Below are positions 1-64,000 of a DNA stretch of 64,000 nucleotides, in pieces. A program made the translations under genes and the position numbers. The stretch comes from Labia minor (lineage: Eukaryota; Arthropoda; Insecta; Dermaptera; Spongiphoridae), in assembly GCA_963082975.1 (NCBI GenBank), contig OY720349.1:64540501-64604500 (forward strand). The letters run 5' to 3'. How positions within the stretch are numbered: the first letter of the stretch is position 1; each line of letters opens with the position of its first letter. The notes beneath the pieces are model-generated. The model was not told where the DNA came from, ran no database searches, and was given only the letters and a program-made list of their open reading frames with translations.

Positions 1-3000
1 CGCTAAAATCTTAACGAAAAATCTCGTTTTTTCTATGAAATCCACGAAAATAATTTAGATATCGATGCAATTTGAATTTATTCGTGTTTAGAATAAGAAA
101 TAAATAAGAATGATATATAATACATAAAATTTATATTTATATTTAAAAAAGTAGCATTTTCGCTAAAATCTTAATGAAAAATGTCGTTTTTTCTATGAAA
201 TCCACAAAAATAATTGAGATATTGATGAAATTTGAATTTATTATTGTTTAGAATTAGAAATAAATAAGAATGATATATAATTCATAAATTTTATATTTCT
301 ATTTAAAAAAGTAGCATTTTCGCTAACATCATAATGAAAAATCTCGTTTTTTCTATGAAATCCACAAAAATAATTGAGATATCGATGAAATTTGAATTTA
401 TTCTTGTTTAGAATAAGAAATAAATAAGAATGATATATAATTCATAAATTATATATTTCTATTTAAAAAAGTAGCATTTTCGCTAAAATCTTAATGAAAA
501 ATGTCGTTTTTTCTATGAAATCCACGAAAATAATTGAGATATCGATGAAATTTGAATTTATTCTTGTTTAGAATTAGAAATAAATAAGAATGATATATAA
601 TTCATAAATTTTATATTTCTATTTAAAAAAGTAGCATTTTCGCTAAAATCTTAATGAAAAATGTCGTTTTTTCTATGATATCCACAAAAATCATTGAGAT
701 ATCGATGAAATTTGAATTTATTCGTGTTCAGAATAAGAAATAAATAAGAATGATATATAATTCATAAATTTTATATTTCTATTTAAAAAAGTAGCATTTT
801 CGCTAAAATCTTAATGAAAAATGTCGTTTTTTCTATGAAATCCACAAAAATAATTGAGATATTGATGAAATTTGAATTTATTATTGTTTAGAATTAGAAA
901 TAAATAAGAATGATATATAATTCATAAATTTTATATTTCTATTTAAAAAAGTAGCATTTTCGCTAACATCTTATAATGAAAAATCTCGTTTTTTCTATGA
1001 AATCCACAAAAATAATTGAGATATCGATGAAATTTGAATTTATTCGTGTTCAGAATAAGAAATAAATAAGAATGATATATAATTCATAAATTTTATATTT
1101 CTAATTAAAAAAGTAGCATTTTCGCTAAAATCTTAATGAAAAATCTCGTTGTTTCTATGAAATCCACGAAAATAATTGAGATATCGATGCAATTTGAATT
1201 TATTCGTGTTTAGAATAAGAACTAAATAAGAATGATATATAATTCATAAATTTTATATTTCTATTTAAAAAAGTAGCATTATCGCTAAAATTATAATGAA
1301 AAATCTCGTTTTTTCTATGATATCCACAAAAATAATTGAGATATCGATGAAATTTGAATTTATTCGTGTTCAGAATAAGAAATAAATAAGAATGATATAT
1401 AATTCATAAATTTTATATTTCTATTTAAAAAAGTAGCATTTTCGCTAAAATCTTAATGAAAAATGTCGTTTTTTCTATGAAATCCACGAAAATAATTTAG
1501 ATATCGATGCAATTTGAATTTATTCGTGTTTAGAATAAGAAATAAATAAGAATGATATATAATTCATAAAATTTATATTTCTAATTAAAAAAGTAGCATT
1601 TTCGCTAAAATCTTAATGAAAAATCTCGTTTTTTCTATGATATCCACAAAAATAATTGAGATATCGATGAAATTTGAATTTATTCGTGTTCAGAATAAGA
1701 AATAAATAAGAATGATATATAATTCATAAATTTTATATTTCTAATTAAAAAAGTAGCATTTTCGCTAAAATCTTAATGAAAAATCTCGTTTTTTCTATGA
1801 AATCCACGAAAATAATTTAGATATCGATGCAATTTGAATTTATTCGTGTTTAGAATAAGAAATAAATAAGAATGATATATAATTCATAAAATTTATATTT
1901 CTAATTAAAAAAGTAGCATTTTCGCTAAAATCTTTATGAAAAATCTCGTTTTTTCTATGAAATCCACGAAAATAATTTAGATTTCGATGCAATTTGAATT
2001 TATTCGTGTTTAGAATAAGAAATAAATAAGAATGATATATAATTCATAAATTTTATATTTATATTTAAAAAAGTAGCATTTTCGCTAAAATCTTAATTAA
2101 AAATCTCGTTTTTTCTATGAAATCCACGAAAATAATTGAGATATCGATGAAATTTGAATTTATTCGTGTTCAGAATAAGAAATAAATAAGAATGATATAT
2201 AATTCATAAATTTTATATTTCTATTTAAAAAAGTAGCATTTTCGCTAAAATCTTAATGAAAAATGTCGTTTTTTCTATGAAATCCACGAAAATAATTGAG
2301 ATATCGATGAAATTTGAATTTATTCTTGTTTAGAATTAGAAATAAATAAGAATGATATATAATTCATAAATTTTATATTTCTATTTAAAAAAGTAGCATT
2401 TTCGCTAAAATCTTAATGAAAAATCTGGTTTTTTCTATGAAATCCACGAAAATAATTGAGATATCGATGAAATTTGAATTTATTCGTGTTCAGAATAAGA
2501 AATAAATAAGAATGATATATAATTCATAAAATTTATATTTCTAATTAAAAAAGTAGCATTTTCGCTAAAATCTTTATGAAAAATCTCGTTTTTTCTATGA
2601 AATCCACGAAAATAATTTAGATTTCGATGCAATTTGAATTTATTCGTGTTTAGAATAAGAAATAAATAAGAATGATATATAATTCATAAATTTTATATTT
2701 ATATTTAAAAAAGTAGCATTTTCGCTAAAATCTTAATTAAAAATCTCGTTTTTTCTATGAAATCCACGAAAATAATTGAGATATCGATGAAATTTGAATT
2801 TATTCGTGTTCAGAATAAGAAATAAATAAGAATGATATATAATTCATAAATTTTATATTTCTATTTAAAAAAGTAGCATTTTCGCTAAAATCTTAATGAA
2901 AAATGTCGTTTTTTCTATGAAATCCACGAAAATAATTGAGATATCGATGAAATTTGAATTTATTCTTGTTTAGAATTAGAAATAAATAAGAATGATATAT

Positions 3001-5124
3001 AATTCATAAATTTTATATTTCTAATTAAAAAAGTAGCATTTTCGCTAAAATCTTAATGAAATATCTCGTTTTTTCTATGAAATCCACGAAAATAATTGAG
3101 ATATCGATGCAATTTGAATTTATTCGTGTTTAGAATAAGAACTAAATAAGAATGATATATAATTCATAAATTTTATATTTCTATTTAAAAAAGTAGCATT
3201 ATCGCTAAAATTATAATGAAAAATCTCGTTTTTTCTATGATATCCACAAAAATAATTGAGATATCGATGAAATTTGAATTTATTCGTGTTCAGAATAAGA
3301 AATAAATAAGAATGATATATAATTCATAAATTTTATATTTCTATTTAAAAAAGTAGCATTTTCGCTAAAATCTTAATGAAAAATGTCGTTTTTTCTATGA
3401 AATCCACGAAAATAATTTAGATATCGATGCAATTTGAATTTATTCGTGTTTAGAATAAGAAATAAATAAGAATGATATATAATTCATAAAATTTATATTT
3501 CTAATTAAAAAAGTAGCATTTTCGCTAAAATCTTAATGAAAAATCTCGTTTTTTCTATGATATCCACAAAAATCATTGAGATATCGATGAAATTTGAATT
3601 TATTCGTGTTCAGAATAAGAAATAAATAAGAATGATATATAATTCATAAATTTTATATTTCTATTTAAAAAAGTAGCATTTTCGCTAAAATCTTAATGAA
3701 AAATGTCGTTTTTTCTATGAAATCCACGAAAATAATTGAGATATCGATGAAATTTGAATTTATTCTTGTTTAGAATTAGAAATAAATAAGAATGATATAT
3801 AATTCATAAATTTTATATTTCTATTTAAAAAAGTAGCATTTTCGCTAAAATCTTAATGAAAAATCTGGTTTTTTCTATGAAATCCACAAAAATAATTGAG
3901 ATATTGATGAAATTTGAATTTATTATTGTTTAGAATTAGAAATAAATAAGAATGATATATAATTCATAAATTTTATATTTCTATTTAAAAAAGTAGCATT
4001 TTCGCTAACATCTTATAATGAAAAATCTCGTTTTTTCTATGAAATCCACAAAAATAATTGAGATATCGATGAAATTTGAATTTATTCGTGTTCAGAATAA
4101 GAAATAAATAAGAATGATATATAATTCATAAATTTTATATTTCTAATTAAAAAAGTAGCATTTTCGCTAAAATCTTAATGAAAAATCTCGTTTTTTCTAT
4201 GAAATCCACGAAAATAATTGAGATATCGATGCAATTTGAATTTATTCGTGTTTAGAATAAGAACTAAATAAGAATGATATATAATTCATAAATTTTATAT
4301 TTCTATTTAAAAAAGTAGCATTATCGCTAAAATTATAATGAAAAATCTCGTTTTTTCTATGATATCCACAAAAATAATTGAGATATCGATGAAATTTGAA
4401 TTTATTCGTGTTCAGAATAAGAAATAAATAAGAATGATATATAATTCATAAATTTTATATTTCTATTTAAAAAAGTAGCATTTTCGCTAAAATCTTAATG
4501 AAAAATGTCGTTTTTTCTATGAAATCCACGAAAATAATTTAGATATCGATGCAATTTGAATTTATTCGTGTTTAGAATAAGAAATAAATAAGAATGATAT
4601 ATAATTCATAAATTTTATATTTCTATTTAAAAAAGTAGCATTTTCGCTAAAATCTTAATGAAAAATGTCGTTTTTTCTATGATATCCACAAAAATCATTG
4701 AGATATCGATGAAATTTGAATTTATTCGTGTTCAGAATAAGAAATAAATAAGAATGATATATAATTCATAAATTTTATATTTCTATTTAAAAAAGTAGCA
4801 TTTTCGCTAAAATCTTAATGAAAAATGTCGTTTTTTCTATGAAATCCACGAAAATAATTGAGATATCGATGAAATTTGAATTTATTCTTGTTTAGAATTA
4901 GAAATAAATAAGAATGATATATAATTCATAAATTTTATATTTCTATTTAAAAAAGTAGCATTTTCGCTAAAATCTTAATGAAAAATCTGGTTTTTTCTAT
5001 GAAATCCACAAAAATAATTGAGATATTGATGAAATTTGAATTTATTATTGTTTAGAATTAGAAATAAATAAGAATGATATATAATTCATAAATTTTATAT
5101 TTCTATTTAAAAAAGTAGCATTTT

Positions 5125-7526
5125 CGCTAACATCTTATAATGAAAAATCTCGTTTTTTCTATGAAATCCACAAAAATAATTGAGATATCGATGAAATTTG
5201 AATTTATTCGTGTTCAGAATAAGAAATAAATAAGAATGATATATAATTCATAAATTTTATATTTCTAATTAAAAAAGTAGCATTTTCGCTAAAATCTTAA
5301 TGAAAAATCTCGTTGTTTCTATGAAATCCACGAAAATAATTGAGATATCGATGCAATTTGAATTTATTCGTGTTTAGAATAAGAACTAAATAAGAATGAT
5401 ATATAATTCATAAATTTTATATTTCTATTTAAAAAAGTAGCATTATCGCTAAAATTATAATGAAAAATCTCGTTTTTTCTATGATATCCACAAAAATAAT
5501 TGAGATATCGATGAAATTTGAATTTATTCGTGTTCAGAATAAGAAATAAATAAGAATGATATATAATTCATAAATTTTATATTTCTATTTAAAAAAGTAG
5601 CATTTTCGCTAAAATCTTAATGAAAAATGTCGTTTTTTCTATGAAATCCACGAAAATAATTTAGATATCGATGCAATTTGAATTTATTCGTGTTTAGAAT
5701 AAGAAATAAATAAGAATGATATATAATTCATAAAATTTATATTTCTAATTAAAAAAGTAGCATTTTCGCTAAAATCTTAATGAAAAATCTCGTTTTTTCT
5801 ATGATATCCACAAAAATAATTGAGATATCGATGAAATTTGAATTTATTCGTGTTCAGAATAAGAAATAAATAAGAATGATATATAATTCATAAATTTTAT
5901 ATTTCTAATTAAAAAAGTAGCATTTTCGCTAAAATCTTAATGAAAAATCTCGTTTTTTCTATGAAATCCACGAAAATAATTTAGATATCGATGCAATTTG
6001 AATTTATTCGTGTTTAGAATAAGAAATAAATAAGAATGATATATAATTCATAAAATTTATATTTCTAATTAAAAAAGTAGCATTTTCGCTAAAATCTTTA
6101 TGAAAAATCTCGTTTTTTCTATGAAATCCACGAAAATAATTTAGATTTCGATGCAATTTGAATTTATTCGTGTTTAGAATAAGAAATAAATAAGAATGAT
6201 ATATAATTCATAAATTTTATATTTATATTTAAAAAAGTAGCATTTTCGCTAAAATCTTAATTAAAAATCTCGTTTTTTCTATGAAATCCACGAAAATAAT
6301 TGAGATATCGATGAAATTTGAATTTATTCGTGTTCAGAATAAGAAATAAATAAGAATGATATATAATTCATAAATTTTATATTTCTATTTAAAAAAGTAG
6401 CATTTTCGCTAAAATCTTAATGAAAAATGTCGTTTTTTCTATGAAATCCACGAAAATAATTGAGATATCGATGAAATTTGAATTTATTCTTGTTTAGAAT
6501 TAGAAATAAATAAGAATGATATATAATTCATAAATTTTATATTTCTAATTAAAAAAGTAGCATTTTCGCTAAAATCTTAATGAAAAATCTCGTTTTTTCT
6601 ATGAAATCCACGAAAATAATTGAGATATCGATGCAATTTGAATTTATTCGTGTTTAGAATAAGAACTAAATAAGAATGATATATAATTCATAAATTTTAT
6701 ATTTCTATTTAAAAAAGTAGCATTATCGCTAAAATTATAATGAAAAATCTCGTTTTTTCTATGATATCCACAAAAATAATTGAGATATCGATGAAATTTG
6801 AATTTATTCGTGTTCAGAATAAGAAATAAATAAGAATGATATATAATTCATAAATTTTATATTTCTATTTAAAAAAGTAGCATTTTCGCTAAAATCTTAA
6901 TGAAAAATGTCGTTTTTTCTATGAAATCCACGAAAATAATTTAGATATCGATGCAATTTGAATTTATTCGTGTTTAGAATAAGAAATAAATAAGAATGAT
7001 ATATAATTCATAAAATTTATATTTCTAATTAAAAAAGTAGCATTTTCGCTAAAATCTTAATGAAAAATCTCGTTTTTTCTATGATATCCACAAAAATCAT
7101 TGAGATATCGATGAAATTTGAATTTATTCGTGTTCAGAATAAGAAATAAATAAGAATGATATATAATTCATAAATTTTATATTTCTATTTAAAAAAGTAG
7201 CATTTTCGCTAAAATCTTAATGAAAAATGTCGTTTTTTCTATGAAATCCACGAAAATAATTGAGATATCGATGAAATTTGAATTTATTCTTGTTTAGAAT
7301 TAGAAATAAATAAGAATGATATATAATTCATAAATTTTATATTTCTATTTAAAAAAGTAGCATTTTCGCTAAAATCTTAATGAAAAATCTGGTTTTTTCT
7401 ATGAAATCCACAAAAATAATTGAGATATTGATGAAATTTGAATTTATTATTGTTTAGAATTAGAAATAAATAAGAATGATATATAATTCATAAATTTTAT
7501 ATTTCTATTTAAAAAAGTAGCATTTT
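5125..7526. repeat. 15-monomer higher-order repeat unit of the satellite
   Basis: Reading diagnostic variants along the array gives a 15-monomer order here, 2402 bp from one TTATAATG-bearing monomer (5125) to the next (7527). The variants used are ATCTCG versus ATGTCG versus ATCTGG, GATATCCAC versus GAAATCCAC, ATTTAG versus ATTGAG, CAATTT versus AAATTT, AGAACTAAAT, and ATTATCGCT. The first nine monomers recur in the same order at 961-2402 and at 7527-8966. Shortened versions occur at 4003-5124 (7 monomers) and 10089-12010 (12 monomers). This is the pattern left by unequal crossing-over of multi-monomer blocks, as in alpha-satellite higher-order repeats. I compared variants by eye, not by alignment. 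Confidence 0.85.
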
Positions 7527-10500
7527 CGCTAACATCTTATAATGAAAAATCTCGTTTTTTCTATGAAATCCACAAAAATAATTGAGATATCGATGAAATT
7601 TGAATTTATTCGTGTTCAGAATAAGAAATAAATAAGAATGATATATAATTCATAAATTTTATATTTCTAATTAAAAAAGTAGCATTTTCGCTAAAATCTT
7701 AATGAAAAATCTCGTTTTTTCTATGAAATCCACGAAAATAATTGAGATATCGATGCAATTTGAATTTATTCGTGTTTAGAATAAGAACTAAATAAGAATG
7801 ATATATAATTCATAAATTTTATATTTCTATTTAAAAAAGTAGCATTATCGCTAAAATTATAATGAAAAATCTCGTTTTTTCTATGATATCCACAAAAATA
7901 ATTGAGATATCGATGAAATTTGAATTTATTCGTGTTCAGAATAAGAAATAAATAAGAATGATATATAATTCATAAATTTTATATTTCTATTTAAAAAAGT
8001 AGCATTTTCGCTAAAATCTTAATGAAAAATGTCGTTTTTTCTATGAAATCCACGAAAATAATTTAGATATCGATGCAATTTGAATTTATTCGTGTTTAGA
8101 ATAAGAAATAAATAAGAATGATATATAATTCATAAAATTTATATTTCTAATTAAAAAAGTAGCATTTTCGCTAAAATCTTAATGAAAAATCTCGTTTTTT
8201 CTATGATATCCACAAAAATAATTGAGATATCGATGAAATTTGAATTTATTCGTGTTCAGAATAAGAAATAAATAAGAATGATATATAATTCATAAATTTT
8301 ATATTTCTAATTAAAAAAGTAGCATTTTCGCTAAAATCTTAATGAAAAATCTCGTTTTTTCTATGAAATCCACGAAAATAATTTAGATATCGATGCAATT
8401 TGAATTTATTCGTGTTTAGAATAAGAAATAAATAAGAATGATATATAATTCATAAAATTTATATTTCTAATTAAAAAAGTAGCATTTTCGCTAAAATCTT
8501 TATGAAAAATCTCGTTTTTTCTATGAAATCCACGAAAATAATTTAGATTTCGATGCAATTTGAATTTATTCGTGTTTAGAATAAGAAATAAATAAGAATG
8601 ATATATAATTCATAAATTTTATATTTATATTTAAAAAAGTAGCATTTTCGCTAAAATCTTAATTAAAAATCTCGTTTTTTCTATGAAATCCACGAAAATA
8701 ATTGAGATATCGATGAAATTTGAATTTATTCGTGTTCAGAATAAGAAATAAATAAGAATGATATATAATTCATAAATTTTATATTTCTATTTAAAAAAGT
8801 AGCATTTTCGCTAAAATCTTAATGAAAAATGTCGTTTTTTCTATGAAATCCACGAAAATAATTGAGATATCGATGAAATTTGAATTTATTCTTGTTTAGA
8901 ATTAGAAATAAATAAGAATGATATATAATTCATAAATTTTATATTTCTATTTAAAAAAGTAGCATTTTCGCTAAAATCTTTACGAAAAATCTCGTTTTTT
9001 CTATGAAATCCACAAAAATAATTGAGATATCGATGAAATTTGAATTTATTCGTGTTCAGAATAAGAAATAAGTAAGAATGATATATAATTCATAAATTTT
9101 ATATTTCTATTTAAAAAAGTAGCATTTTCGCTAAAATCTTAATGAAAAATGTTGTTTTTTCTATGAAATCCCCGAAAATAATTGAGATATCGATGCAATT
9201 TGAATTTATTCTTGTTTAGAATAAGAAATAAATAAGAATGATATATAATTCATAAATTTTATATTTCTATTTAATAAAGTAGCATTTTCGCTAAAATCTT
9301 AATGAAAAATGTCGTTTTTTCTATGAAATCCACGAAAATAATTGAGATAGCGATGAAATTTGAATTTATTCTTGTTTAGAATTAGAAATAAATAAGAATG
9401 ATATATAATTCATAAATTTTATATTTCTATTTAAAAAAGTAGCATTTTCGCTAACATCTTAATGAAAAATCTCGTTTTTTCTATGAAATCCACAAAAATA
9501 ATTGAGATATCGATGAAATTTGAATTTATTCGTGTTCAGAATAAGAAATAAATAAGAATGATATATAATTCATAAATTTTATATCTCTATTTAAAAAAGT
9601 AGCATTTTCGCTAAAATCTTAATGAAAAATCTCGTATTTTCTATGAAATCCACGAAAATAATTGAGATATCGATGAAATTTGAATTTATTCGTGTTTAGA
9701 ATAAGAAATAAGTAAGAATGATATATAATTCATAAATTTTATATTTCTATTTAAAAAAGTAGCATTTTCGCTAAAATCTTAATGAAAAATGTTGTTTTTT
9801 CTATGAAATCCACGAAAATAATTGAGATATCGATGCAATTTGAATTTATTCGTGTTTAGAATAAGAAATAAATAAGAATGATATATAATTCATAAATTTT
9901 ATATTTCTAATTAAAAAAGTAGCATTATCGCTAAAATCATAATGAAAATTCTCGTTTTTTCTATGAAGTCCACGAAAATAATTGAGATATCGATGAAATT
10001 TGAATTTATTCGTGTTCAGAATAAGAAATAAATATGAATGATATATAATTCATAAATTTTATATTTCTATTTAAAAAAGTAGCATTTTCGCTAACATCTT
10101 ATAATGAAAAATCTCGTTTTTTCTATGAAATCCACAAAAATAATTGAGATATCGATGAAATTTGAATTTATTCGTGTTCAGAATAAGAAATAAATAAGAA
10201 TGATATATAATTCATAAATTTTATATTTCTAATTAAAAAAGTAGCATTTTCGCTAAAATCTTAATGAAAAATCTCGTTGTTTCTATGAAATCCACGAAAA
10301 TAATTGAGATATCGATGCAATTTGAATTTATTCGTGTTTAGAATAAGAACTAAATAAGAATGATATATAATTCATAAATTTTATATTTCTATTTAAAAAA
10401 GTAGCATTATCGCTAAAATTATAATGAAAAATCTCGTTTTTTCTATGATATCCACAAAAATAATTGAGATATCGATGAAATTTGAATTTATTCGTGTTCA

Positions 10501-12010
10501 GAATAAGAAATAAATAAGAATGATATATAATTCATAAATTTTATATTTCTAATTAAAAAAGTAGCATTTTCGCTAAAATCTTAATGAAAAATCTCGTTTT
10601 TTCTATGAAATCCACGAAAATAATTTAGATATCGATGCAATTTGAATTTATTCGTGTTTAGAATAAGAAATAAATAAGAATGATATATAATTCATAAAAT
10701 TTATATTTCTAATTAAAAAAGTAGCATTTTCGCTAAAATCTTTATGAAAAATCTCGTTTTTTCTATGAAATCCACGAAAATAATTTAGATTTCGATGCAA
10801 TTTGAATTTATTCGTGTTTAGAATAAGAAATAAATAAGAATGATATATAATTCATAAATTTTATATTTATATTTAAAAAAGTAGCATTTTCGCTAAAATC
10901 TTAATTAAAAATCTCGTTTTTTCTATGAAATCCACGAAAATAATTGAGATATCGATGAAATTTGAATTTATTCGTGTTCAGAATAAGAAATAAATAAGAA
11001 TGATATATAATTCATAAATTTTATATTTCTATTTAAAAAAGTAGCATTTTCGCTAAAATCTTAATGAAAAATGTCGTTTTTTCTATGAAATCCACGAAAA
11101 TAATTGAGATATCGATGAAATTTGAATTTATTCTTGTTTAGAATTAGAAATAAATAAGAATGATATATAATTCATAAATTTTATATTTCTAATTAAAAAA
11201 GTAGCATTTTCGCTAAAATCTTAATGAAAAATCTCGTTTTTTCTATGAAATCCACGAAAATAATTGAGATATCGATGCAATTTGAATTTATTCGTGTTTA
11301 GAATAAGAACTAAATAAGAATGATATATAATTCATAAATTTTATATTTCTATTTAAAAAAGTAGCATTATCGCTAAAATTATAATGAAAAATGTCGTTTT
11401 TTCTATGAAATCCACGAAAATAATTTAGATATCGATGCAATTTGAATTTATTCGTGTTTAGAATAAGAAATAAATAAGAATGATATATAATTCATAAAAT
11501 TTATATTTCTAATTAAAAAAGTAGCATTTTCGCTAAAATCTTAATTAAAAATCTCGTTTTTTCTATGAAATCCACGAAAATAATTGAGATATCGATGAAA
11601 TTTGAATTTATTCGTGTTCAGAATAAGAAATAAATAAGAATGATATATAATTCATAAATTTTATATTTCTATTTAAAAAAGTAGCATTTTCGCTAAAATC
11701 TTAATGAAAAATGTCGTTTTTTCTATGAAATCCACGAAAATAATTGAGATATCGATGAAATTTGAATTTATTCTTGTTTAGAATTAGAAATAAATAAGAA
11801 TGATATATAATTCATAAATTTTATATTTCTATTTAAAAAAGTAGCATTTTCGCTAAAATCTTAATGAAAAATCTGGTTTTTTCTATGAAATCCACAAAAA
11901 TAATTGAGATATTGATGAAATTTGAATTTATTATTGTTTAGAATTAGAAATAAATAAGAATGATATATAATTCATAAATTTTATATTTCTATTTAAAAAA
12001 GTAGCATTTT

Positions 12011-12266
12011 CGCTAACATCTTATAATGAAAAATCTCGTTTTTTCTATGAAATCCACAAAAATAATTGAGATATCGATGAAATTTGAATTTATTCGTGTT
12101 CAGAATAAGAAATAAATAAGAATGATATATAATTCATAAATTTTAATCCACGAAAATAATTGAGATATCGATGAAATTTGAATTTATTCGTGTTCAGAAT
12201 AAGAAATAAATAAGAATGATATATAATTCATAAATTTTATATTTCTATTTAAAAAAGTAACATTTT
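12011..12266. repeat. Out-of-register junction in the satellite array
   Basis: One monomer starting at 12011 runs normally to ATAAATTTTA at about 12145 and then jumps straight to ATCCACGAAAATAATTG, skipping roughly 66 bp. The skipped part is the end of one monomer and the start of the next. The stretch is therefore 256 bp long instead of 322. It separates a left part with 2-bp insertion variants and clear 15-mer blocks from a right part with none of those insertions. It looks like an internal deletion or an illegitimate exchange at a short AT microhomology. Confidence 0.9.
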
Positions 12267-15200
12267 CGCTAAAATCTTAATAAAAAATGTTGTTTTTTCT
12301 ATGAAATCCACGAAAATAATTTAGATATCGATGCAATTTCAATTTATTCGTGTTTAGAATAAGAAATAAATAAGAATGATATATAATTCATAAAATTTAT
12401 ATATCTAATTAAAAAAGTAGCATTATCGCTAAAATTATAATGAAAAATCTCGTTTTTTCTATGAAATCCACGAAAATTATTGAGATATCGATGAAATTTG
12501 AATTTATTCGTGTTTAGAATAAGAAATAAATAAGAATGATATATAAATCATAATATTTATATTTCTATTTAAAAAAGTAGCCTTTTCGCTAAAATCTTAA
12601 TGAAAAATGTTGTTTTTTCTATGAAATCCACGAAAATAATTGAGATATCGATGAAATTTGAATTTATTCGTGTTTAGAATAAGAAATAAATAAGAATGAT
12701 ATATAATTCATAAAATTTATATTTCTATTTAAAAAAGTAGCATTATCGCTAAAATCTTAATGAAAAATCTCTTTTTTTCTATGATATCCACAAAAATAAT
12801 TGAGATATCGATGAAATTTTAATTTATTCGTGTTCAGAATAATAAATAAATAAGAATGATATATAATTCATAAATTTTATATTTCTAATTAAAAAAGTAG
12901 CATTTTCGCTAAAATCTTAATGAAAAATCTCGTTTTTTCTATGAAATCCACGAAAATAATTTAGATATCGATGCAATTTGAATTTATTCGTGTTTAGAAT
13001 AAGAAATAAATAAGAATGATATATAATTCATAAAATTTATATTTCTAATTAAAAAAGTAGCATTTTCGCTAAAATCTTAATGAAAAATCTCGTTTTTTCT
13101 ATGAAATCCACGAAAATAATTTAGATATCGATGCAATTTGAATTTATTCGTGTTTAGAATAAGAAATAAATAAGAATGATATATAATTCATAAATTTTAT
13201 ATTTATATTTAAAAAAGTAGCATTTTCGCTAAAATCTTAATTAAAAATCTCGTTTTTTCTATGAAATCCACGAAAATAATTGAGATATCGATGAAATTTG
13301 AATTTATTCTTGTTTAAAATTAGAAATAAATAAGAATGATATATAATTCATAAATTTTATATTTATATTAAAAAAAGTAGCATTTTCGCTAAAATCTTAA
13401 TGAAAAATCTCGTTTTTTCTATGAAATCCACGAAAATAATTGAGATATCGATGAAATTTGAATTTATTCGTGTTTAGAATAAGAACTAAATAAGAATGAT
13501 ATATAATTCATAAATTTTATATTTCTATTTAAAAAAGTAGCATTTTCGCTAACATCTTAATGAAAAATCTCGTTTTTTCTATGAAATCCACAAAAATAAT
13601 TGAGATATCGATGAAATTTGAATTTATTCTTGTTTAGAATAAGAAATAAATAAGAATGATATATAATTCATAAATTTTATATTTCTATTTAAAAAAGTAG
13701 CATTTTCGCTAACATCTTAATGAAAAATGTCGTTTTTTCTATGAAATCCACGAAAATAATTGAGATATCGATGAAATTTGAATTTATTCTTGTTTAGAAT
13801 TAGAAATAAATAAGAATGATATATAATTCATAAAATTTATATTACTATTTAAAAAAGTAGCATTTTCGCTAAAATCTTAACGAAAAATCTCGTTTTTTCT
13901 ATGAAATCCACGAAAATAATTTAGATTTCGATGCAATTTGAATTTATTCGTGTTTAGAATAAGAACTAAATAAGAATGATATATAATTCATAAATTTTAT
14001 ATTTCTATTTAAAAAAGTAGCATTATCGCTAAAATTATAATGAAAAATCTCGTTTTTTCTATGATATCCACAAAAATAATTGAGATATCGATGAAATTTG
14101 AATTTATTCGTGTTCAGAATAAGAAATAAATAAGAATGATATATAATTCATAAATTTTATATTTCTAATTAAAAAAGTAGCATTTTCGCTAAAATCTTAA
14201 TGAAAAATCAGGTTTTTTCTATGAAATCCACGAAAATAATTTAGATTTCGATGCAATTTGAATTTATTCGTGTTTAGAATAAGAAATAAATAAGAATGAT
14301 ATATAATACATAAAATTTATATTTATATTTAAAAAAGTAGCATTTTCGCTAAAATCTTAATGAAAAATCTCGTTTTTTCTATGAAATCCACGAAAATAAT
14401 TTAGATTTCGATGCAATTTGAATTTATTCGTGATTAGAATAAGAAATAAATAAGAATGATATTTAATACATAAAATTTATATTACTATTTAAAAAAGTAG
14501 CATTTTCGCTAAAATCTTAACGAAAAATCTCGTTTTTTCTATGAAATCCACGAAAATAATTTAGATATCGATGCAATTTGAATTTATTCGTGTTTAGAAT
14601 AAGAAATAAATAAGAATGATATATAATACATAAAATTTATATTTATATTTAAAAAAGTAGCATTTTCGCTAAAATCTTAATGAAAAATGTCGTTTTTTCT
14701 ATGAAATCCACAAAAATAATTGAGATATTGATGAAATTTGAATTTATTATTGTTTAGAATTAGAAATAAATAAGAATGATATATAATTCATAAATTTTAT
14801 ATTTCTATTTAAAAAAGTAGCATTTTCGCTAACATCATAATGAAAAATCTCGTTTTTTCTATGAAATCCACAAAAATAATTGAGATATCGATGAAATTTG
14901 AATTTATTCTTGTTTAGAATAAGAAATAAATAAGAATGATATATAATTCATAAATTATATATTTCTATTTAAAAAAGTAGCATTTTCGCTAAAATCTTAA
15001 TGAAAAATGTCGTTTTTTCTATGAAATCCACGAAAATAATTGAGATATCGATGAAATTTGAATTTATTCTTGTTTAGAATTAGAAATAAATAAGAATGAT
15101 ATATAATTCATAAATTTTATATTTCTATTTAAAAAAGTAGCATTTTCGCTAACATCTTAATGAAAAATCTCGTTTTTTCTATGAAATCCACAAAAATAAT

Positions 15201-18200
15201 TGAGATATCGATGAAATTTGAATTTATTCGTGTTCAGAATAAGAAATAAATAAGAATGATATATAATTCATAAATTTTATATTTATAATTAAAAAAGTAG
15301 CATTTTCGCTAAAATCTTAATGAAAAATCTCGTTTTTTCTATGAAATCCACGAAAATAATTTAGATTTCGATGCAATTTGAATTTATTCGTGTTTAGAAT
15401 AAGAAATAAATAAGAATGATATATAATACATAAAATTTATATTTATATTTAAAAAAGTAGCATTTTCGCTAAAATCTTAATGAAAAATCTCGTTTTTTCT
15501 ATGAAATCCACGAAAATAATTTAGATTTCGATGCAATTTGAATTTATTCGTGATTAGAATAAGAAATAAATAAGAATGATATATAATACATAAAATTTAT
15601 ATTACTATTTAAAAAAGTAGCATTTTCGCTAAAATCTTAACGAAAAATCTCGTTTTTTCTATGAAATCCACGAAAATAATTTAGATATCGATGCAATTTG
15701 AATTTATTCGTGTTTAGAATAAGAAATAAATAAGAATGATATATAATAAATAAAATTTATATTTATATTTAAAAAAGTAGCATTTTCGCTAAAATCTTAA
15801 TGAAAAATGTCGTTTTTTCTATGAAATCCACGAAAATAATTGAGATATCGATGAAATTTGAATTTATTCTTGTTTAGAATAAGAAATAAATAAGAATGAT
15901 ATATAATTCATAAATTTTATATTTCTATTTAAAAAAGTAGCATTTTCGCTAAAATCTTAATGAAAAATCTGGTTTTTTCTATGAAATCCACAAAAATAAT
16001 TGAGATATTGATGAAATTTGAATTTATTATTGTTTAGAATTAGAAATAAATAAGAATGATATATAATTCATAAATTTTATATTTCTATTTAAAAAAGTAG
16101 CATTTTCGCTAACATCTTAATGAAAAATCTCGTTTTTTCTATGAAATCCACAAAAATAATTGAGATATCGATGAAATTTGAATTTATTCTTGTTTAGAAT
16201 AAGAAATAAATAAGAATGATATATAATTCATAAATTTTATATTTCTATTTAAAAAAGTAGCATTTTCGCTAAAATCTTAATGAAAAATGTCGTTTTTTCT
16301 ATGAAATCCACGAAAATAATTGAGATATCGATGAAATTTGAATTTATTCTTGTTTAGAATTAGAAATAAATAAGAATGATATATAATTCATAAATTTTAT
16401 ATTTCTATTTAAAAAAGTAGCATTTTCGCTAACATCTTAATGAAAAATCTCGTTTTTTCTATGAAATCCACAAAAATAATTGAGATATCGATGAAATTTG
16501 AATTTATTCGTGTTCAGAATAAGAAATAAATAAGAATGATATATAATTCATAAATTTTATATCTCTATTTAAAAAAGTAGCATTTTCGCTAAAATCTTAA
16601 TGAAAAATCTGGTATTTTCTATGAAATCCACGAAAATAATTGAGATATCGATGAAATTTGAATTTATTCGTGTTTAGAATAAGAAATAAGTAAGAATGAT
16701 ATATAATTCATAAATTTTATATTTCTATTTAAAAAAGTAGCATTTTCGCTAAAATCTTAATGAAAAATGTTGTTTTTTCTATGAAATCCACGAAAATAAT
16801 TGAGATATCGATGCAATTTGAATTTATTCGTGTTTAGAATAAGAAATAAATAAGAATGATATATAATTCATAAATTTTATATTTCTATTTAAAAAAGTAG
16901 CATTTTCGCTAAAATCTTAATGAAAAATGTCGTTTTTTCTATGAAATCCACGAAAATAATTGAGATATCGATGAAATTTGAATTTATTCTTGTTTAGAAT
17001 TAGAAATAAATAAGAATGATATATAATTCATAAATTTTATATTTCTATTTAAAAAAGTAGCATTTTCGCTAACATCTTAATGAAAAATCTCGTTTTTTCT
17101 ATGAAATCCACGAAAATAATTTAGATTTCGATGCAATTTGAATTTATTCGTGTCTAGAATAAGAAATAAATAAGAATGATATATAATACATAAAATTTAT
17201 ATTTATATTTAAAAAAGTAGCATTTTCGCTAAATTCTTAATGAAAAATCTCGTTTTTTCTATGAAATCCACGAAAATAATTTAGATTTCGATACAATTTG
17301 AATTTATTCGTGATTAGAATAAGAAATAAATAAGAATGATATATAATACATAAAATTTATATTACTATTTAAAAAAGTAGCATTTTTGATAAAATCTTAA
17401 CGAAAAATCTCGTTTTTTCTATGAAATCCACGAAAATAATTGAGATATCGATGAAATTTGAATTTATTCTTGTTTAGAATTAGAAATAAATAAGAATGAT
17501 ATATAATTCATAAATTTTATATTTCTATTTAAAAAAGTAGCATTTTCGCTAACATCTTAATGAAAAATCTCGTTTTTTCTATGAAATCCACAAAAATAAT
17601 TGAGATATCGATGAAATTTGAATTTATTCGTGTTCAGAATAAGAAATAAATAAGAATGATATATAATTCATAAATTTTATATCTCTATTTAAAAAAGTAG
17701 CATTTTCGCTAAAATCTTAATGAAAAATGTTGTTTTTTCTATGAAATCCACGAAAATAATTGAGATATCGATGCAATTTGAATTTATTCGTGTTTAGAAT
17801 AAGAACTAAATAAGAATGATATATAATTCATAAATTTTATATTTCTATTTAAAAAAGTAGCATTATCGCTAAAATTATAATGAAAAATCTCGTTTTTTCT
17901 ATGATATCCTCAAAAATAATTGAGATATCGATGAAATTTGAATTTATTCGTGTTCAGAATAAGAAATAAATAAGAATGATATATAATTCATAAATTTTAT
18001 ATTTCTATTTAAAAAAGTAGCATTTTCGCTAAAATCTTAATGAAAAATCTCGTTTTTTCTATGAAATCCACGAAAATAATTTAGATTTCGATGCAATTTG
18101 AATTTATTCGTGATTAGAATAAGAAATAAATAAGAATGATATATAATACATAAAATTTATATTACTATTTAAAAAAGTAGCATTTTCGCTAAAATCTTAA

Positions 18201-20429
18201 TGAAAAATCTCGTATTTTCTATGAAATCCACGAAAATAATTGAGATATCTATGAAATTTGAATTTATTCTTGTTTAGAATTAGAAATAAATAAGAATGAT
18301 ATATAATTCATAAAATTTATTTTTCTATTTAAAAAAGTATCATTTTCGCTAAAATCTTAATGAAAAATCTCGTTTTTTCTATTAAATCCACGAAAATAAT
18401 TGAGATATCGATGAAATTTGAATTTATTCTTGTTTAGAATTAGAAATAAATAAGAATGATATATAATTCATAAATTGTATATTTCTATTTAAAAAAGTAG
18501 CATTTTCGCTAAAATATTAATGAAAAATGTCGTTTTTTCTATGAAATCCACGAAAATAATTGAGATATCGATGCAATTTGAATTTATTCGTGTTTAGAAT
18601 AAGAAATAAAAAAGAATGATATATAATTCATAAATTTTATATCTCTATTTAAAAAAGTAGCATTTTCGCTAAAATCTTAATGAAAAATGTTGTTTTTTCT
18701 ATGAAATCCACGAAAATAATTGAGATATCGATGCAATTTGAATTTATTCGTGTTTAGAATAAGAACTAAATAAGAATGATATATAATTCATAAATTTTAT
18801 ATTTCTATTTAAAAAAGTAGCATTATCGCTAAAATTATAATGAAAAATCTCGTTTTTTCTATGATATCCACAAAAATAATTGAGATATCGATGAAATTTG
18901 AATTTATTCGTGTTCAGAATAAGAAATAAATAAGAATGATATATAATTCATAAATTTTATATTTCTAATTAAAAAAGTAGCATTTTCGCTAAAATCTTAA
19001 TGAAAAATCTCGTTTTTTCTATGAAATCCACGAAAATAATTTAGATTTCGATGCAATTTGAATTTATTCGTGATTAGAATAAGAAATAAATAAGAATGAT
19101 ATATAATACATAAAATTTATATTACTATTTAAAAAAGTAGCAATTTCGCTAAAATCTTAACGAAAAATCTCGTTTTTTCTATGAAATCCACGAAAATAAT
19201 TTAGATATCGATGCAATTTGAATTTATTCGTGTTTAGAATAAGAAATAAATAAGAATGATATATAATACATAAAATTTATATTTATATTTAAAAAAGTAG
19301 CATTTTCGCTAAAATCTTAATGAAAAATCTCATATTTTCTATGAAATCCACGAAAATAATTGAGATATCTATGAAATTTGAATTTATTCTTGTTTAGAAT
19401 TAGAAATAAATAAGAATGATATATAATTCATAAAATTTATTTTTCTATTTAAAAAAGTATCATTTTCGCTAAAATATTAATGAAAAATGTCGTTTTTTCT
19501 ATGAAATCCACGAAAATAATTGAGATATCTATGAAATTTGAATTTATTCTTGTTTAGAATTAGAAATAAATAAGAATGATATATAATTCATAAAATTTAT
19601 TTTTCTATTTAAAAAAGTATCATTTTCGCTAAAATCTTAATGAAAAATCTCGTTTTTTCTATTAAATCCACGAAAATAATTGAGATATCGATGAAATTTG
19701 AATTTATTCTTGTTTAGAATTAGAAATAAATAAGAATGATATATAATTCATAAATTGTATATTTCTATTTAAAAAAGTAGCATTTTCGCTAAAATATTAA
19801 TGAAAAATGTTGTTTTTTCTATGAAATCCACGAAAATAATTGAGATATCGATGCAATTTGAATTTATTCGTGTTTAGAATAAGAACTAAATAAGAATGAT
19901 ATATAATTCATAAATTTTATATTTCTATTTAAAAAAGTAGCATTATCGCTAAAATTATAATGAAAAATCTCGTTTTTTCTATGATATCCACAAAAATAAT
20001 TGAGATATCGATGAAATTTGAATTTATTCGTGTTCAGAATAAGAAATAAATAAGAATGATATATAATTCATAAATTTTATATTTCTAATTAAAAAAGTAG
20101 CATTTTCGCTAAAATCTTAATGAAAAATCTCGTTTTTTCTATGAAATCCACGAAAATAATTGAGATATCGATGCAATTTGAATTTATTCGTGTTTAGAAT
20201 AAGAAATAAAAAAGAATGATATATAATTCATAAATTTTATATTTCTATTTATAAAAGTAGCATTTTCGCTAATCCCTACAAAAATCATGTTAGCTAATAT
20301 TTTAATTAAAACCTTTTTAAACTGAAAATACAAAAAGCAAAATTTGCTCTAAAAAGGAAGAAATTATAAATTACACATCAATCATATAAATTCAATAAAC
20401 ATTTTCAAAGGAAAAAAATTTAAGTAAAA

Positions 20430-21011
20430 AGCGGAATATGGAATAGTTCACTATTTCAATCATAGATGGCAATAGCAGTTCTATTAAAATTAAATTAAAT
20501 GAGGTTGTAAAAAAATGTTACACATGTTATTAATAAGAAATATTTAAAATAACGACTACATTTATTTACGTACGACTAAAAAGTATAAAATAAATTTAAG
20601 TAAAAATAAATATTTTTAAAAAACACACTTTACTTAAAATTTCACTAAAAAGTAAAAAATAAAATCACTGTAAAGTGTCTGCGCTCAGATTATAATAACA
20701 AATTTATAATAACATAATAGTGGAAGCAAATGTTTTACGGTGTTATTATAATTTGAGAGCACACACTTTACAGTGATTTTATTTTTTACTTTTTAGTGCA
20801 ATTTTAAGTAAAGTGTGTTTTTTAAAAATATTTATTTTTACTTAAATTTATTTTATACTTTTTAGTCGTACGTAAATAAATGTAGTCGTTATTTTAAATA
20901 TTTCTTATTAATAACATGTGTAACATTTTTTTACAACCTCATTTAATTTAATTTTAATAGAACTGCTATTGCCATCTATGATTGAAATAGTGAACTATTC
21001 CATATTCCGCT
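20430..21011. mobile_element. Foldback (long inverted repeat) element, 582 bp
   Basis: Two arms of about 270 bp (20431-20700 and 20741-21010) are near-perfect reverse complements around a 40-bp spacer. The ends read AGCGGAATATGG and CCATATTCCGCT. Differences are few; for example the inner ends read GTGTCTGCGCTCAGATT on the left, against GTGTGTGCTCTCAAATT for the reverse complement of the right arm. There is no ORF and no clear target-site duplication, so the superfamily is unknown. A transcript would fold into a long hairpin. It sits only about 160 bp from the end of the satellite array. Confidence 0.9.
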
Positions 21012-22180
21012 AATGAAAGTTTATTTAATTAATTACCACTAACAGATAAATAATTCAGAGGATTTTTCAATTAATTCATGCATTATTAGAGGGGCAAACG
21101 CGTATGCAAAATTTCAAGTTGATTGAATGACGGGAAGTTGTTGAAATATCGATTATAAAATTCCGCTGACAAACCGCGGACATCCGGACAGTGTGAGTTA
21201 AGTAAAGTGTATTAAAAACATTATTTATTTATTTATTTAAGTCTTTTTATTCGACTGGCACAATTATGGTTCCAATGAGTTATTTTATATAAAAAAAAAT
21301 TACAGAAATATTAATAAAATATTTTAGATAAATATTATAAATAAACGCTTATCTATCAAAAACAAATTATATAAAAATTTTAAGAAAAACAAAATATTTA
21401 TTTTCTAATTGAATTAATTCCATATTTTATTGTCAAATTGTTTAACAGTAAGAAGTTTTAAATTCTAGAATAAAATGTTAATTCAATTATTTTTTTTTTA
21501 AATATATAAACATATTTTACGAGCATAATATTTCATTTAATATATGATATAAAAATGTCCTTACCTTTGTTTATTCATTTAATATAAATGTTAAATATAT
21601 TTCTGCGCGTGAATCACTACTTTATCTCTTTCATTAAATATATTAATTAATAGAAATATGTTTTCAGTAACATCTGGTCGAAATAATTGAAAGCATTTTC
21701 AACTATAGACATATATTTATATGCTAATCATTTTATTTATATTTGTTTATTTTAAAATATATAAAATAATAAAATATTGCTTTTTGTTATGCTGGTTCAA
21801 TGCTATTTCAATTAATATAAATACATTTGATCAAATAATAAAATATTTGATCTATTAATTTAAACACCATATTAAACAAATAATACTTTTTTTATTTGAA
21901 TTTTATAAAATTATATAGGTACAGATAATATTTTTGAAATTAAATTTTATATTAATTTAATTAAAATAGACCTCGATATATTATTTGTTATATTTTTTAA
22001 ATATAGCAACAAAAAAAATATAATAGAATAAACATTAATAATTATAATTAATGTTGAATTTTTCTCTTTATAATTACTTATATTATATCATTTATTTTAC
22101 ATGTTTAATTTTTTTTACTTTTCAATTGTAAAAATTTTTAAGTTTTTTGAGAGTAAGTGTATTGTTATCCTGATTTATAT
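21012..22180. other. AT-rich stretch without recognisable features
   Basis: Mostly A and T with short homopolymer runs and no ORF. A slightly more complex patch at about 21085-21210 (TATGCAAAATTTCAAGTTG, CCGCGGACATCCGGACAG) may be a worn dispersed repeat, but I cannot assign it. Confidence 0.5.
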
Positions 22181-22183
22181 ATA

Positions 22184-22260
22184 TACTAGCTGCTCAGAGC
22201 GCTTTCTGCGATTTTCACATCTAGACGGGGGCTCCGCCCCCTGTACCCCGAGTGATATAC
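22184..22260 (+). repeat. Dispersed-repeat end with GC hairpin
   Basis: A GC-rich island inside AT-rich DNA begins with TATACTAGCTGCTCAGAGCG. It contains a perfect hairpin, GGGGGC-TCC-GCCCCC at 22227-22241, then CTGTACCCCGAG. The start resembles the TATA(C)TAGCTG end that also appears, in reverse, at about 60510. I take it as the end of a short non-autonomous transposon; the class is not established. Confidence 0.45.
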
Positions 22261-22395
22261 AGTATTTGGTTGAAAGTCTGTATGTAAAAGGATTTCATCC
22301 ATTTTGTATCAATCAGTATATTCTATATTACATAAAACAATCATTTTTTTGTGTTCTTGTAAATATTCTCTATCTATGGGCTCTGACTCTTCGTT

Positions 22396-22585
22396 AATCG
22401 AAACAACAACCTGCCTATCTCGATTTTATAACCCTAATTATTTCTGGAGATGCATAGAGGTCATGCAATTAATCGTTATGCAGTCTCCGCCATTCCCCGG
22501 TGTCTTCATCTTTCTTTGGCCCATAAATGCTGGGAAGAATCCTATTCTCAAATACTCTGAATCTACTCTCATCTCCTCCTGATTC
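22396..22585 (-). pseudogene. RTE-like non-LTR retrotransposon fragment (copy 1)
   Basis: On the minus strand, allowing frameshifts, the sequence encodes SRFRVFENRIL, then GPKKDEDTGEWRRLHND and LHDLYASPEIIRVIKSR. This matches the C-terminal tail that follows the reverse transcriptase in a widespread arthropod LINE type. It corresponds to the first half of the copy at 45990-46444 and keeps a GPKKDE segment that the other copy has lost. It carries at least one in-frame stop and is dead. Confidence 0.75.
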
Positions 22586-24195
22586 CCTTTGATAATAATT
22601 TCCCGATTGCAACCTCGATTTAAATTCTTCTCAAATATTATTATCCTTCGTGATTACATTAAATTTTTTTACATATTCAAATTCTACATTTTGTATATTA
22701 AAAATTTGTATGTTAATACTGTTCCTCTCTGATTCTAAATATTTTTCCTTAACACTATTAATTTCAAACCTTCTCCTGCCTCGATTAATTTGTTTAGACT
22801 ATTTTATTTTTAAAGAAAATTTATTTTAATTGTAGATTATGAAATTCTTGAACGTAAATATGTACTTAGAATAATAATACCTTAAATTCGCCTGAAATTC
22901 AATATTTAGTGAGCCATTAGGGGGGTAGTGGGACACGGTTGGAATGATATAAGGATTATTCAATGTTTTGAATCGAATACGTATCGTAAACATTTAGAAT
23001 AGAAACACATTTATTTGTTAATACAATATTTAAATATTATAGAAAACTTGAATAATACTTATTTTATATTAACACTCATATTCCCAATATCCCTAGAATA
23101 ACACCTTCTTGGGACTCATGACAAATGTTTCAAATCTTAATCATATATTGTATATTTGCATTAGTTTTTAGTTTAATTAAATATAAATTAAATAGTTTAA
23201 AATTATCGATCTTAATCATATTATAGATATTGTATTTTCATTATAAACCTATAATATGATAATACATTACTAGCCGTTGACTTGTCATTTTTTTATTTAT
23301 ATAAAATTTAAAATAATATTATAACAAATTAATCAAAAATATAAGACGATGTAAAATGATTTTTAGTTTTTTTTTGTTGTTATATTTCTTTAATTATGTT
23401 TGTATGTCTTTAAGCCTGTTTAACTTAATTTTAAAAACAGTTCCAAATAAAATAAGCATGCATATTTTTCTATACCTGATAAAATTCTAGAATTTGTTTA
23501 ACATATTTCGAGCTAATTTGAAATATGTTTGGTGTACACCACTAAATTGTGAATCAATTATCTTCGCGCATATACTAAACATTTCCCAAATTTCCTCATC
23601 AAATTTTAAGACTTCGCGAGATTATTTATGAAATTATGAAATAAATAGTCAATCCTATATATATATATATATACATATATTGATATTGAGAATTAAATAT
23701 GTGTTGAAGCAAATATTTTGAGAATTTTTGTGTAATTGCTTATCAAATCCATCTTGAAATAATCATTAAATAATTATAATAATTAAATATTGGTGGTGAT
23801 ATCTAAAACCAAAAGTTTATGGCAACAGCACCTACATCTAACTATACTATTCTGAGTTACCTTGATTCAATTCCTATCTTCTCTCAAATTTCTTGCATCT
23901 TCCTTTATACTATGTTTTCACTCATCTTTTCCAAATTGATTTCCCTATAACAAGCATATTATCAGCCAGTAACCTGATGATGGTATAATAATATAAAAAC
24001 AATAATTCGAATGTTTAGATGAATTTATTCTATTAATAAAAGAGATATTAAGAACAAAATTAAAAGGAATTAATTAAAACATAAAATAGAAAAATAATTC
24101 ACAAATAAATATTAATTCTTGTTGAAATACAATAAAGAATAAATAATATAAAAAGAGTAAAAAATTGTATGATATAGACAAAATAATATATATAT
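22586..24195. other. AT-rich stretch without recognisable genes
   Basis: No coding signal. Contains GGGGGGTAGTGGGACACGG at 22921, a short (TA)n run at about 23657-23673, and otherwise low-complexity AT-rich sequence. Confidence 0.5.
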
Positions 24196-24199
24196 ATAG

Positions 24200-24290
24200 T
24201 AGTGGAAAAGGGCACCAGTGGGTGTGTGGGAGCAATCTCCAGGTTTTGCTAGCCTTTCCTGGTGAGTTGACAATCACAACCCTGATTATA
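24200..24290 (+). repeat. Possible SINE-like fragment
   Basis: A patch of normal base composition in AT-rich DNA, containing GTGGGTGTGTGGGAGC. The element at 24509 contains the near-identical GGGTGTGTGGGTAGC. The rest (TTGCTAGCCTTTCCTGGTGAG and ACAATCACAACCCTGATTAT) does not match that element, so the two may be different families that share a head. A minus-strand reading frame across it looks accidental. Confidence 0.35.
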
Positions 24291-24508
24291 TGTATATTTA
24301 ACTTAAAATATGCTTAAATAAAAAAAAAGAAAACAAATGTAAATAAAATTTAATATAATTAAGTATAATTGTAATAGCGTATCAATAAATGATCGCAAAA
24401 GAAACAATTTAATTTTGTAAATATTGCAACTTTCATCTTTTGTATGTTCTGATAATCTGTCTCAACTATTGTAAAAATTTTGGCTAATGAACATACTCTT
24501 TAAATTGA

Positions 24509-24695
24509 ATTGGGTGTGTGGGTAGCGAACCTGCCTCACATTCACATGGTCAACATTGAGGAAAAGCTACTTGATAGCGCCTCCGATCAAGAAAATCAAG
24601 GTAAAGGTTGAGATCATAGGACACCTCATTGATATAACCGGCTTGATAGGCGTTGTCCTTGCGTAGGACGTACAAAGTCAGATATTTTTTTTTTA
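24509..24695 (+). mobile_element. Candidate tRNA-derived SINE, about 185 bp
   Basis: The element starts with TGGGTGTGTGGGTAGCGAAC. TAGCGAACCTG at 24523-24533 fits the tRNA A-box pattern TRGYNNANNNG. GGTCAACAT at about 24548 is a weak B-box at normal spacing. The body (GATAGCGCCTCCGATCAAG, GGACACCTCATTGATATAAC, TTGTCCTTGCGTAGGACG) is of much higher complexity than its surroundings, and it ends in a T-rich run at about 24684-24695. No target duplication was found. The pol III promoter reading is tentative; it could equally be the 3' end of a LINE. Confidence 0.5.
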
Positions 24696-27280
24696 TAGTA
24701 GTGAAAAGTTGCAAAAGTTTTTAAAAGATTGTTATGATAACAAAAGACCAACGTTTTTTTTACATCTTCTTTTACTTATCTTATCTGTTCACTAAGAAAG
24801 TTCTCTATTAAACAAAATAAGAAGTAGAGGAGGGGTGCTGAAAAAACCTACCCTTCCATTATCTACACTTTTTAAACCAGAGAGAATATATCAAGAGTTA
24901 ATTTAATGAATCTTTCTAAATCCAACCATCTAAAAAAAAGAATAATTAAAACATTCATCCCATCCTTCGTTAAATTTTTTTCTCTTCTCTTCTTCATGAT
25001 TTTTTAATATTACTTTTTTATTTTTTATTCATTTTAAAATTCAACTTTATTTCAAAGAGAACTTTTTTTTAGTTTGCCCTAGAAAAAAGAGCGGCTTAAT
25101 AATCATATTAGTGAAATATGTGTCTAGACACTCCAACAGTAATGTATTTATTTTTAATATTTAAATACGCGTTAGACTTTGTCTAAATGTTTTCTATACA
25201 TTTAAAAAAATATATTATTTGAGTATTATATTTATATAAAGATAATATATTTTTAACTTCAATATTTAATTAATAAATAAAATACAATTTTGCGATAAAC
25301 TTAAAATTAATTAAATTTTAATTTAAGTAATTGTTATTATTTTTTTGTTTTTTGGATTTTAAATTTGAAGATTATTCGTATATAGGTAAATAAATATATT
25401 GAAGTCAAATGTCAAAATAATTCCACTCAATCACTGTATCTAACTCTATCCTTCTATCAGCTTTAGAGTTTTCATTAAAATCTCAATAAAGGGGGGTTTG
25501 TAGGGAAGACCTTTGAAGGGTTTTGAAATTCAAAGTGAGTGACATCAAAATAACTAATTATCACTGTACTGCATTCAATAGTACTAAATTTAAGGTTTCT
25601 AATTTAGAATAAGAGTCTAATTCTAATAAAATATAATCCATAATAATAAATTGAATACAATTATAGAAATATACTAAAACAATTTACGATGTATTTATAT
25701 TATAAATATAATCTAGTTTTTTTTTTAATTTTATTTTTTGGTTTTGGTTTGGGATTTTTATTTTTATGAATATTCATGGAAAATTTACAATTATGTTATT
25801 ACTTTTGGAATATTCATAATAACAAGATATCTTTTTAATCATATTAACTTACATAATTGAATTGCATGGAATATTTTATTAAAAAATAATAGAAAATATG
25901 AAATTCTCAAATTTTAATTCATACAAAAATTAAAAAATAAATATTAATATATATAAATAAAAATTAATGGATTATCCTGAATTTCTATTATTTATAGAAT
26001 TTAGATTAATCTAAAAAATAATATTTAAAAAAAATCAAAGAAAAAAGTGATAATTAAAATAAATGTTCATTAATCGTAAATATCAAATTTATAGCATACA
26101 TTGAATCAGAAATTAATAATATTTTATTTGAAATGTTTATATTCAATTAAATTAATTTGAACTAATATAAATGGAATACGAAATTATATTTATTTAAATC
26201 AAAGTAAAAGAGGGAATCCAGAATATATCAATAATTATAATTAAAATAAAATTTCAATAAACTCTTAGATTTCAAATTTTATTTAAAAAAAAAACAATAA
26301 TAAAATAAAATTATGATTATGTATTTTTATCACAAATCCTTAAATAAATAAACTCGTCATTGAAAGAGTAATTAATTTAAAATATCTGTAATTATTATTT
26401 AGACTTAATTTTTATGAAATGAAAAGAATCTATAAATAAGAACAATGTTAATTTTTAAAAAATTAAAAATTAATTTTTTTTTCTCTAGGCAGGGGTATGA
26501 CTAATTAAGTTTCCCTCTCTATCCAAGAAATATTTCTTCATATAATATTTATATATTATTTTTGTTATTGTATTAATTCATTAACGTTTTATAATTACAT
26601 GTTTTCTTATACCATAATAAACCTTGTGCTTTGTTGTTTGCTGTAATTAATTTATTTATATTTTTTACACAAATCATTTAAATTTTTACTTTTTTATTGT
26701 GATTTATAGTTATTTTTTATTTTGTTTTTAATTAATTTTAATATTATTTTTAATATTAGAGTATATATTAGATTAAATATGGAAATTAGTAAAAACATTT
26801 TTATTAATAAAAAATAACAACAAGTTAACAAGAAAGGCAAGTAAATAGATTATAACAAAAATAGTGTTATTTACCATAGAGAAAACTAGTTCGAATTGTC
26901 AATGTAATAAAAGTTATTAGTTATTAGTTATACACAGTTTGTGAAAGGTATAATTAATTTAATAATTCTAATATAATTATTTAAAAAAGTTTAAGTCTAT
27001 ATTCTAATATATTTTTCACTAACTAAATAATTCAATTTTCTTTATATTATTATTATTATTATTAAAATATGTATCATTAAATTAGACTTGAACTGTTAAT
27101 ATTACTTATTTTAAATTAAATTTCCCATAATTTATTTATTATATTCAAAAACACATAAAGTGCCCATCAATAGATATTTTGCTAATCGCAAATGACGGAC
27201 GGGTTTTATTTTTTTTATCATCGAGGATTAATTCCATTTTTATTTTTTTATTAAAAAGTCCCGTCTTGTCCTTAACCCTA
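24696..27280. other. Long AT-rich stretch without recognisable genes
   Basis: Extremely AT-rich with many homopolymer runs and no ORF, RNA gene or recognisable transposon. The only non-AT patch is around 25420-25560 (CTCTATCCTTCTATCAGC, GGGGGGTTTGTAGGGAAG), which I cannot assign. Confidence 0.5.
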
Positions 27281-27329
27281 CTTCTCATTTGGTGATATTT
27301 ATTATTAATCCACTTGACAATTGGCTGAC

Positions 27330-27655
27330 CCTAATCTCAATTTATGGACAGATGTGTGTTGGCCATCGCCTTTGTTCTTGGCAACCCCCTCGGCAAGAGC
27401 TAAACTTGGACGCAAGCGAACGACGGCGGATGGTCTGGCCATTTGCCCAGGGTTTGGGTCACACCCAACACACACCCATACACACAGAAAATAGCAACAG
27501 ACACTCTCTCTGTCGCTAATTGCTATTTGCTCTGTCGCACTCGAATGAGGGTTGGTTTTCGTGGGGGTAGGAGCTAGGGTGGAGGGGGTTGGGGGTTGGA
27601 TTATAACGCAGACAGGTCTCCATGTTGACAATTGAGGTGCAATCGGCCGCGTGCT
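27330..27655. promoter_or_regulatory. GC-elevated island with G-rich tract; possible regulatory DNA
   Basis: About 320 bp of clearly higher GC inside AT-rich DNA. It contains CGAACGACGGCGGATGG, an ACACACCC-rich part, and a G-rich run at 27563-27595 with four tracts of at least three G (GGGGG, GGG, GGGGG, GGGGG) that could form a G-quadruplex. Overlapping reading frames of 76 and 108 codons exist on opposite strands, but neither looks like a protein I know. In a genome this AT-rich such islands tend to be promoters, enhancers or exons; which applies here is not decided. Confidence 0.35.
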
Positions 27656-28028
27656 TATACATATCTCCCTGTTTATATTCTGGCACCATCTGCTTTATCT
27701 GCTAAATATAGCATATATATATATATATATTTAATTATCCTTTTACACTCAGTTAAATAAAACCCTAGTTTCTATGAAATATTAAATATATTTTTTTCTA
27801 TAATATTTTTTTTTAATAAATTCGTTATTTATATATATAAAATACTCTTTCTTCAAAGAATTAACCATAAAAATCAATAATGGAGCAGGATTTTCAGTTA
27901 TTATTTTATTATTAAATAGTTGATATATGCCTCTGTTAACTCAAAGAAGTTCCCAATTAAAAATATGCTCCAGTGCATAAATCAATTCCCTTGTTTATGT
28001 TAACAAGTTTTTATTTAATTTAAAAACT

Positions 28029-28420
28029 GTTTGTCAAGGTCGCCAGCGAATCTTTGATAGCGAGTCACTTTGATAGAAATGAAAAAAGCACAAATGAAAT
28101 TTACAAATTGAACAACGAATGATTCAGGTCTTTTACAATTCGAAATTCAAAAACAAAATGGCGGATTTTTTGGTTTGATTTTGATTTGTGATTAGTCGAA
28201 AATTTCAAATTCAAATTTAAAAAATACTGTCTCTCGTTATCTTAGTTTCAGTTTTTGCATTCAAATTACCATATTTTGAGATTTATAATTTTTGAACTTT
28301 GACCTCTTAAATTTCCAAAACCTGACCTTAATCTTTTTCGGCATATATATTTTCTTGACCCTCCTGATGAGATCTTTTGAACAAGGTATCACTCATCCTG
28401 ATCGGTGAGTTGCATATTTT
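28029..28420 (+). repeat. Possible LTR-type repeat remnant (copy 1)
   Basis: GTTTGTCAAGGTCGCCAGCG at 28029 followed by AATCTTTGATAGCGA is shared with 55285 (GTTTGTTAAGGTCGCCAGCC, AATCTT and a later TTAGCGA). A start of TGTTAAGGTCGCC would suit a BEL/Pao or similar LTR, but no matching right end, primer site or coding region is visible. The downstream bases up to GATCGGTGAGTTGC are more complex than their surroundings. Confidence 0.3.
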
Positions 28421-29250
28421 TATTTTAATATTAATATAATTTATATTTATTGTAATTTGACCTAAAAATTATATTGAAACTACATTTTATTTTTTTTTTA
28501 CTTTTATGAACTCAAGAAGATATCAAGGAATGTATAAAGAAAATAGAAAATAAAAAGAAAAAGAAACAGAGAAAAGAATAAATACCTAAAAAATAAAAAA
28601 AAGGGCTTGTGCTTGTCAATAGAAGAAACGAAATGATATTCCAACCCAAAGAGCAAAAGAGAGTACGATCCCTTTTGAATAAAGAACGAGTTTACATAGA
28701 CCCAACAGAATAATATTTAAATAGGGGTATTTTATTTATTTTTATATGAAACTTATTATTAGTAGATAGTTATATATTTAGTTTTAATCATATTATTGTA
28801 AAAGTCATGTAAAATTAATTGAATAAAAATAATATCCAAGAAAATCGATTTTAATTTTTACTATTATCTTTTATATACTCAAATAGTATTTTATTAAAGA
28901 TTTAAATATGTATATATTAACTAATCGAAAAGGTTAAACTTAATTTATTTTAGTATTTAATTTATTTAATTATTTAATTCACTGTTAATTAATTTCTATA
29001 TGATTTTTATGATTAATTGTGACTATGTTTTTTAGTCTCATGTGTCCTTAAAACATGTATTTCCATCGAATTTTTGACCGATCGCAGTTTTTCCTTTATT
29101 ATATATATATATATATACATATATATGTATGTATTTATTATTAAGTAATACTAAAAATATAGCAAATTTGAATTGATAAATATAATCTTTATACATGAAT
29201 TTCATTTAAGTCAAAATAAATAATGGGACATTATGTTTTATTTCTTGATA
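28421..29250. other. AT-rich stretch, nothing recognised
   Basis: Poly-A and poly-T rich, with a purine-rich patch at 28500-28700 and a (TA)n run at about 29099-29117. No coding signal. Confidence 0.5.
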
Positions 29251-29251
29251 A

Positions 29252-29289
<38 letters not shown>

Positions 29290-29290
29290 T
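29252..29290. repeat. Compound microsatellite (CT)n(TA)n
   Basis: A run of about eight CT units passes directly into about twelve TA units. The short reading frame that runs through it is repeat-derived. Confidence 0.9.
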
Positions 29291-29409
29291 TATGTAAAGA
29301 ATCTCGCGCCATAGGATATTACCAACTTCAGGCTGCTCAAGACCTCTACTTTATGATTGAACAACTGTTGATGATTGCTAATTTTCACTATGCATGTAAA
29401 CTAATATTA

Positions 29410-29444
29410 ATTGTTAAATTATAACTAAACAGTATAATATTTAT
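29410..29444 (+). repeat. 35-bp direct repeat, left copy
   Basis: Begins ATTGTTAAATTATAACTAAA and ends at ATATTTAT. It matches 30828-30862 at 34 of 35 positions. The two copies exactly bracket the gag-protease-integrase fragment. Confidence 0.9.
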
Positions 29445-29888
29445 GAAGATTGGTTCCAATGGTCAGGGTCATTTCTTCAAACGTTTGCAGAAAAAGGTTG
29501 GTCAGCTGTTCGTTATCCATATAACTTTACATATTTTAAAGAATATGGATCATATATAGAATATGCATTGAAGAAAGAACGTTTGCTTTTGGTGTGCGAG
29601 AGAAATATTACAGAAATATCAATAATAAACTATATTGTAATTGGATTACCTGTTTTTATTCAAAATAAATTAGATAAAGAGGTGATCAATTCACCAGAAA
29701 TACTAATGAACCAATTAAGAAAATATGATTCAAACACCTTTAAAGTACAACATAATGTACAAAATAATGATATAGATTCGAGAAAAAAAATTTTGAATGA
29801 AAAAAGAAAGCCTACTCCATGCAACATCTGCGAATCCATTGGAAAAACTAACCCCTATCATTCAAGTGCTGGAATAGAAAAATGGTAA
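29445..29888 (+). pseudogene. Gag fragment of a Ty3/gypsy-like LTR retrotransposon
   Basis: Translation from 29445 is open to about 29888. It begins EDWFQWSGSFLQTFAEKGWS, continues through the usual gag region (ALKKERLLLVCERN, IVIGLPVFIQNKLDKE), and ends in a degenerate zinc knuckle (CNICESIGKTNPYH). In the family, Gag packages the element RNA in particles. The N-terminus and any LTR are missing, and the first base of the fragment abuts the left 35-bp direct repeat. The first ATG lies well inside (29568), so this is a truncated gene and not an intact one. Confidence 0.75.
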
Positions 29889-29969
29889 ACCTAACAGAAG
29901 AAGAAGAAGAAATAAATATAGACCTAGATAATCAAAAAAACTAAATAGGCCGGAGGGTGAGTGTCCATC

Positions 29970-30051
29970 CCTAATTAAAGTAAATGTTATAATAGATAGG
30001 AAAAAATTGGTAAAAGGCATTTACGATAGTGGATCTAATATCACTGTGATT
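29970..30051 (+). pseudogene. Retropepsin N-terminal remnant
   Basis: In one frame the sequence gives KVNVIIDRKKLVKGIYDSGS followed by NITVI. YDSGSNITVI is the aspartic-protease active-site loop of LTR retrotransposons (D-S/T-G). The protein is cut off directly after it, where the integrase zinc finger begins in another frame. Reverse transcriptase and RNase H, which should lie between, are entirely absent. Confidence 0.7.
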
Positions 30052-30827
30052 CTTGTCAAATATGCAAAAGGAATAAAACAAGAAGAGGTCGCCTAATTGG
30101 TAAACTGTCACACCTAGGTCCAGCGACAAGGCCATATGAGATTATGTCAGTAGATACCGTAGGAGGATTCAGTGGAAACAATTCAAAAAAGCAATATTTA
30201 CACATCCTAGCGGATCACTTTTCAAAATTCGCTTTTACATCTACGTCAAAAGAGCAAACGGCTGGAGATTTCATTCATTTGATAGTTCCTATACTAAGAA
30301 AAAACGAAATTAAGGTTCTCCTGGATGATCAATATGCTGGATTGAACTCAAAAGAATTCAAAGAATACTTGAAATCAAGAGGCGTTAATTTAGTTTATAC
30401 TTCAGTAAATTGTCCAGAGTCGAATGGATTTAATGAGCGGATACACCAAACATTAGTAAACCGAATTAGATTTAAGATAAATAGTGAACAAAGAAGAAAA
30501 CAAAAATGGACAAAGATAGTGGAAGAATGTACTTATGAATATAACAATACTATCAATAGTGTGACGAAATTTACGCCAAGGTATCTAATACTAGGTGAGG
30601 ACGAGTCAAATATTATTTCGAATGAAATTAAGAAAAAAAGAGATCAGTCAACAGATCGTTTACAAGCACTGAAAAATTCTTTAGAAAATCATAAAAAAAA
30701 ACAAAATACGTTGTGATAAAAAACGGAAGGATTATACTTTTGCAGGGAACGACTTAGTATCAATAGAAATAAATTTGATGAAGTTAGAACGGGACCTTTT
30801 CCAATAAAATCCGACTTATTTCAAGTG
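30048..30827 (+). pseudogene. Ty3/gypsy-like integrase, core intact, ends lost
   Basis: The frame opens with the end of the HHCC zinc finger (DSCQICKRNKTRRGR, 30048 on), then runs through the catalytic core; the ATG-initiated part is 30144-30716, 190 residues. The core shows D4 (SVDT), D62 (LDDQYAG) and E98 (GFNERIHQTL), that is, a proper DD35E spacing, and the typical NSVTKFTPRYLILG segment follows. The function in the family is insertion of element cDNA into host DNA. A stop at 30714-30716 breaks the frame; homology seems to continue (KFDEVRTGPFPIKSD) with a frameshift to about 30820, where it stops at the right direct repeat. There are no LTRs, RT or RNase H, so it is not mobile by itself. 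Confidence 0.85.
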
Positions 30828-30862
30828 ATTGTTAAATTATATCTAAACAGTATAATATTTAT
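30828..30862 (+). repeat. 35-bp direct repeat, right copy
   Basis: ATTGTTAAATTATATCTAAA up to ATATTTAT, one mismatch to 29410-29444. It starts immediately after the last integrase-related bases. It may be a long target-site duplication or a repair product. Confidence 0.9.
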
Positions 30863-31239
30863 ATTTTAATATTCATAATTCATATAATAGAGATATAAAT
30901 CGATTTCTATATTATTAGATGAGTTATGAAGTTTATGAAAATCATGTAAATTACTTATATATATATACACAATGTTCTTCATTATAATAAATAAGTATAA
31001 AAAAAATGAATAAATAAAGTACGAAATTAGTTGTATTGCTTTATAAAATAATAACTAATAAACATTAACATATTTAATATTTATTTGAATTTTTATTTAA
31101 TTTCATTCATATAAAAGTGGCTATTGAAGAGAATATTTTTTTGGTATAACAATTGATGATATGATATGATATTATAAGATAAGTTGATTATTCCTGAGAA
31201 TTATAGGCTGGGAGAATGAAAATTTCATTCACCTGTCTA
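30863..31239. other. AT-rich stretch, nothing recognised
   Basis: Low-complexity AT-rich DNA with a short (TA)n run at about 30957-30967. Confidence 0.5.
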
Positions 31240-31480
31240 TCCCACCCGCCCCAATGCCAAGGCCCTCACTCCTAGCTAGGCCTCCCGCATGCACGTATTG
31301 CCACTCTTTAATCAGATTTCGTATACTCGACAGAGTTTAGTTTGTCGAAACAATACTTGTTCCCTTTAGCAAAACTCCCCGTGCGTGCAATGTATAAATT
31401 TCTCTCGTTTCTCTCCACCACCCCCACACCCACCTTACTGCTCCACCACTTTCTCTCTTTCTCTTAATATTGCTACCCAT
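31240..31480. promoter_or_regulatory. GC-elevated island with a possible TATA box
   Basis: Higher GC than its flanks (TCCCACCCGCCCCAATGCC, CCTCCCGCATGCACG, CTCCCCGTGCGTGC). GTATAAAT at about 31390 is followed by pyrimidine-rich sequence. This could be a promoter or conserved non-coding DNA, but no downstream ORF supports a gene. Confidence 0.25.
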
Positions 31481-33240
31481 AGAAAACATCACAACATTCT
31501 AAACTTTATGATGTTATTAGCTCATAAAATGTATCTATTTACCTTCTCTATATTCATTTTAGACATTCAATTTCTTCTTTCTGTCATATCTAATTACACA
31601 CTTACACACTTACTATTTTAGCAAAATTATATTCAAAGATACGTATCTTAATTCACCCTAAATAGAAATTAACTGTCAGATTTGAATAATTTTATTTTAT
31701 AGATAGTTTTAGTTAGCTGTCTCAGTATTATAAAAAAAAACTAATTCAGTAATATATCTAAACTTTTAATAAAAAAAACATACAAGCAAAGATAGAAAAA
31801 GTTCAAATTGATTTCATAATGAATCCTGTTATTATTAAGGACGTTTTAATTATTGGATTGACCGTTAGGCATCCATCATCATCATATATTCTTTAGGAGT
31901 TAAAAATAAAAATTAAATTAAAAATATTTATGAAAGTACAAATTTTCCATTTACATTATTTTTTTCATATAATAATATAAATAAATATACTATAAATATA
32001 TTAACTCATATTTGCAAGCATAATATATCTTTTAAAACTTGCATATATGTAGGCTAAATAGTTGCCTATATACTAGGCGTTATTGGTTTGTGCTGCCCTC
32101 TCATGGTTATTATATACATATGTTAGCATTTCTTTTACAAATTAAAAAATTACAAATTACAAATTACAAATTACAAATTTTTATTGTAGTAATATAAATA
32201 AGTGATAAACAAATGATTAATGAACTATTTAAAGAATGACATGTTCTAATCATTTTACACATTAAATAAGTTCCCCGTGAAAGTTGGAAAAATTTTAAAA
32301 ATATTTATTACAAATTAATGATATCGTTAGATATATAAATAGATAAAAACCCGATTTTTAAATCACTTGATATATAGCATGAATCTGTTTACTTGTCATA
32401 TCTAACATTAATTAATTTTTCTAATTAGGTTATAAACGATTTCAGGCTAATTAATAACACAAGCACCTGGTAATTACAATTCAATTCAATAGCCAATGAA
32501 TTTATTACTTATATCAACTTTAGTAGTTCTTTAATTATAAATATATAATATATAGGCATATACACAGTATAAACATATAAATATAAAAAATAAATAAAGT
32601 CTACATAATTATAAAATTCCAAACAGTGGTAAAACAAATTTGTATTTATTCTTTCAAGTAGAGTGTGGGTAGAATTTTATTTTCTATATTATTAAATCGA
32701 AAATTTAGATTAAAATATTTTACCCCATTTTTTAAATTTAATTTATTTATTATCTTTTGTTTGTTTAAAAATTAAAATATTTTTTTAATTTTTTATATTT
32801 ATTATTATTACTTGTATATATGATTGTGTGATTGGATAGTGACATTCCTCACATAAGAGTAGATTCTTTTCCCTCTCTAATAACGACAAATGAAAGCAAT
32901 TTTAAATTACGGAATTAAATTTATATAATGGCTATATTATGTAATTAAATAATATAATTTTTTTCAATATTTAATAATTTTAAAAATAGTTTTACTGCAT
33001 TTTTGTCATTATTATTTTGTATATTATAATCTAGGTCACCATTTTTAATCATACATAACATAGATTACAATTTACTAATGGTTGAGAAAATTAATAACTA
33101 TCTATTATAATTACTACTATATAAATATCATTCACACGATATACTTATTATAAAATATTATTTTATATATACTTTTTTTATTCGTCTTCTTATTTTTTTA
33201 AAGAGGAGAGGGTGAGAGTAATTTGAAAATTTTCTCTCTC
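31481..33240. other. AT-rich stretch, nothing recognised
   Basis: No coding signal. Contains a small tandem run of AAATTAC at about 32140-32178 and many AT homopolymer runs. Confidence 0.5.
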
Positions 33241-33319
33241 GTAAACTTAATCGGCTTTGCCATCCAAAAGACTCCCACAGTGTAAAGTAATCTTATTAAA
33301 TATTATGTTTATGATTATT

Positions 33320-33434
33320 ATGCACGAACTAACTCTAACGACAACCTCCCACGGGAAAGGACCCCGATACCATCGATGTTTCGAAACTGACTATATGCAT
33401 TATTTAGTTGCTAGGATTGCTCATCGAGTCAGGT
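33320..33434 (+). other. Possible short coding exon, unrecognised
   Basis: From ATG at 33320 about 38 codons are open (MHELTLTTTSHGKGPRYHRC at the start, HYLVARIAHRV near the end) in a patch of balanced base composition. The frame ends next to CAG|GTGAGA, a good splice-donor sequence. I do not recognise the peptide and found no partner exon; it may be chance. Confidence 0.2.
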
Positions 33435-33839
33435 GAGAGACTCAAGGGATGAGAAAAGAGAAAGACAGTCATGGAATGGGAATGGACAATACACAACCCT
33501 CCTGAGTCTTTTTTTATGAGATGTACACTTCATTAAATAAGTGAATTTATTATATACAACGTTATTACTATTTGGAACTACAGGTAGTAAATCATAAATT
33601 GATTCTATTTTAAATAATGAAATCAATATATTTATATTCTAAATTTTTATTATATAATTATAATAACATGTATTTAATTTGTTTTTTCAATTTGGCTTTC
33701 AATCTCTAAAATTTTTATTTTTTGTAGTAAATTATTTGGAATATATTTATATATATTAAATTATATTAAAGCTTTGGTGGCTGTTTTTATTTATAAGGGA
33801 ATTTTGTAAATAAAACCACATATTGATATTTTTTATTGT

Positions 33840-33940
33840 AAATTTATTCAAAAAAATACAAAACATACACAACGTTTCGATTGCTACTTCTGCAATCGTT
33901 ATCAAGCGACTGAACTGTCCGAGCGTTCAGTGCCAAAATA
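33840..33940 (-). repeat. Penelope-like remnant with hammerhead-ribozyme-like motif
   Basis: On the minus strand the order is a hairpin ACTGAAC/GTTCAGT (33931-33909), the bases CGCTTGATAA, a perfect 7-bp stem CGATTGC/GCAATCG with loop AGAAGTA (33898-33878), then AAACGTTGTGTATG. This follows the hammerhead layout: stem I, CUGANGA box, stem II, GAAA, stem III strand. Penelope-like elements are known to carry such ribozymes. The CUGANGA box here is altered, so activity is doubtful. No reverse transcriptase is seen nearby. Confidence 0.55.
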
Positions 33941-34098
33941 TTTTAACCTATCTCTATTGATAAGAAAAACTATTACGTTTTTATATTAGTATTATTAAAA
34001 AGATAAAAATTAATATTTGTATATTTTTAGGAATTGTAATAATTTTATTAAAATTTGTAAAAAAAATTATTCCTTCAAGAATTGAACAAAACAATTTC

Positions 34099-34240
34099 CC
34101 GCTCTAGAATGCGGCAAACCGGGCATTTTCCTGGGCGGCAAATTTGAAGGGCGGTATTTTATTTATGAATGTAATAAATTTTACGAATATAGGGGCGCCA
34201 ATTTATTCATTTGCCCGGGGCGCCTTAAATGTTAGAGCGG
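34099..34240. mobile_element. Small TIR transposon remnant with GGCGCC-type motifs
   Basis: CCCGCTCTA at 34099 and TAGAGCGGG ending at 34240 form short terminal inverted repeats around 142 bp. Inside are GGGCGGCAAATTTG, GGGGCGCCAATTTATTC and CGGGGCGCC. Motifs of this kind are common in non-autonomous hAT-like and related DNA transposons. GGCGCC motifs also occur at 63403-63440. No target duplication is evident. Confidence 0.5.
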
Positions 34241-34599
34241 GCGCTGCTTCACATTATATATTTATATATTGTATATGTATAAATTATATACGTATTTATA
34301 TTTATAAGAATACATTATTATATTATATTATATATTATATTATTAAGAAAATAAATACCTTTTATATTGTGAAAACTTAATTTTCTATTTTAATATATAT
34401 TTTTCTTAAAATTCTATAAAGTTAAAAAATTCTATATATTATATTTAATAATAAAATTCATATAAAATTATGAAAAATGGTAAATTTTCAACAAATTGAG
34501 AAATCATTAAAAAGTTTTCTTTTCTTTCTCCCAAGTCTCTAAGAACTAATATTGAAGAGATTGATTTTTTTTTTCTTTTTTACTTACAAAGTGAAGTTC

Positions 34600-34880
34600 G
34601 TTTTTTTTTATTCATACATGTGACGTTTATTTCTTGGCTGCCTGGCATATGCTCGCCACCCTTCAATATTGTGGTCCGATCGTTGATGTGGGTGGAAGAG
34701 GTTGGGCGGATTCCATCCTTTCCTATGGCACACAAGCAAATTGATTCGACGGCGCCAAGTGAGAGAGAGAGAGAGAGAGAGAGAGGCTTCATCCCAGTCA
34801 CGAGTTCAACTTTTGTCACTTTCTGGCAGAGAGAGCCCACTGACCAACCAAGAACGAGATGAAATTTTCAACTAAGTTCT
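34600..34880. promoter_or_regulatory. GC-elevated island with (AG)n
   Basis: About 260 bp of higher GC, with CATATGCTCGCCACCC, TGGGTGGAAGAGGTTGG and a (GA)12 run at about 34760-34784. Open frames on both strands run through the repeat and look accidental. It is possibly regulatory; nothing specific is shown. Confidence 0.25.
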
Positions 34881-36450
34881 AGATACAATATCACTCGGCC
34901 ATCTTTATGACTACGAAGAACTGGTTGAGGGTGTAATTTGGAATTTTGTAGTCACAGCACGGGATTTTCCAACAACCCCCAGCCTCCTCACATGCCACAC
35001 AACGCTCTAGCCATTTATGTAGATTACTTTGCCTTATTCTTCGTCTTATTCTATTTCTTTCTTAAAATGAGAGGGAAACAAGAATGATCTTTTAAGAAGC
35101 CTTGAGCTTGGATTGTTTTCACTTTTGTTTGGAATTGGACAAGTTTAACAATCAAAACCAAAACAAGTATGTGATTTCCTTCTTAATCATGATATTTACA
35201 TAGTTTTTTCTAAAAATAATATAAGAAATTTAAAATAAATCAAAATTTTGAAATGTTTCTATTTTATTGTTTTACAAATTAAATTACTCATGCATTAAAA
35301 AATCAAATTAATATGAAGATTTTATTAATAGTAATATATTGAATTTAAATGAAATGTATATAAATTAAAATGTATAAAACATTTTATTTTATTTTAAAAA
35401 AAAAAAAACAATTAATAATATAAATAAATAAATGATTGTTTTATGCCTATTTCATGTAAAATAAATGTTTATTAATTTTAAATTTTAGAATTTATTTTAT
35501 TTTTTCTAATAATTAAATTTTGATTGTTTGAAAATAAAATTTTACAATTGATATCATTTTAAAATTTTAATTTTTCTTTCAATAATAACTAATTCTTATT
35601 ATTATTAGTTATAACAATAATATAAATAATAATAATAATAATAATGTACACTAAATTAATAATTATAGATATTTTATAGATTAATTCAATTTTCATTGTT
35701 ATTAGTTTTGTAATTATCTAGAAAAATATGTTAATATTGAATTAACAAATTAACATAAATAAAATTTGAATTTAATATTATATTAATAAAAATCAATGAA
35801 TTTATTGCCTTCTCTACTATTTGCATTTCGTGTATTCGAAAATAAAATTACTTAATTTCATTATATTTAATATTCCATTATTAAATATTAATGACCATTT
35901 CAAATTAACTACATATATTAATTATTTTAAATATTAGTAGAATAAAACATAGAAAGAACGAATCAATTGATTACTCAGGGCTATTATTTTCAAAAATTTC
36001 ATTTTATCAAAATTTACAAATTCATAAATGTGAAAGTTAGTTAATAAAGATAATATATATGTATATATATATATTTAACTTAATTCCAATTGAAATAAAA
36101 ATAGGTATATATTAAATAGAATGCAATTGTTATTTAATGAAAATGTTCGAAATTGTAAATTGAATTAATAAAAGAGGAACAACGGGGGGTATGGCGTGCG
36201 GTTGTTATTTTGAGGGGGATGAGAAGGAAATTTCAAAGTTTTTCAATTAAATCAGATTTGTAATAAATTCTAAAACATCCAATTCACTTGATTTCATGAA
36301 AACCATTAAAAGTCTACTACAACCATACATATATATATAATATTTATATATATCCCATATATATTAGAATAGTATAGAGTTTTATTAATAGATAGGGTAA
36401 AGGGAAAGAGAAAGGGCGATTTGAATTAAAATAAATATCTATCATCCGTT
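34881..36450. other. AT-rich stretch, nothing recognised
   Basis: A slightly more complex patch at 34900-35130 fades into almost pure AT sequence. Contains (TAA)n at about 35620-35645 and (TA)n at about 36054-36073. No coding signal. Confidence 0.5.
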
Positions 36451-36660
36451 AGTACATACTACTATTCAACTACTACGGCTATAAGGCATTAACATTTTAC
36501 ATTCCGTAACGGCGACGATAATGTCCAATTTATATTCCGGACCAAATCTCATGCATCAGAGAAATAGAAGGGCAACCAAGAGGTAGATCGGTTGGCCAAG
36601 GGGTGAAGGCAAAGGGGAATGAATGCTGAGGGGTTTCCAACATGAATTTAATACTGGTGT
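36451..36660. other. Short GC-elevated patch, unassigned
   Basis: CCGTAACGGCGACGATAATG and AGGGCAACCAAGAGGTAGAT mark a patch of higher complexity with no supported ORF. It could be non-coding conserved DNA. Confidence 0.2.
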
Positions 36661-36872
36661 CGGATTTGAACAAAAAATAAACAATGGTAATTAACAACAA
36701 CATATCAAAAGTTAAATATAAAATTGATTAGGTGTTGATTTTTTAAAAAAATATTCTTAATGTAAATATTTTTATTTATCGATTTTATTCAAAATATAAA
36801 TTTTTCATAAATTATTTAACGTATATACGTGGACTTTAATGGATCAAATACATAAAATAAAAGTTATTAGAA

Positions 36873-37105
36873 TAGGTTCTCAAATAACTCCCTTCCGCTT
36901 TTTTGCTCTTTATTTAATGCTTTATAAAAAGTGTTACAGTGATCGGATTTAGTTCAAATATGCGCCGTTTTGTTCGATAATCTGTTCCCATCTAGACGGC
37001 AACTTCATAATACCCCTCTCGAAGAAACCCCCTCCTTAATTGCGAAGAACTCAGACAGCCACTTTTCACAAGCCTCTATTGAGTCCAACTTTACACCAAC
37101 CACCA
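36873..37105 (-). pseudogene. Mariner transposase C-terminus with its 3' TIR
   Basis: On the minus strand two frames joined by one frameshift give EACEKWLSEFFAIKEG and then FFERGIMKLPSRWEQIIEQN ending GAYLN and a stop at 36949-36951. This is the C-terminal end of a mariner-family DDD transposase; the family protein is around 345 residues and only about 50 remain. About 50 bp beyond the stop lies TAGGTTCTCAAATAACTCCC (plus strand, 36873 on), which fits a mariner terminal inverted repeat. The other TIR and the catalytic domain are missing, so this is a 5'-truncated fossil. Confidence 0.8.
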
Positions 37106-39840
37106 AGGGCCATGTATTTATATATTTTAAGCCCGAAGGTCCGATTAAGGTATTTTTTTCAAACATTTCACTTTGCTTGTGTTGATACCTGTTTTAAATC
37201 TACACCGCTAGTCAGGTTGAGTTCAATTTTTATAGATATGTTATAAAGTATAATGTCTAAGACACGTCAAAAATTAATTATGATTTATTCACATATATAG
37301 TATGTTTTTAAATTTTTTTGTCGACCAATTAAATTTCAATAAGAATTGAAAAAGGAAATATAAATAGTTTTTTTTTTATATATTTGCTTTAAAAAGTTTT
37401 CAAAAATTTTTGTTAGTAACAAAAATTCTGAAAACAAATTAATTCTTAATTAATGTATTTTTATTAAAAATGAACTATTAAATAGTTTGAATTGTGTCAT
37501 TATTGCCACAACATGAAAATCAAATAAAAAATATAAATTTTATTGTTGATATTAGAATATTCTTTTTTCTTTTTAAACTTTTTGATCAAATAAATATATA
37601 TTTATTATTTATTTTAAAGTTTATATCCCAGATTTACATGTGTTCTTCAATTTAATATTTGCCTTGATAATTTTGATTTATTATTTATACCCATACATTC
37701 TTTAATTTTTTCATTTATTTATTTTTATTGGTTTTAGATAGAAACAATGACTTATAAAGAGATTGTATTGATGTGATACCATATTTTTTGTATATATATA
37801 TATTCATAAAAGTTGAATGAATTTTTGCCCAAGTTAATTTAGAAGTCATATACAATTGTATAATAATACTCTGGGATTTAATAAATTTTAACAAATTCAA
37901 GGGAATTCTAAAAAAATTTCTAGAGTTTGCTAATCAATTTTTATTTATTTATATGACAATTATTTAATTCCAAGAGTTTTTAATTTATTTTTTTTAATTA
38001 TTTTTATTATCTTTAGTTAGCTACGTGGGACTTGGACATTAGGGTCAATACCAATCCTAAATTTTATATCTTGGCAACCCTTTTAATGCTTGTACTTGAC
38101 GTTCTTCCCCTGCACTCCACCAAGTTTAATTAATTGATTGTGATAAATTGTATAGAATAGAGGAACGATGAAAAAGCAACCAACTTCCTAATTACTGAAT
38201 CCTTAATCCCAATATACATATATATATTCTTTTACATTTACTCTCCCCTATATACGTGTGGAGATAGAAAAAGTGGATATGGTTGAATCGAAAAGTAATC
38301 AAATCAACTAGAGTGAAAAACTTTCTCCTCTTTACTCAACTTTAGAAACTGACTTATAGATAGATATAACCACCGCAATTAAATTAATTTAGAAACAATT
38401 TTAATTGTTAATTCTAATTTATAATATAATAAATTTTAACAAATCTTAATAAAGTTAATTAATCAATTTATTAGAGTTTAGTTAAAATCTCTAAAAGTAT
38501 TATATATACATATAAATAAATGATATAGAATTCAATTTATGGTTACCTAGCATTAGTTAGGGAAAAGGATGTTTAGCCCTATGGAATAAATTAAAAGAAA
38601 TTTATAGAAGTATAATAATATAGAATAGATAAATATGGAAAACATATAAAAGTGATGAAATCATTTATAAGGAGAACACTATAGAAGCCAACATATAGGA
38701 TAAAACAATGATATCTGATTATATAGATGTGTAGGTTAATTGAAATGAAATATCGTAGTTGTTTAAAAGTTTATCTAAAAGATCAAATATCACTTTGTTT
38801 TTTAGTTTTTTTACCAACGTTTCAACAAGTTATTGACATATAGGGTTAATTTCATATTCAATGTTTTAAAAAGGGTTTGAATGCTGCTCCTTGTTTTAAA
38901 TAACGTTTAAAATTACTGTACTTATTAAGGGATTATATTTAAATGATATTATCCATTTGAAAGCTGTTGAATATTCTATTGTTTTAAATTTGAATGAAAA
39001 TTATTGTTTAATTGTTCATTGTGTTTTTATTTATAAGAGAGTCAATATTTTTAAACAAATATGATTATTTGTATTAAAAAAAAATTATATACAGATAAAA
39101 TATTTTTTTTTATATTTTATGAAAAAAGTATTTAGTTAACATAACCTTAAAAAAAAAGTTTATGTAAAACAATAAAAAAAACGGTTATACTTTCAAATTT
39201 ATTATTCACAAAATGTGTTGTTAGCAAAAGATTAATTAAATCCATATTAAAAGTTTTTTTTTTTTTAATTTTCGTGTCATTGTTAATTAAAATGACAAAT
39301 ATATAGGGCAGAATTTCTATCTTTAAAACTTTAGAAATATTAAAGAAATTAATTCGATTATGCAAAATTACATTACATTATTACATAAGAAGATATATAA
39401 TTATAAAAATAATTTTATTCTTAAAATCTATAAAAATTTAAGTAATATATCCTCAACAAGATCGAGATAAAACTTGGAGGTTATTATTAGGTTTGATAGT
39501 TTCTTGAATTTCTTATTATGAAAAAAAGCCAGATATAATATTTTTTCAAAAATATATTTTTAATTTTCATTTATAAACCGAATAATTAATTTTAAGAGAT
39601 GTCTTTAAAAAAAAACTGAAAAAGGAAATTCTACAAACATTCATAGGTATTAAATTAAATATTTCATTTTAAAATGAAATATATACATATCTATTATAAA
39701 TATCCAATATGGAAATCACTTTCTTTTTCAATTCTCTTAAATAATTTGTGCAACAAGCGTATCTTTGAAAAGATATTGAATTTACAAAGAGAGTTAGACA
39801 AGAATAAAGATAGATATAGATTCCTTAGAGAAAACAGGCG
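37106..39840. other. AT-rich stretch, nothing recognised
   Basis: No coding signal. Small less-AT patches at 37120-37230 (possibly more of the mariner copy) and 38020-38130. Short (TA)n at about 37791-37803. The rest is low-complexity. Confidence 0.5.
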
Positions 39841-40080
39841 GAATATGAAAGAAAAAGGGAATGTTACAATCTGTGCCCTTCAGCCCCACCTTCTCCCCTC
39901 GTCTGAGCCTCCAAGACATGACTATAACGAGAACAAAAAAGTTTGTCTTCCAAGTGCAGTTAACCTAGTTTGTTTGGACCAACCACCTCCCATGTCCGTG
40001 ACTTGTCTCAGCAGCAACCACTATGAAAAGACCTCCACCCCTAAAAACTCGTCATTATACGGAAGTTGAAGATCTGCTCG
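39841..40080. promoter_or_regulatory. GC-elevated patch at the end of a 131-codon frame
   Basis: An open frame covers 39674-40069 (+). Its first half is low-complexity AT sequence; only the last 80 codons have balanced composition (CALQPHLLPSSEPPRHDYNE). I do not recognise the protein, and the ATG lies in AT-rich sequence, so a genuine gene is doubtful. Regulatory DNA is as likely. Confidence 0.2.
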
Positions 40081-40779
40081 AGGAGGTCATAAAAAAATTA
40101 TAACGAGTTGCTTACTCTTTTGAATTGTGTATATATAATATATTTGTTGTGTTTCATCTAATTTAGCTAAAGTCAAATTCTTTTTAATAGTTCGTGTTGT
40201 TTTTGTTTAGTTTTTTTTTTTCAGTCTTTACGAGAAAAATAAAGAAATATAATTACGAAGAAGATAAACTTAAGAAATTTAATACAAGATTAATTTTTAC
40301 ATTTTTTTTTTAATGATTTACCAATTTTAATACTACGTACATAGTACGTTTACTCCAAATTTCTAAATAAGAATTAAATAAATAGATCTACTCTAGAATA
40401 TAATTATACATTTTCTATAAGATAAGAAATTAATAATTAAACTAAATAAATACATAATTGTTTACTCTTATAAGTTATAAGACTAACAATTATATAAATT
40501 ATTTGCACCCCGAACTTGAAATCAAGATATTGAAACTAACCCTAGTATAATTAATGTAAAATTTAAACTATAGTCTAAGGTTGGTTAAATTAGAATAACC
40601 TAAGCCAATAGAAATAAAAAAAAAATTATATTTATTTTCGATTCAAATTTAGACTGGTCCTTTTATAGTATATAATAGAATAAGTACTATTTAATTGTTT
40701 CACTATTTTATTATTTGTTTTACATTTATTTATTATTTATGCCTTATTAATTATTGATTATAATTTATCACCTGATCTA
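40081..40779. other. AT-rich stretch, nothing recognised
   Basis: No ORF, repeat family or RNA gene seen. Confidence 0.5.
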
Positions 40780-41080
40780 TTTTTACTATCTCGCCAGAAA
40801 TAGTATTGCAATCACGAAAATTTTCGATGTCGAGATTTTGATGTTTTTATACGTTTTGAAGGTCGCTTAGTCATTTTCACTGAAAGGTTGAGAAAAATGT
40901 CTGTGTGTATATGTATATATATATGTGTGGGTGTGTGTATGTGAGTATGTAGACAAGATTACGCAAAAACGGTTTCAGCTAGAAAAATGAAATTTGTTAC
41001 ACAGGCATTATTCAAAATTCGTAGTTTTCTATCAACTTTTGAGAAATGGATTTTTGATCCGGAAGAGAGTCTTTACCAAC
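40780..41080 (+). repeat. Dispersed-repeat remnant with TGTGTG microsatellite core
   Basis: Order of parts: ATCTCGCCAGAAATAG, CGAAAATTTTCGATGTCGAG, a TG-rich core (TGTGTGTATATGTATATATA to TGTGGGTGTGTGTATG), then GACAAGATTACGCAAAAACG, GAAATTTGTTACACAGG and ATCAACTTTTGAGAAATGG. The same plan, simple-repeat core followed by AAC(G/A)G-type and GAAATTTG and CAACTTTTG motifs, is seen at 60034-60381. This suggests a widespread non-autonomous transposon class. Its family is not established. Confidence 0.5.
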
Positions 41081-41657
41081 CACGTTTTTATTTTTTTTTC
41101 CTCTAAAGTGACCGTAAAAATAAAGATATATGTTTGTTTGATTATTTTTCACTTGATTAAAAATTGTATTATAAAATTACTATATCTATAAAATTCCAGC
41201 TTGATTGAATCGCTGAAAGTACCGGAATTAATTTTTTAACAGGACTGCAAATCACGCGCCTGCACGTGACGTGGTGCCATCAACAAAGAGCTAAAGACGT
41301 GCTGGTTTAATAAATATCATTTATTAATTTTAATTTATAATTTAATTACTTAAATTTAATTTAAATATATAATATATGTTATTTAATCCAATTCAATTTT
41401 TCGAGATAGTCGAGTGGAGACACTCCAGATATTTTACAAATTCAAATACTTCTAGGAATACTGGTTGAAGACGTTAATACGCCTTTAATATTAGCACTAG
41501 TAATAATACTCTGCCGTCGTCTATATTTTAATGCCGTCGTCTATCAATAAGGCTCACTATAAATGTTCTGTCTATATCCATGGTTCTTTATTAATATTTT
41601 TATGTTTTATATTCAAATTATAGTCTTGATTAATTGGTTCATTTCTTTGATTTACAG

Positions 41658-41866
41658 TTACGACGTCCGAGCAAATAAACCAGATGTCGGTTCTCATTGG
41701 AAGGATGCCGAGGTCCTCGGGGACAGAGGGTATTTTCGCACTATCAGTGAACCATCTACTCTCTCTGTTGATAGTGTAGAAGAACGAGATCAGGGTGAAT
41801 ATCGATGCCGAGTGGATTTTCGAATGTCACCTACGCGCAATTCGAAAGTCCATCTCAACGTTATTG
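41658..41866 (+). CDS. Ig-domain exon of a Sidestep-like cell-surface protein (internal exon)
   Basis: A 209-bp internal exon bounded by a good acceptor (TTTGATTTACAG|T) and donor (TTATTG|GTAAGT), phase 2 at its start and phase 1 at its end. It encodes 69 whole codons from YDVRANKPDVGSHWKDAEVL to SKVHLNVI, with no stop. The motif DQGEYRCRVDFRMSPTRN contains the D-x-G-x-Y-x-C signature around the second Ig cysteine and the CRVDF..SPTRN block typical of the first V-type Ig domain of the arthropod Sidestep family; the HW..A..LGDRGYFR segment also fits. Drosophila Sidestep proteins are membrane receptors that bind Beaten path proteins in neuron and muscle wiring; a like role here is inference. 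The upstream exon with the first cysteine and core tryptophan is not found in the window, so the preceding intron may exceed 41 kb. The gene runs on the plus strand. Confidence 0.85.
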
Positions 41867-42600
41867 GTAAGTTAGTCATGAATAATTCTTTATTTTTTTT
41901 TTTAAAGAATTTTAATTGAGTTGTTTAAAAGAAATGAAAAAACCAACATCAATATCAAATAAATAAATTTAGATGGCTTCTTCAGACAAACTCTGATTAT
42001 TTTTATTCCCCATGTATACTCTCTTTTTAATTTTTTTTTTTTTGTTTTTTGAATGGAACTTAATTCTCAAGACTTTATTTTCATACAAAATAAAACATAT
42101 AGAACATTTTCTAGAAATATAATAATATAGATTGGTTGGATCAAAGCTAACCAATTAAATAGAGTACAAATTCTACCTTTAATTGAAACAATTGTCTTTA
42201 TAAATAAATGAGTGAAGTTGTTCCGGCGAATAAACCGACCTGCATGATGATTTTATTTACTCGTAAATGAAGTTACTAATAATTAGAAATTTCAAGTCCA
42301 TCTCACTTGTAATTCGTGTCTCAATTAAAGCATATGGAAATCTAGCTTCTCTTTGGGATATTCCCAAATCGAGCTGGGATTTATTTTAGGATTATCATGA
42401 AAATTGAGATAACATTTCCACACAACTTTTGATACGAAATTTCTGACAAATAGAATTTGAGTTGTTGTTGTTATTATATGTATGTACGTTTATATGTATG
42501 TTGTCTTAAATAAGGAATATCGTTACACCACTCAGGCAATAATCTTTTTTCTCATAACAACAACAACAACAACAACTTGAACAACTTAGTAAAGTTTTAA
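41867..42600 (+). other. Presumed intron of the Sidestep-like gene
   Basis: AT-rich sequence after the donor at 41867. A 45-bp patch at 42218-42262 could be read as a next exon (see findings), but this is weak. CAA repeats lie at about 42557-42576. Confidence 0.45.
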
Positions 42601-42960
42601 TGTGTCAAACAAAGGCGCACATACACACATAAGATACACGTGTTTCGTCTCACTAACTGCGAAAATGTTTCTGTTCTCAATTGCAACTTGGAATTTCATT
42701 ATCGACTTTGTCTACATCCCCATCTTCCACCCTTTTCACTGCGCACCATCACCCGAACGCAACCTCTGTCTCTTGTCATTCAATAGACTTAGTAAAATTG
42801 CCAAGAATTGTAGTTTGAGGGCTTAAAGTCAGCAGGAAACAGAAAGGGACATAAAGCTAGATGGAGAGAGAGAGAGAGAGGGTATCAGAAGAAGATGGCG
42901 TATAGGCTATAGGGACTGAAGAAAAGGGGCATGAAAGGGAACCAAATCAACGAAGGCGCA
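42601..42960. promoter_or_regulatory. GC-elevated island with (AG)n, possible intronic regulatory DNA
   Basis: About 350 bp of higher complexity with ACACGTGTTTCGTCTCAC, CACCATCACCCGAACGC and a (GA)n run at about 42862-42881. A 74-codon frame has no recognisable protein features. If the Ig gene continues to the right, this is intronic and might be an enhancer. Confidence 0.25.
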
Positions 42961-43840
42961 TTGGAGTTGGTTTTCTATAATATTTCCTTCTGTCGTGTTA
43001 TGAATTTTAAATACATTTTATATCAATAATAGAATTTATTTTCTCAACTGCTCCATGAATAAAAATAAAATAAACTAAAATCTATTCAAAAGTTTTAGAT
43101 TCGACAATCCTATCAATCATTTTGATCGCTAAAAAAGTACCACATCTTCAAATAGTGCTATCATTTTAAAATTTTTATTATTATTAATAATAATATATTT
43201 ATGAGGGACAAAAACATGAAATTAAAATATATATACCATCTTCACAATGAAATATCAATATACAAGTATTTGTGATATATTTAATTAAATATTTCTTGAA
43301 TTTTTTTCAATTCATTGCTCTCAAAAAATAAAATAATAGTATAAATCATAGATGATTGAATTTTTTCATGAACAGAAACACTTACCTTAGCACATATTCA
43401 ATTTTTAGTTAGATATCATTTTTACAAAGATTCTTTATGTTAAATTATATTTTAGTCATCAAATACATTAAAGAAAAAAATAACTTAAAAATATAATATA
43501 CCTAATAATATAATTGAAAATTTTGAATTTACAATCTAAATTTATGCTTTTATTTGTTTATTAGTTTATCAAGTGTTTCCACAACTATCCATGTTGTAAA
43601 CCACATTATAATAGTAAATATGTTCAATCTATATATTAAAATTTTTTAAAACAGAATTAAAATAGTAATATATTATTAGCTTATAATCCTGTCCCTTTTA
43701 ACAAATTCAATTGTCATCATTTAATATATTCACTAGTCATATTTTTCTATCATAATTTAAAGAAAAAGAAATCTCCATTTACGTCTTTTATCATTCCTTC
43801 TTTTAGAAATCAGAGAAAATCCTTCCTTCTTTTTTCTTTT
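42961..43840. other. AT-rich stretch, nothing recognised
   Basis: Low-complexity AT sequence without coding signal. Confidence 0.5.
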
Positions 43841-44340
43841 TTTTTACACTCACCCTCCAGTGGTGCAATTCTCACCCACCCACCCGACACATTTGCACAC
43901 ATATAAAAGAAAAAGAAAAAAAAATCCACGACGTGTCAAAGATGCGCAACAGTTCGAAAAAGACATTCATCGGTTGAGGTTTCAGCCCGCAAATTTTACA
44001 CCCTCCAGGTCCAAGATTTATAGAGTGGTTACTTAAGGATTTACCTTAGGACCCTGTGTGTGTCTTTAGAGTCTGATGCCCTTTCCCTCACCCCATGGAT
44101 AAGATAAAGGATTCGAGGAGAGACAGAGAGAAAGGCGGAGAGATATACTACCTGCCGAGGTTCATTACCGTTCTCACTCTCTTCGATAATAGAAAATGGT
44201 TCACCCCCCTCATCCCTTCTTTCTCCCACTCTTCACCGACCTGTCTGTCCACACGAACAGACTAAGGGAACAAACATTATATGCATAAAAGTGAAATGGC
44301 GATTTATAATCCAGCCCCTTTCCTTGAATCCCTCCACTAC
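43841..44340 (-). promoter_or_regulatory. GC-elevated island with a possible minus-strand first exon
   Basis: Highest-complexity patch in this part of the window. On the minus strand an ATG at 44229 opens 62 codons (MGERRDEGGEPFSIIEESEN at the start). Near the end of the frame the bases CCTAAG|GTAAAT form a good splice donor at about 44045. The peptide is not recognised. It may be a 5' exon with its promoter, or conserved non-coding DNA with chance openness. Confidence 0.3.
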
Positions 44341-44564
44341 CATCAGCAATGATAAATGACGCGAGATTTACAGTAGAGGCTAACTTAAAACTGGATGACT
44401 TGAATGAATGTTGAGATCTAATGATAAGAGCGAATTGTGACCAATAATATATATTCCCAAAATAAAGTCCCTTCTATATTACTGTCAAAATAAAAGTTAA
44501 TTTATCATATCAAATGACCAAGAGTGCTTTAATAAAATCCAAATATAAAAGTCATTAATCTATT

Positions 44565-44605
<41 letters not shown>

Positions 44606-45980
44606 CTTAAATATAAAATATATGAAAAATAAATAAATCTTTTCGTTTTCTAAATAAAATTGCATGATTTAACAACATAATTGAATATCAATCGAAAAAC
44701 CAACATACATATATCAAAGCACAATGACAATCTATTGCTTAAAATTATTTTAATATAATTTATTAATTTTTTTGACTATTAAAATGTGTTTACATATATA
44801 TATGTATATACAATACAAAGAGCAAAATTAAACTATAGTGGAAGAAAATGTAAAAATTTATTGGAAATTGGATAGGGATGGTTGTAGGGATGTGGTTGTT
44901 TTGAAAAAAATATTTTCAGTTTAGTTCATTACTTTTGAGATGGATCCTAAAACATCAAAAAATTCAATGAATGTAACATGGAAGGACACCACTCTACCGG
45001 TATAAAGGAATATTATTATAATAGCAAACACAAAATTAATAATTAAATTATAATGTAACAAGGAACAAAAAATAATTTTTTGAACAAAAAGAGCGGAAAT
45101 ACAAGGTTAGAAAAAGAAATAGTATCATATAATATGTATAAATATATATGATAACATAAATAATAATTGAATGTGAAAATCCTATAATATTTATGAAATA
45201 TAATAATATTGGAGCGGGAGTTAATTAAAATGCATTTTTCATTATAATTAATTCTGCTAAAATATAATAACGATTTAACACAAATATCCAGGGCATAACA
45301 ATTTTATATACAAAAGTCAAAAAGGATGGAGAAAAATGGAAATTTAAACGAATTCACTCACCTGAGCTTCCTGGCCTTCTCTTTCTCCCTCACTCGGGAT
45401 GACAAAGCCAATCAATTTAATTATATTTTCACAAAAAGCAAACTTAGTTTACATATTGTACACTGTTTTACTTTGCTTTTGTAATTACTTTTTTATGGCG
45501 CTCTTTTATATGTATGTTTTTATGCATTTTCCGGGAGAGGGTTGAAAATAAAAACTCTTTTGAGAAATATTTTTTTATCGTGTTTCGAGCTTTTTTTTTA
45601 TTTCATTTATTTTTTTATTTTTTATTTTTTTTTTTTTACTTTTCACAACCAATCGTCTTTGAAAATAAATTATTATTAATTTATCTATCTAATTTTTAAT
45701 AGATCAATAACAATAATGAAATTAAGTTATAAATATAGAATTATATTTTATATATCAAAACTAATTATTTATAATTCATTTCGTATATATATGTATTAGT
45801 AATTTCTTAATTAATTGGAAATCAATAAAATTAAAGAAATTACCTTCTTAGTCAATTTTAGTAACGTAATAGAAGGTTTATTCTTTATTTAATTAAACTA
45901 TGATATTTTCTTTTGTTAGACTGTATTATGATTGTAATGATGATATAAGAATATAATGTGATCATGGATTCATCTTAACA
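44341..45980. other. AT-rich stretch with (TA)n and T-rich runs
   Basis: (TA)n at 44568-44598 and a T-rich run at about 45586-45640. A frame at 45514-45699 is made of poly-T and is not a gene. Nothing else recognised. Confidence 0.5.
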
Positions 45981-45989
45981 CCGTATCAG

Positions 45990-46444
45990 TCCCAATCTAT
46001 TTATCTATCTCTGTGGCTCCACGGAACTCGAAAGTTCTTGGCCGCAGCAACCACACTTCTCCAAGTATTCCTATTCTGAACCACAAGCCTCCAATCCCAA
46101 CCCTCTCCCATCTCTCTCATGTCCCTTCCTACATTATCCAACCACCGCGTCCTTCGTCTTCCAAGTGGGCTATTCCCACTCAGTCTCCCCACCAATATAT
46201 TTTTCGCCATTCTTTCCTCTCCCATTCTAGCCATGTGCCCTGCCCATCGCAACCTTCTTGATTTTATAATTCTTACTAAATCTGGAGATGCATAGAGATC
46301 CTCGTTTTGCAATCTCCGCCATTCCCCCGGTGACCTCATCTTTCTGCAGAATCCTATCCTCAAATACTCTAAATCTACTCTCGTCTCCTAAGGTGATAGA
46401 CCATGCCTCACACCCATATAATACAACCGTATCTGTTCCAAAGA
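45990..46444 (-). pseudogene. RTE-like non-LTR retrotransposon C-terminus (copy 2)
   Basis: The minus strand carries the tail that follows the reverse transcriptase in a widespread animal LINE type. It reads VLYGCEAWSITLGDESRFRV, a frameshift in a G run near 46325, then GEWRRLQNEDLYASPDLVRI, IKSRRLRWAGHMARMGEER, LGRRRTRWLDNVGRDMRE and VVAAAKNFRVPWSH with a stop at about 46001. The last part is an open frame of 120 codons (46001-46363). RWAGHxARM and RRTRWLDN are the hallmark blocks. Compared with the copy at 22396, the IFGPK-type segment before DEVTG is missing. There is no RT or endonuclease, so it is dead. The stop is close to the native protein end. Confidence 0.85.
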
Positions 46445-46779
46445 TTTTGATTATGAATAAATATTATAATATATATTATATATATGAAATACATATAATC
46501 AATATAATTGATAATCCATTAAAGAATAATTTAAAATAAATAATGTTCATAAGCAAATAACCTAGTCTCTAGTGAATTGGAAAACACCAATCCTCACAAT
46601 ATTAAAAAAAAATTATTTTAATAGATTCCTATTTAACAAACTAAAATGAGCTTAGATGCTAAGAGCTAATATTTTTCATTAAAAATATGATTAATTTACT
46701 TCAAAATATAACAAATAATTTCACATAGATATTTAAGAAATATTTTCACCAAACATTTAAAATATTATTAATATTATTA
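46445..46779. other. AT-rich stretch between the RTE-like copy and the LINE
   Basis: No feature seen. Confidence 0.5.
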
Positions 46780-46792
46780 TTATTGAAATTTT
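46780..46792 (+). repeat. Likely target-site duplication of the LINE, left copy
   Basis: TTATTGAAATTTT here is identical to the 13 bases that directly follow the poly(A) tail at 51498-51510. AT-rich sequence raises the chance of coincidence, but both positions are those expected. Confidence 0.6.
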
Positions 46793-47183
46793 CAGTTCAG
46801 TTTTGGCATTCAAATAGAAAGGATCAAGAGCTAATCTTTATATTTAATTCTATATATAGTGTGAGTTGAGTCAAATGACCTTTTCTTTTATAATTAATAT
46901 TAGTTTATTTAAATTTTATTGTATATAAAATTGTATATAATTTTAATATATATTTCTTATTTAACTTTACCCTCTTACTAACAGCCTATCTAGGGCCTTC
47001 CCTCTCCAAAAATGCCCCGAAAGGCCTCGGTGGCACCCAAAATTCTTTCTCTCTCCTTTCTTTAAATGTATATATTATTATTATTGTTATTAATGTTATT
47101 GTTGTTATATTTTTTTTTTTTTTTTTGTTATTATTATTTTCGTTCTTTATTTTATGCCTCCAAATTAATTGAAAAATATAATC

Positions 47184-48689
47184 ATGCAGGCAGGCGATTT
47201 GAATTGCAATCCATTCAAGGGAAATACCTTGAATCGATCACCTCCAGTCCCACGAATAGATGGTACAAAAGTAAATGATGAAGAGCAGAAATTAATTGCC
47301 TCGTCTCCTCTCCCTCCACTTATGTCGTGCACCCTTACAAACAGTAAAAGTTATTATAATGAATGGCAAAACGAAATAAAAGAAAAAAAAGCCCTTGAGC
47401 AAATAATAATTGAAATGCAACAACAGATTAAAAATCTGGAAAATAAAATAAAGATGATAGATGAAAAAAATGCATCGTCATCTATTCAAACAGTAATTGA
47501 ACCAGTTTATAGTACTGATGAAGAAGAATTTGAAAAAGGAACTGACTGGATTGTTAAAACTAATAAAAAAAGAAAGTTGAACATCTCTATCAGTCCAGAA
47601 AATATTGATAAAAATATGAAAACAAAAAATATAGAAAAATATGAAAGTGAAAAAATGCAAAAGCCATATAACAATAACACTTCATCAAAATATGTTAAAG
47701 ATGATAAATTCGATTCAAAACCACCACCAATTTATGTAAAGGAACAAAATAACCATGCACAATTTACACTTAGACTTAAAAATGAGTTGGGGGTGAATAA
47801 ATTTCTAGCTAAAACACTTAGCAATGGTGATCTTAAGATTAATTTAGAAACATGTGAAGTATATCGAAATATGATTGACTTTCTTAAAAGAAACGCTGTA
47901 TCACATCATACTTATGAGAACAAAAGTAACCGACCTATAAGAGTCATGGCAAAAGGTCTCCACTGTAGTTGGGATCCTGATGAAATCTTAAATGATCTTA
48001 AAAATAGAGGTCTTGCTATTGAACAAGTTACCCCAAAGCTTTCATGGAAAACAAAAAAGCCTCTTAACATGTTCATGCTAACCTTCAAAAATTCAGAAAA
48101 CATTGAAACAATTTACAAAATAAACAGTATTCTTTATACCAAAATTGAAATTCACCCGATGCGTGGGTCAAAATTGGTTCCACAATGCAAAAAATGCCAA
48201 AAATTTGGGCATACACAAAACTACTGTTCGACAGGACCGAGATGCGTTAAGTGCAAGGTCAAGGGTCATCTAACTAAAGATTGCCCAAAACCAAAAGAAA
48301 ATAAGGCAGAATGTGTAAACTGTGGCGGCGAACACCCTGCAAACTATCGTGGATGCGAAATAGCAATAAAAGCTCAAGAATTGCGAGCTAAACAAGTGAA
48401 AGTAAATTCACAAAGGCCAAATATTGAGAATGCATTACACCAAAAAACCCAACAACAAACTCATACTAAACCAAAAGTGATAGAAAAAATAGATCTACTC
48501 CCAAGAAAAGATAATAACAGTTATTCAGATAAACTTAAGAATGACGCAAGCCTGAATGCGACACTCCAAATAGTACTGAATAAGATAAATAAAATTGAAT
48601 CTTTTCAAAATAAGATGAAAACCTCAATTACGGCAATTAATAGGCGAATAGGAGCGCTTGAAAATAAAAAATCTAATTATAAAAAATAA
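47184..48689 (+). CDS. LINE ORF1 nucleic-acid-binding protein (Gag-like)
   Basis: 501 residues from the ATG at 47184 (MQAGDLNCNPFKGNT); the reading frame is open for five more codons upstream but those lack an ATG. Domains: a coiled-coil stretch at about 57-92 (KALEQIIIEMQQQIKNLENK); an acidic and lysine-rich linker; a PRE_C2HC/RRM-like region at about 245-330 (RPIRVMAKGLHCSWDPDEIL); then three CCHC-type zinc knuckles at about 335-395 (CKKCQKFGHTQNYC, CVKCKVKGHLTKDC, CVNCGGEHPANYRGC). A second coiled coil closes the C-terminus. In Jockey and relatives this protein binds the element RNA and carries it to the nucleus as a ribonucleoprotein. The stop codon overlaps the ORF2 start in TAATG, so ORF2 is probably made by termination-reinitiation. 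Confidence 0.9.
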   Translation: MQAGDLNCNPFKGNTLNRSPPVPRIDGTKVNDEEQKLIASSPLPPLMSCTLTNSKSYYNEWQNEIKEKKALEQIIIEMQQQIKNLENKIKMIDEKNASSSIQTVIEPVYSTDEEEFEKGTDWIVKTNKKRKLNISISPENIDKNMKTKNIEKYESEKMQKPYNNNTSSKYVKDDKFDSKPPPIYVKEQNNHAQFTLRLKNELGVNKFLAKTLSNGDLKINLETCEVYRNMIDFLKRNAVSHHTYENKSNRPIRVMAKGLHCSWDPDEILNDLKNRGLAIEQVTPKLSWKTKKPLNMFMLTFKNSENIETIYKINSILYTKIEIHPMRGSKLVPQCKKCQKFGHTQNYCSTGPRCVKCKVKGHLTKDCPKPKENKAECVNCGGEHPANYRGCEIAIKAQELRAKQVKVNSQRPNIENALHQKTQQQTHTKPKVIEKIDLLPRKDNNSYSDKLKNDASLNATLQIVLNKINKIESFQNKMKTSITAINRRIGALENKKSNYKK

Positions 48690-51358
48690 TGAAAAACTTA
48701 TCTATCATGTGCTGGAATGCCAATGGGCTCCTTGGTAAAAAAGATGAACTCCAAGTCACTTTAAATCTAAACAATATAGATGTGTGTCTTATTTCGGAAA
48801 CACATGCAACCAGAGAAACAATATGTAAGATACGGGGTTATAAATTTTATCGTGCAAACCACCCGAGTAATCAGGCAAGAGGAGGAAGTGGTATACTGAT
48901 AAAAGAGGTAATTCATCATTATGAAGAAAACAAAATAGAAACAGAGAAAACTCAAATTACCGCTGTGACTATAAGGACTCGTGATCATCCTATAACAATA
49001 GCAAGCATTTATTGTCCCCCACGTCACAAGTTAACGAAATTGGAATATAAAAGTATTTTTGACCATCTTGGCAATCGATTTGTTCTTGGTGGCGACTTCA
49101 ATGCGAAACATACTTACTGGGGATCAAGACTTATCACAGATAAGGGAAGAGAATTGTACAAGGCAATATGTAATGAAAAATGCGATATAATGTCAACGGC
49201 AAAACCAACCTATTGGCCGTCGGATCCGAGAAAGATTCCAGACTTGATTGACTTTTTCATCACTCGAAATATATCTGCAAACTATGCCACTGTGGATGAA
49301 TGTAATGAATTAAGCTCTGATCATATGCCAATTGTTTTGACACTCAGCGACTCAATTATTAAAAAATCTTGCAATTATACTCTCGTTAACAAATTTACTG
49401 ACTGGGAAAGTTTTAAATTTGACCTAGCTCAACGAGTGAAGATTAATAGGCAAATGGTATCTCCGAATCAAATTGACCAAGAACTTGAAGAGCTTGTCTT
49501 GAATATACAAACGGCAGCGTGGACTAATACTCCTGAAATAAATAAAAGAAAATCACAAGGAATAAATTATCCTAAAGAAATTGTCAATCTTGTCCATGAA
49601 AAAAGAAGAGCACGGGATAAGTGGCATAGAACAAGGGCTCCATTGGATAAAACAAGATGGAATCAACTAAATGCTATACTTAGAAACAAGATAAAACAAA
49701 TAAAGAATGAATCAATTAATAGTTATATTAGACATTTAACTTATACTAAAGATACGGAATACTCACTCTGGAAAACAGTAAAGACTATTAAGAGACCGAT
49801 AACTCAATCACCACCTATAAGAGACACAAATAATAAATGGATCAAAGATAACCAAAGAAAAGCCGATGTTTTTGCTGAGTACCTTGAAAATATCTTCACT
49901 CCTAATCCTGCTGTGGATGGCGAGATACCACTCGAAACAATTACAACAATGGAGAAGGAAGTTGACATCCCGAAAGTGACGGTTCGAGAAATTGTTAGAA
50001 CCATTAAACATGAGATTAATCCAAAGAAGACTCCTGGTTATGATCTCATTACTGGGGAAGTCATTAAACACCTTCCACGTAAGGCGATAGTGAAAATGTC
50101 ACATATAATAAACTCAGCCCTAAAGATCAGGTATGTGCCTCAAATCTGGAAGATTGCTGAGGTGATTATGATTCATAAACTGGGAAAGCCATCTGAAAGC
50201 TGTGCGTCATACAGACCAATATCGCTCTTACCTGTATTATCCAAACTGTTCGAGAAGCTTCTTCAAAAAAGACTATTAATTATTTTAGAACAAAAAAAGT
50301 TAATTCCTGATCACCAATTTGGGTTTCGCAGGCAGCACTCCACCATTGAACAAGTGCATAGACTTGTACAGGTCATTGAAGATGCCTTGGAAAGTAGAAA
50401 AGTGTGTTCGGCGGTCTTCCTCGATGTTACCCAGGCATTTGATAGAGTCTGGCACCAAGGGCTGAAACTCAAGCTTTATAAAGTGCTCCCAGCAAAGTAC
50501 GCCGAAATATTAGAGTCTTATATATCAGACAGATTCTTCAGAGTACGCCAAGATGATGCATACTCTACATTAAAACATATCCGGGCTGGGGTGCCGCAGG
50601 GGAGCGTTCTAGGTCCACTGCTGTATCTACTTTATACAGCTGATCTACCGGAAATAGAAAGAAATACCACCGCAACGTTTGCGGATGACACGGCAATTTT
50701 GGCAATTGGAGATGACACGGAAGAGTCGGCAATGAAACTGAACCTCTCCATAACCAAGGTCCAAAAATGGACAAAAAAATGGAGGATCAGTTTAAATGAG
50801 ACCAAATCGGTACATGTGAACTTCACCAACCGAAGAATAAATTATGTGCCGATAATACTCAACAACAAAATCATACCATATGCCAATGAAGCAAAATACT
50901 TGGGAATGACATTAGATGCAAGGCTGCGCTGGAAAGCTCATGTCAAAAAAAAGAGAGACGAAATTAATATCAAATATAGAAAAATGTATTGGCTAATGGG
51001 GCGACATTCAGTCCTGTCTATTGATAGCAAATTATTGCTATATAAACAGGTCCTAAAGCCAGTGTGGACCTATGGTAGTCAGCTCTGGGGCTGTGCTGCA
51101 AAGAGCAATGTGCAAATCATCCAAAGATGTCAAAACAAAATACTAAGGGCCGTTGTCAATGCCCCTTGGTATATTCGTAACGAAGAACTTCACCAAGATC
51201 TTAAGATCGAGACAGTAAAAGAAGAAATTCAACGATTTGCAGCAGCTCATCAAATTAGACTGCAAAGGCATACAAACACTGAGGCCGTTCGACTCCTTGA
51301 CGTAGCCAACCAGACGAGAAGATTAAAAAGGAATAAACCTCACGAACTAATGGATTAA
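48689..51358 (+). CDS. LINE ORF2: APE endonuclease and reverse transcriptase
   Basis: 889 residues. The N-terminal 220 residues are an APE-type endonuclease: WNANGL (9-14), E37 in ISETHA, GGDFNAKH (134-141), and SSDHMPIV (209-216) with the catalytic D211-H212 pair. The reverse transcriptase follows, with SYRPISLLPVLSKLFEKLL, FLDVTQAFDRVWH (catalytic D near 578), GVPQGSVLGPLLYLLYTADL and FADD at 664-667. The C-terminal part (WTYGSQLWGC, RCQNKILRAVV) is the usual thumb and tail; there is no RNase H domain. The protein nicks target DNA and copies the element RNA from the exposed end. Every catalytic motif I can check is present and the frame is unbroken, so it may be functional. Base composition is less AT-rich than the flanks, as expected for selected coding sequence. 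Confidence 0.95.
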   Translation: MKNLSIMCWNANGLLGKKDELQVTLNLNNIDVCLISETHATRETICKIRGYKFYRANHPSNQARGGSGILIKEVIHHYEENKIETEKTQITAVTIRTRDHPITIASIYCPPRHKLTKLEYKSIFDHLGNRFVLGGDFNAKHTYWGSRLITDKGRELYKAICNEKCDIMSTAKPTYWPSDPRKIPDLIDFFITRNISANYATVDECNELSSDHMPIVLTLSDSIIKKSCNYTLVNKFTDWESFKFDLAQRVKINRQMVSPNQIDQELEELVLNIQTAAWTNTPEINKRKSQGINYPKEIVNLVHEKRRARDKWHRTRAPLDKTRWNQLNAILRNKIKQIKNESINSYIRHLTYTKDTEYSLWKTVKTIKRPITQSPPIRDTNNKWIKDNQRKADVFAEYLENIFTPNPAVDGEIPLETITTMEKEVDIPKVTVREIVRTIKHEINPKKTPGYDLITGEVIKHLPRKAIVKMSHIINSALKIRYVPQIWKIAEVIMIHKLGKPSESCASYRPISLLPVLSKLFEKLLQKRLLIILEQKKLIPDHQFGFRRQHSTIEQVHRLVQVIEDALESRKVCSAVFLDVTQAFDRVWHQGLKLKLYKVLPAKYAEILESYISDRFFRVRQDDAYSTLKHIRAGVPQGSVLGPLLYLLYTADLPEIERNTTATFADDTAILAIGDDTEESAMKLNLSITKVQKWTKKWRISLNETKSVHVNFTNRRINYVPIILNNKIIPYANEAKYLGMTLDARLRWKAHVKKKRDEINIKYRKMYWLMGRHSVLSIDSKLLLYKQVLKPVWTYGSQLWGCAAKSNVQIIQRCQNKILRAVVNAPWYIRNEELHQDLKIETVKEEIQRFAAAHQIRLQRHTNTEAVRLLDVANQTRRLKRNKPHELMD

Positions 51359-51463
51359 ACTGCTCATGTTTGCATGTTTTTGAAAGAATAAGTTTATATA
51401 TTTTCTTTAAATAAATATCACTTATTAGTTAAGGTATATAACTAGATTGTGATTTGTAAAATA

Positions 51464-51497
<34 letters not shown>
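51359..51497 (+). other. LINE 3' UTR and poly(A) tail
   Basis: About 110 bp with AATAAA-like signals at about 51410 and 51460, followed by 29 uninterrupted A residues (51469-51497). Confidence 0.85.
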
Positions 51498-51499
<2 letters not shown>

Positions 51500-51510
51500 A
51501 TTGAAATTTT
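51498..51510 (+). repeat. Likely target-site duplication of the LINE, right copy
   Basis: TTATTGAAATTTT, identical to 46780-46792 and contiguous with the poly(A) tail. Confidence 0.6.
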
Positions 51511-52852
51511 AATGACAGTTTATTAGCCAAACCATTGGCCCCACTCATTAATCATCCATCTGAAAATTTCTACCAATATTCATTCTTTTCAAAGAAATTC
51601 AAACAGGGTGCATAAAGACATTTACATAGGAGAATTGCTTGCTAATGTAAGTAACGACTTGAATCATGAACATATCTATTTTGGTAAGGAATATATTTTA
51701 TTATTCTAATAAATAAACAAGAGATGGTTGATCGAATTTGATGAAATTCCATTATTGTATTCTGTTGATCTTAGATTTATAGGTAGATAGATAGCTGGGC
51801 TATTTATTTATTCAATAAATTATAAATGATAAAATAATCTTGTACTTTCTTAGTTATATATCTTTTTCTTACATTGTGTTTTTCTTTCTAGAGAAATTAT
51901 TAAAGTTATTAATCTTAATGTCCTCATCTCGTTTCATCATTATACAATTATAGTTAAATTAAAATAAATAACTCAAAAATGTTTTTTAATTTTTAAATTC
52001 ATTTGGTTTGTAATAATACTTTTATATGAAAACAAAAAAAAAATATTTGACTTCATTCACTGGGAATTGAACACAAATATTGAAAAATATATAAAATGAA
52101 TAATAATATAATAATCATCTATAGAATATTTATAATTAGAAATGTTATTAATAATAAATATTCAATTTCAGAGAAAACTAAAATAGCTATAAATTGTTAT
52201 ATTTATATAATAACAAAAAATAAATAACAAAATTTTTATAATAAGTTATCATTTGCATGATTATTATTCATTTATTCAAATAATAAAACATTAACTGAAT
52301 ATTAAAATAAATAAATAAATAATATTAAATGAATTGATTAATTATTTCTATTATAATTGAAGAATAATTAAATAATAATTAGAATGACACGTTTGAGTGA
52401 TTTTGTATTATATTTATTATCTATGAATTTTTATAAAAATTGATGAGAGAGAGAAAAAAAATACAAGCAACAACTGACTAGAGAGATCTAAAAACATAAA
52501 TAGTATTTTGATTTGAAGTTAAAAAGGGTGAAAAAATAAAAAGACTGTCGTTCAGGAAATGAAATAAAGATAGCCAATGGTCCAATGGAAAATAACATAT
52601 TTTATATGATGAATATATGTAGGTGAATATATATATACGTATGTTTATTTGTGTGTGTGTTGGAGAGTGAGAGTAATAGGATAGAAGAGATGGTGATGGT
52701 GACGAGGGGGTCTGGAATGTTAATAGCTATTGTGACATTGTGGCAGAAGTGGTTTTTGTTTTTTTTTTCTGTTTTTATATATACAATCATGATGATTGAT
52801 GTTGCTTATCCGGGATTAGAAATTGTATGTAGATCCTGTTATTATTATTCTG

Positions 52853-52885
<33 letters not shown>

Positions 52886-53740
52886 GTATTTGGAAATATA
52901 ATCGTTCTTTTATATAAGCAATATAGAATGTCATAAACAAGAAAATGGATAGAGTTTTTGCATATTTAAGGGATCTAGGTTAGAATGGTGTTATTTATTA
53001 ATTCTAAGCTTATAAATTGTTATATGAGAGTATAAAATTATATAAATTAATCTATCCACTCTCTTCCCTTCTTCGTTGGATTGTTAATCATCTATATTAT
53101 TTAAATTGTTTGAAGAAGAAATAATAAAAATGGAAAGAAATGACAAATAATTTATTTACTTTGAAGAAAGTATTAAGTTAAATTTCTATAAAATTATTTT
53201 AATTGAGTTTTATGTTAAATTTTTGTACTATTTCTATAACCAAGGCTATGTTGAGCAAACAATTTAAAGATAGTTATGAGATTATTAGGAGAAGTTAAAA
53301 AGGGCCTGAAGATAGTACAGGATAAAAACAATAGCACTTCAAGGATATAATTTAATTAGTTTTTTTTTCAGAAGATTCTGTTATTTTTTGAATTTTTTAA
53401 AAGGAATAGGTATTATTTAATTTATTTATCCAAATATATAAAGTTCATGACTATCATTCATTAAAAATAATATGGTTGTATAACTACTAGAGGATTATTT
53501 TCTGTCTGTAAAGGATTAAAACATAACCTTACTGTTCTTGACAGTTATTTTGAAATAAATGATATTACAAAAAAAAAAAAATATGAATAGAACATTGAAA
53601 AAAAATAATAAAATTCGCTACTGGATCTAATATATAATTTAAAGAAATTACCCTCTTCTCAATTTGTCACTACCATTCACGATCACACTCATTTTTTTCT
53701 CTCTCTTTTGTTCCTTTTCTTTTTTTTTTTTATTTTCTCT
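51511..53740. other. AT-rich stretch, nothing recognised
   Basis: A patch of mixed sequence at 52640-52760 (GGTGATGGTGACGAGGGGG) and a (TA)n run at about 52864-52884. Frames in this part pass through simple repeats and are not credible genes. Confidence 0.5.
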
Positions 53741-53789
53741 TTATGAATGCTTTTCAATAAGTTGAAAATCCAGTATATTTTTGTGATTG

Positions 53790-54200
53790 AATTTTGGTGT
53801 TGCCCTTACTACCAGCAAGACGACCCTGAGCTCTTTGTATGTTTCGAGAAGAGGGTTTTTTCTCTGGTATGGTCCTTGAGCGGCCGACCACTACCAAGTT
53901 CTCTTGATAGCGCTCGGGTACTTGCTACCAATAGGACGGTATCGAATTTCGATATTTCTTGCAAAAGCCATACGGCGCTCAGTGGGTGACGGAACAGTGG
54001 TGGGGGATAACGAAGGGGCGTCAGGAGGGATTCTTGTCTTATTCTAGAAAACGATATTGAGCTGAATTTAGGCACCCCACCAACACTTGCTCTTTCTTTC
54101 CATCTTGCTGAGAAAACTCCTCTTTTTTTATCTATTCGACCCGTCCGCCCCTTGGGACTTTTGTCGAGCAATGTTGTCGAACTGCAAATTGAATTAACAA
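53790..54200. promoter_or_regulatory. GC-elevated island, unrecognised exon or regulatory DNA
   Basis: About 400 bp of balanced composition. On the plus strand, after the pyrimidine-rich TTGCCCTTACTACCAG, a frame reads QDDPELFVCFEKRVFSLVWS and ends within 60 codons at 53989. On the minus strand a 150-codon frame spans 53809-54261 and begins in (TA)n. Neither matches a family I know. The acceptor-like CAG before the plus frame makes an exon thinkable, but nothing more. Confidence 0.25.
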
Positions 54201-54210
54201 GCCTCTCTTT

Positions 54211-54211
<1 letters not shown>

Positions 54212-54248
<37 letters not shown>

Positions 54249-54299
54249 AAGAAAGCTCCAAAGTTCACTTCTCTTAAATAGCTTGAGGATAATATATAC

Positions 54300-54348
<49 letters not shown>
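54212..54348. repeat. Two (TA)n microsatellites
   Basis: (TA)n at about 54212-54245 and again at about 54290-54348 with CA interruptions, separated by roughly 45 bp. Confidence 0.95.
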
Positions 54349-54351
<3 letters not shown>

Positions 54352-55284
54352 GTGTTTTTTTGGTTGGAAAATTTCTTCATTACAAATTCATTCATGAATT
54401 AGAGAAATGTATTAATCAAATTAAATTAAGAATACGAGGGGTAAAAATGCAAATGCAATTCTCATCAACCTTACTAGGACTTGTTGAATTTAATAAATCT
54501 CTTTCACAACGTCTTGACAATATCTGTAATATTAATTTTATTTTATGAAACTTTTGTAATTTCTTTTTTTTTTTTAATGTTTATAATAAAAAGAAATACA
54601 TACAAAAAGTTATTTCTCTAGTTACCAATACTCAGGTAATCATTCAATACTAATTATTTTTTTTCTATAATTTATCCTATTTCTATTCCTTAATAATAAT
54701 ATATTTATAATAATTTGATGATAATACGCTGATCTTAATTAGAAACACTAAAAATAATTAAATTTATATACTGATTTACTGCTAAACCAGAATCAATGCC
54801 TTACTTTTTGAATCTCTCTCTGTTACGCCCACCATTTTGAATATTCTACCGGTGCCCTTAGAAGTTTCAATTTGTCTCTAACGACAAATTATTAACAAGT
54901 TATGAGAGAGTAAAGGAACAATTTTGAAATAGTCCCGAAAGTCGTTCAACTGCCTTGAATTGACTTCAAAAGACAATTTAGTAATAAATCAAACTGAATT
55001 TTGATCCCGATGGTCATTTTAACTTATTAGTTATTAAATATTTGATAAAATAAATAATATATATTACTTACCAAATAAATCTTAAACGTATAATATTTTA
55101 TATTTTATTAATTTTTATATTTTTTATTTTTTTTGTATAAATAATAATTTTATTTTAAATTTTTAACATTTTTGTTTCAAATTTTTCATTTTTTACAATT
55201 AAAAGAAGTTTCAAAATATTTAATAATATTTGTTAACGCAAGGGTAAAATATTACGTTAATAATTTTTAATTAATTCAAATACG
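54349..55284. other. AT-rich stretch, nothing recognised
   Basis: A more complex patch at 54800-55010 (GTTACGCCCACCATTTTG, CCCGAAAGTCGTTCAACTG) has no ORF and no match I recognise. Confidence 0.45.
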
Positions 55285-56040
55285 GTTTGTTAAGGTCGCC
55301 AGCCAATCTTATATTTAAAAAAAGATTAGCGAAACCTTTTAATTCAAGTAATACTTACAAAGTGGACTAAATTAGACTAAGATATCTCTTAATTATATAA
55401 GAAATATCCTAATCGTCTCAAGGTGACCCGAAGAATTGCAGACACTTGGCTTTCAACTTTTATTTAAAGAAATACAAATTAAAAACACTGGAAGGTCCCC
55501 CAAACCACAATCAATTCAACTCACCTGCCTCTTAAAGGAATAAGCAAATAATAAAAACAAAACTCAATTTCTTTTTCTGATATATTTCTAAAACTAAACT
55601 TTGTAAAAAACAATGTATAATTAAGTGAAATATAAAAAGAATATAAAAACTAATCTCTTAAGCTTAAAACAAATTAATTAAACAAACTAAATTATAAACA
55701 AATTTGAGGTCGAGCCATATAGAAATAGAGAAATTCATCAGTGGACATCAAATGCAAAATATTTCAAATTATAATTTATATTCAAAAAACAAATTTAATC
55801 AATATATAAATTTCAATACAACCTGAACAGCAATAATTAAAGGAGGGGAGAATTTTGCAAACCTTAATGGTTTCCGTTCCAAAATACAAACAGAACGGTC
55901 TTCAAATATGACCCTCTTCCACGAGAGACCAAGGCAAATAGATCGAATCACCACGTGAGATTTGTACACCAGAACAACGACCAAAGGCCCAGAAAACTCT
56001 GGACGGTAAAAAATATTCAAATTTCTCAACCCTTATCTCC
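55285..56040 (+). repeat. Possible LTR-type repeat remnant (copy 2)
   Basis: Begins GTTTGTTAAGGTCGCCAGCC and shares this and the next bases with 28029. Further on are CTCAAGGTGACCCGAAGAAT and, near 55850-56020, a second patch of balanced composition (CGTTCCAAAATACAAACAGA, ATCACCACGTGAGATTTG). Whether the whole block is one element is unclear; no right end was found. A 76-codon minus-strand frame at 55799-56029 has no recognisable features. Confidence 0.3.
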
Positions 56041-57060
56041 TCTGCCAGCTTTTCAAAATTTAAAAATAACTAATTTGCTTAAACAATATTCCTAATATTA
56101 TTAATATTGCTTGATTGACTGAATATACTCCTTTTATTGTAAAAAAATAATTTTCTTTATTAAAATAAAATATATAAATCAAAACAATATTGTCATATAT
56201 AATTCAGTTATCCATGGAATCCGATGTAAAATCAAGCCCCATTTAGTCTCGGATGTTTTTCAGTAAGGAAAAATTGCATTCTGGCCCAAGAAGATCACTT
56301 TTAGGGGCTCGTATCAGTCATGTCCAAATATATTCCAAGATATGCAGTTTTAAAGTTATTGACTTGAAAACATTTTCGTTTCAGATGCGATGAACAAAAA
56401 TCAACCATCTTCCAAAAGTACACATATCAAATACTTTCAGATGATTGAATAAATTTAATTAATGATACTTATTAAAATAATAATCTGAGTTATATTCTTT
56501 TAAAATAAGCAATTTAAATAATTAATTTATATATAATGAATAAACTATGTAATTTTCATTTTTTTCGAATGATACACTAATCTAAGGAAGATATTTCACA
56601 CACTTGATTAAGAATCCAATGTTTACATAAAGAATAGCTGTTTAAAACTGAACTTAATGTATTGTCATTTTCATGAATTGATAGTATTATTTAATTTTGA
56701 ATTTATAATCTATAAACTAAACTTCTAAGTAAAACAATTATTTAATCAAAAATTAATTTCTATCTAGATATTTCATTTATAAATGTCATTTATTACATCA
56801 TTGATAATTAAGGAGAAATTCATGGAAGCGTTTACCGATGACATTATACTTTAAATAATCTTCTAAGAAATATTTTTTGTCAAATGAGTTACATTTTTTA
56901 TTAAATAAATAGGCCTTTGTTAAATGACTGATTAATATTGTATGAATTTTCACATAAAGATCACTCCACCAAGTAGACAACGATTAAAAACATTTAAATT
57001 TAACCTTAAACTAACTGCGTGTCATCGAACTCAATCTAACCGTATTTCAATAACACTTTC
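56041..57060. other. AT-rich stretch, nothing recognised
   Basis: A patch at 56210-56400 (TTAGTCTCGGATG, AGGGGCTCGTATCAGTC) is less AT-rich and unassigned. Confidence 0.45.
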
Positions 57061-57093
57061 AGAGTTGGTTTCAGACCTTTGATGCTTGGTTTC

Positions 57094-57285
57094 TTATGTT
57101 TTTGCCCTCCGGATGGATGCATTCGCTCCTTTGAATTCAGCAAACCTCCCCTCAACTGTTGCTACGATCAGAGAAAGTGCCATGCTCCCCCTGACAATCA
57201 ATGACGACCAGTAGCCGATTTCGTCCAAAGGAAATAATGCCAAATCACTTTCCGCGATGGTCTTGTTAAGAATAAAATTTGACAT
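57094..57285 (-). CDS. Possible short coding exon, unrecognised
   Basis: A minus-strand frame of 63 codons with markedly higher GC than its flanks. It reads MSNFILNKTIAESDLALFPL, then a hydrophobic stretch (YWSSLIVRGSMALSLIVATV, a possible membrane segment at about 25-44), then a basic end (ANASIRRAKT). No domain is recognised. The composition step at both ends suggests real coding or conserved DNA, but an intact gene of this size is doubtful; it may be one exon or a transposon fragment. Confidence 0.3.
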   Translation of the reverse strand: MSNFILNKTIAESDLALFPLDEIGYWSSLIVRGSMALSLIVATVEGRFAEFKGANASIRRAKT

Positions 57286-57289
57286 ATTG

Positions 57290-57870
57290 TAAGTGGAGTA
57301 TAAAATTCATATCTTTTTGGTTACATTATATATTATAATCTATTAAATTAATATAGTAGTTTCAAATAAAAAAATATAAATATAATTTCTTTGAAATGAA
57401 TTGGAAAACTGAATTTAAATATATAAAAAACAATGTAAATATATATAATTTGGAATAATTAGATTATACTCATATCCAATTTATTTATGTTAAGTTTATT
57501 ATTAAAATCGATTATAAAAAATAATAAATTTATAATAGAAATATATTCAAATTAAAAAAAAAATACATGCTAATTCATATACATATGAACCAATTGGTAG
57601 AATTTTTTATATTAAATTTTATATTGATAATAAGCCATCAAACGGAATTATATTCATAATTAATTAAATTAAATGAAGGTAGATATAAATAATACAAAAA
57701 AAAAAATTCCAATCGATTATTAATGCCCATCTATAATAGAATTTTATTTTGATTAATTTTAATTATGGTCCTTGTTGATAGTATATAGCGAATTAATATA
57801 ACGAATATATAGGAGATGAATTATTCTTATTTTAGTATTTTTTTTTAATTAATTAATAATATCAACTTAT
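57290..57870. other. AT-rich stretch, nothing recognised
   Basis: Almost pure AT sequence without coding signal. Confidence 0.5.
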
Positions 57871-57874
57871 AGAA

Positions 57875-58122
57875 GAGTGTTTCTCAAATTTTTAATATTC
57901 GCGGCACAGCTTTCTATCATAATTTTTATCGCGCTCCCCACTTCTAATAAAATGTAAAACAATTATAATTTACATATATTGGTATTTTGGATTCTGTTTT
58001 GAAAATATTTTTAATTGCTAAAAAAATTTTCTGTGTTGGTGTCCTTTTCTTTCAGTCAATCCATTTTTCTTAAATAATATTTTCTTTTAGACATTCCGGC
58101 TCCATTGATTGAGAACCGCTTT
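57875..58122. mobile_element. hAT-type MITE, about 248 bp
   Basis: The left end GAGTGTTTCTCAAATTTTT and the right end ATTGAGAACCGCTT are inverted repeats of the CAGTGGTTCTCAA type common to hAT transposons. Just inside the left end is CGCGGCACAGC and then ATCGCGCTCCCC, also typical of this MITE type. There is no ORF and no clear 8-bp duplication (TTATAGAA versus TGGAATAC), so it is an old copy. Confidence 0.7.
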
Positions 58123-59040
58123 TGGAATACAATAGAATTAGTCACTATTATTATTTATTTAGAAATAAAATATGAAAAATTCCCCAATTAAAAATTATAT
58201 AAATTAATAAAAATAAATATATATAAAATATAGTATCGAGAGATCGATTTAATTGAAACCTCAAAAATTAAAATTAGAAGAAATTATTAATAAAATAAAT
58301 AATAAAATTGAGAACATAAAACTGGATGTAGTATATTTATTAAAGTAGGACCACGTATAATCCTATTTAGGAGTGGTACTATCATAATAATAAAAACCAA
58401 CAGAAAAATCATTCAAATATTGGAAATAAGTGGTTTCTACATTAAAATGAATTTCAAATAAAAATAAATTACTTTCATATTGAAATTTAGTTATGAATAT
58501 CAGGTCCTTAACTTTTTTTAGAGATTACTCAATAACGACGGGAAACCGGAGTAAATTACAATGAAACTTTTCCAAGAATGCAAAATCATCAAATTAAAAA
58601 AGTAAAAAATTTAAAAACCTTAATAAAAACAACAATATATATGTGTTTCTTTTCAGTCAAATACTCACAGTTAATCAATTTTCTTAAATAATATATTCTC
58701 TTACAATTAGATATTTTCGCTTCTCTCTTTAAATCTTTTTATTTAGTCTAGTATATATATAATATATCCGATCTTAAGTATAAATATTAACAAATATTTT
58801 TAACATTACTTTAATGCATTAGTGTAATTAATAATATTATGGACTAAAATTAGAGGTAATAAAAATAAATGATTACTTAAAAGTAAAGTCTTAAATATAT
58901 ACTAATATGTAAAATTTATTCATAGATTTAGAGCTTATTTTAGGGTAAATGTAAGTTTTTCAACCTAAAAAGTTTATTGTATTTTCTAATATTTTTTTTT
59001 TTACTTCAAAAATTTCTTATCTTGAAGAACTAATTATTTT
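58123..59040. other. AT-rich stretch, nothing recognised
   Basis: No coding signal. TTTCTTTTCAGTCAA at about 58646 resembles CTTTTCTTTCAGTCAATCC inside the hAT MITE (about 58046), and both are followed by TTTTCTTAAATAATAT, so a second partial MITE copy may lie at 58640-58720. Confidence 0.4.
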
Positions 59041-59049
59041 AGATTATAG

Positions 59050-59053
<4 letters not shown>

Positions 59054-59084
<31 letters not shown>

Positions 59085-59210
59085 TTGTGGTTAATAAATT
59101 TCTTTTCAGATTTTTTATTTTTTCTCTTTCCTTCTTCACTCCATTCTTTTTAATCAACTCAAGTAGTTTTAAATTTTTTTTTATATACTTAAACCCCCTC
59201 AAGATATACT

Positions 59211-59258
<48 letters not shown>

Positions 59259-59372
59259 AGTTATAAAAGGGAGTTGATATGATTAATGAGATTTTCATTA
59301 GGTTAAGAAAAAATATACTTTGAAAAGTTTATATGCCTTATATATATATATATATATACATCAGTGTATATG

Positions 59373-59407
<35 letters not shown>

Positions 59408-59796
59408 AGGAAACTAAATACTTTGAAACATCCTTATAATCTTTGCAGATCAAATATTATTGATACGAAATCTATATTAATATATATATATATTTTAAGA
59501 AAATGTGTTTAATTTTCAAAATCTCATATGCATTATTACCTATTTTCAAACTGATAAGATTAATGACATTTTTTAAAATGATACAAAAGCATTAAGTATA
59601 ATTTCCTTACTTTGAAAAGTTTAAATTTAGTTTCTTTTCTTATCAAAAATCATAAAACACTTTATCATACTTTTAATATTATAATTTTTTTCTTTATTTA
59701 TCCATTTAAATTCCTAACTTGTGATGTAATTTATTTAATTTTATCCTATTCTCTTGATTAATGAGCAAATATTTATATATATATATATATATTATA
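59054..59796. repeat. Cluster of long (TA)n tracts
   Basis: (TA)n tracts at about 59054-59081, 59214-59251, 59341-59358, 59373-59404, 59480-59493 and 59774-59796, separated by unique AT-rich DNA. Long TA tracts extrude cruciforms and vary in length easily. Confidence 0.95.
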
Positions 59797-60030
59797 TAAT
59801 ATTTGGATAAATCAGAACTTCCAATGTTTAGGATTTATAATGATGAAGACTCTCAAAGGAATAAATCAAAATTGTTTTGATGAAAGTGCCTTAAGTGATG
59901 AACAAATGGAATGAAATGGAAAACTTTCCCGATATTCATTATTCCTCAAATTTTATTTTAATTTATTTTAACTTTTATTTAAATGAATGAAATTTAGATA
60001 ATTTGTTAATTATATAAAAAAACATAGATT
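59797..60030. other. AT-rich stretch, nothing recognised
   Basis: Short interval of mixed AT-rich sequence, no ORF. Confidence 0.4.
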
Positions 60031-60033
60031 TTT

Positions 60034-60515
60034 ACCGACCGACGATAGTAAGGGAGGTATTGTTTTTACACCAAATTTCACATGTGGAGATTTTTACATA
60101 TCTCCACGAATCATGCATTTTCTTAACAGAAAAAAGTATTTTTAGCATGATGTCTGTCCGTCCGTCTGTCCGTCCGTATAGATGTGTACAGCCTGAACGG
60201 CTTAACGGATTTTGATGAAATTTGGTATATTTACTTAATGCATCAGTGGGATGAATTGATCAACTTTTGGTGCAAATCCGGAAACCGGAAGTGGTAGTAT
60301 TAGCGATCGACGATAAGAAGGGAAGGGTTATTTTCGCACCAAATTTCACATAAGGAGATTTTTTTACATATCACCACGAATGTATTGGTTTTATCCTCGG
60401 GTATAATCATCTTCATTATGTTTTTCTTAATTTAAAATTATATGACGTCACCCAGCCTTTCATGACGTCACAGCATCGGGTAACGCCGGCAACGCCGGCT
60501 ACTTCAGCTATATAT
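60034..60515 (-). mobile_element. Dispersed non-autonomous transposon with internal duplication
   Basis: Two copies of an approximately 79-bp block (60034-60111 and 60302-60381, sharing CGACGATA, CACCAAATTTCACAT, GGAGATTT, ACATATC and CCACGAAT) flank a core. The core holds a TCTGTCCGTCCG simple repeat (60151-60178), then GAACGGCTTAACGGATTTTG and ATGAAATTTGG. Further right are two TGACGTCA sites (60444 and 60463 regions) and ACGCCGGC twice, ending CTACTTCAGCTATATATT. The TCTGTCCG-plus-AACGG-plus-GAAATTTGG plan is widespread in invertebrate repeats. A helentron-like origin is a guess. Confidence 0.6.
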
Positions 60516-60799
60516 TATAAACAAAATAAAATTAAAAATATTTATGTTATATGCCTATCTGTTTTTTATTACATTAATAGATATATTAAAATTATTTGAA
60601 ATTGTTTCTGTAGCTGGAAATTAATTTATTTCAAACCGTCGGTCGGTTCGGACCTGGCCACAGGTCAACTTATTATATATTCTATGAAAGGATAGTTACT
60701 CTTAAGAAGGGTAAATGTGTTGTTTGATCAGTAACACAGATCCTTTCAACCTTTATCTTAATTTTCTTGATCGTTCACAGCTACTTTTTATTTCAAGTG
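60516..60799. other. Mixed stretch, unassigned
   Basis: CAAACCGTCGGTCGGTTCGG and CTGGCCACAGGTCAAC near 60630 may be a continuation of the repeat to the left. No gene seen. Confidence 0.3.
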
Positions 60800-61260
60800 C
60801 CCCCCCCCCCCTATTTTAATCCTAAGTTCCTACGTTCACCGTGGACTTCGTTCCCTTAGACACCAGAAAGAGAGAAATTATGTGGGTCTTGAACCCGGGA
60901 CAACAGACTCTTCTCCTATTCCCTGCACATTTTATCCACAACCTGTCACTCACCTAGCTATTCTCTTTCGTTCTTTATTTATTTATTTATTTTTTTTGTA
61001 TATTTTGCTTTTTCTATAATAATAAATGATCTAGTTGGGCATGAAAAGTGGCAGCCTATCCTAACACACGCACTCAGCTCTTGTCTTTCTTGCTTTAAGT
61101 GAACTGATTTATGATCATCTCCCAAAGGAATATGTCATTAAGGGTTGGTTGCTTTATTCCACCATTCCAACTACCCCATCTACTTTTCTGACTACTTGTC
61201 TCTTCGCTTGACTTCTAACTTTTAAGGCCGACACAGCAACAAACTCTTTGTAAAATCCGA
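60800..61260. promoter_or_regulatory. Poly-C run and GC-elevated island
   Basis: A run of 12 C at 60800-60811, then about 400 bp of higher complexity (CGTTCACCGTGGACTTCG, GGTCTTGAACCCGGGACAAC, CAACCTGTCACTCACC, CATTAAGGGTTGGTTGC) without an ORF. It may be conserved non-coding DNA. CTTGAACCCGGGAC resembles part of a tRNA T-arm, but no cloverleaf forms around it. Confidence 0.25.
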
Positions 61261-61425
61261 GTAAACTGGTGTTAATAATTATAAAAAATATATTAACACA
61301 TCAAGAGGAAAATTAAAAAAAAACTACTACTTTTGAAATGTGAATTTTTTTTCCTCAGTATTAATTTTTTAAATCATATTTGGAGGAAATCATTACATTA
61401 AAATTATATCTATTTTAATATATAT

Positions 61426-61560
61426 ACCCTTGGTGCTATTAAACTCGAAAGTTACTGGTTGCAGAAACCACATTCCTCGAAACATCCTTCTTTTGAGCCA
61501 TGACTACACAATTTCAATTCTCTCTTAAGCCACTCAGGTCCATTTTATATTCTTCTGAAA
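61426..61560 (-). pseudogene. RTE-like retrotransposon scrap (copy 3)
   Basis: CTCGAAAGTTACTGGTTGC on the plus strand aligns with CTCGAAAGTTCTTGGCCGC at about 46027. In the minus strand VMAQKKDVSRNVVSATSNFR followed by V and a stop corresponds to LVVQNRNTWRSVVAAAKNFR in copy 2. Only the last few dozen codons remain. Confidence 0.65.
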
Positions 61561-63400
61561 AAATAAGTTTACTATTTACATTTTTATTTTTATTTATTTA
61601 TTTGAATAATTTATATGAATTACTCTCCTGAATATTTTCCATTTATCAACATTTTCTTTTTTAATAACTATATTTCTCAATTCATTAATCACTGTATCAT
61701 GAAATTATTTTTAAAAAAAATATTTAATTTATAGAGTATATAATAACATATAATTAATCTTTTTACCAAATTAGAATTTTAAAAATATTCTCCATTCCAT
61801 ATACCCCATCATATTTTTTGTCAATATTACCCTCTATTTCCAACCAAACTAAATAAATTCTCTATAAATGTAAATCTTATCTAACGCCTGATTAGGTTTA
61901 AATCATTCGTATTAATAATAAATTTATTTTGATTTACAATTACATCACTGCACATTAATTTTAATTCGCTATATTTTCTACATACACATATAATATATTG
62001 TTATGTTATATATTGTATATATATTGATAGATAAATTGAATGAATTAATATCGTTCGAGTCTAGATTTATTTTAATCCGAAATGTCATTTTAATTTTTCC
62101 AATTAGTGAAAAATAGAATGCAAGTAAATGAGGAAGTTAAAAAAACAAAAACAGGAATGAGGATGGAGGGATGAAAGGGACACATTACAATATAAAAACA
62201 ACATTCCAATAAAATTATTGTCTTGTTCTTTAATTGGTATTATTTTAAATTATACTTGCAAATGATGCACAACATAATTTATATATTTTCCAAAAATTTA
62301 GCTCATATTTCCTAACGCTATCTCTCCCCTCCAGTTTTAAATAAATAAAATACGAACGTTCATTTAATATATATCTATGTGGGTTAATGTATCAATTATT
62401 TTACACTTGATTTATTTAAATTTATTGTTTGTGAAAAATATTAATACTCTAAATATTCATATTTAAATAAATAAAATAAATATTACCTTTTCTTAATGGT
62501 TACTAGAATCGAATTTTATGTCACCCTTGTTAACCATTTTTATTTTATTATTAATATTTTTAATTTATTATTTCAATGGTATGTTAATTTTAAATTTCAA
62601 GAGGAAAATTTTTAAGTGTTACTATATGTGAACATCACTGTTTAATGTGTCCCAATAATTAAAATAGACATTTTTCATTTATATTTTGAATTACTTTCTA
62701 ATTAAGTAGATAGTATGTAGTTTAGTTAATTCTTTGTAATAATAATAACTTCATATACAAATAATTAGCTTTTTGTTAATTTTATTATTAAAAATTAATA
62801 AGGATATTAAATTGATCATACTTATTAATAATTTCATTTTAAAATGTTATACAGCTACATATATATATTATCTGAAGCAATTATTTATTTGTTGTGCACA
62901 TTGTGCTTTAAATACTAATTCTTTTAATAATTTATTAACTTTATTCGTTTTCTTATAGTTTTTTTTATTTTTAAAAATGTTATTAAAAATCTTATCAAAA
63001 CGAATTCATCCTTTGCATTATATCTAGGTGTATAGACTTTTTGAACTTCATTAACTCATAAATTTAACTTTTAGGGAAAATTATAATAGAAAAATCAAAA
63101 CTAGCTCATGTTCGAGGCAAAATAATTATTAGCACAGTGACGTATATTGTCAGATTAAATATTCAATATAGATATGAATGGCGCATCTGCTTTCAGCTTT
63201 GTTTTAGTTTATTAGTCAACAAACACATTGATTCAATTTTTTTTATAAATGTATATAAGATATTATACTTACTTAAAATTCATAAAGAAGTTAGCAAACA
63301 GATGAATATAACTCGGAAAATGTGCTTGCTGAGACCAAGTTCAATAGTATCTTTAAGAAGTAAATAGAAATGTTAAAAGATAAAGTATAAATTAGTTGAT
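61561..63400. other. AT-rich stretch, nothing recognised
   Basis: Low-complexity AT sequence. Frames at 62773-62958 and 63137-63367 consist of AT-biased codons and match nothing I know. Confidence 0.5.
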
Positions 63401-63402
63401 TA

Positions 63403-63440
63403 AATTGGCGCCCCTATATATTGGCGCCCCATTATATTAG
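63403..63440. repeat. GGCGCC-bearing repeat fragment
   Basis: ATTGGCGCCCCTATATATTG is followed at once by a second TTGGCGCCCCAT. The reverse complement (ATAGGGGCGCCAAT) occurs within the TIR element at 34099-34240, so this is probably a scrap of the same transposon type. Confidence 0.45.
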
Positions 63441-63659
63441 CTTAAACTTAACTCCATAATATTAATTTATAATAAACTTTTAAAAAAAATATACATATAC
63501 CTTGCATCATGGAATATATTTATTAAAAATTTAATTAAAAAGAAAATTTTAATTCATAATTAAAAATATTTTTTATTTTATTAAGTTATTTTGATTTTTA
63601 ATCGACATTCTTTTCATTTTTCGTACAATTGTTATTTATTGCATCTCGATTCAGATACC
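63441..63659. other. AT-rich stretch, nothing recognised
   Basis: No feature seen. Confidence 0.4.
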
Positions 63660-63960
63660 TTCTCTTGTTAATTCTAATTAATTCAAAATCCCTTCTTCTC
63701 ATCCGGATTCGGGTGAATGGCGGTTGAGCGAGAAGGAGCAAAGAGGGTTATTTATGTTGGTGTCACCCTTTCCCACTCGTTTCCTTCGCTTCTGTATCCA
63801 TCCCCAGTCTCCCTCTCTCTCTCTCCCTCTTTACTCTGGAGGAAATTAACTGCGAATCATTTCAGTAATTGCCTGGTTTCATCCCTCTCCATGCATCTCG
63901 TTGGTTCATCTTCTATCCACAATCGTACCACCCAATCTAAAAGTAAATTTATTTCTTTAT
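63660..63960. promoter_or_regulatory. GC-elevated island at the window end
   Basis: About 300 bp of balanced composition with CATCCGGATTCGGGTGAATG, GCGGTTGAGCGAGAAGGAGC and a CT-rich run at 63800-63830. An 84-codon plus-strand frame (63717-63971) starts MAVEREGAKRVIYVGVTLSH but passes through the CT run and is not recognised. It may be 5' UTR, promoter or an exon; the window ends too soon to tell. Confidence 0.25.
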
Positions 63961-64000
63961 TCCTAACTTGAAAATTTCCATTTTAATTTTCTATGAAGAC

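Follow-up and report, generated by a model that had tools for sequence, protein, structure and literature searches.

The right-hand part of a 160-bp satellite array fills the beginning of a 64,000-nucleotide stretch of chromosome 5 of the earwig Labia minor (Dermaptera), hereafter the window, and raises the questions of whether its monomers form a higher-order repeat (HOR), which unit is repeated and how that unit arose. The parent array comprises ~565 monomers in ~90.4 kb (C6:~64470369-64560772), with its left edge, as located by blastn, ~70.1 kb to the left of the window. It is a head-to-tail, non-coding tandem array (160-bp period, TRF) belonging to a family found at many loci, and a core 27-mer of the monomer has 9566 exact copies genome-wide, whereas the reversed control has 0. 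Positions 1-20272 contain no closed stop-to-stop frame of at least 120 aa, and the 27-mer had 0 matches in viral and prokaryote collections. Rfam at the gathering threshold returned no RNA family for the whole window, which rules out a known RNA family as the identity of the satellite. A transposon carrying the array was also rejected, as no element adjoins the satellite at two edges among the 8 flanks checked (array edges and short dispersed copies). Dispersed repeats lie ~30 bp or less from the satellite at two single edges, the left edge of the chromosome-5 array and a short copy at C1:6.44 Mb.

Table 1. Repeat features of the chromosome-5 array in window coordinates
Feature	Coordinates	Strand	Basis and remarks
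160-bp satellite array, right-hand 20 kb	1..20272	+	TRF, monomer split, blastn edges
162-bp monomer with 2-bp TA insertion	961..1122	+	further starts 4003, 5125, 7527, 10089
Monomer with GTTGTTTC variant	1123..1282	+	common to 5287, 10251 and four places left of the window within the array
Copy of the 13,511 bp at -12864..646	1642..15152	+	distance 14,506 bp, 2 mismatches
1122-bp 7-monomer tandem block	2978..5907	+	~2.6 copies; 9 mismatches in 1808 bp
2402-bp 15-monomer block, two tandem copies	4100..8949 (4100-6547 vs 6502-8949)	+	4 mismatches in 2448 bp
Full 15-mer, TA (162-bp) monomer to next TA monomer	5125..7526	+	monomer split, run comparison
256-bp monomer, sixth TA carrier	12011..12266	+	off-register 94-bp partial duplication

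Within the window, the mean difference between monomers has minima at lags of 7, 15, 22 and 29. Monomers 26-40 (from 4165) and 41-55 (from 6567) are 2402 bp apart and carry 5 differences over all 15 monomers, compared with a mean of 7.96 differing positions of ~160 for each adjacent pair (123 pairs, leaving out the 256-bp monomer; no pair at 0 or 1). Monomers in the same position of neighbouring blocks are 99.8% alike versus ~95% for adjacent monomers, and the 2402-bp blocks are therefore higher-order in the strict sense. Two or more tandem copies were observed for the 2402-bp unit, the 1122-bp block and 4-, 5-, 12- and 17-mer units. The initial annotation, which had placed a 15-monomer repeat at 961..8966 and predicted off-diagonal stripes at 2402 and 1122 bp, was borne out on both stripes, on the similarity of monomers one block apart and exactly on the starts of its five 162-bp variant blocks, to which the 256-bp monomer adds a sixth; the 2402-bp pair itself ends near 8949. 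The window holds 30 runs of at least three monomers at ≤2 differences per monomer, whereas 500 shuffles of monomer order gave a mean of 0.9 such runs. Chance recurrence of monomer order in a simple array is thereby refuted and has a negligible probability, since, although just 20 sites vary commonly among the chromosome-5 monomers, shuffled runs never exceeded 4 (500 window shuffles at 2 differences; 20 array shuffles at 1 difference), whereas the longest observed runs are 15 (window) and 83 (whole array).

In the array as a whole, 425 of the 565 monomers lie in blocks of at least five monomers that recur at ≤1 difference per monomer; with anchor phasing the 15-mer pair is missing from this block list, apparently through one monomer with 3 differences, and is recovered by other comparisons. 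When lags 90-92 are set aside, 352 monomers remain in such blocks, compared with 0 in 30 shuffles. The tandem unit sizes, among those listed, are 4, 5, 7, 8, 12, 15 and 17 monomers, each in ~2-3 copies, and the best lags (91, 50, 7, 64, 84, 71, 15 and 28) each match at ≤1 difference in ~21% or fewer of the pairs. The proposal of a single 15-monomer founder with shortened derivatives did not hold, as there is no dominant period; instead, short-lived tandem units ranging from 4 to 17 monomers make up the array as a patchwork. Every monomer anchor of one copy coincides with an anchor of the other in each of the 382 near-identical block pairs found, and exchange therefore follows homology. A hotspot for block boundaries was set aside, the boundaries being scattered over many positions. 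At a finer scale, linkage between variable sites weakens with distance inside the monomers of this array, where mean r2 is 0.09 at 1-5 bp (8 pairs), 0.16 at 5-15 bp and ≤0.02 beyond 75 bp, and among 175 distinct monomers 129 of the 190 site pairs have the full set of four combinations. Older short-scale shuffling of variants within monomers is thus real.

Marker variants allow individual blocks to be followed. An exact 25-base word with the TA insertion occurs 15 times genome-wide, compared with the 9566 copies of the core 27-mer, and always inside a 37-kb span of this one array (C6:64515270-64552535); local block duplication from one origin is therefore indicated. At one side or both, each copy has >600 bp of flank in common with some other copy, and the joint shared length has a median of 745 bp (105 pairs) versus 39 bp for 1000 random in-register pairs. 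The junction word of the 94-bp partial duplication has exactly two copies in the genome, 14,506 bp apart. A comparable marker on chromosome 1, a 44-bp insert containing an inverted monomer piece, has 7 exact copies in ~7.3 kb of one array only. The GTTGTTTC variant lies at 1148, 5312 and 10276 (monomers 1123, 5287 and 10251) and is missing from monomers 4165 and 7689; this distribution had been recorded correctly and taken as a sign of mosaic exchange between blocks. Such exchange is not required, because a tree accommodates all but 4 of 210 site pairs, the GTTGTTTC site being involved in one of the 4, in a comparison of 13 of the 15 TA-bearing blocks from which two were dropped as the 94-bp piece breaks their register. 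One mutation inherited via block duplication nearly suffices.

The largest step observed is the 14,506-bp duplication, both 13.5-kb copies of which carry the 2402-bp pair; the pair is two copies within a larger duplication and not the unit of the array. The Labia minor genome note gives 14.74 Gb in 1.46 million reads (mean ~10 kb), 24-fold HiFi coverage and a consensus quality of 57.7 (PMC11937785), and with reads of this length the duplication might have arisen in assembly, for example if two haplotypes or one repeat were placed end to end, while the smaller blocks are real. The 2 mismatches in 13,511 bp are consistent with such an artefact at that coverage. Against it, the flanks of the copies differ on both sides, the match extends over only 93% of the repeat distance and the 164 kb examined contain no N; the published consensus quality likewise speaks against an artefact, which appears unlikely. 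The 15-mer and 7-mer blocks do not depend on the 14.5-kb copy and are much shorter than the reads.

The satellite is found on all seven chromosomes and is subterminal: 29 of the 32 loci sampled lie 10 Mb or less from a chromosome end versus 23% expected (binomial P ~1e-15, the 32 loci not being fully independent). All 32 lie within 15 Mb of an end and 0 in chromosome middles. Arrays are oriented plus at 15 of 18 right-end loci and minus at 10 of 14 left-end loci; a strict strand rule, which held at right ends among the first 24 loci (13/13 plus), was reduced to a tendency by the fuller list. This tendency to one orientation relative to the telomere suggests that the family may spread as chromosome ends exchange sequence. 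In the chromosome-1 array at 119.15 Mb, runs do not clearly exceed those of shuffled order (longest 10, against up to 14 in shuffles). The monomers of the chromosome-5 array are as far from one another (7.8) as from those of chromosome 1 (6.9), and none is identical to a monomer of the four other arrays compared (smallest difference 1-4). Monomers clearly differ less within than between arrays on chromosome 1 (119.15 Mb) and chromosome 6 (14.48 Mb), but general array-specific homogenisation was rejected, as chromosomes 5 and 2 show no such lowering.

Collectively, these data make it probable that the satellite is subterminal and non-coding and that its chromosome-5 array expands as blocks of several monomers are repeatedly duplicated in register, over a background of older exchange of short tracts. 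The blocks would be duplicated when sister chromatids or homologues misalign and exchange unequally, or through an equivalent replication-restart repair, and each duplication would fix a series of distinguishable monomers for a time as a higher-order unit. Later duplications would nest within or overlap earlier units, and in this presumed order of events short-tract exchange would already have shuffled variants inside the monomers. Several observations run against the model. The 14,506-bp step departs from a clean tandem duplication, as only 13,511 bp match, and therefore later change or insertion is needed; homology alone leaves the off-register joining of one partial monomer unexplained; and not every array has block structure (none is clear in the chromosome-1 array at 119.15 Mb), the chromosome-5 array itself being unhomogenised on average. 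The blocks might instead come mainly from excision of circular DNA, rolling-circle amplification and re-insertion, and the inexactly tandem 13.5-kb copy and the occurrence of same-class blocks at several distances would fit such a route. Rolling-circle amplification should, however, yield many tandem copies of one unit where ~2-3 are found, and exact copies of the TA word and of the chromosome-1 marker word are each confined to a single array, so that an origin mainly from circles is rather improbable. Unequal crossover, break-induced replication and circular-copy re-insertion cannot be told apart from sequence alone; block duplication in place nevertheless remains the preferred reading.

Earwigs are reported to be holocentric and to be without CenH3, the usual centromere histone. 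A search of the Labia minor genome with the PF00125 profile (153 candidates, 150 scored, 109 matches) revealed no CenH3-like gene, absence not being proven by a search without a monocentric-insect positive control. Five candidates were translated and read by eye as H3, H3.3, H2A (two, one diverged) and an NF-YC-like protein, the remaining matches being judged from profile range only. The terminal location and the lack of any CenH3 seen argue against a CenH3 centromere. Centromere-linked processes have been proposed to drive layering in active alpha-satellite arrays, and the earwig satellite could likewise be a kinetochore-associated unit of the holocentric chromosomes whose HOR layering is driven in this way. 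Its presence at many separate places on all seven chromosomes would agree with this, as would the holocentromeres of Chionographis japonica, described as a few megabase-sized satellite arrays (PMC10264360). The confinement of all sampled loci to the 15 Mb nearest an end and the CenH3 search result stand against it. Moreover, the least variable 20-bp stretch of the monomer, whose variability is biased downward because it is also the anchor used to pick monomers, is not conserved beyond permutation (P 0.11), and a conserved protein-binding box was rejected on this basis. A kinetochore role is accordingly improbable, and the satellite would appear to lack a sequence-specific function.

HORs had been called sparsely described in invertebrates. 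The host is indeed an invertebrate, but HORs are already known in beetles, Drosophila, stick insects, nematodes and a kissing bug, and the earwig HOR is therefore not a new phenomenon; its nested blocks add to these cases. According to the accounts cited, beetles have HORs (PMC5615363), in Tribolium madens from one ancestral unit (PMC13081366), with regular HORs usually dimeric and others containing inverted units (PMC5615363, PMC13081366), in contrast to the long, in-register direct blocks of the earwig. The Drosophila ananassae subgroup has recently expanded complex satellites with higher-order structure, but in a fly genus and in pericentromeric stretches of up to 2 Mb (PMC11917152). In Timema douglasi, also a polyneopteran, HORs are reported in CenH3-bound regions on three autosomes and from two repeat families (PMC11691646). 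Meloidogyne chitwoodi and M. fallax, holocentric invertebrates, combine HOR and simple arrays with long and short HOR variants, but their HORs are composed of diverged satellites (32-86% identity) joined about conserved boxes (PMC3694981), whereas the earwig array contains one family with no conserved box detected. Another insect order provides TinfSat09-113, a HOR of the holocentric Triatoma infestans whose 113-bp unit arose from a 25-bp sequence via duplications and insertions (PMC9957312), compared with 160-bp monomers and kilobase blocks here. The word "satellite" is absent from the Labia minor genome note (PMC11937785), and, judged by titles and the beginnings of abstracts, no earwig satellite is described among the papers listed in non-exhaustive searches.

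A further parallel in form is alpha satellite, which in published outline shares a near-nucleosome-length monomer, block copies 97-100% alike built from more different monomers, and, in suprachromosomal family 3, HORs that are mostly chromosome-specific. Array-specific variants are likewise present in the earwig (TA word 15/15 in one chromosome-5 array). Alpha monomers within a unit are, however, only ~70% identical, whereas the earwig monomers are not strongly diverged (~95%); alpha satellite lies at CENP-A centromeres, whereas the earwig array is 90 kb long and subterminal, with units in ~2-3 copies and no dominant n-mer across the array.

It is possible, though it can be put forward only tentatively, that layered HOR growth proceeds in non-centromeric subterminal satellites of a holocentric insect lacking CenH3, in a family that spread by exchange between chromosome ends, as its orientation suggests, and that HOR formation therefore needs no CenH3 kinetochore. 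The simpler HOR of TinfSat09-113, in a holocentric bug (PMC9957312), already points in this direction. As single-origin tags, the TA insertion and the 94-bp junction make it possible to order the duplications and, with population data, to time them. The layered HOR pattern is best known from primate centromeres and usually linked to CENP-A arrays, and models of HOR origin disagree on whether kinetochore chromatin drives layered expansion. The nested, array-specific block expansion of the earwig, found in subterminal arrays and in an order reported to be holocentric and to lack CenH3, would provide a natural control for such models.

Positions 1–20272 of the window form a single tandem array of a 160-bp monomer with 80% A+T, which splits into 126 monomers. 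Adjacent monomers differ at a mean of 7.96 positions (123 pairs), with no pair at 0 or 1, and the mean difference between monomers dips at lags (distances in monomers) of 7, 15, 22, and 29. The longest matched run is found at lag 15 and comprises 15 monomers (4165 versus 6567, distance 2402 bp, 5 differences). Matched runs of at least three monomers number 30, as compared with a mean of 0.9 across 500 shuffles of monomer order, in which the longest run was four monomers. The initial annotation had described a 15-monomer, 2402-bp higher-order repeat (HOR) with shortened derivatives at 961–8966; this observation is confirmed, with the monomer split, the lag-15 run, and the shuffles bearing out both the recurrence and the block starts at 162-bp monomers, which carry a 2-bp TA insertion. 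The odd-base variant GTTGTTTC is also placed as described, being present in monomers 1123, 5287, and 10251 and absent from 4165 and 7689.

The assembly was built from PacBio HiFi reads of about 10 kb at 24-fold coverage (PMC11937785). The right end of the chromosome 5 contig (C6) consists of TTCGG repeats, the telomere motif given in PMC11829193. Once 100 kb to the left of the window is added (negative positions), the full array measures about 90.4 kb and 565 monomers. It has no one founding unit: tandem units of 4, 5, 7, 8, 12, 15, and 17 monomers occur in about 2–3 copies each (1.75–2.75 by monomer count), and the 2402-bp pair is present in both copies of the largest repeat. All 382 near-identical block pairs are in register, and 425 of the 565 monomers lie inside a recurring block of at least five monomers (at most one difference per monomer), a number that was 0 in 30 shuffles; with lags 90–92 removed, 352 monomers remain inside such blocks.

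Coordinates of the array, its marker monomers, and other elements (window positions unless a contig is named; C6 and C9 are the contigs for chromosomes 5 and 6)
Feature	Position	Details
Window	C6:64540501-64604500	Chromosome 5, OY720349.1; 604-Mb assembly
Largest repeat	-12864..646 and 1642..15152	13,511 bp, 2 mismatches, distance 14,506 bp
162-bp monomers	Start 961, 4003, 5125, 7527, 10089	Monomer split
256-bp monomer	Start 12011	Monomer split
LTR-type element fragments	29418-30716	Integrase core match under Pfam cut-off; further frame upstream
Non-LTR retrotransposon	47169-51358	ORF1 (PRE_C2HC) and ORF2 (endonuclease and reverse transcriptase), both long open frames
15-monomer tandem block, 2398 bp	L050, C9:2.119-2.126 Mb	Chromosome 6 at 2.12 Mb; 25 mismatches in 3720 bp

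About 158 bp past the array end lies a near-perfect hairpin (20430–21011; 271-bp arms, 99%). The genome has related hairpins at dispersed sites (at least 74 matches, with 40 of 952 candidates scored), so this one probably represents an ordinary foldback element.

In-register unequal exchange, which would copy runs of monomers, is consistent with the data; template-switch repair is an alternative step that would have the same outcome. With an assumed mutation rate of 3 × 10⁻⁹ per site and generation, 2 differences in 13,511 bp would take about 25,000 generations to accumulate (range about 3,000–89,000), provided that this copy is genuine rather than an assembly product. An exact 25-base word containing the TA insertion has 15 copies genome-wide, all within C6:64515270–64552535. 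For each of the 15, at least one flank is shared over a long distance with another copy; for those at −25230 and 961, the other flank meets a junction within about 135 bp. The junction of a 94-bp off-register piece is found twice in the genome, spaced 14,506 bp. Among 13 comparable TA copies a tree accommodates all but 4 of 210 site pairs, so block duplication accounts for most of the recent history. Across the 175 distinct monomers of the chromosome 5 array, all four combinations are seen in 129 of 190 site pairs, and r2 declines as sites lie farther apart (0.09 at 1–5 bp, 0.16 at 5–15 bp, and at most 0.02 beyond 75 bp). Older short exchange, either conversion or crossover, has therefore shuffled variants inside monomers. 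Three other arrays tested gave a fall in r2 of the same sign, but noisier.

The 27-mer AAATAAGAATGATATATAATTCATAAA has 9566 genome copies (reversed control, 0), so the satellite covers at least about 1.5 Mb. Complete match lists for three rare-variant words defined 32 chromosomal loci, leaving out matches on unplaced contigs (7 on C12, 3 on C64, and 2 on C41). Every one of the seven chromosomes has such loci, five of them at both ends and chromosome 4 and X at the right end only; 29 of the 32 lie within 10 Mb of a chromosome end (23% expected) and all within 15 Mb. At right ends, 15 loci are plus and 3 minus; at left ends, 4 are plus and 10 minus (Fisher P 0.003), so across the 32 loci satellite strand tends to be mirrored at opposite chromosome ends. 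P values for the distribution are too small, since neighboring loci that share an arm are not independent of one another. Contig C12 (29,012 bp) carries 7 of the 24 matches of one rare variant and therefore holds unplaced satellite. For one variant word (171 matches genome-wide), 99 of the 100 matches listed, in contig order, fall at the left end of chromosome 2 (C2:2.08–6.52 Mb), where they occupy at least four places on both strands among the matches listed.

Five arrays were compared, from chromosomes 1, 2, and 5 and two from chromosome 6. No chromosome 5 monomer is identical to any in the four other array samples, the smallest differences being 1–4. The mean monomer difference is 7.8 within chromosome 5 and 6.9 to chromosome 1; internal differences are thus not below those to chromosome 1, and array identity lies in private variants and block order, not overall divergence. 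Block runs are clear on chromosome 6 at 57.1 Mb (30 versus a shuffle mean of 0.3) and above shuffles at 14.48 Mb (longest 34 versus 8); a single 8-monomer run occurs on chromosome 2 at 2.15 Mb, where shuffles reach 3, and the chromosome 1 array at 119.15 Mb does not clearly exceed its shuffles (36 runs versus 31.6, longest 10 versus 14). The TA word, found on chromosome 5 alone, is missing from the 15-monomer block at 2.12 Mb on chromosome 6. On chromosome 4, a 9-kb sample at 81.79 Mb has a 1379-bp repeat that recurs at a distance of 2613 with 1 mismatch; this equals 16.3 monomers, so a partial monomer is spanned. On chromosome 1, a 204-bp monomer variant (L022/L023, C1:119.14–119.16 Mb) has a 44-bp insert in which about 35 bp of the monomer are repeated in inverted orientation; the stretch examined has 11 such spacings, and the insert word has 7 exact genome copies, all in that array. 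Another satellite array (L031, C1:117.12 Mb) has a run of N, maybe an assembly gap, within its edge.

For Dermaptera as an order, rather than for Labia minor itself, holocentric chromosomes are reported on evidence that is modest and in part conflicting, and two earwig transcriptomes yielded no CenH3, the centromere histone (Drinnenberg et al. 2014, PMC4359364). Among 109 PF00125 matches in the Labia minor genome, five judged by translation and the others by profile range, none was judged CenH3-like, in a search without a positive control. Histone-family matches cluster in repeated units at C1:85.4 and 94.9 Mb and C6:23.4, 25.8, and 49.9 Mb (chromosomes 1 and 5).

HORs have been described in primates, beetles (PMC5615363, PMC13081366), Drosophila (PMC11917152), stick insects (PMC11691646), holocentric nematodes (PMC3694981), and a holocentric bug (PMC9957312). 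The chromosome 5 array fits the block-amplification definition of an HOR, but has neither the one dominant unit nor the strongly diverged monomers of a regular alpha-type array; it is a satellite whose higher-order blocks are nested and irregular. As HORs are already known in several animal groups, it adds another case, and its interest lies in the reportedly holocentric host and its subterminal place.
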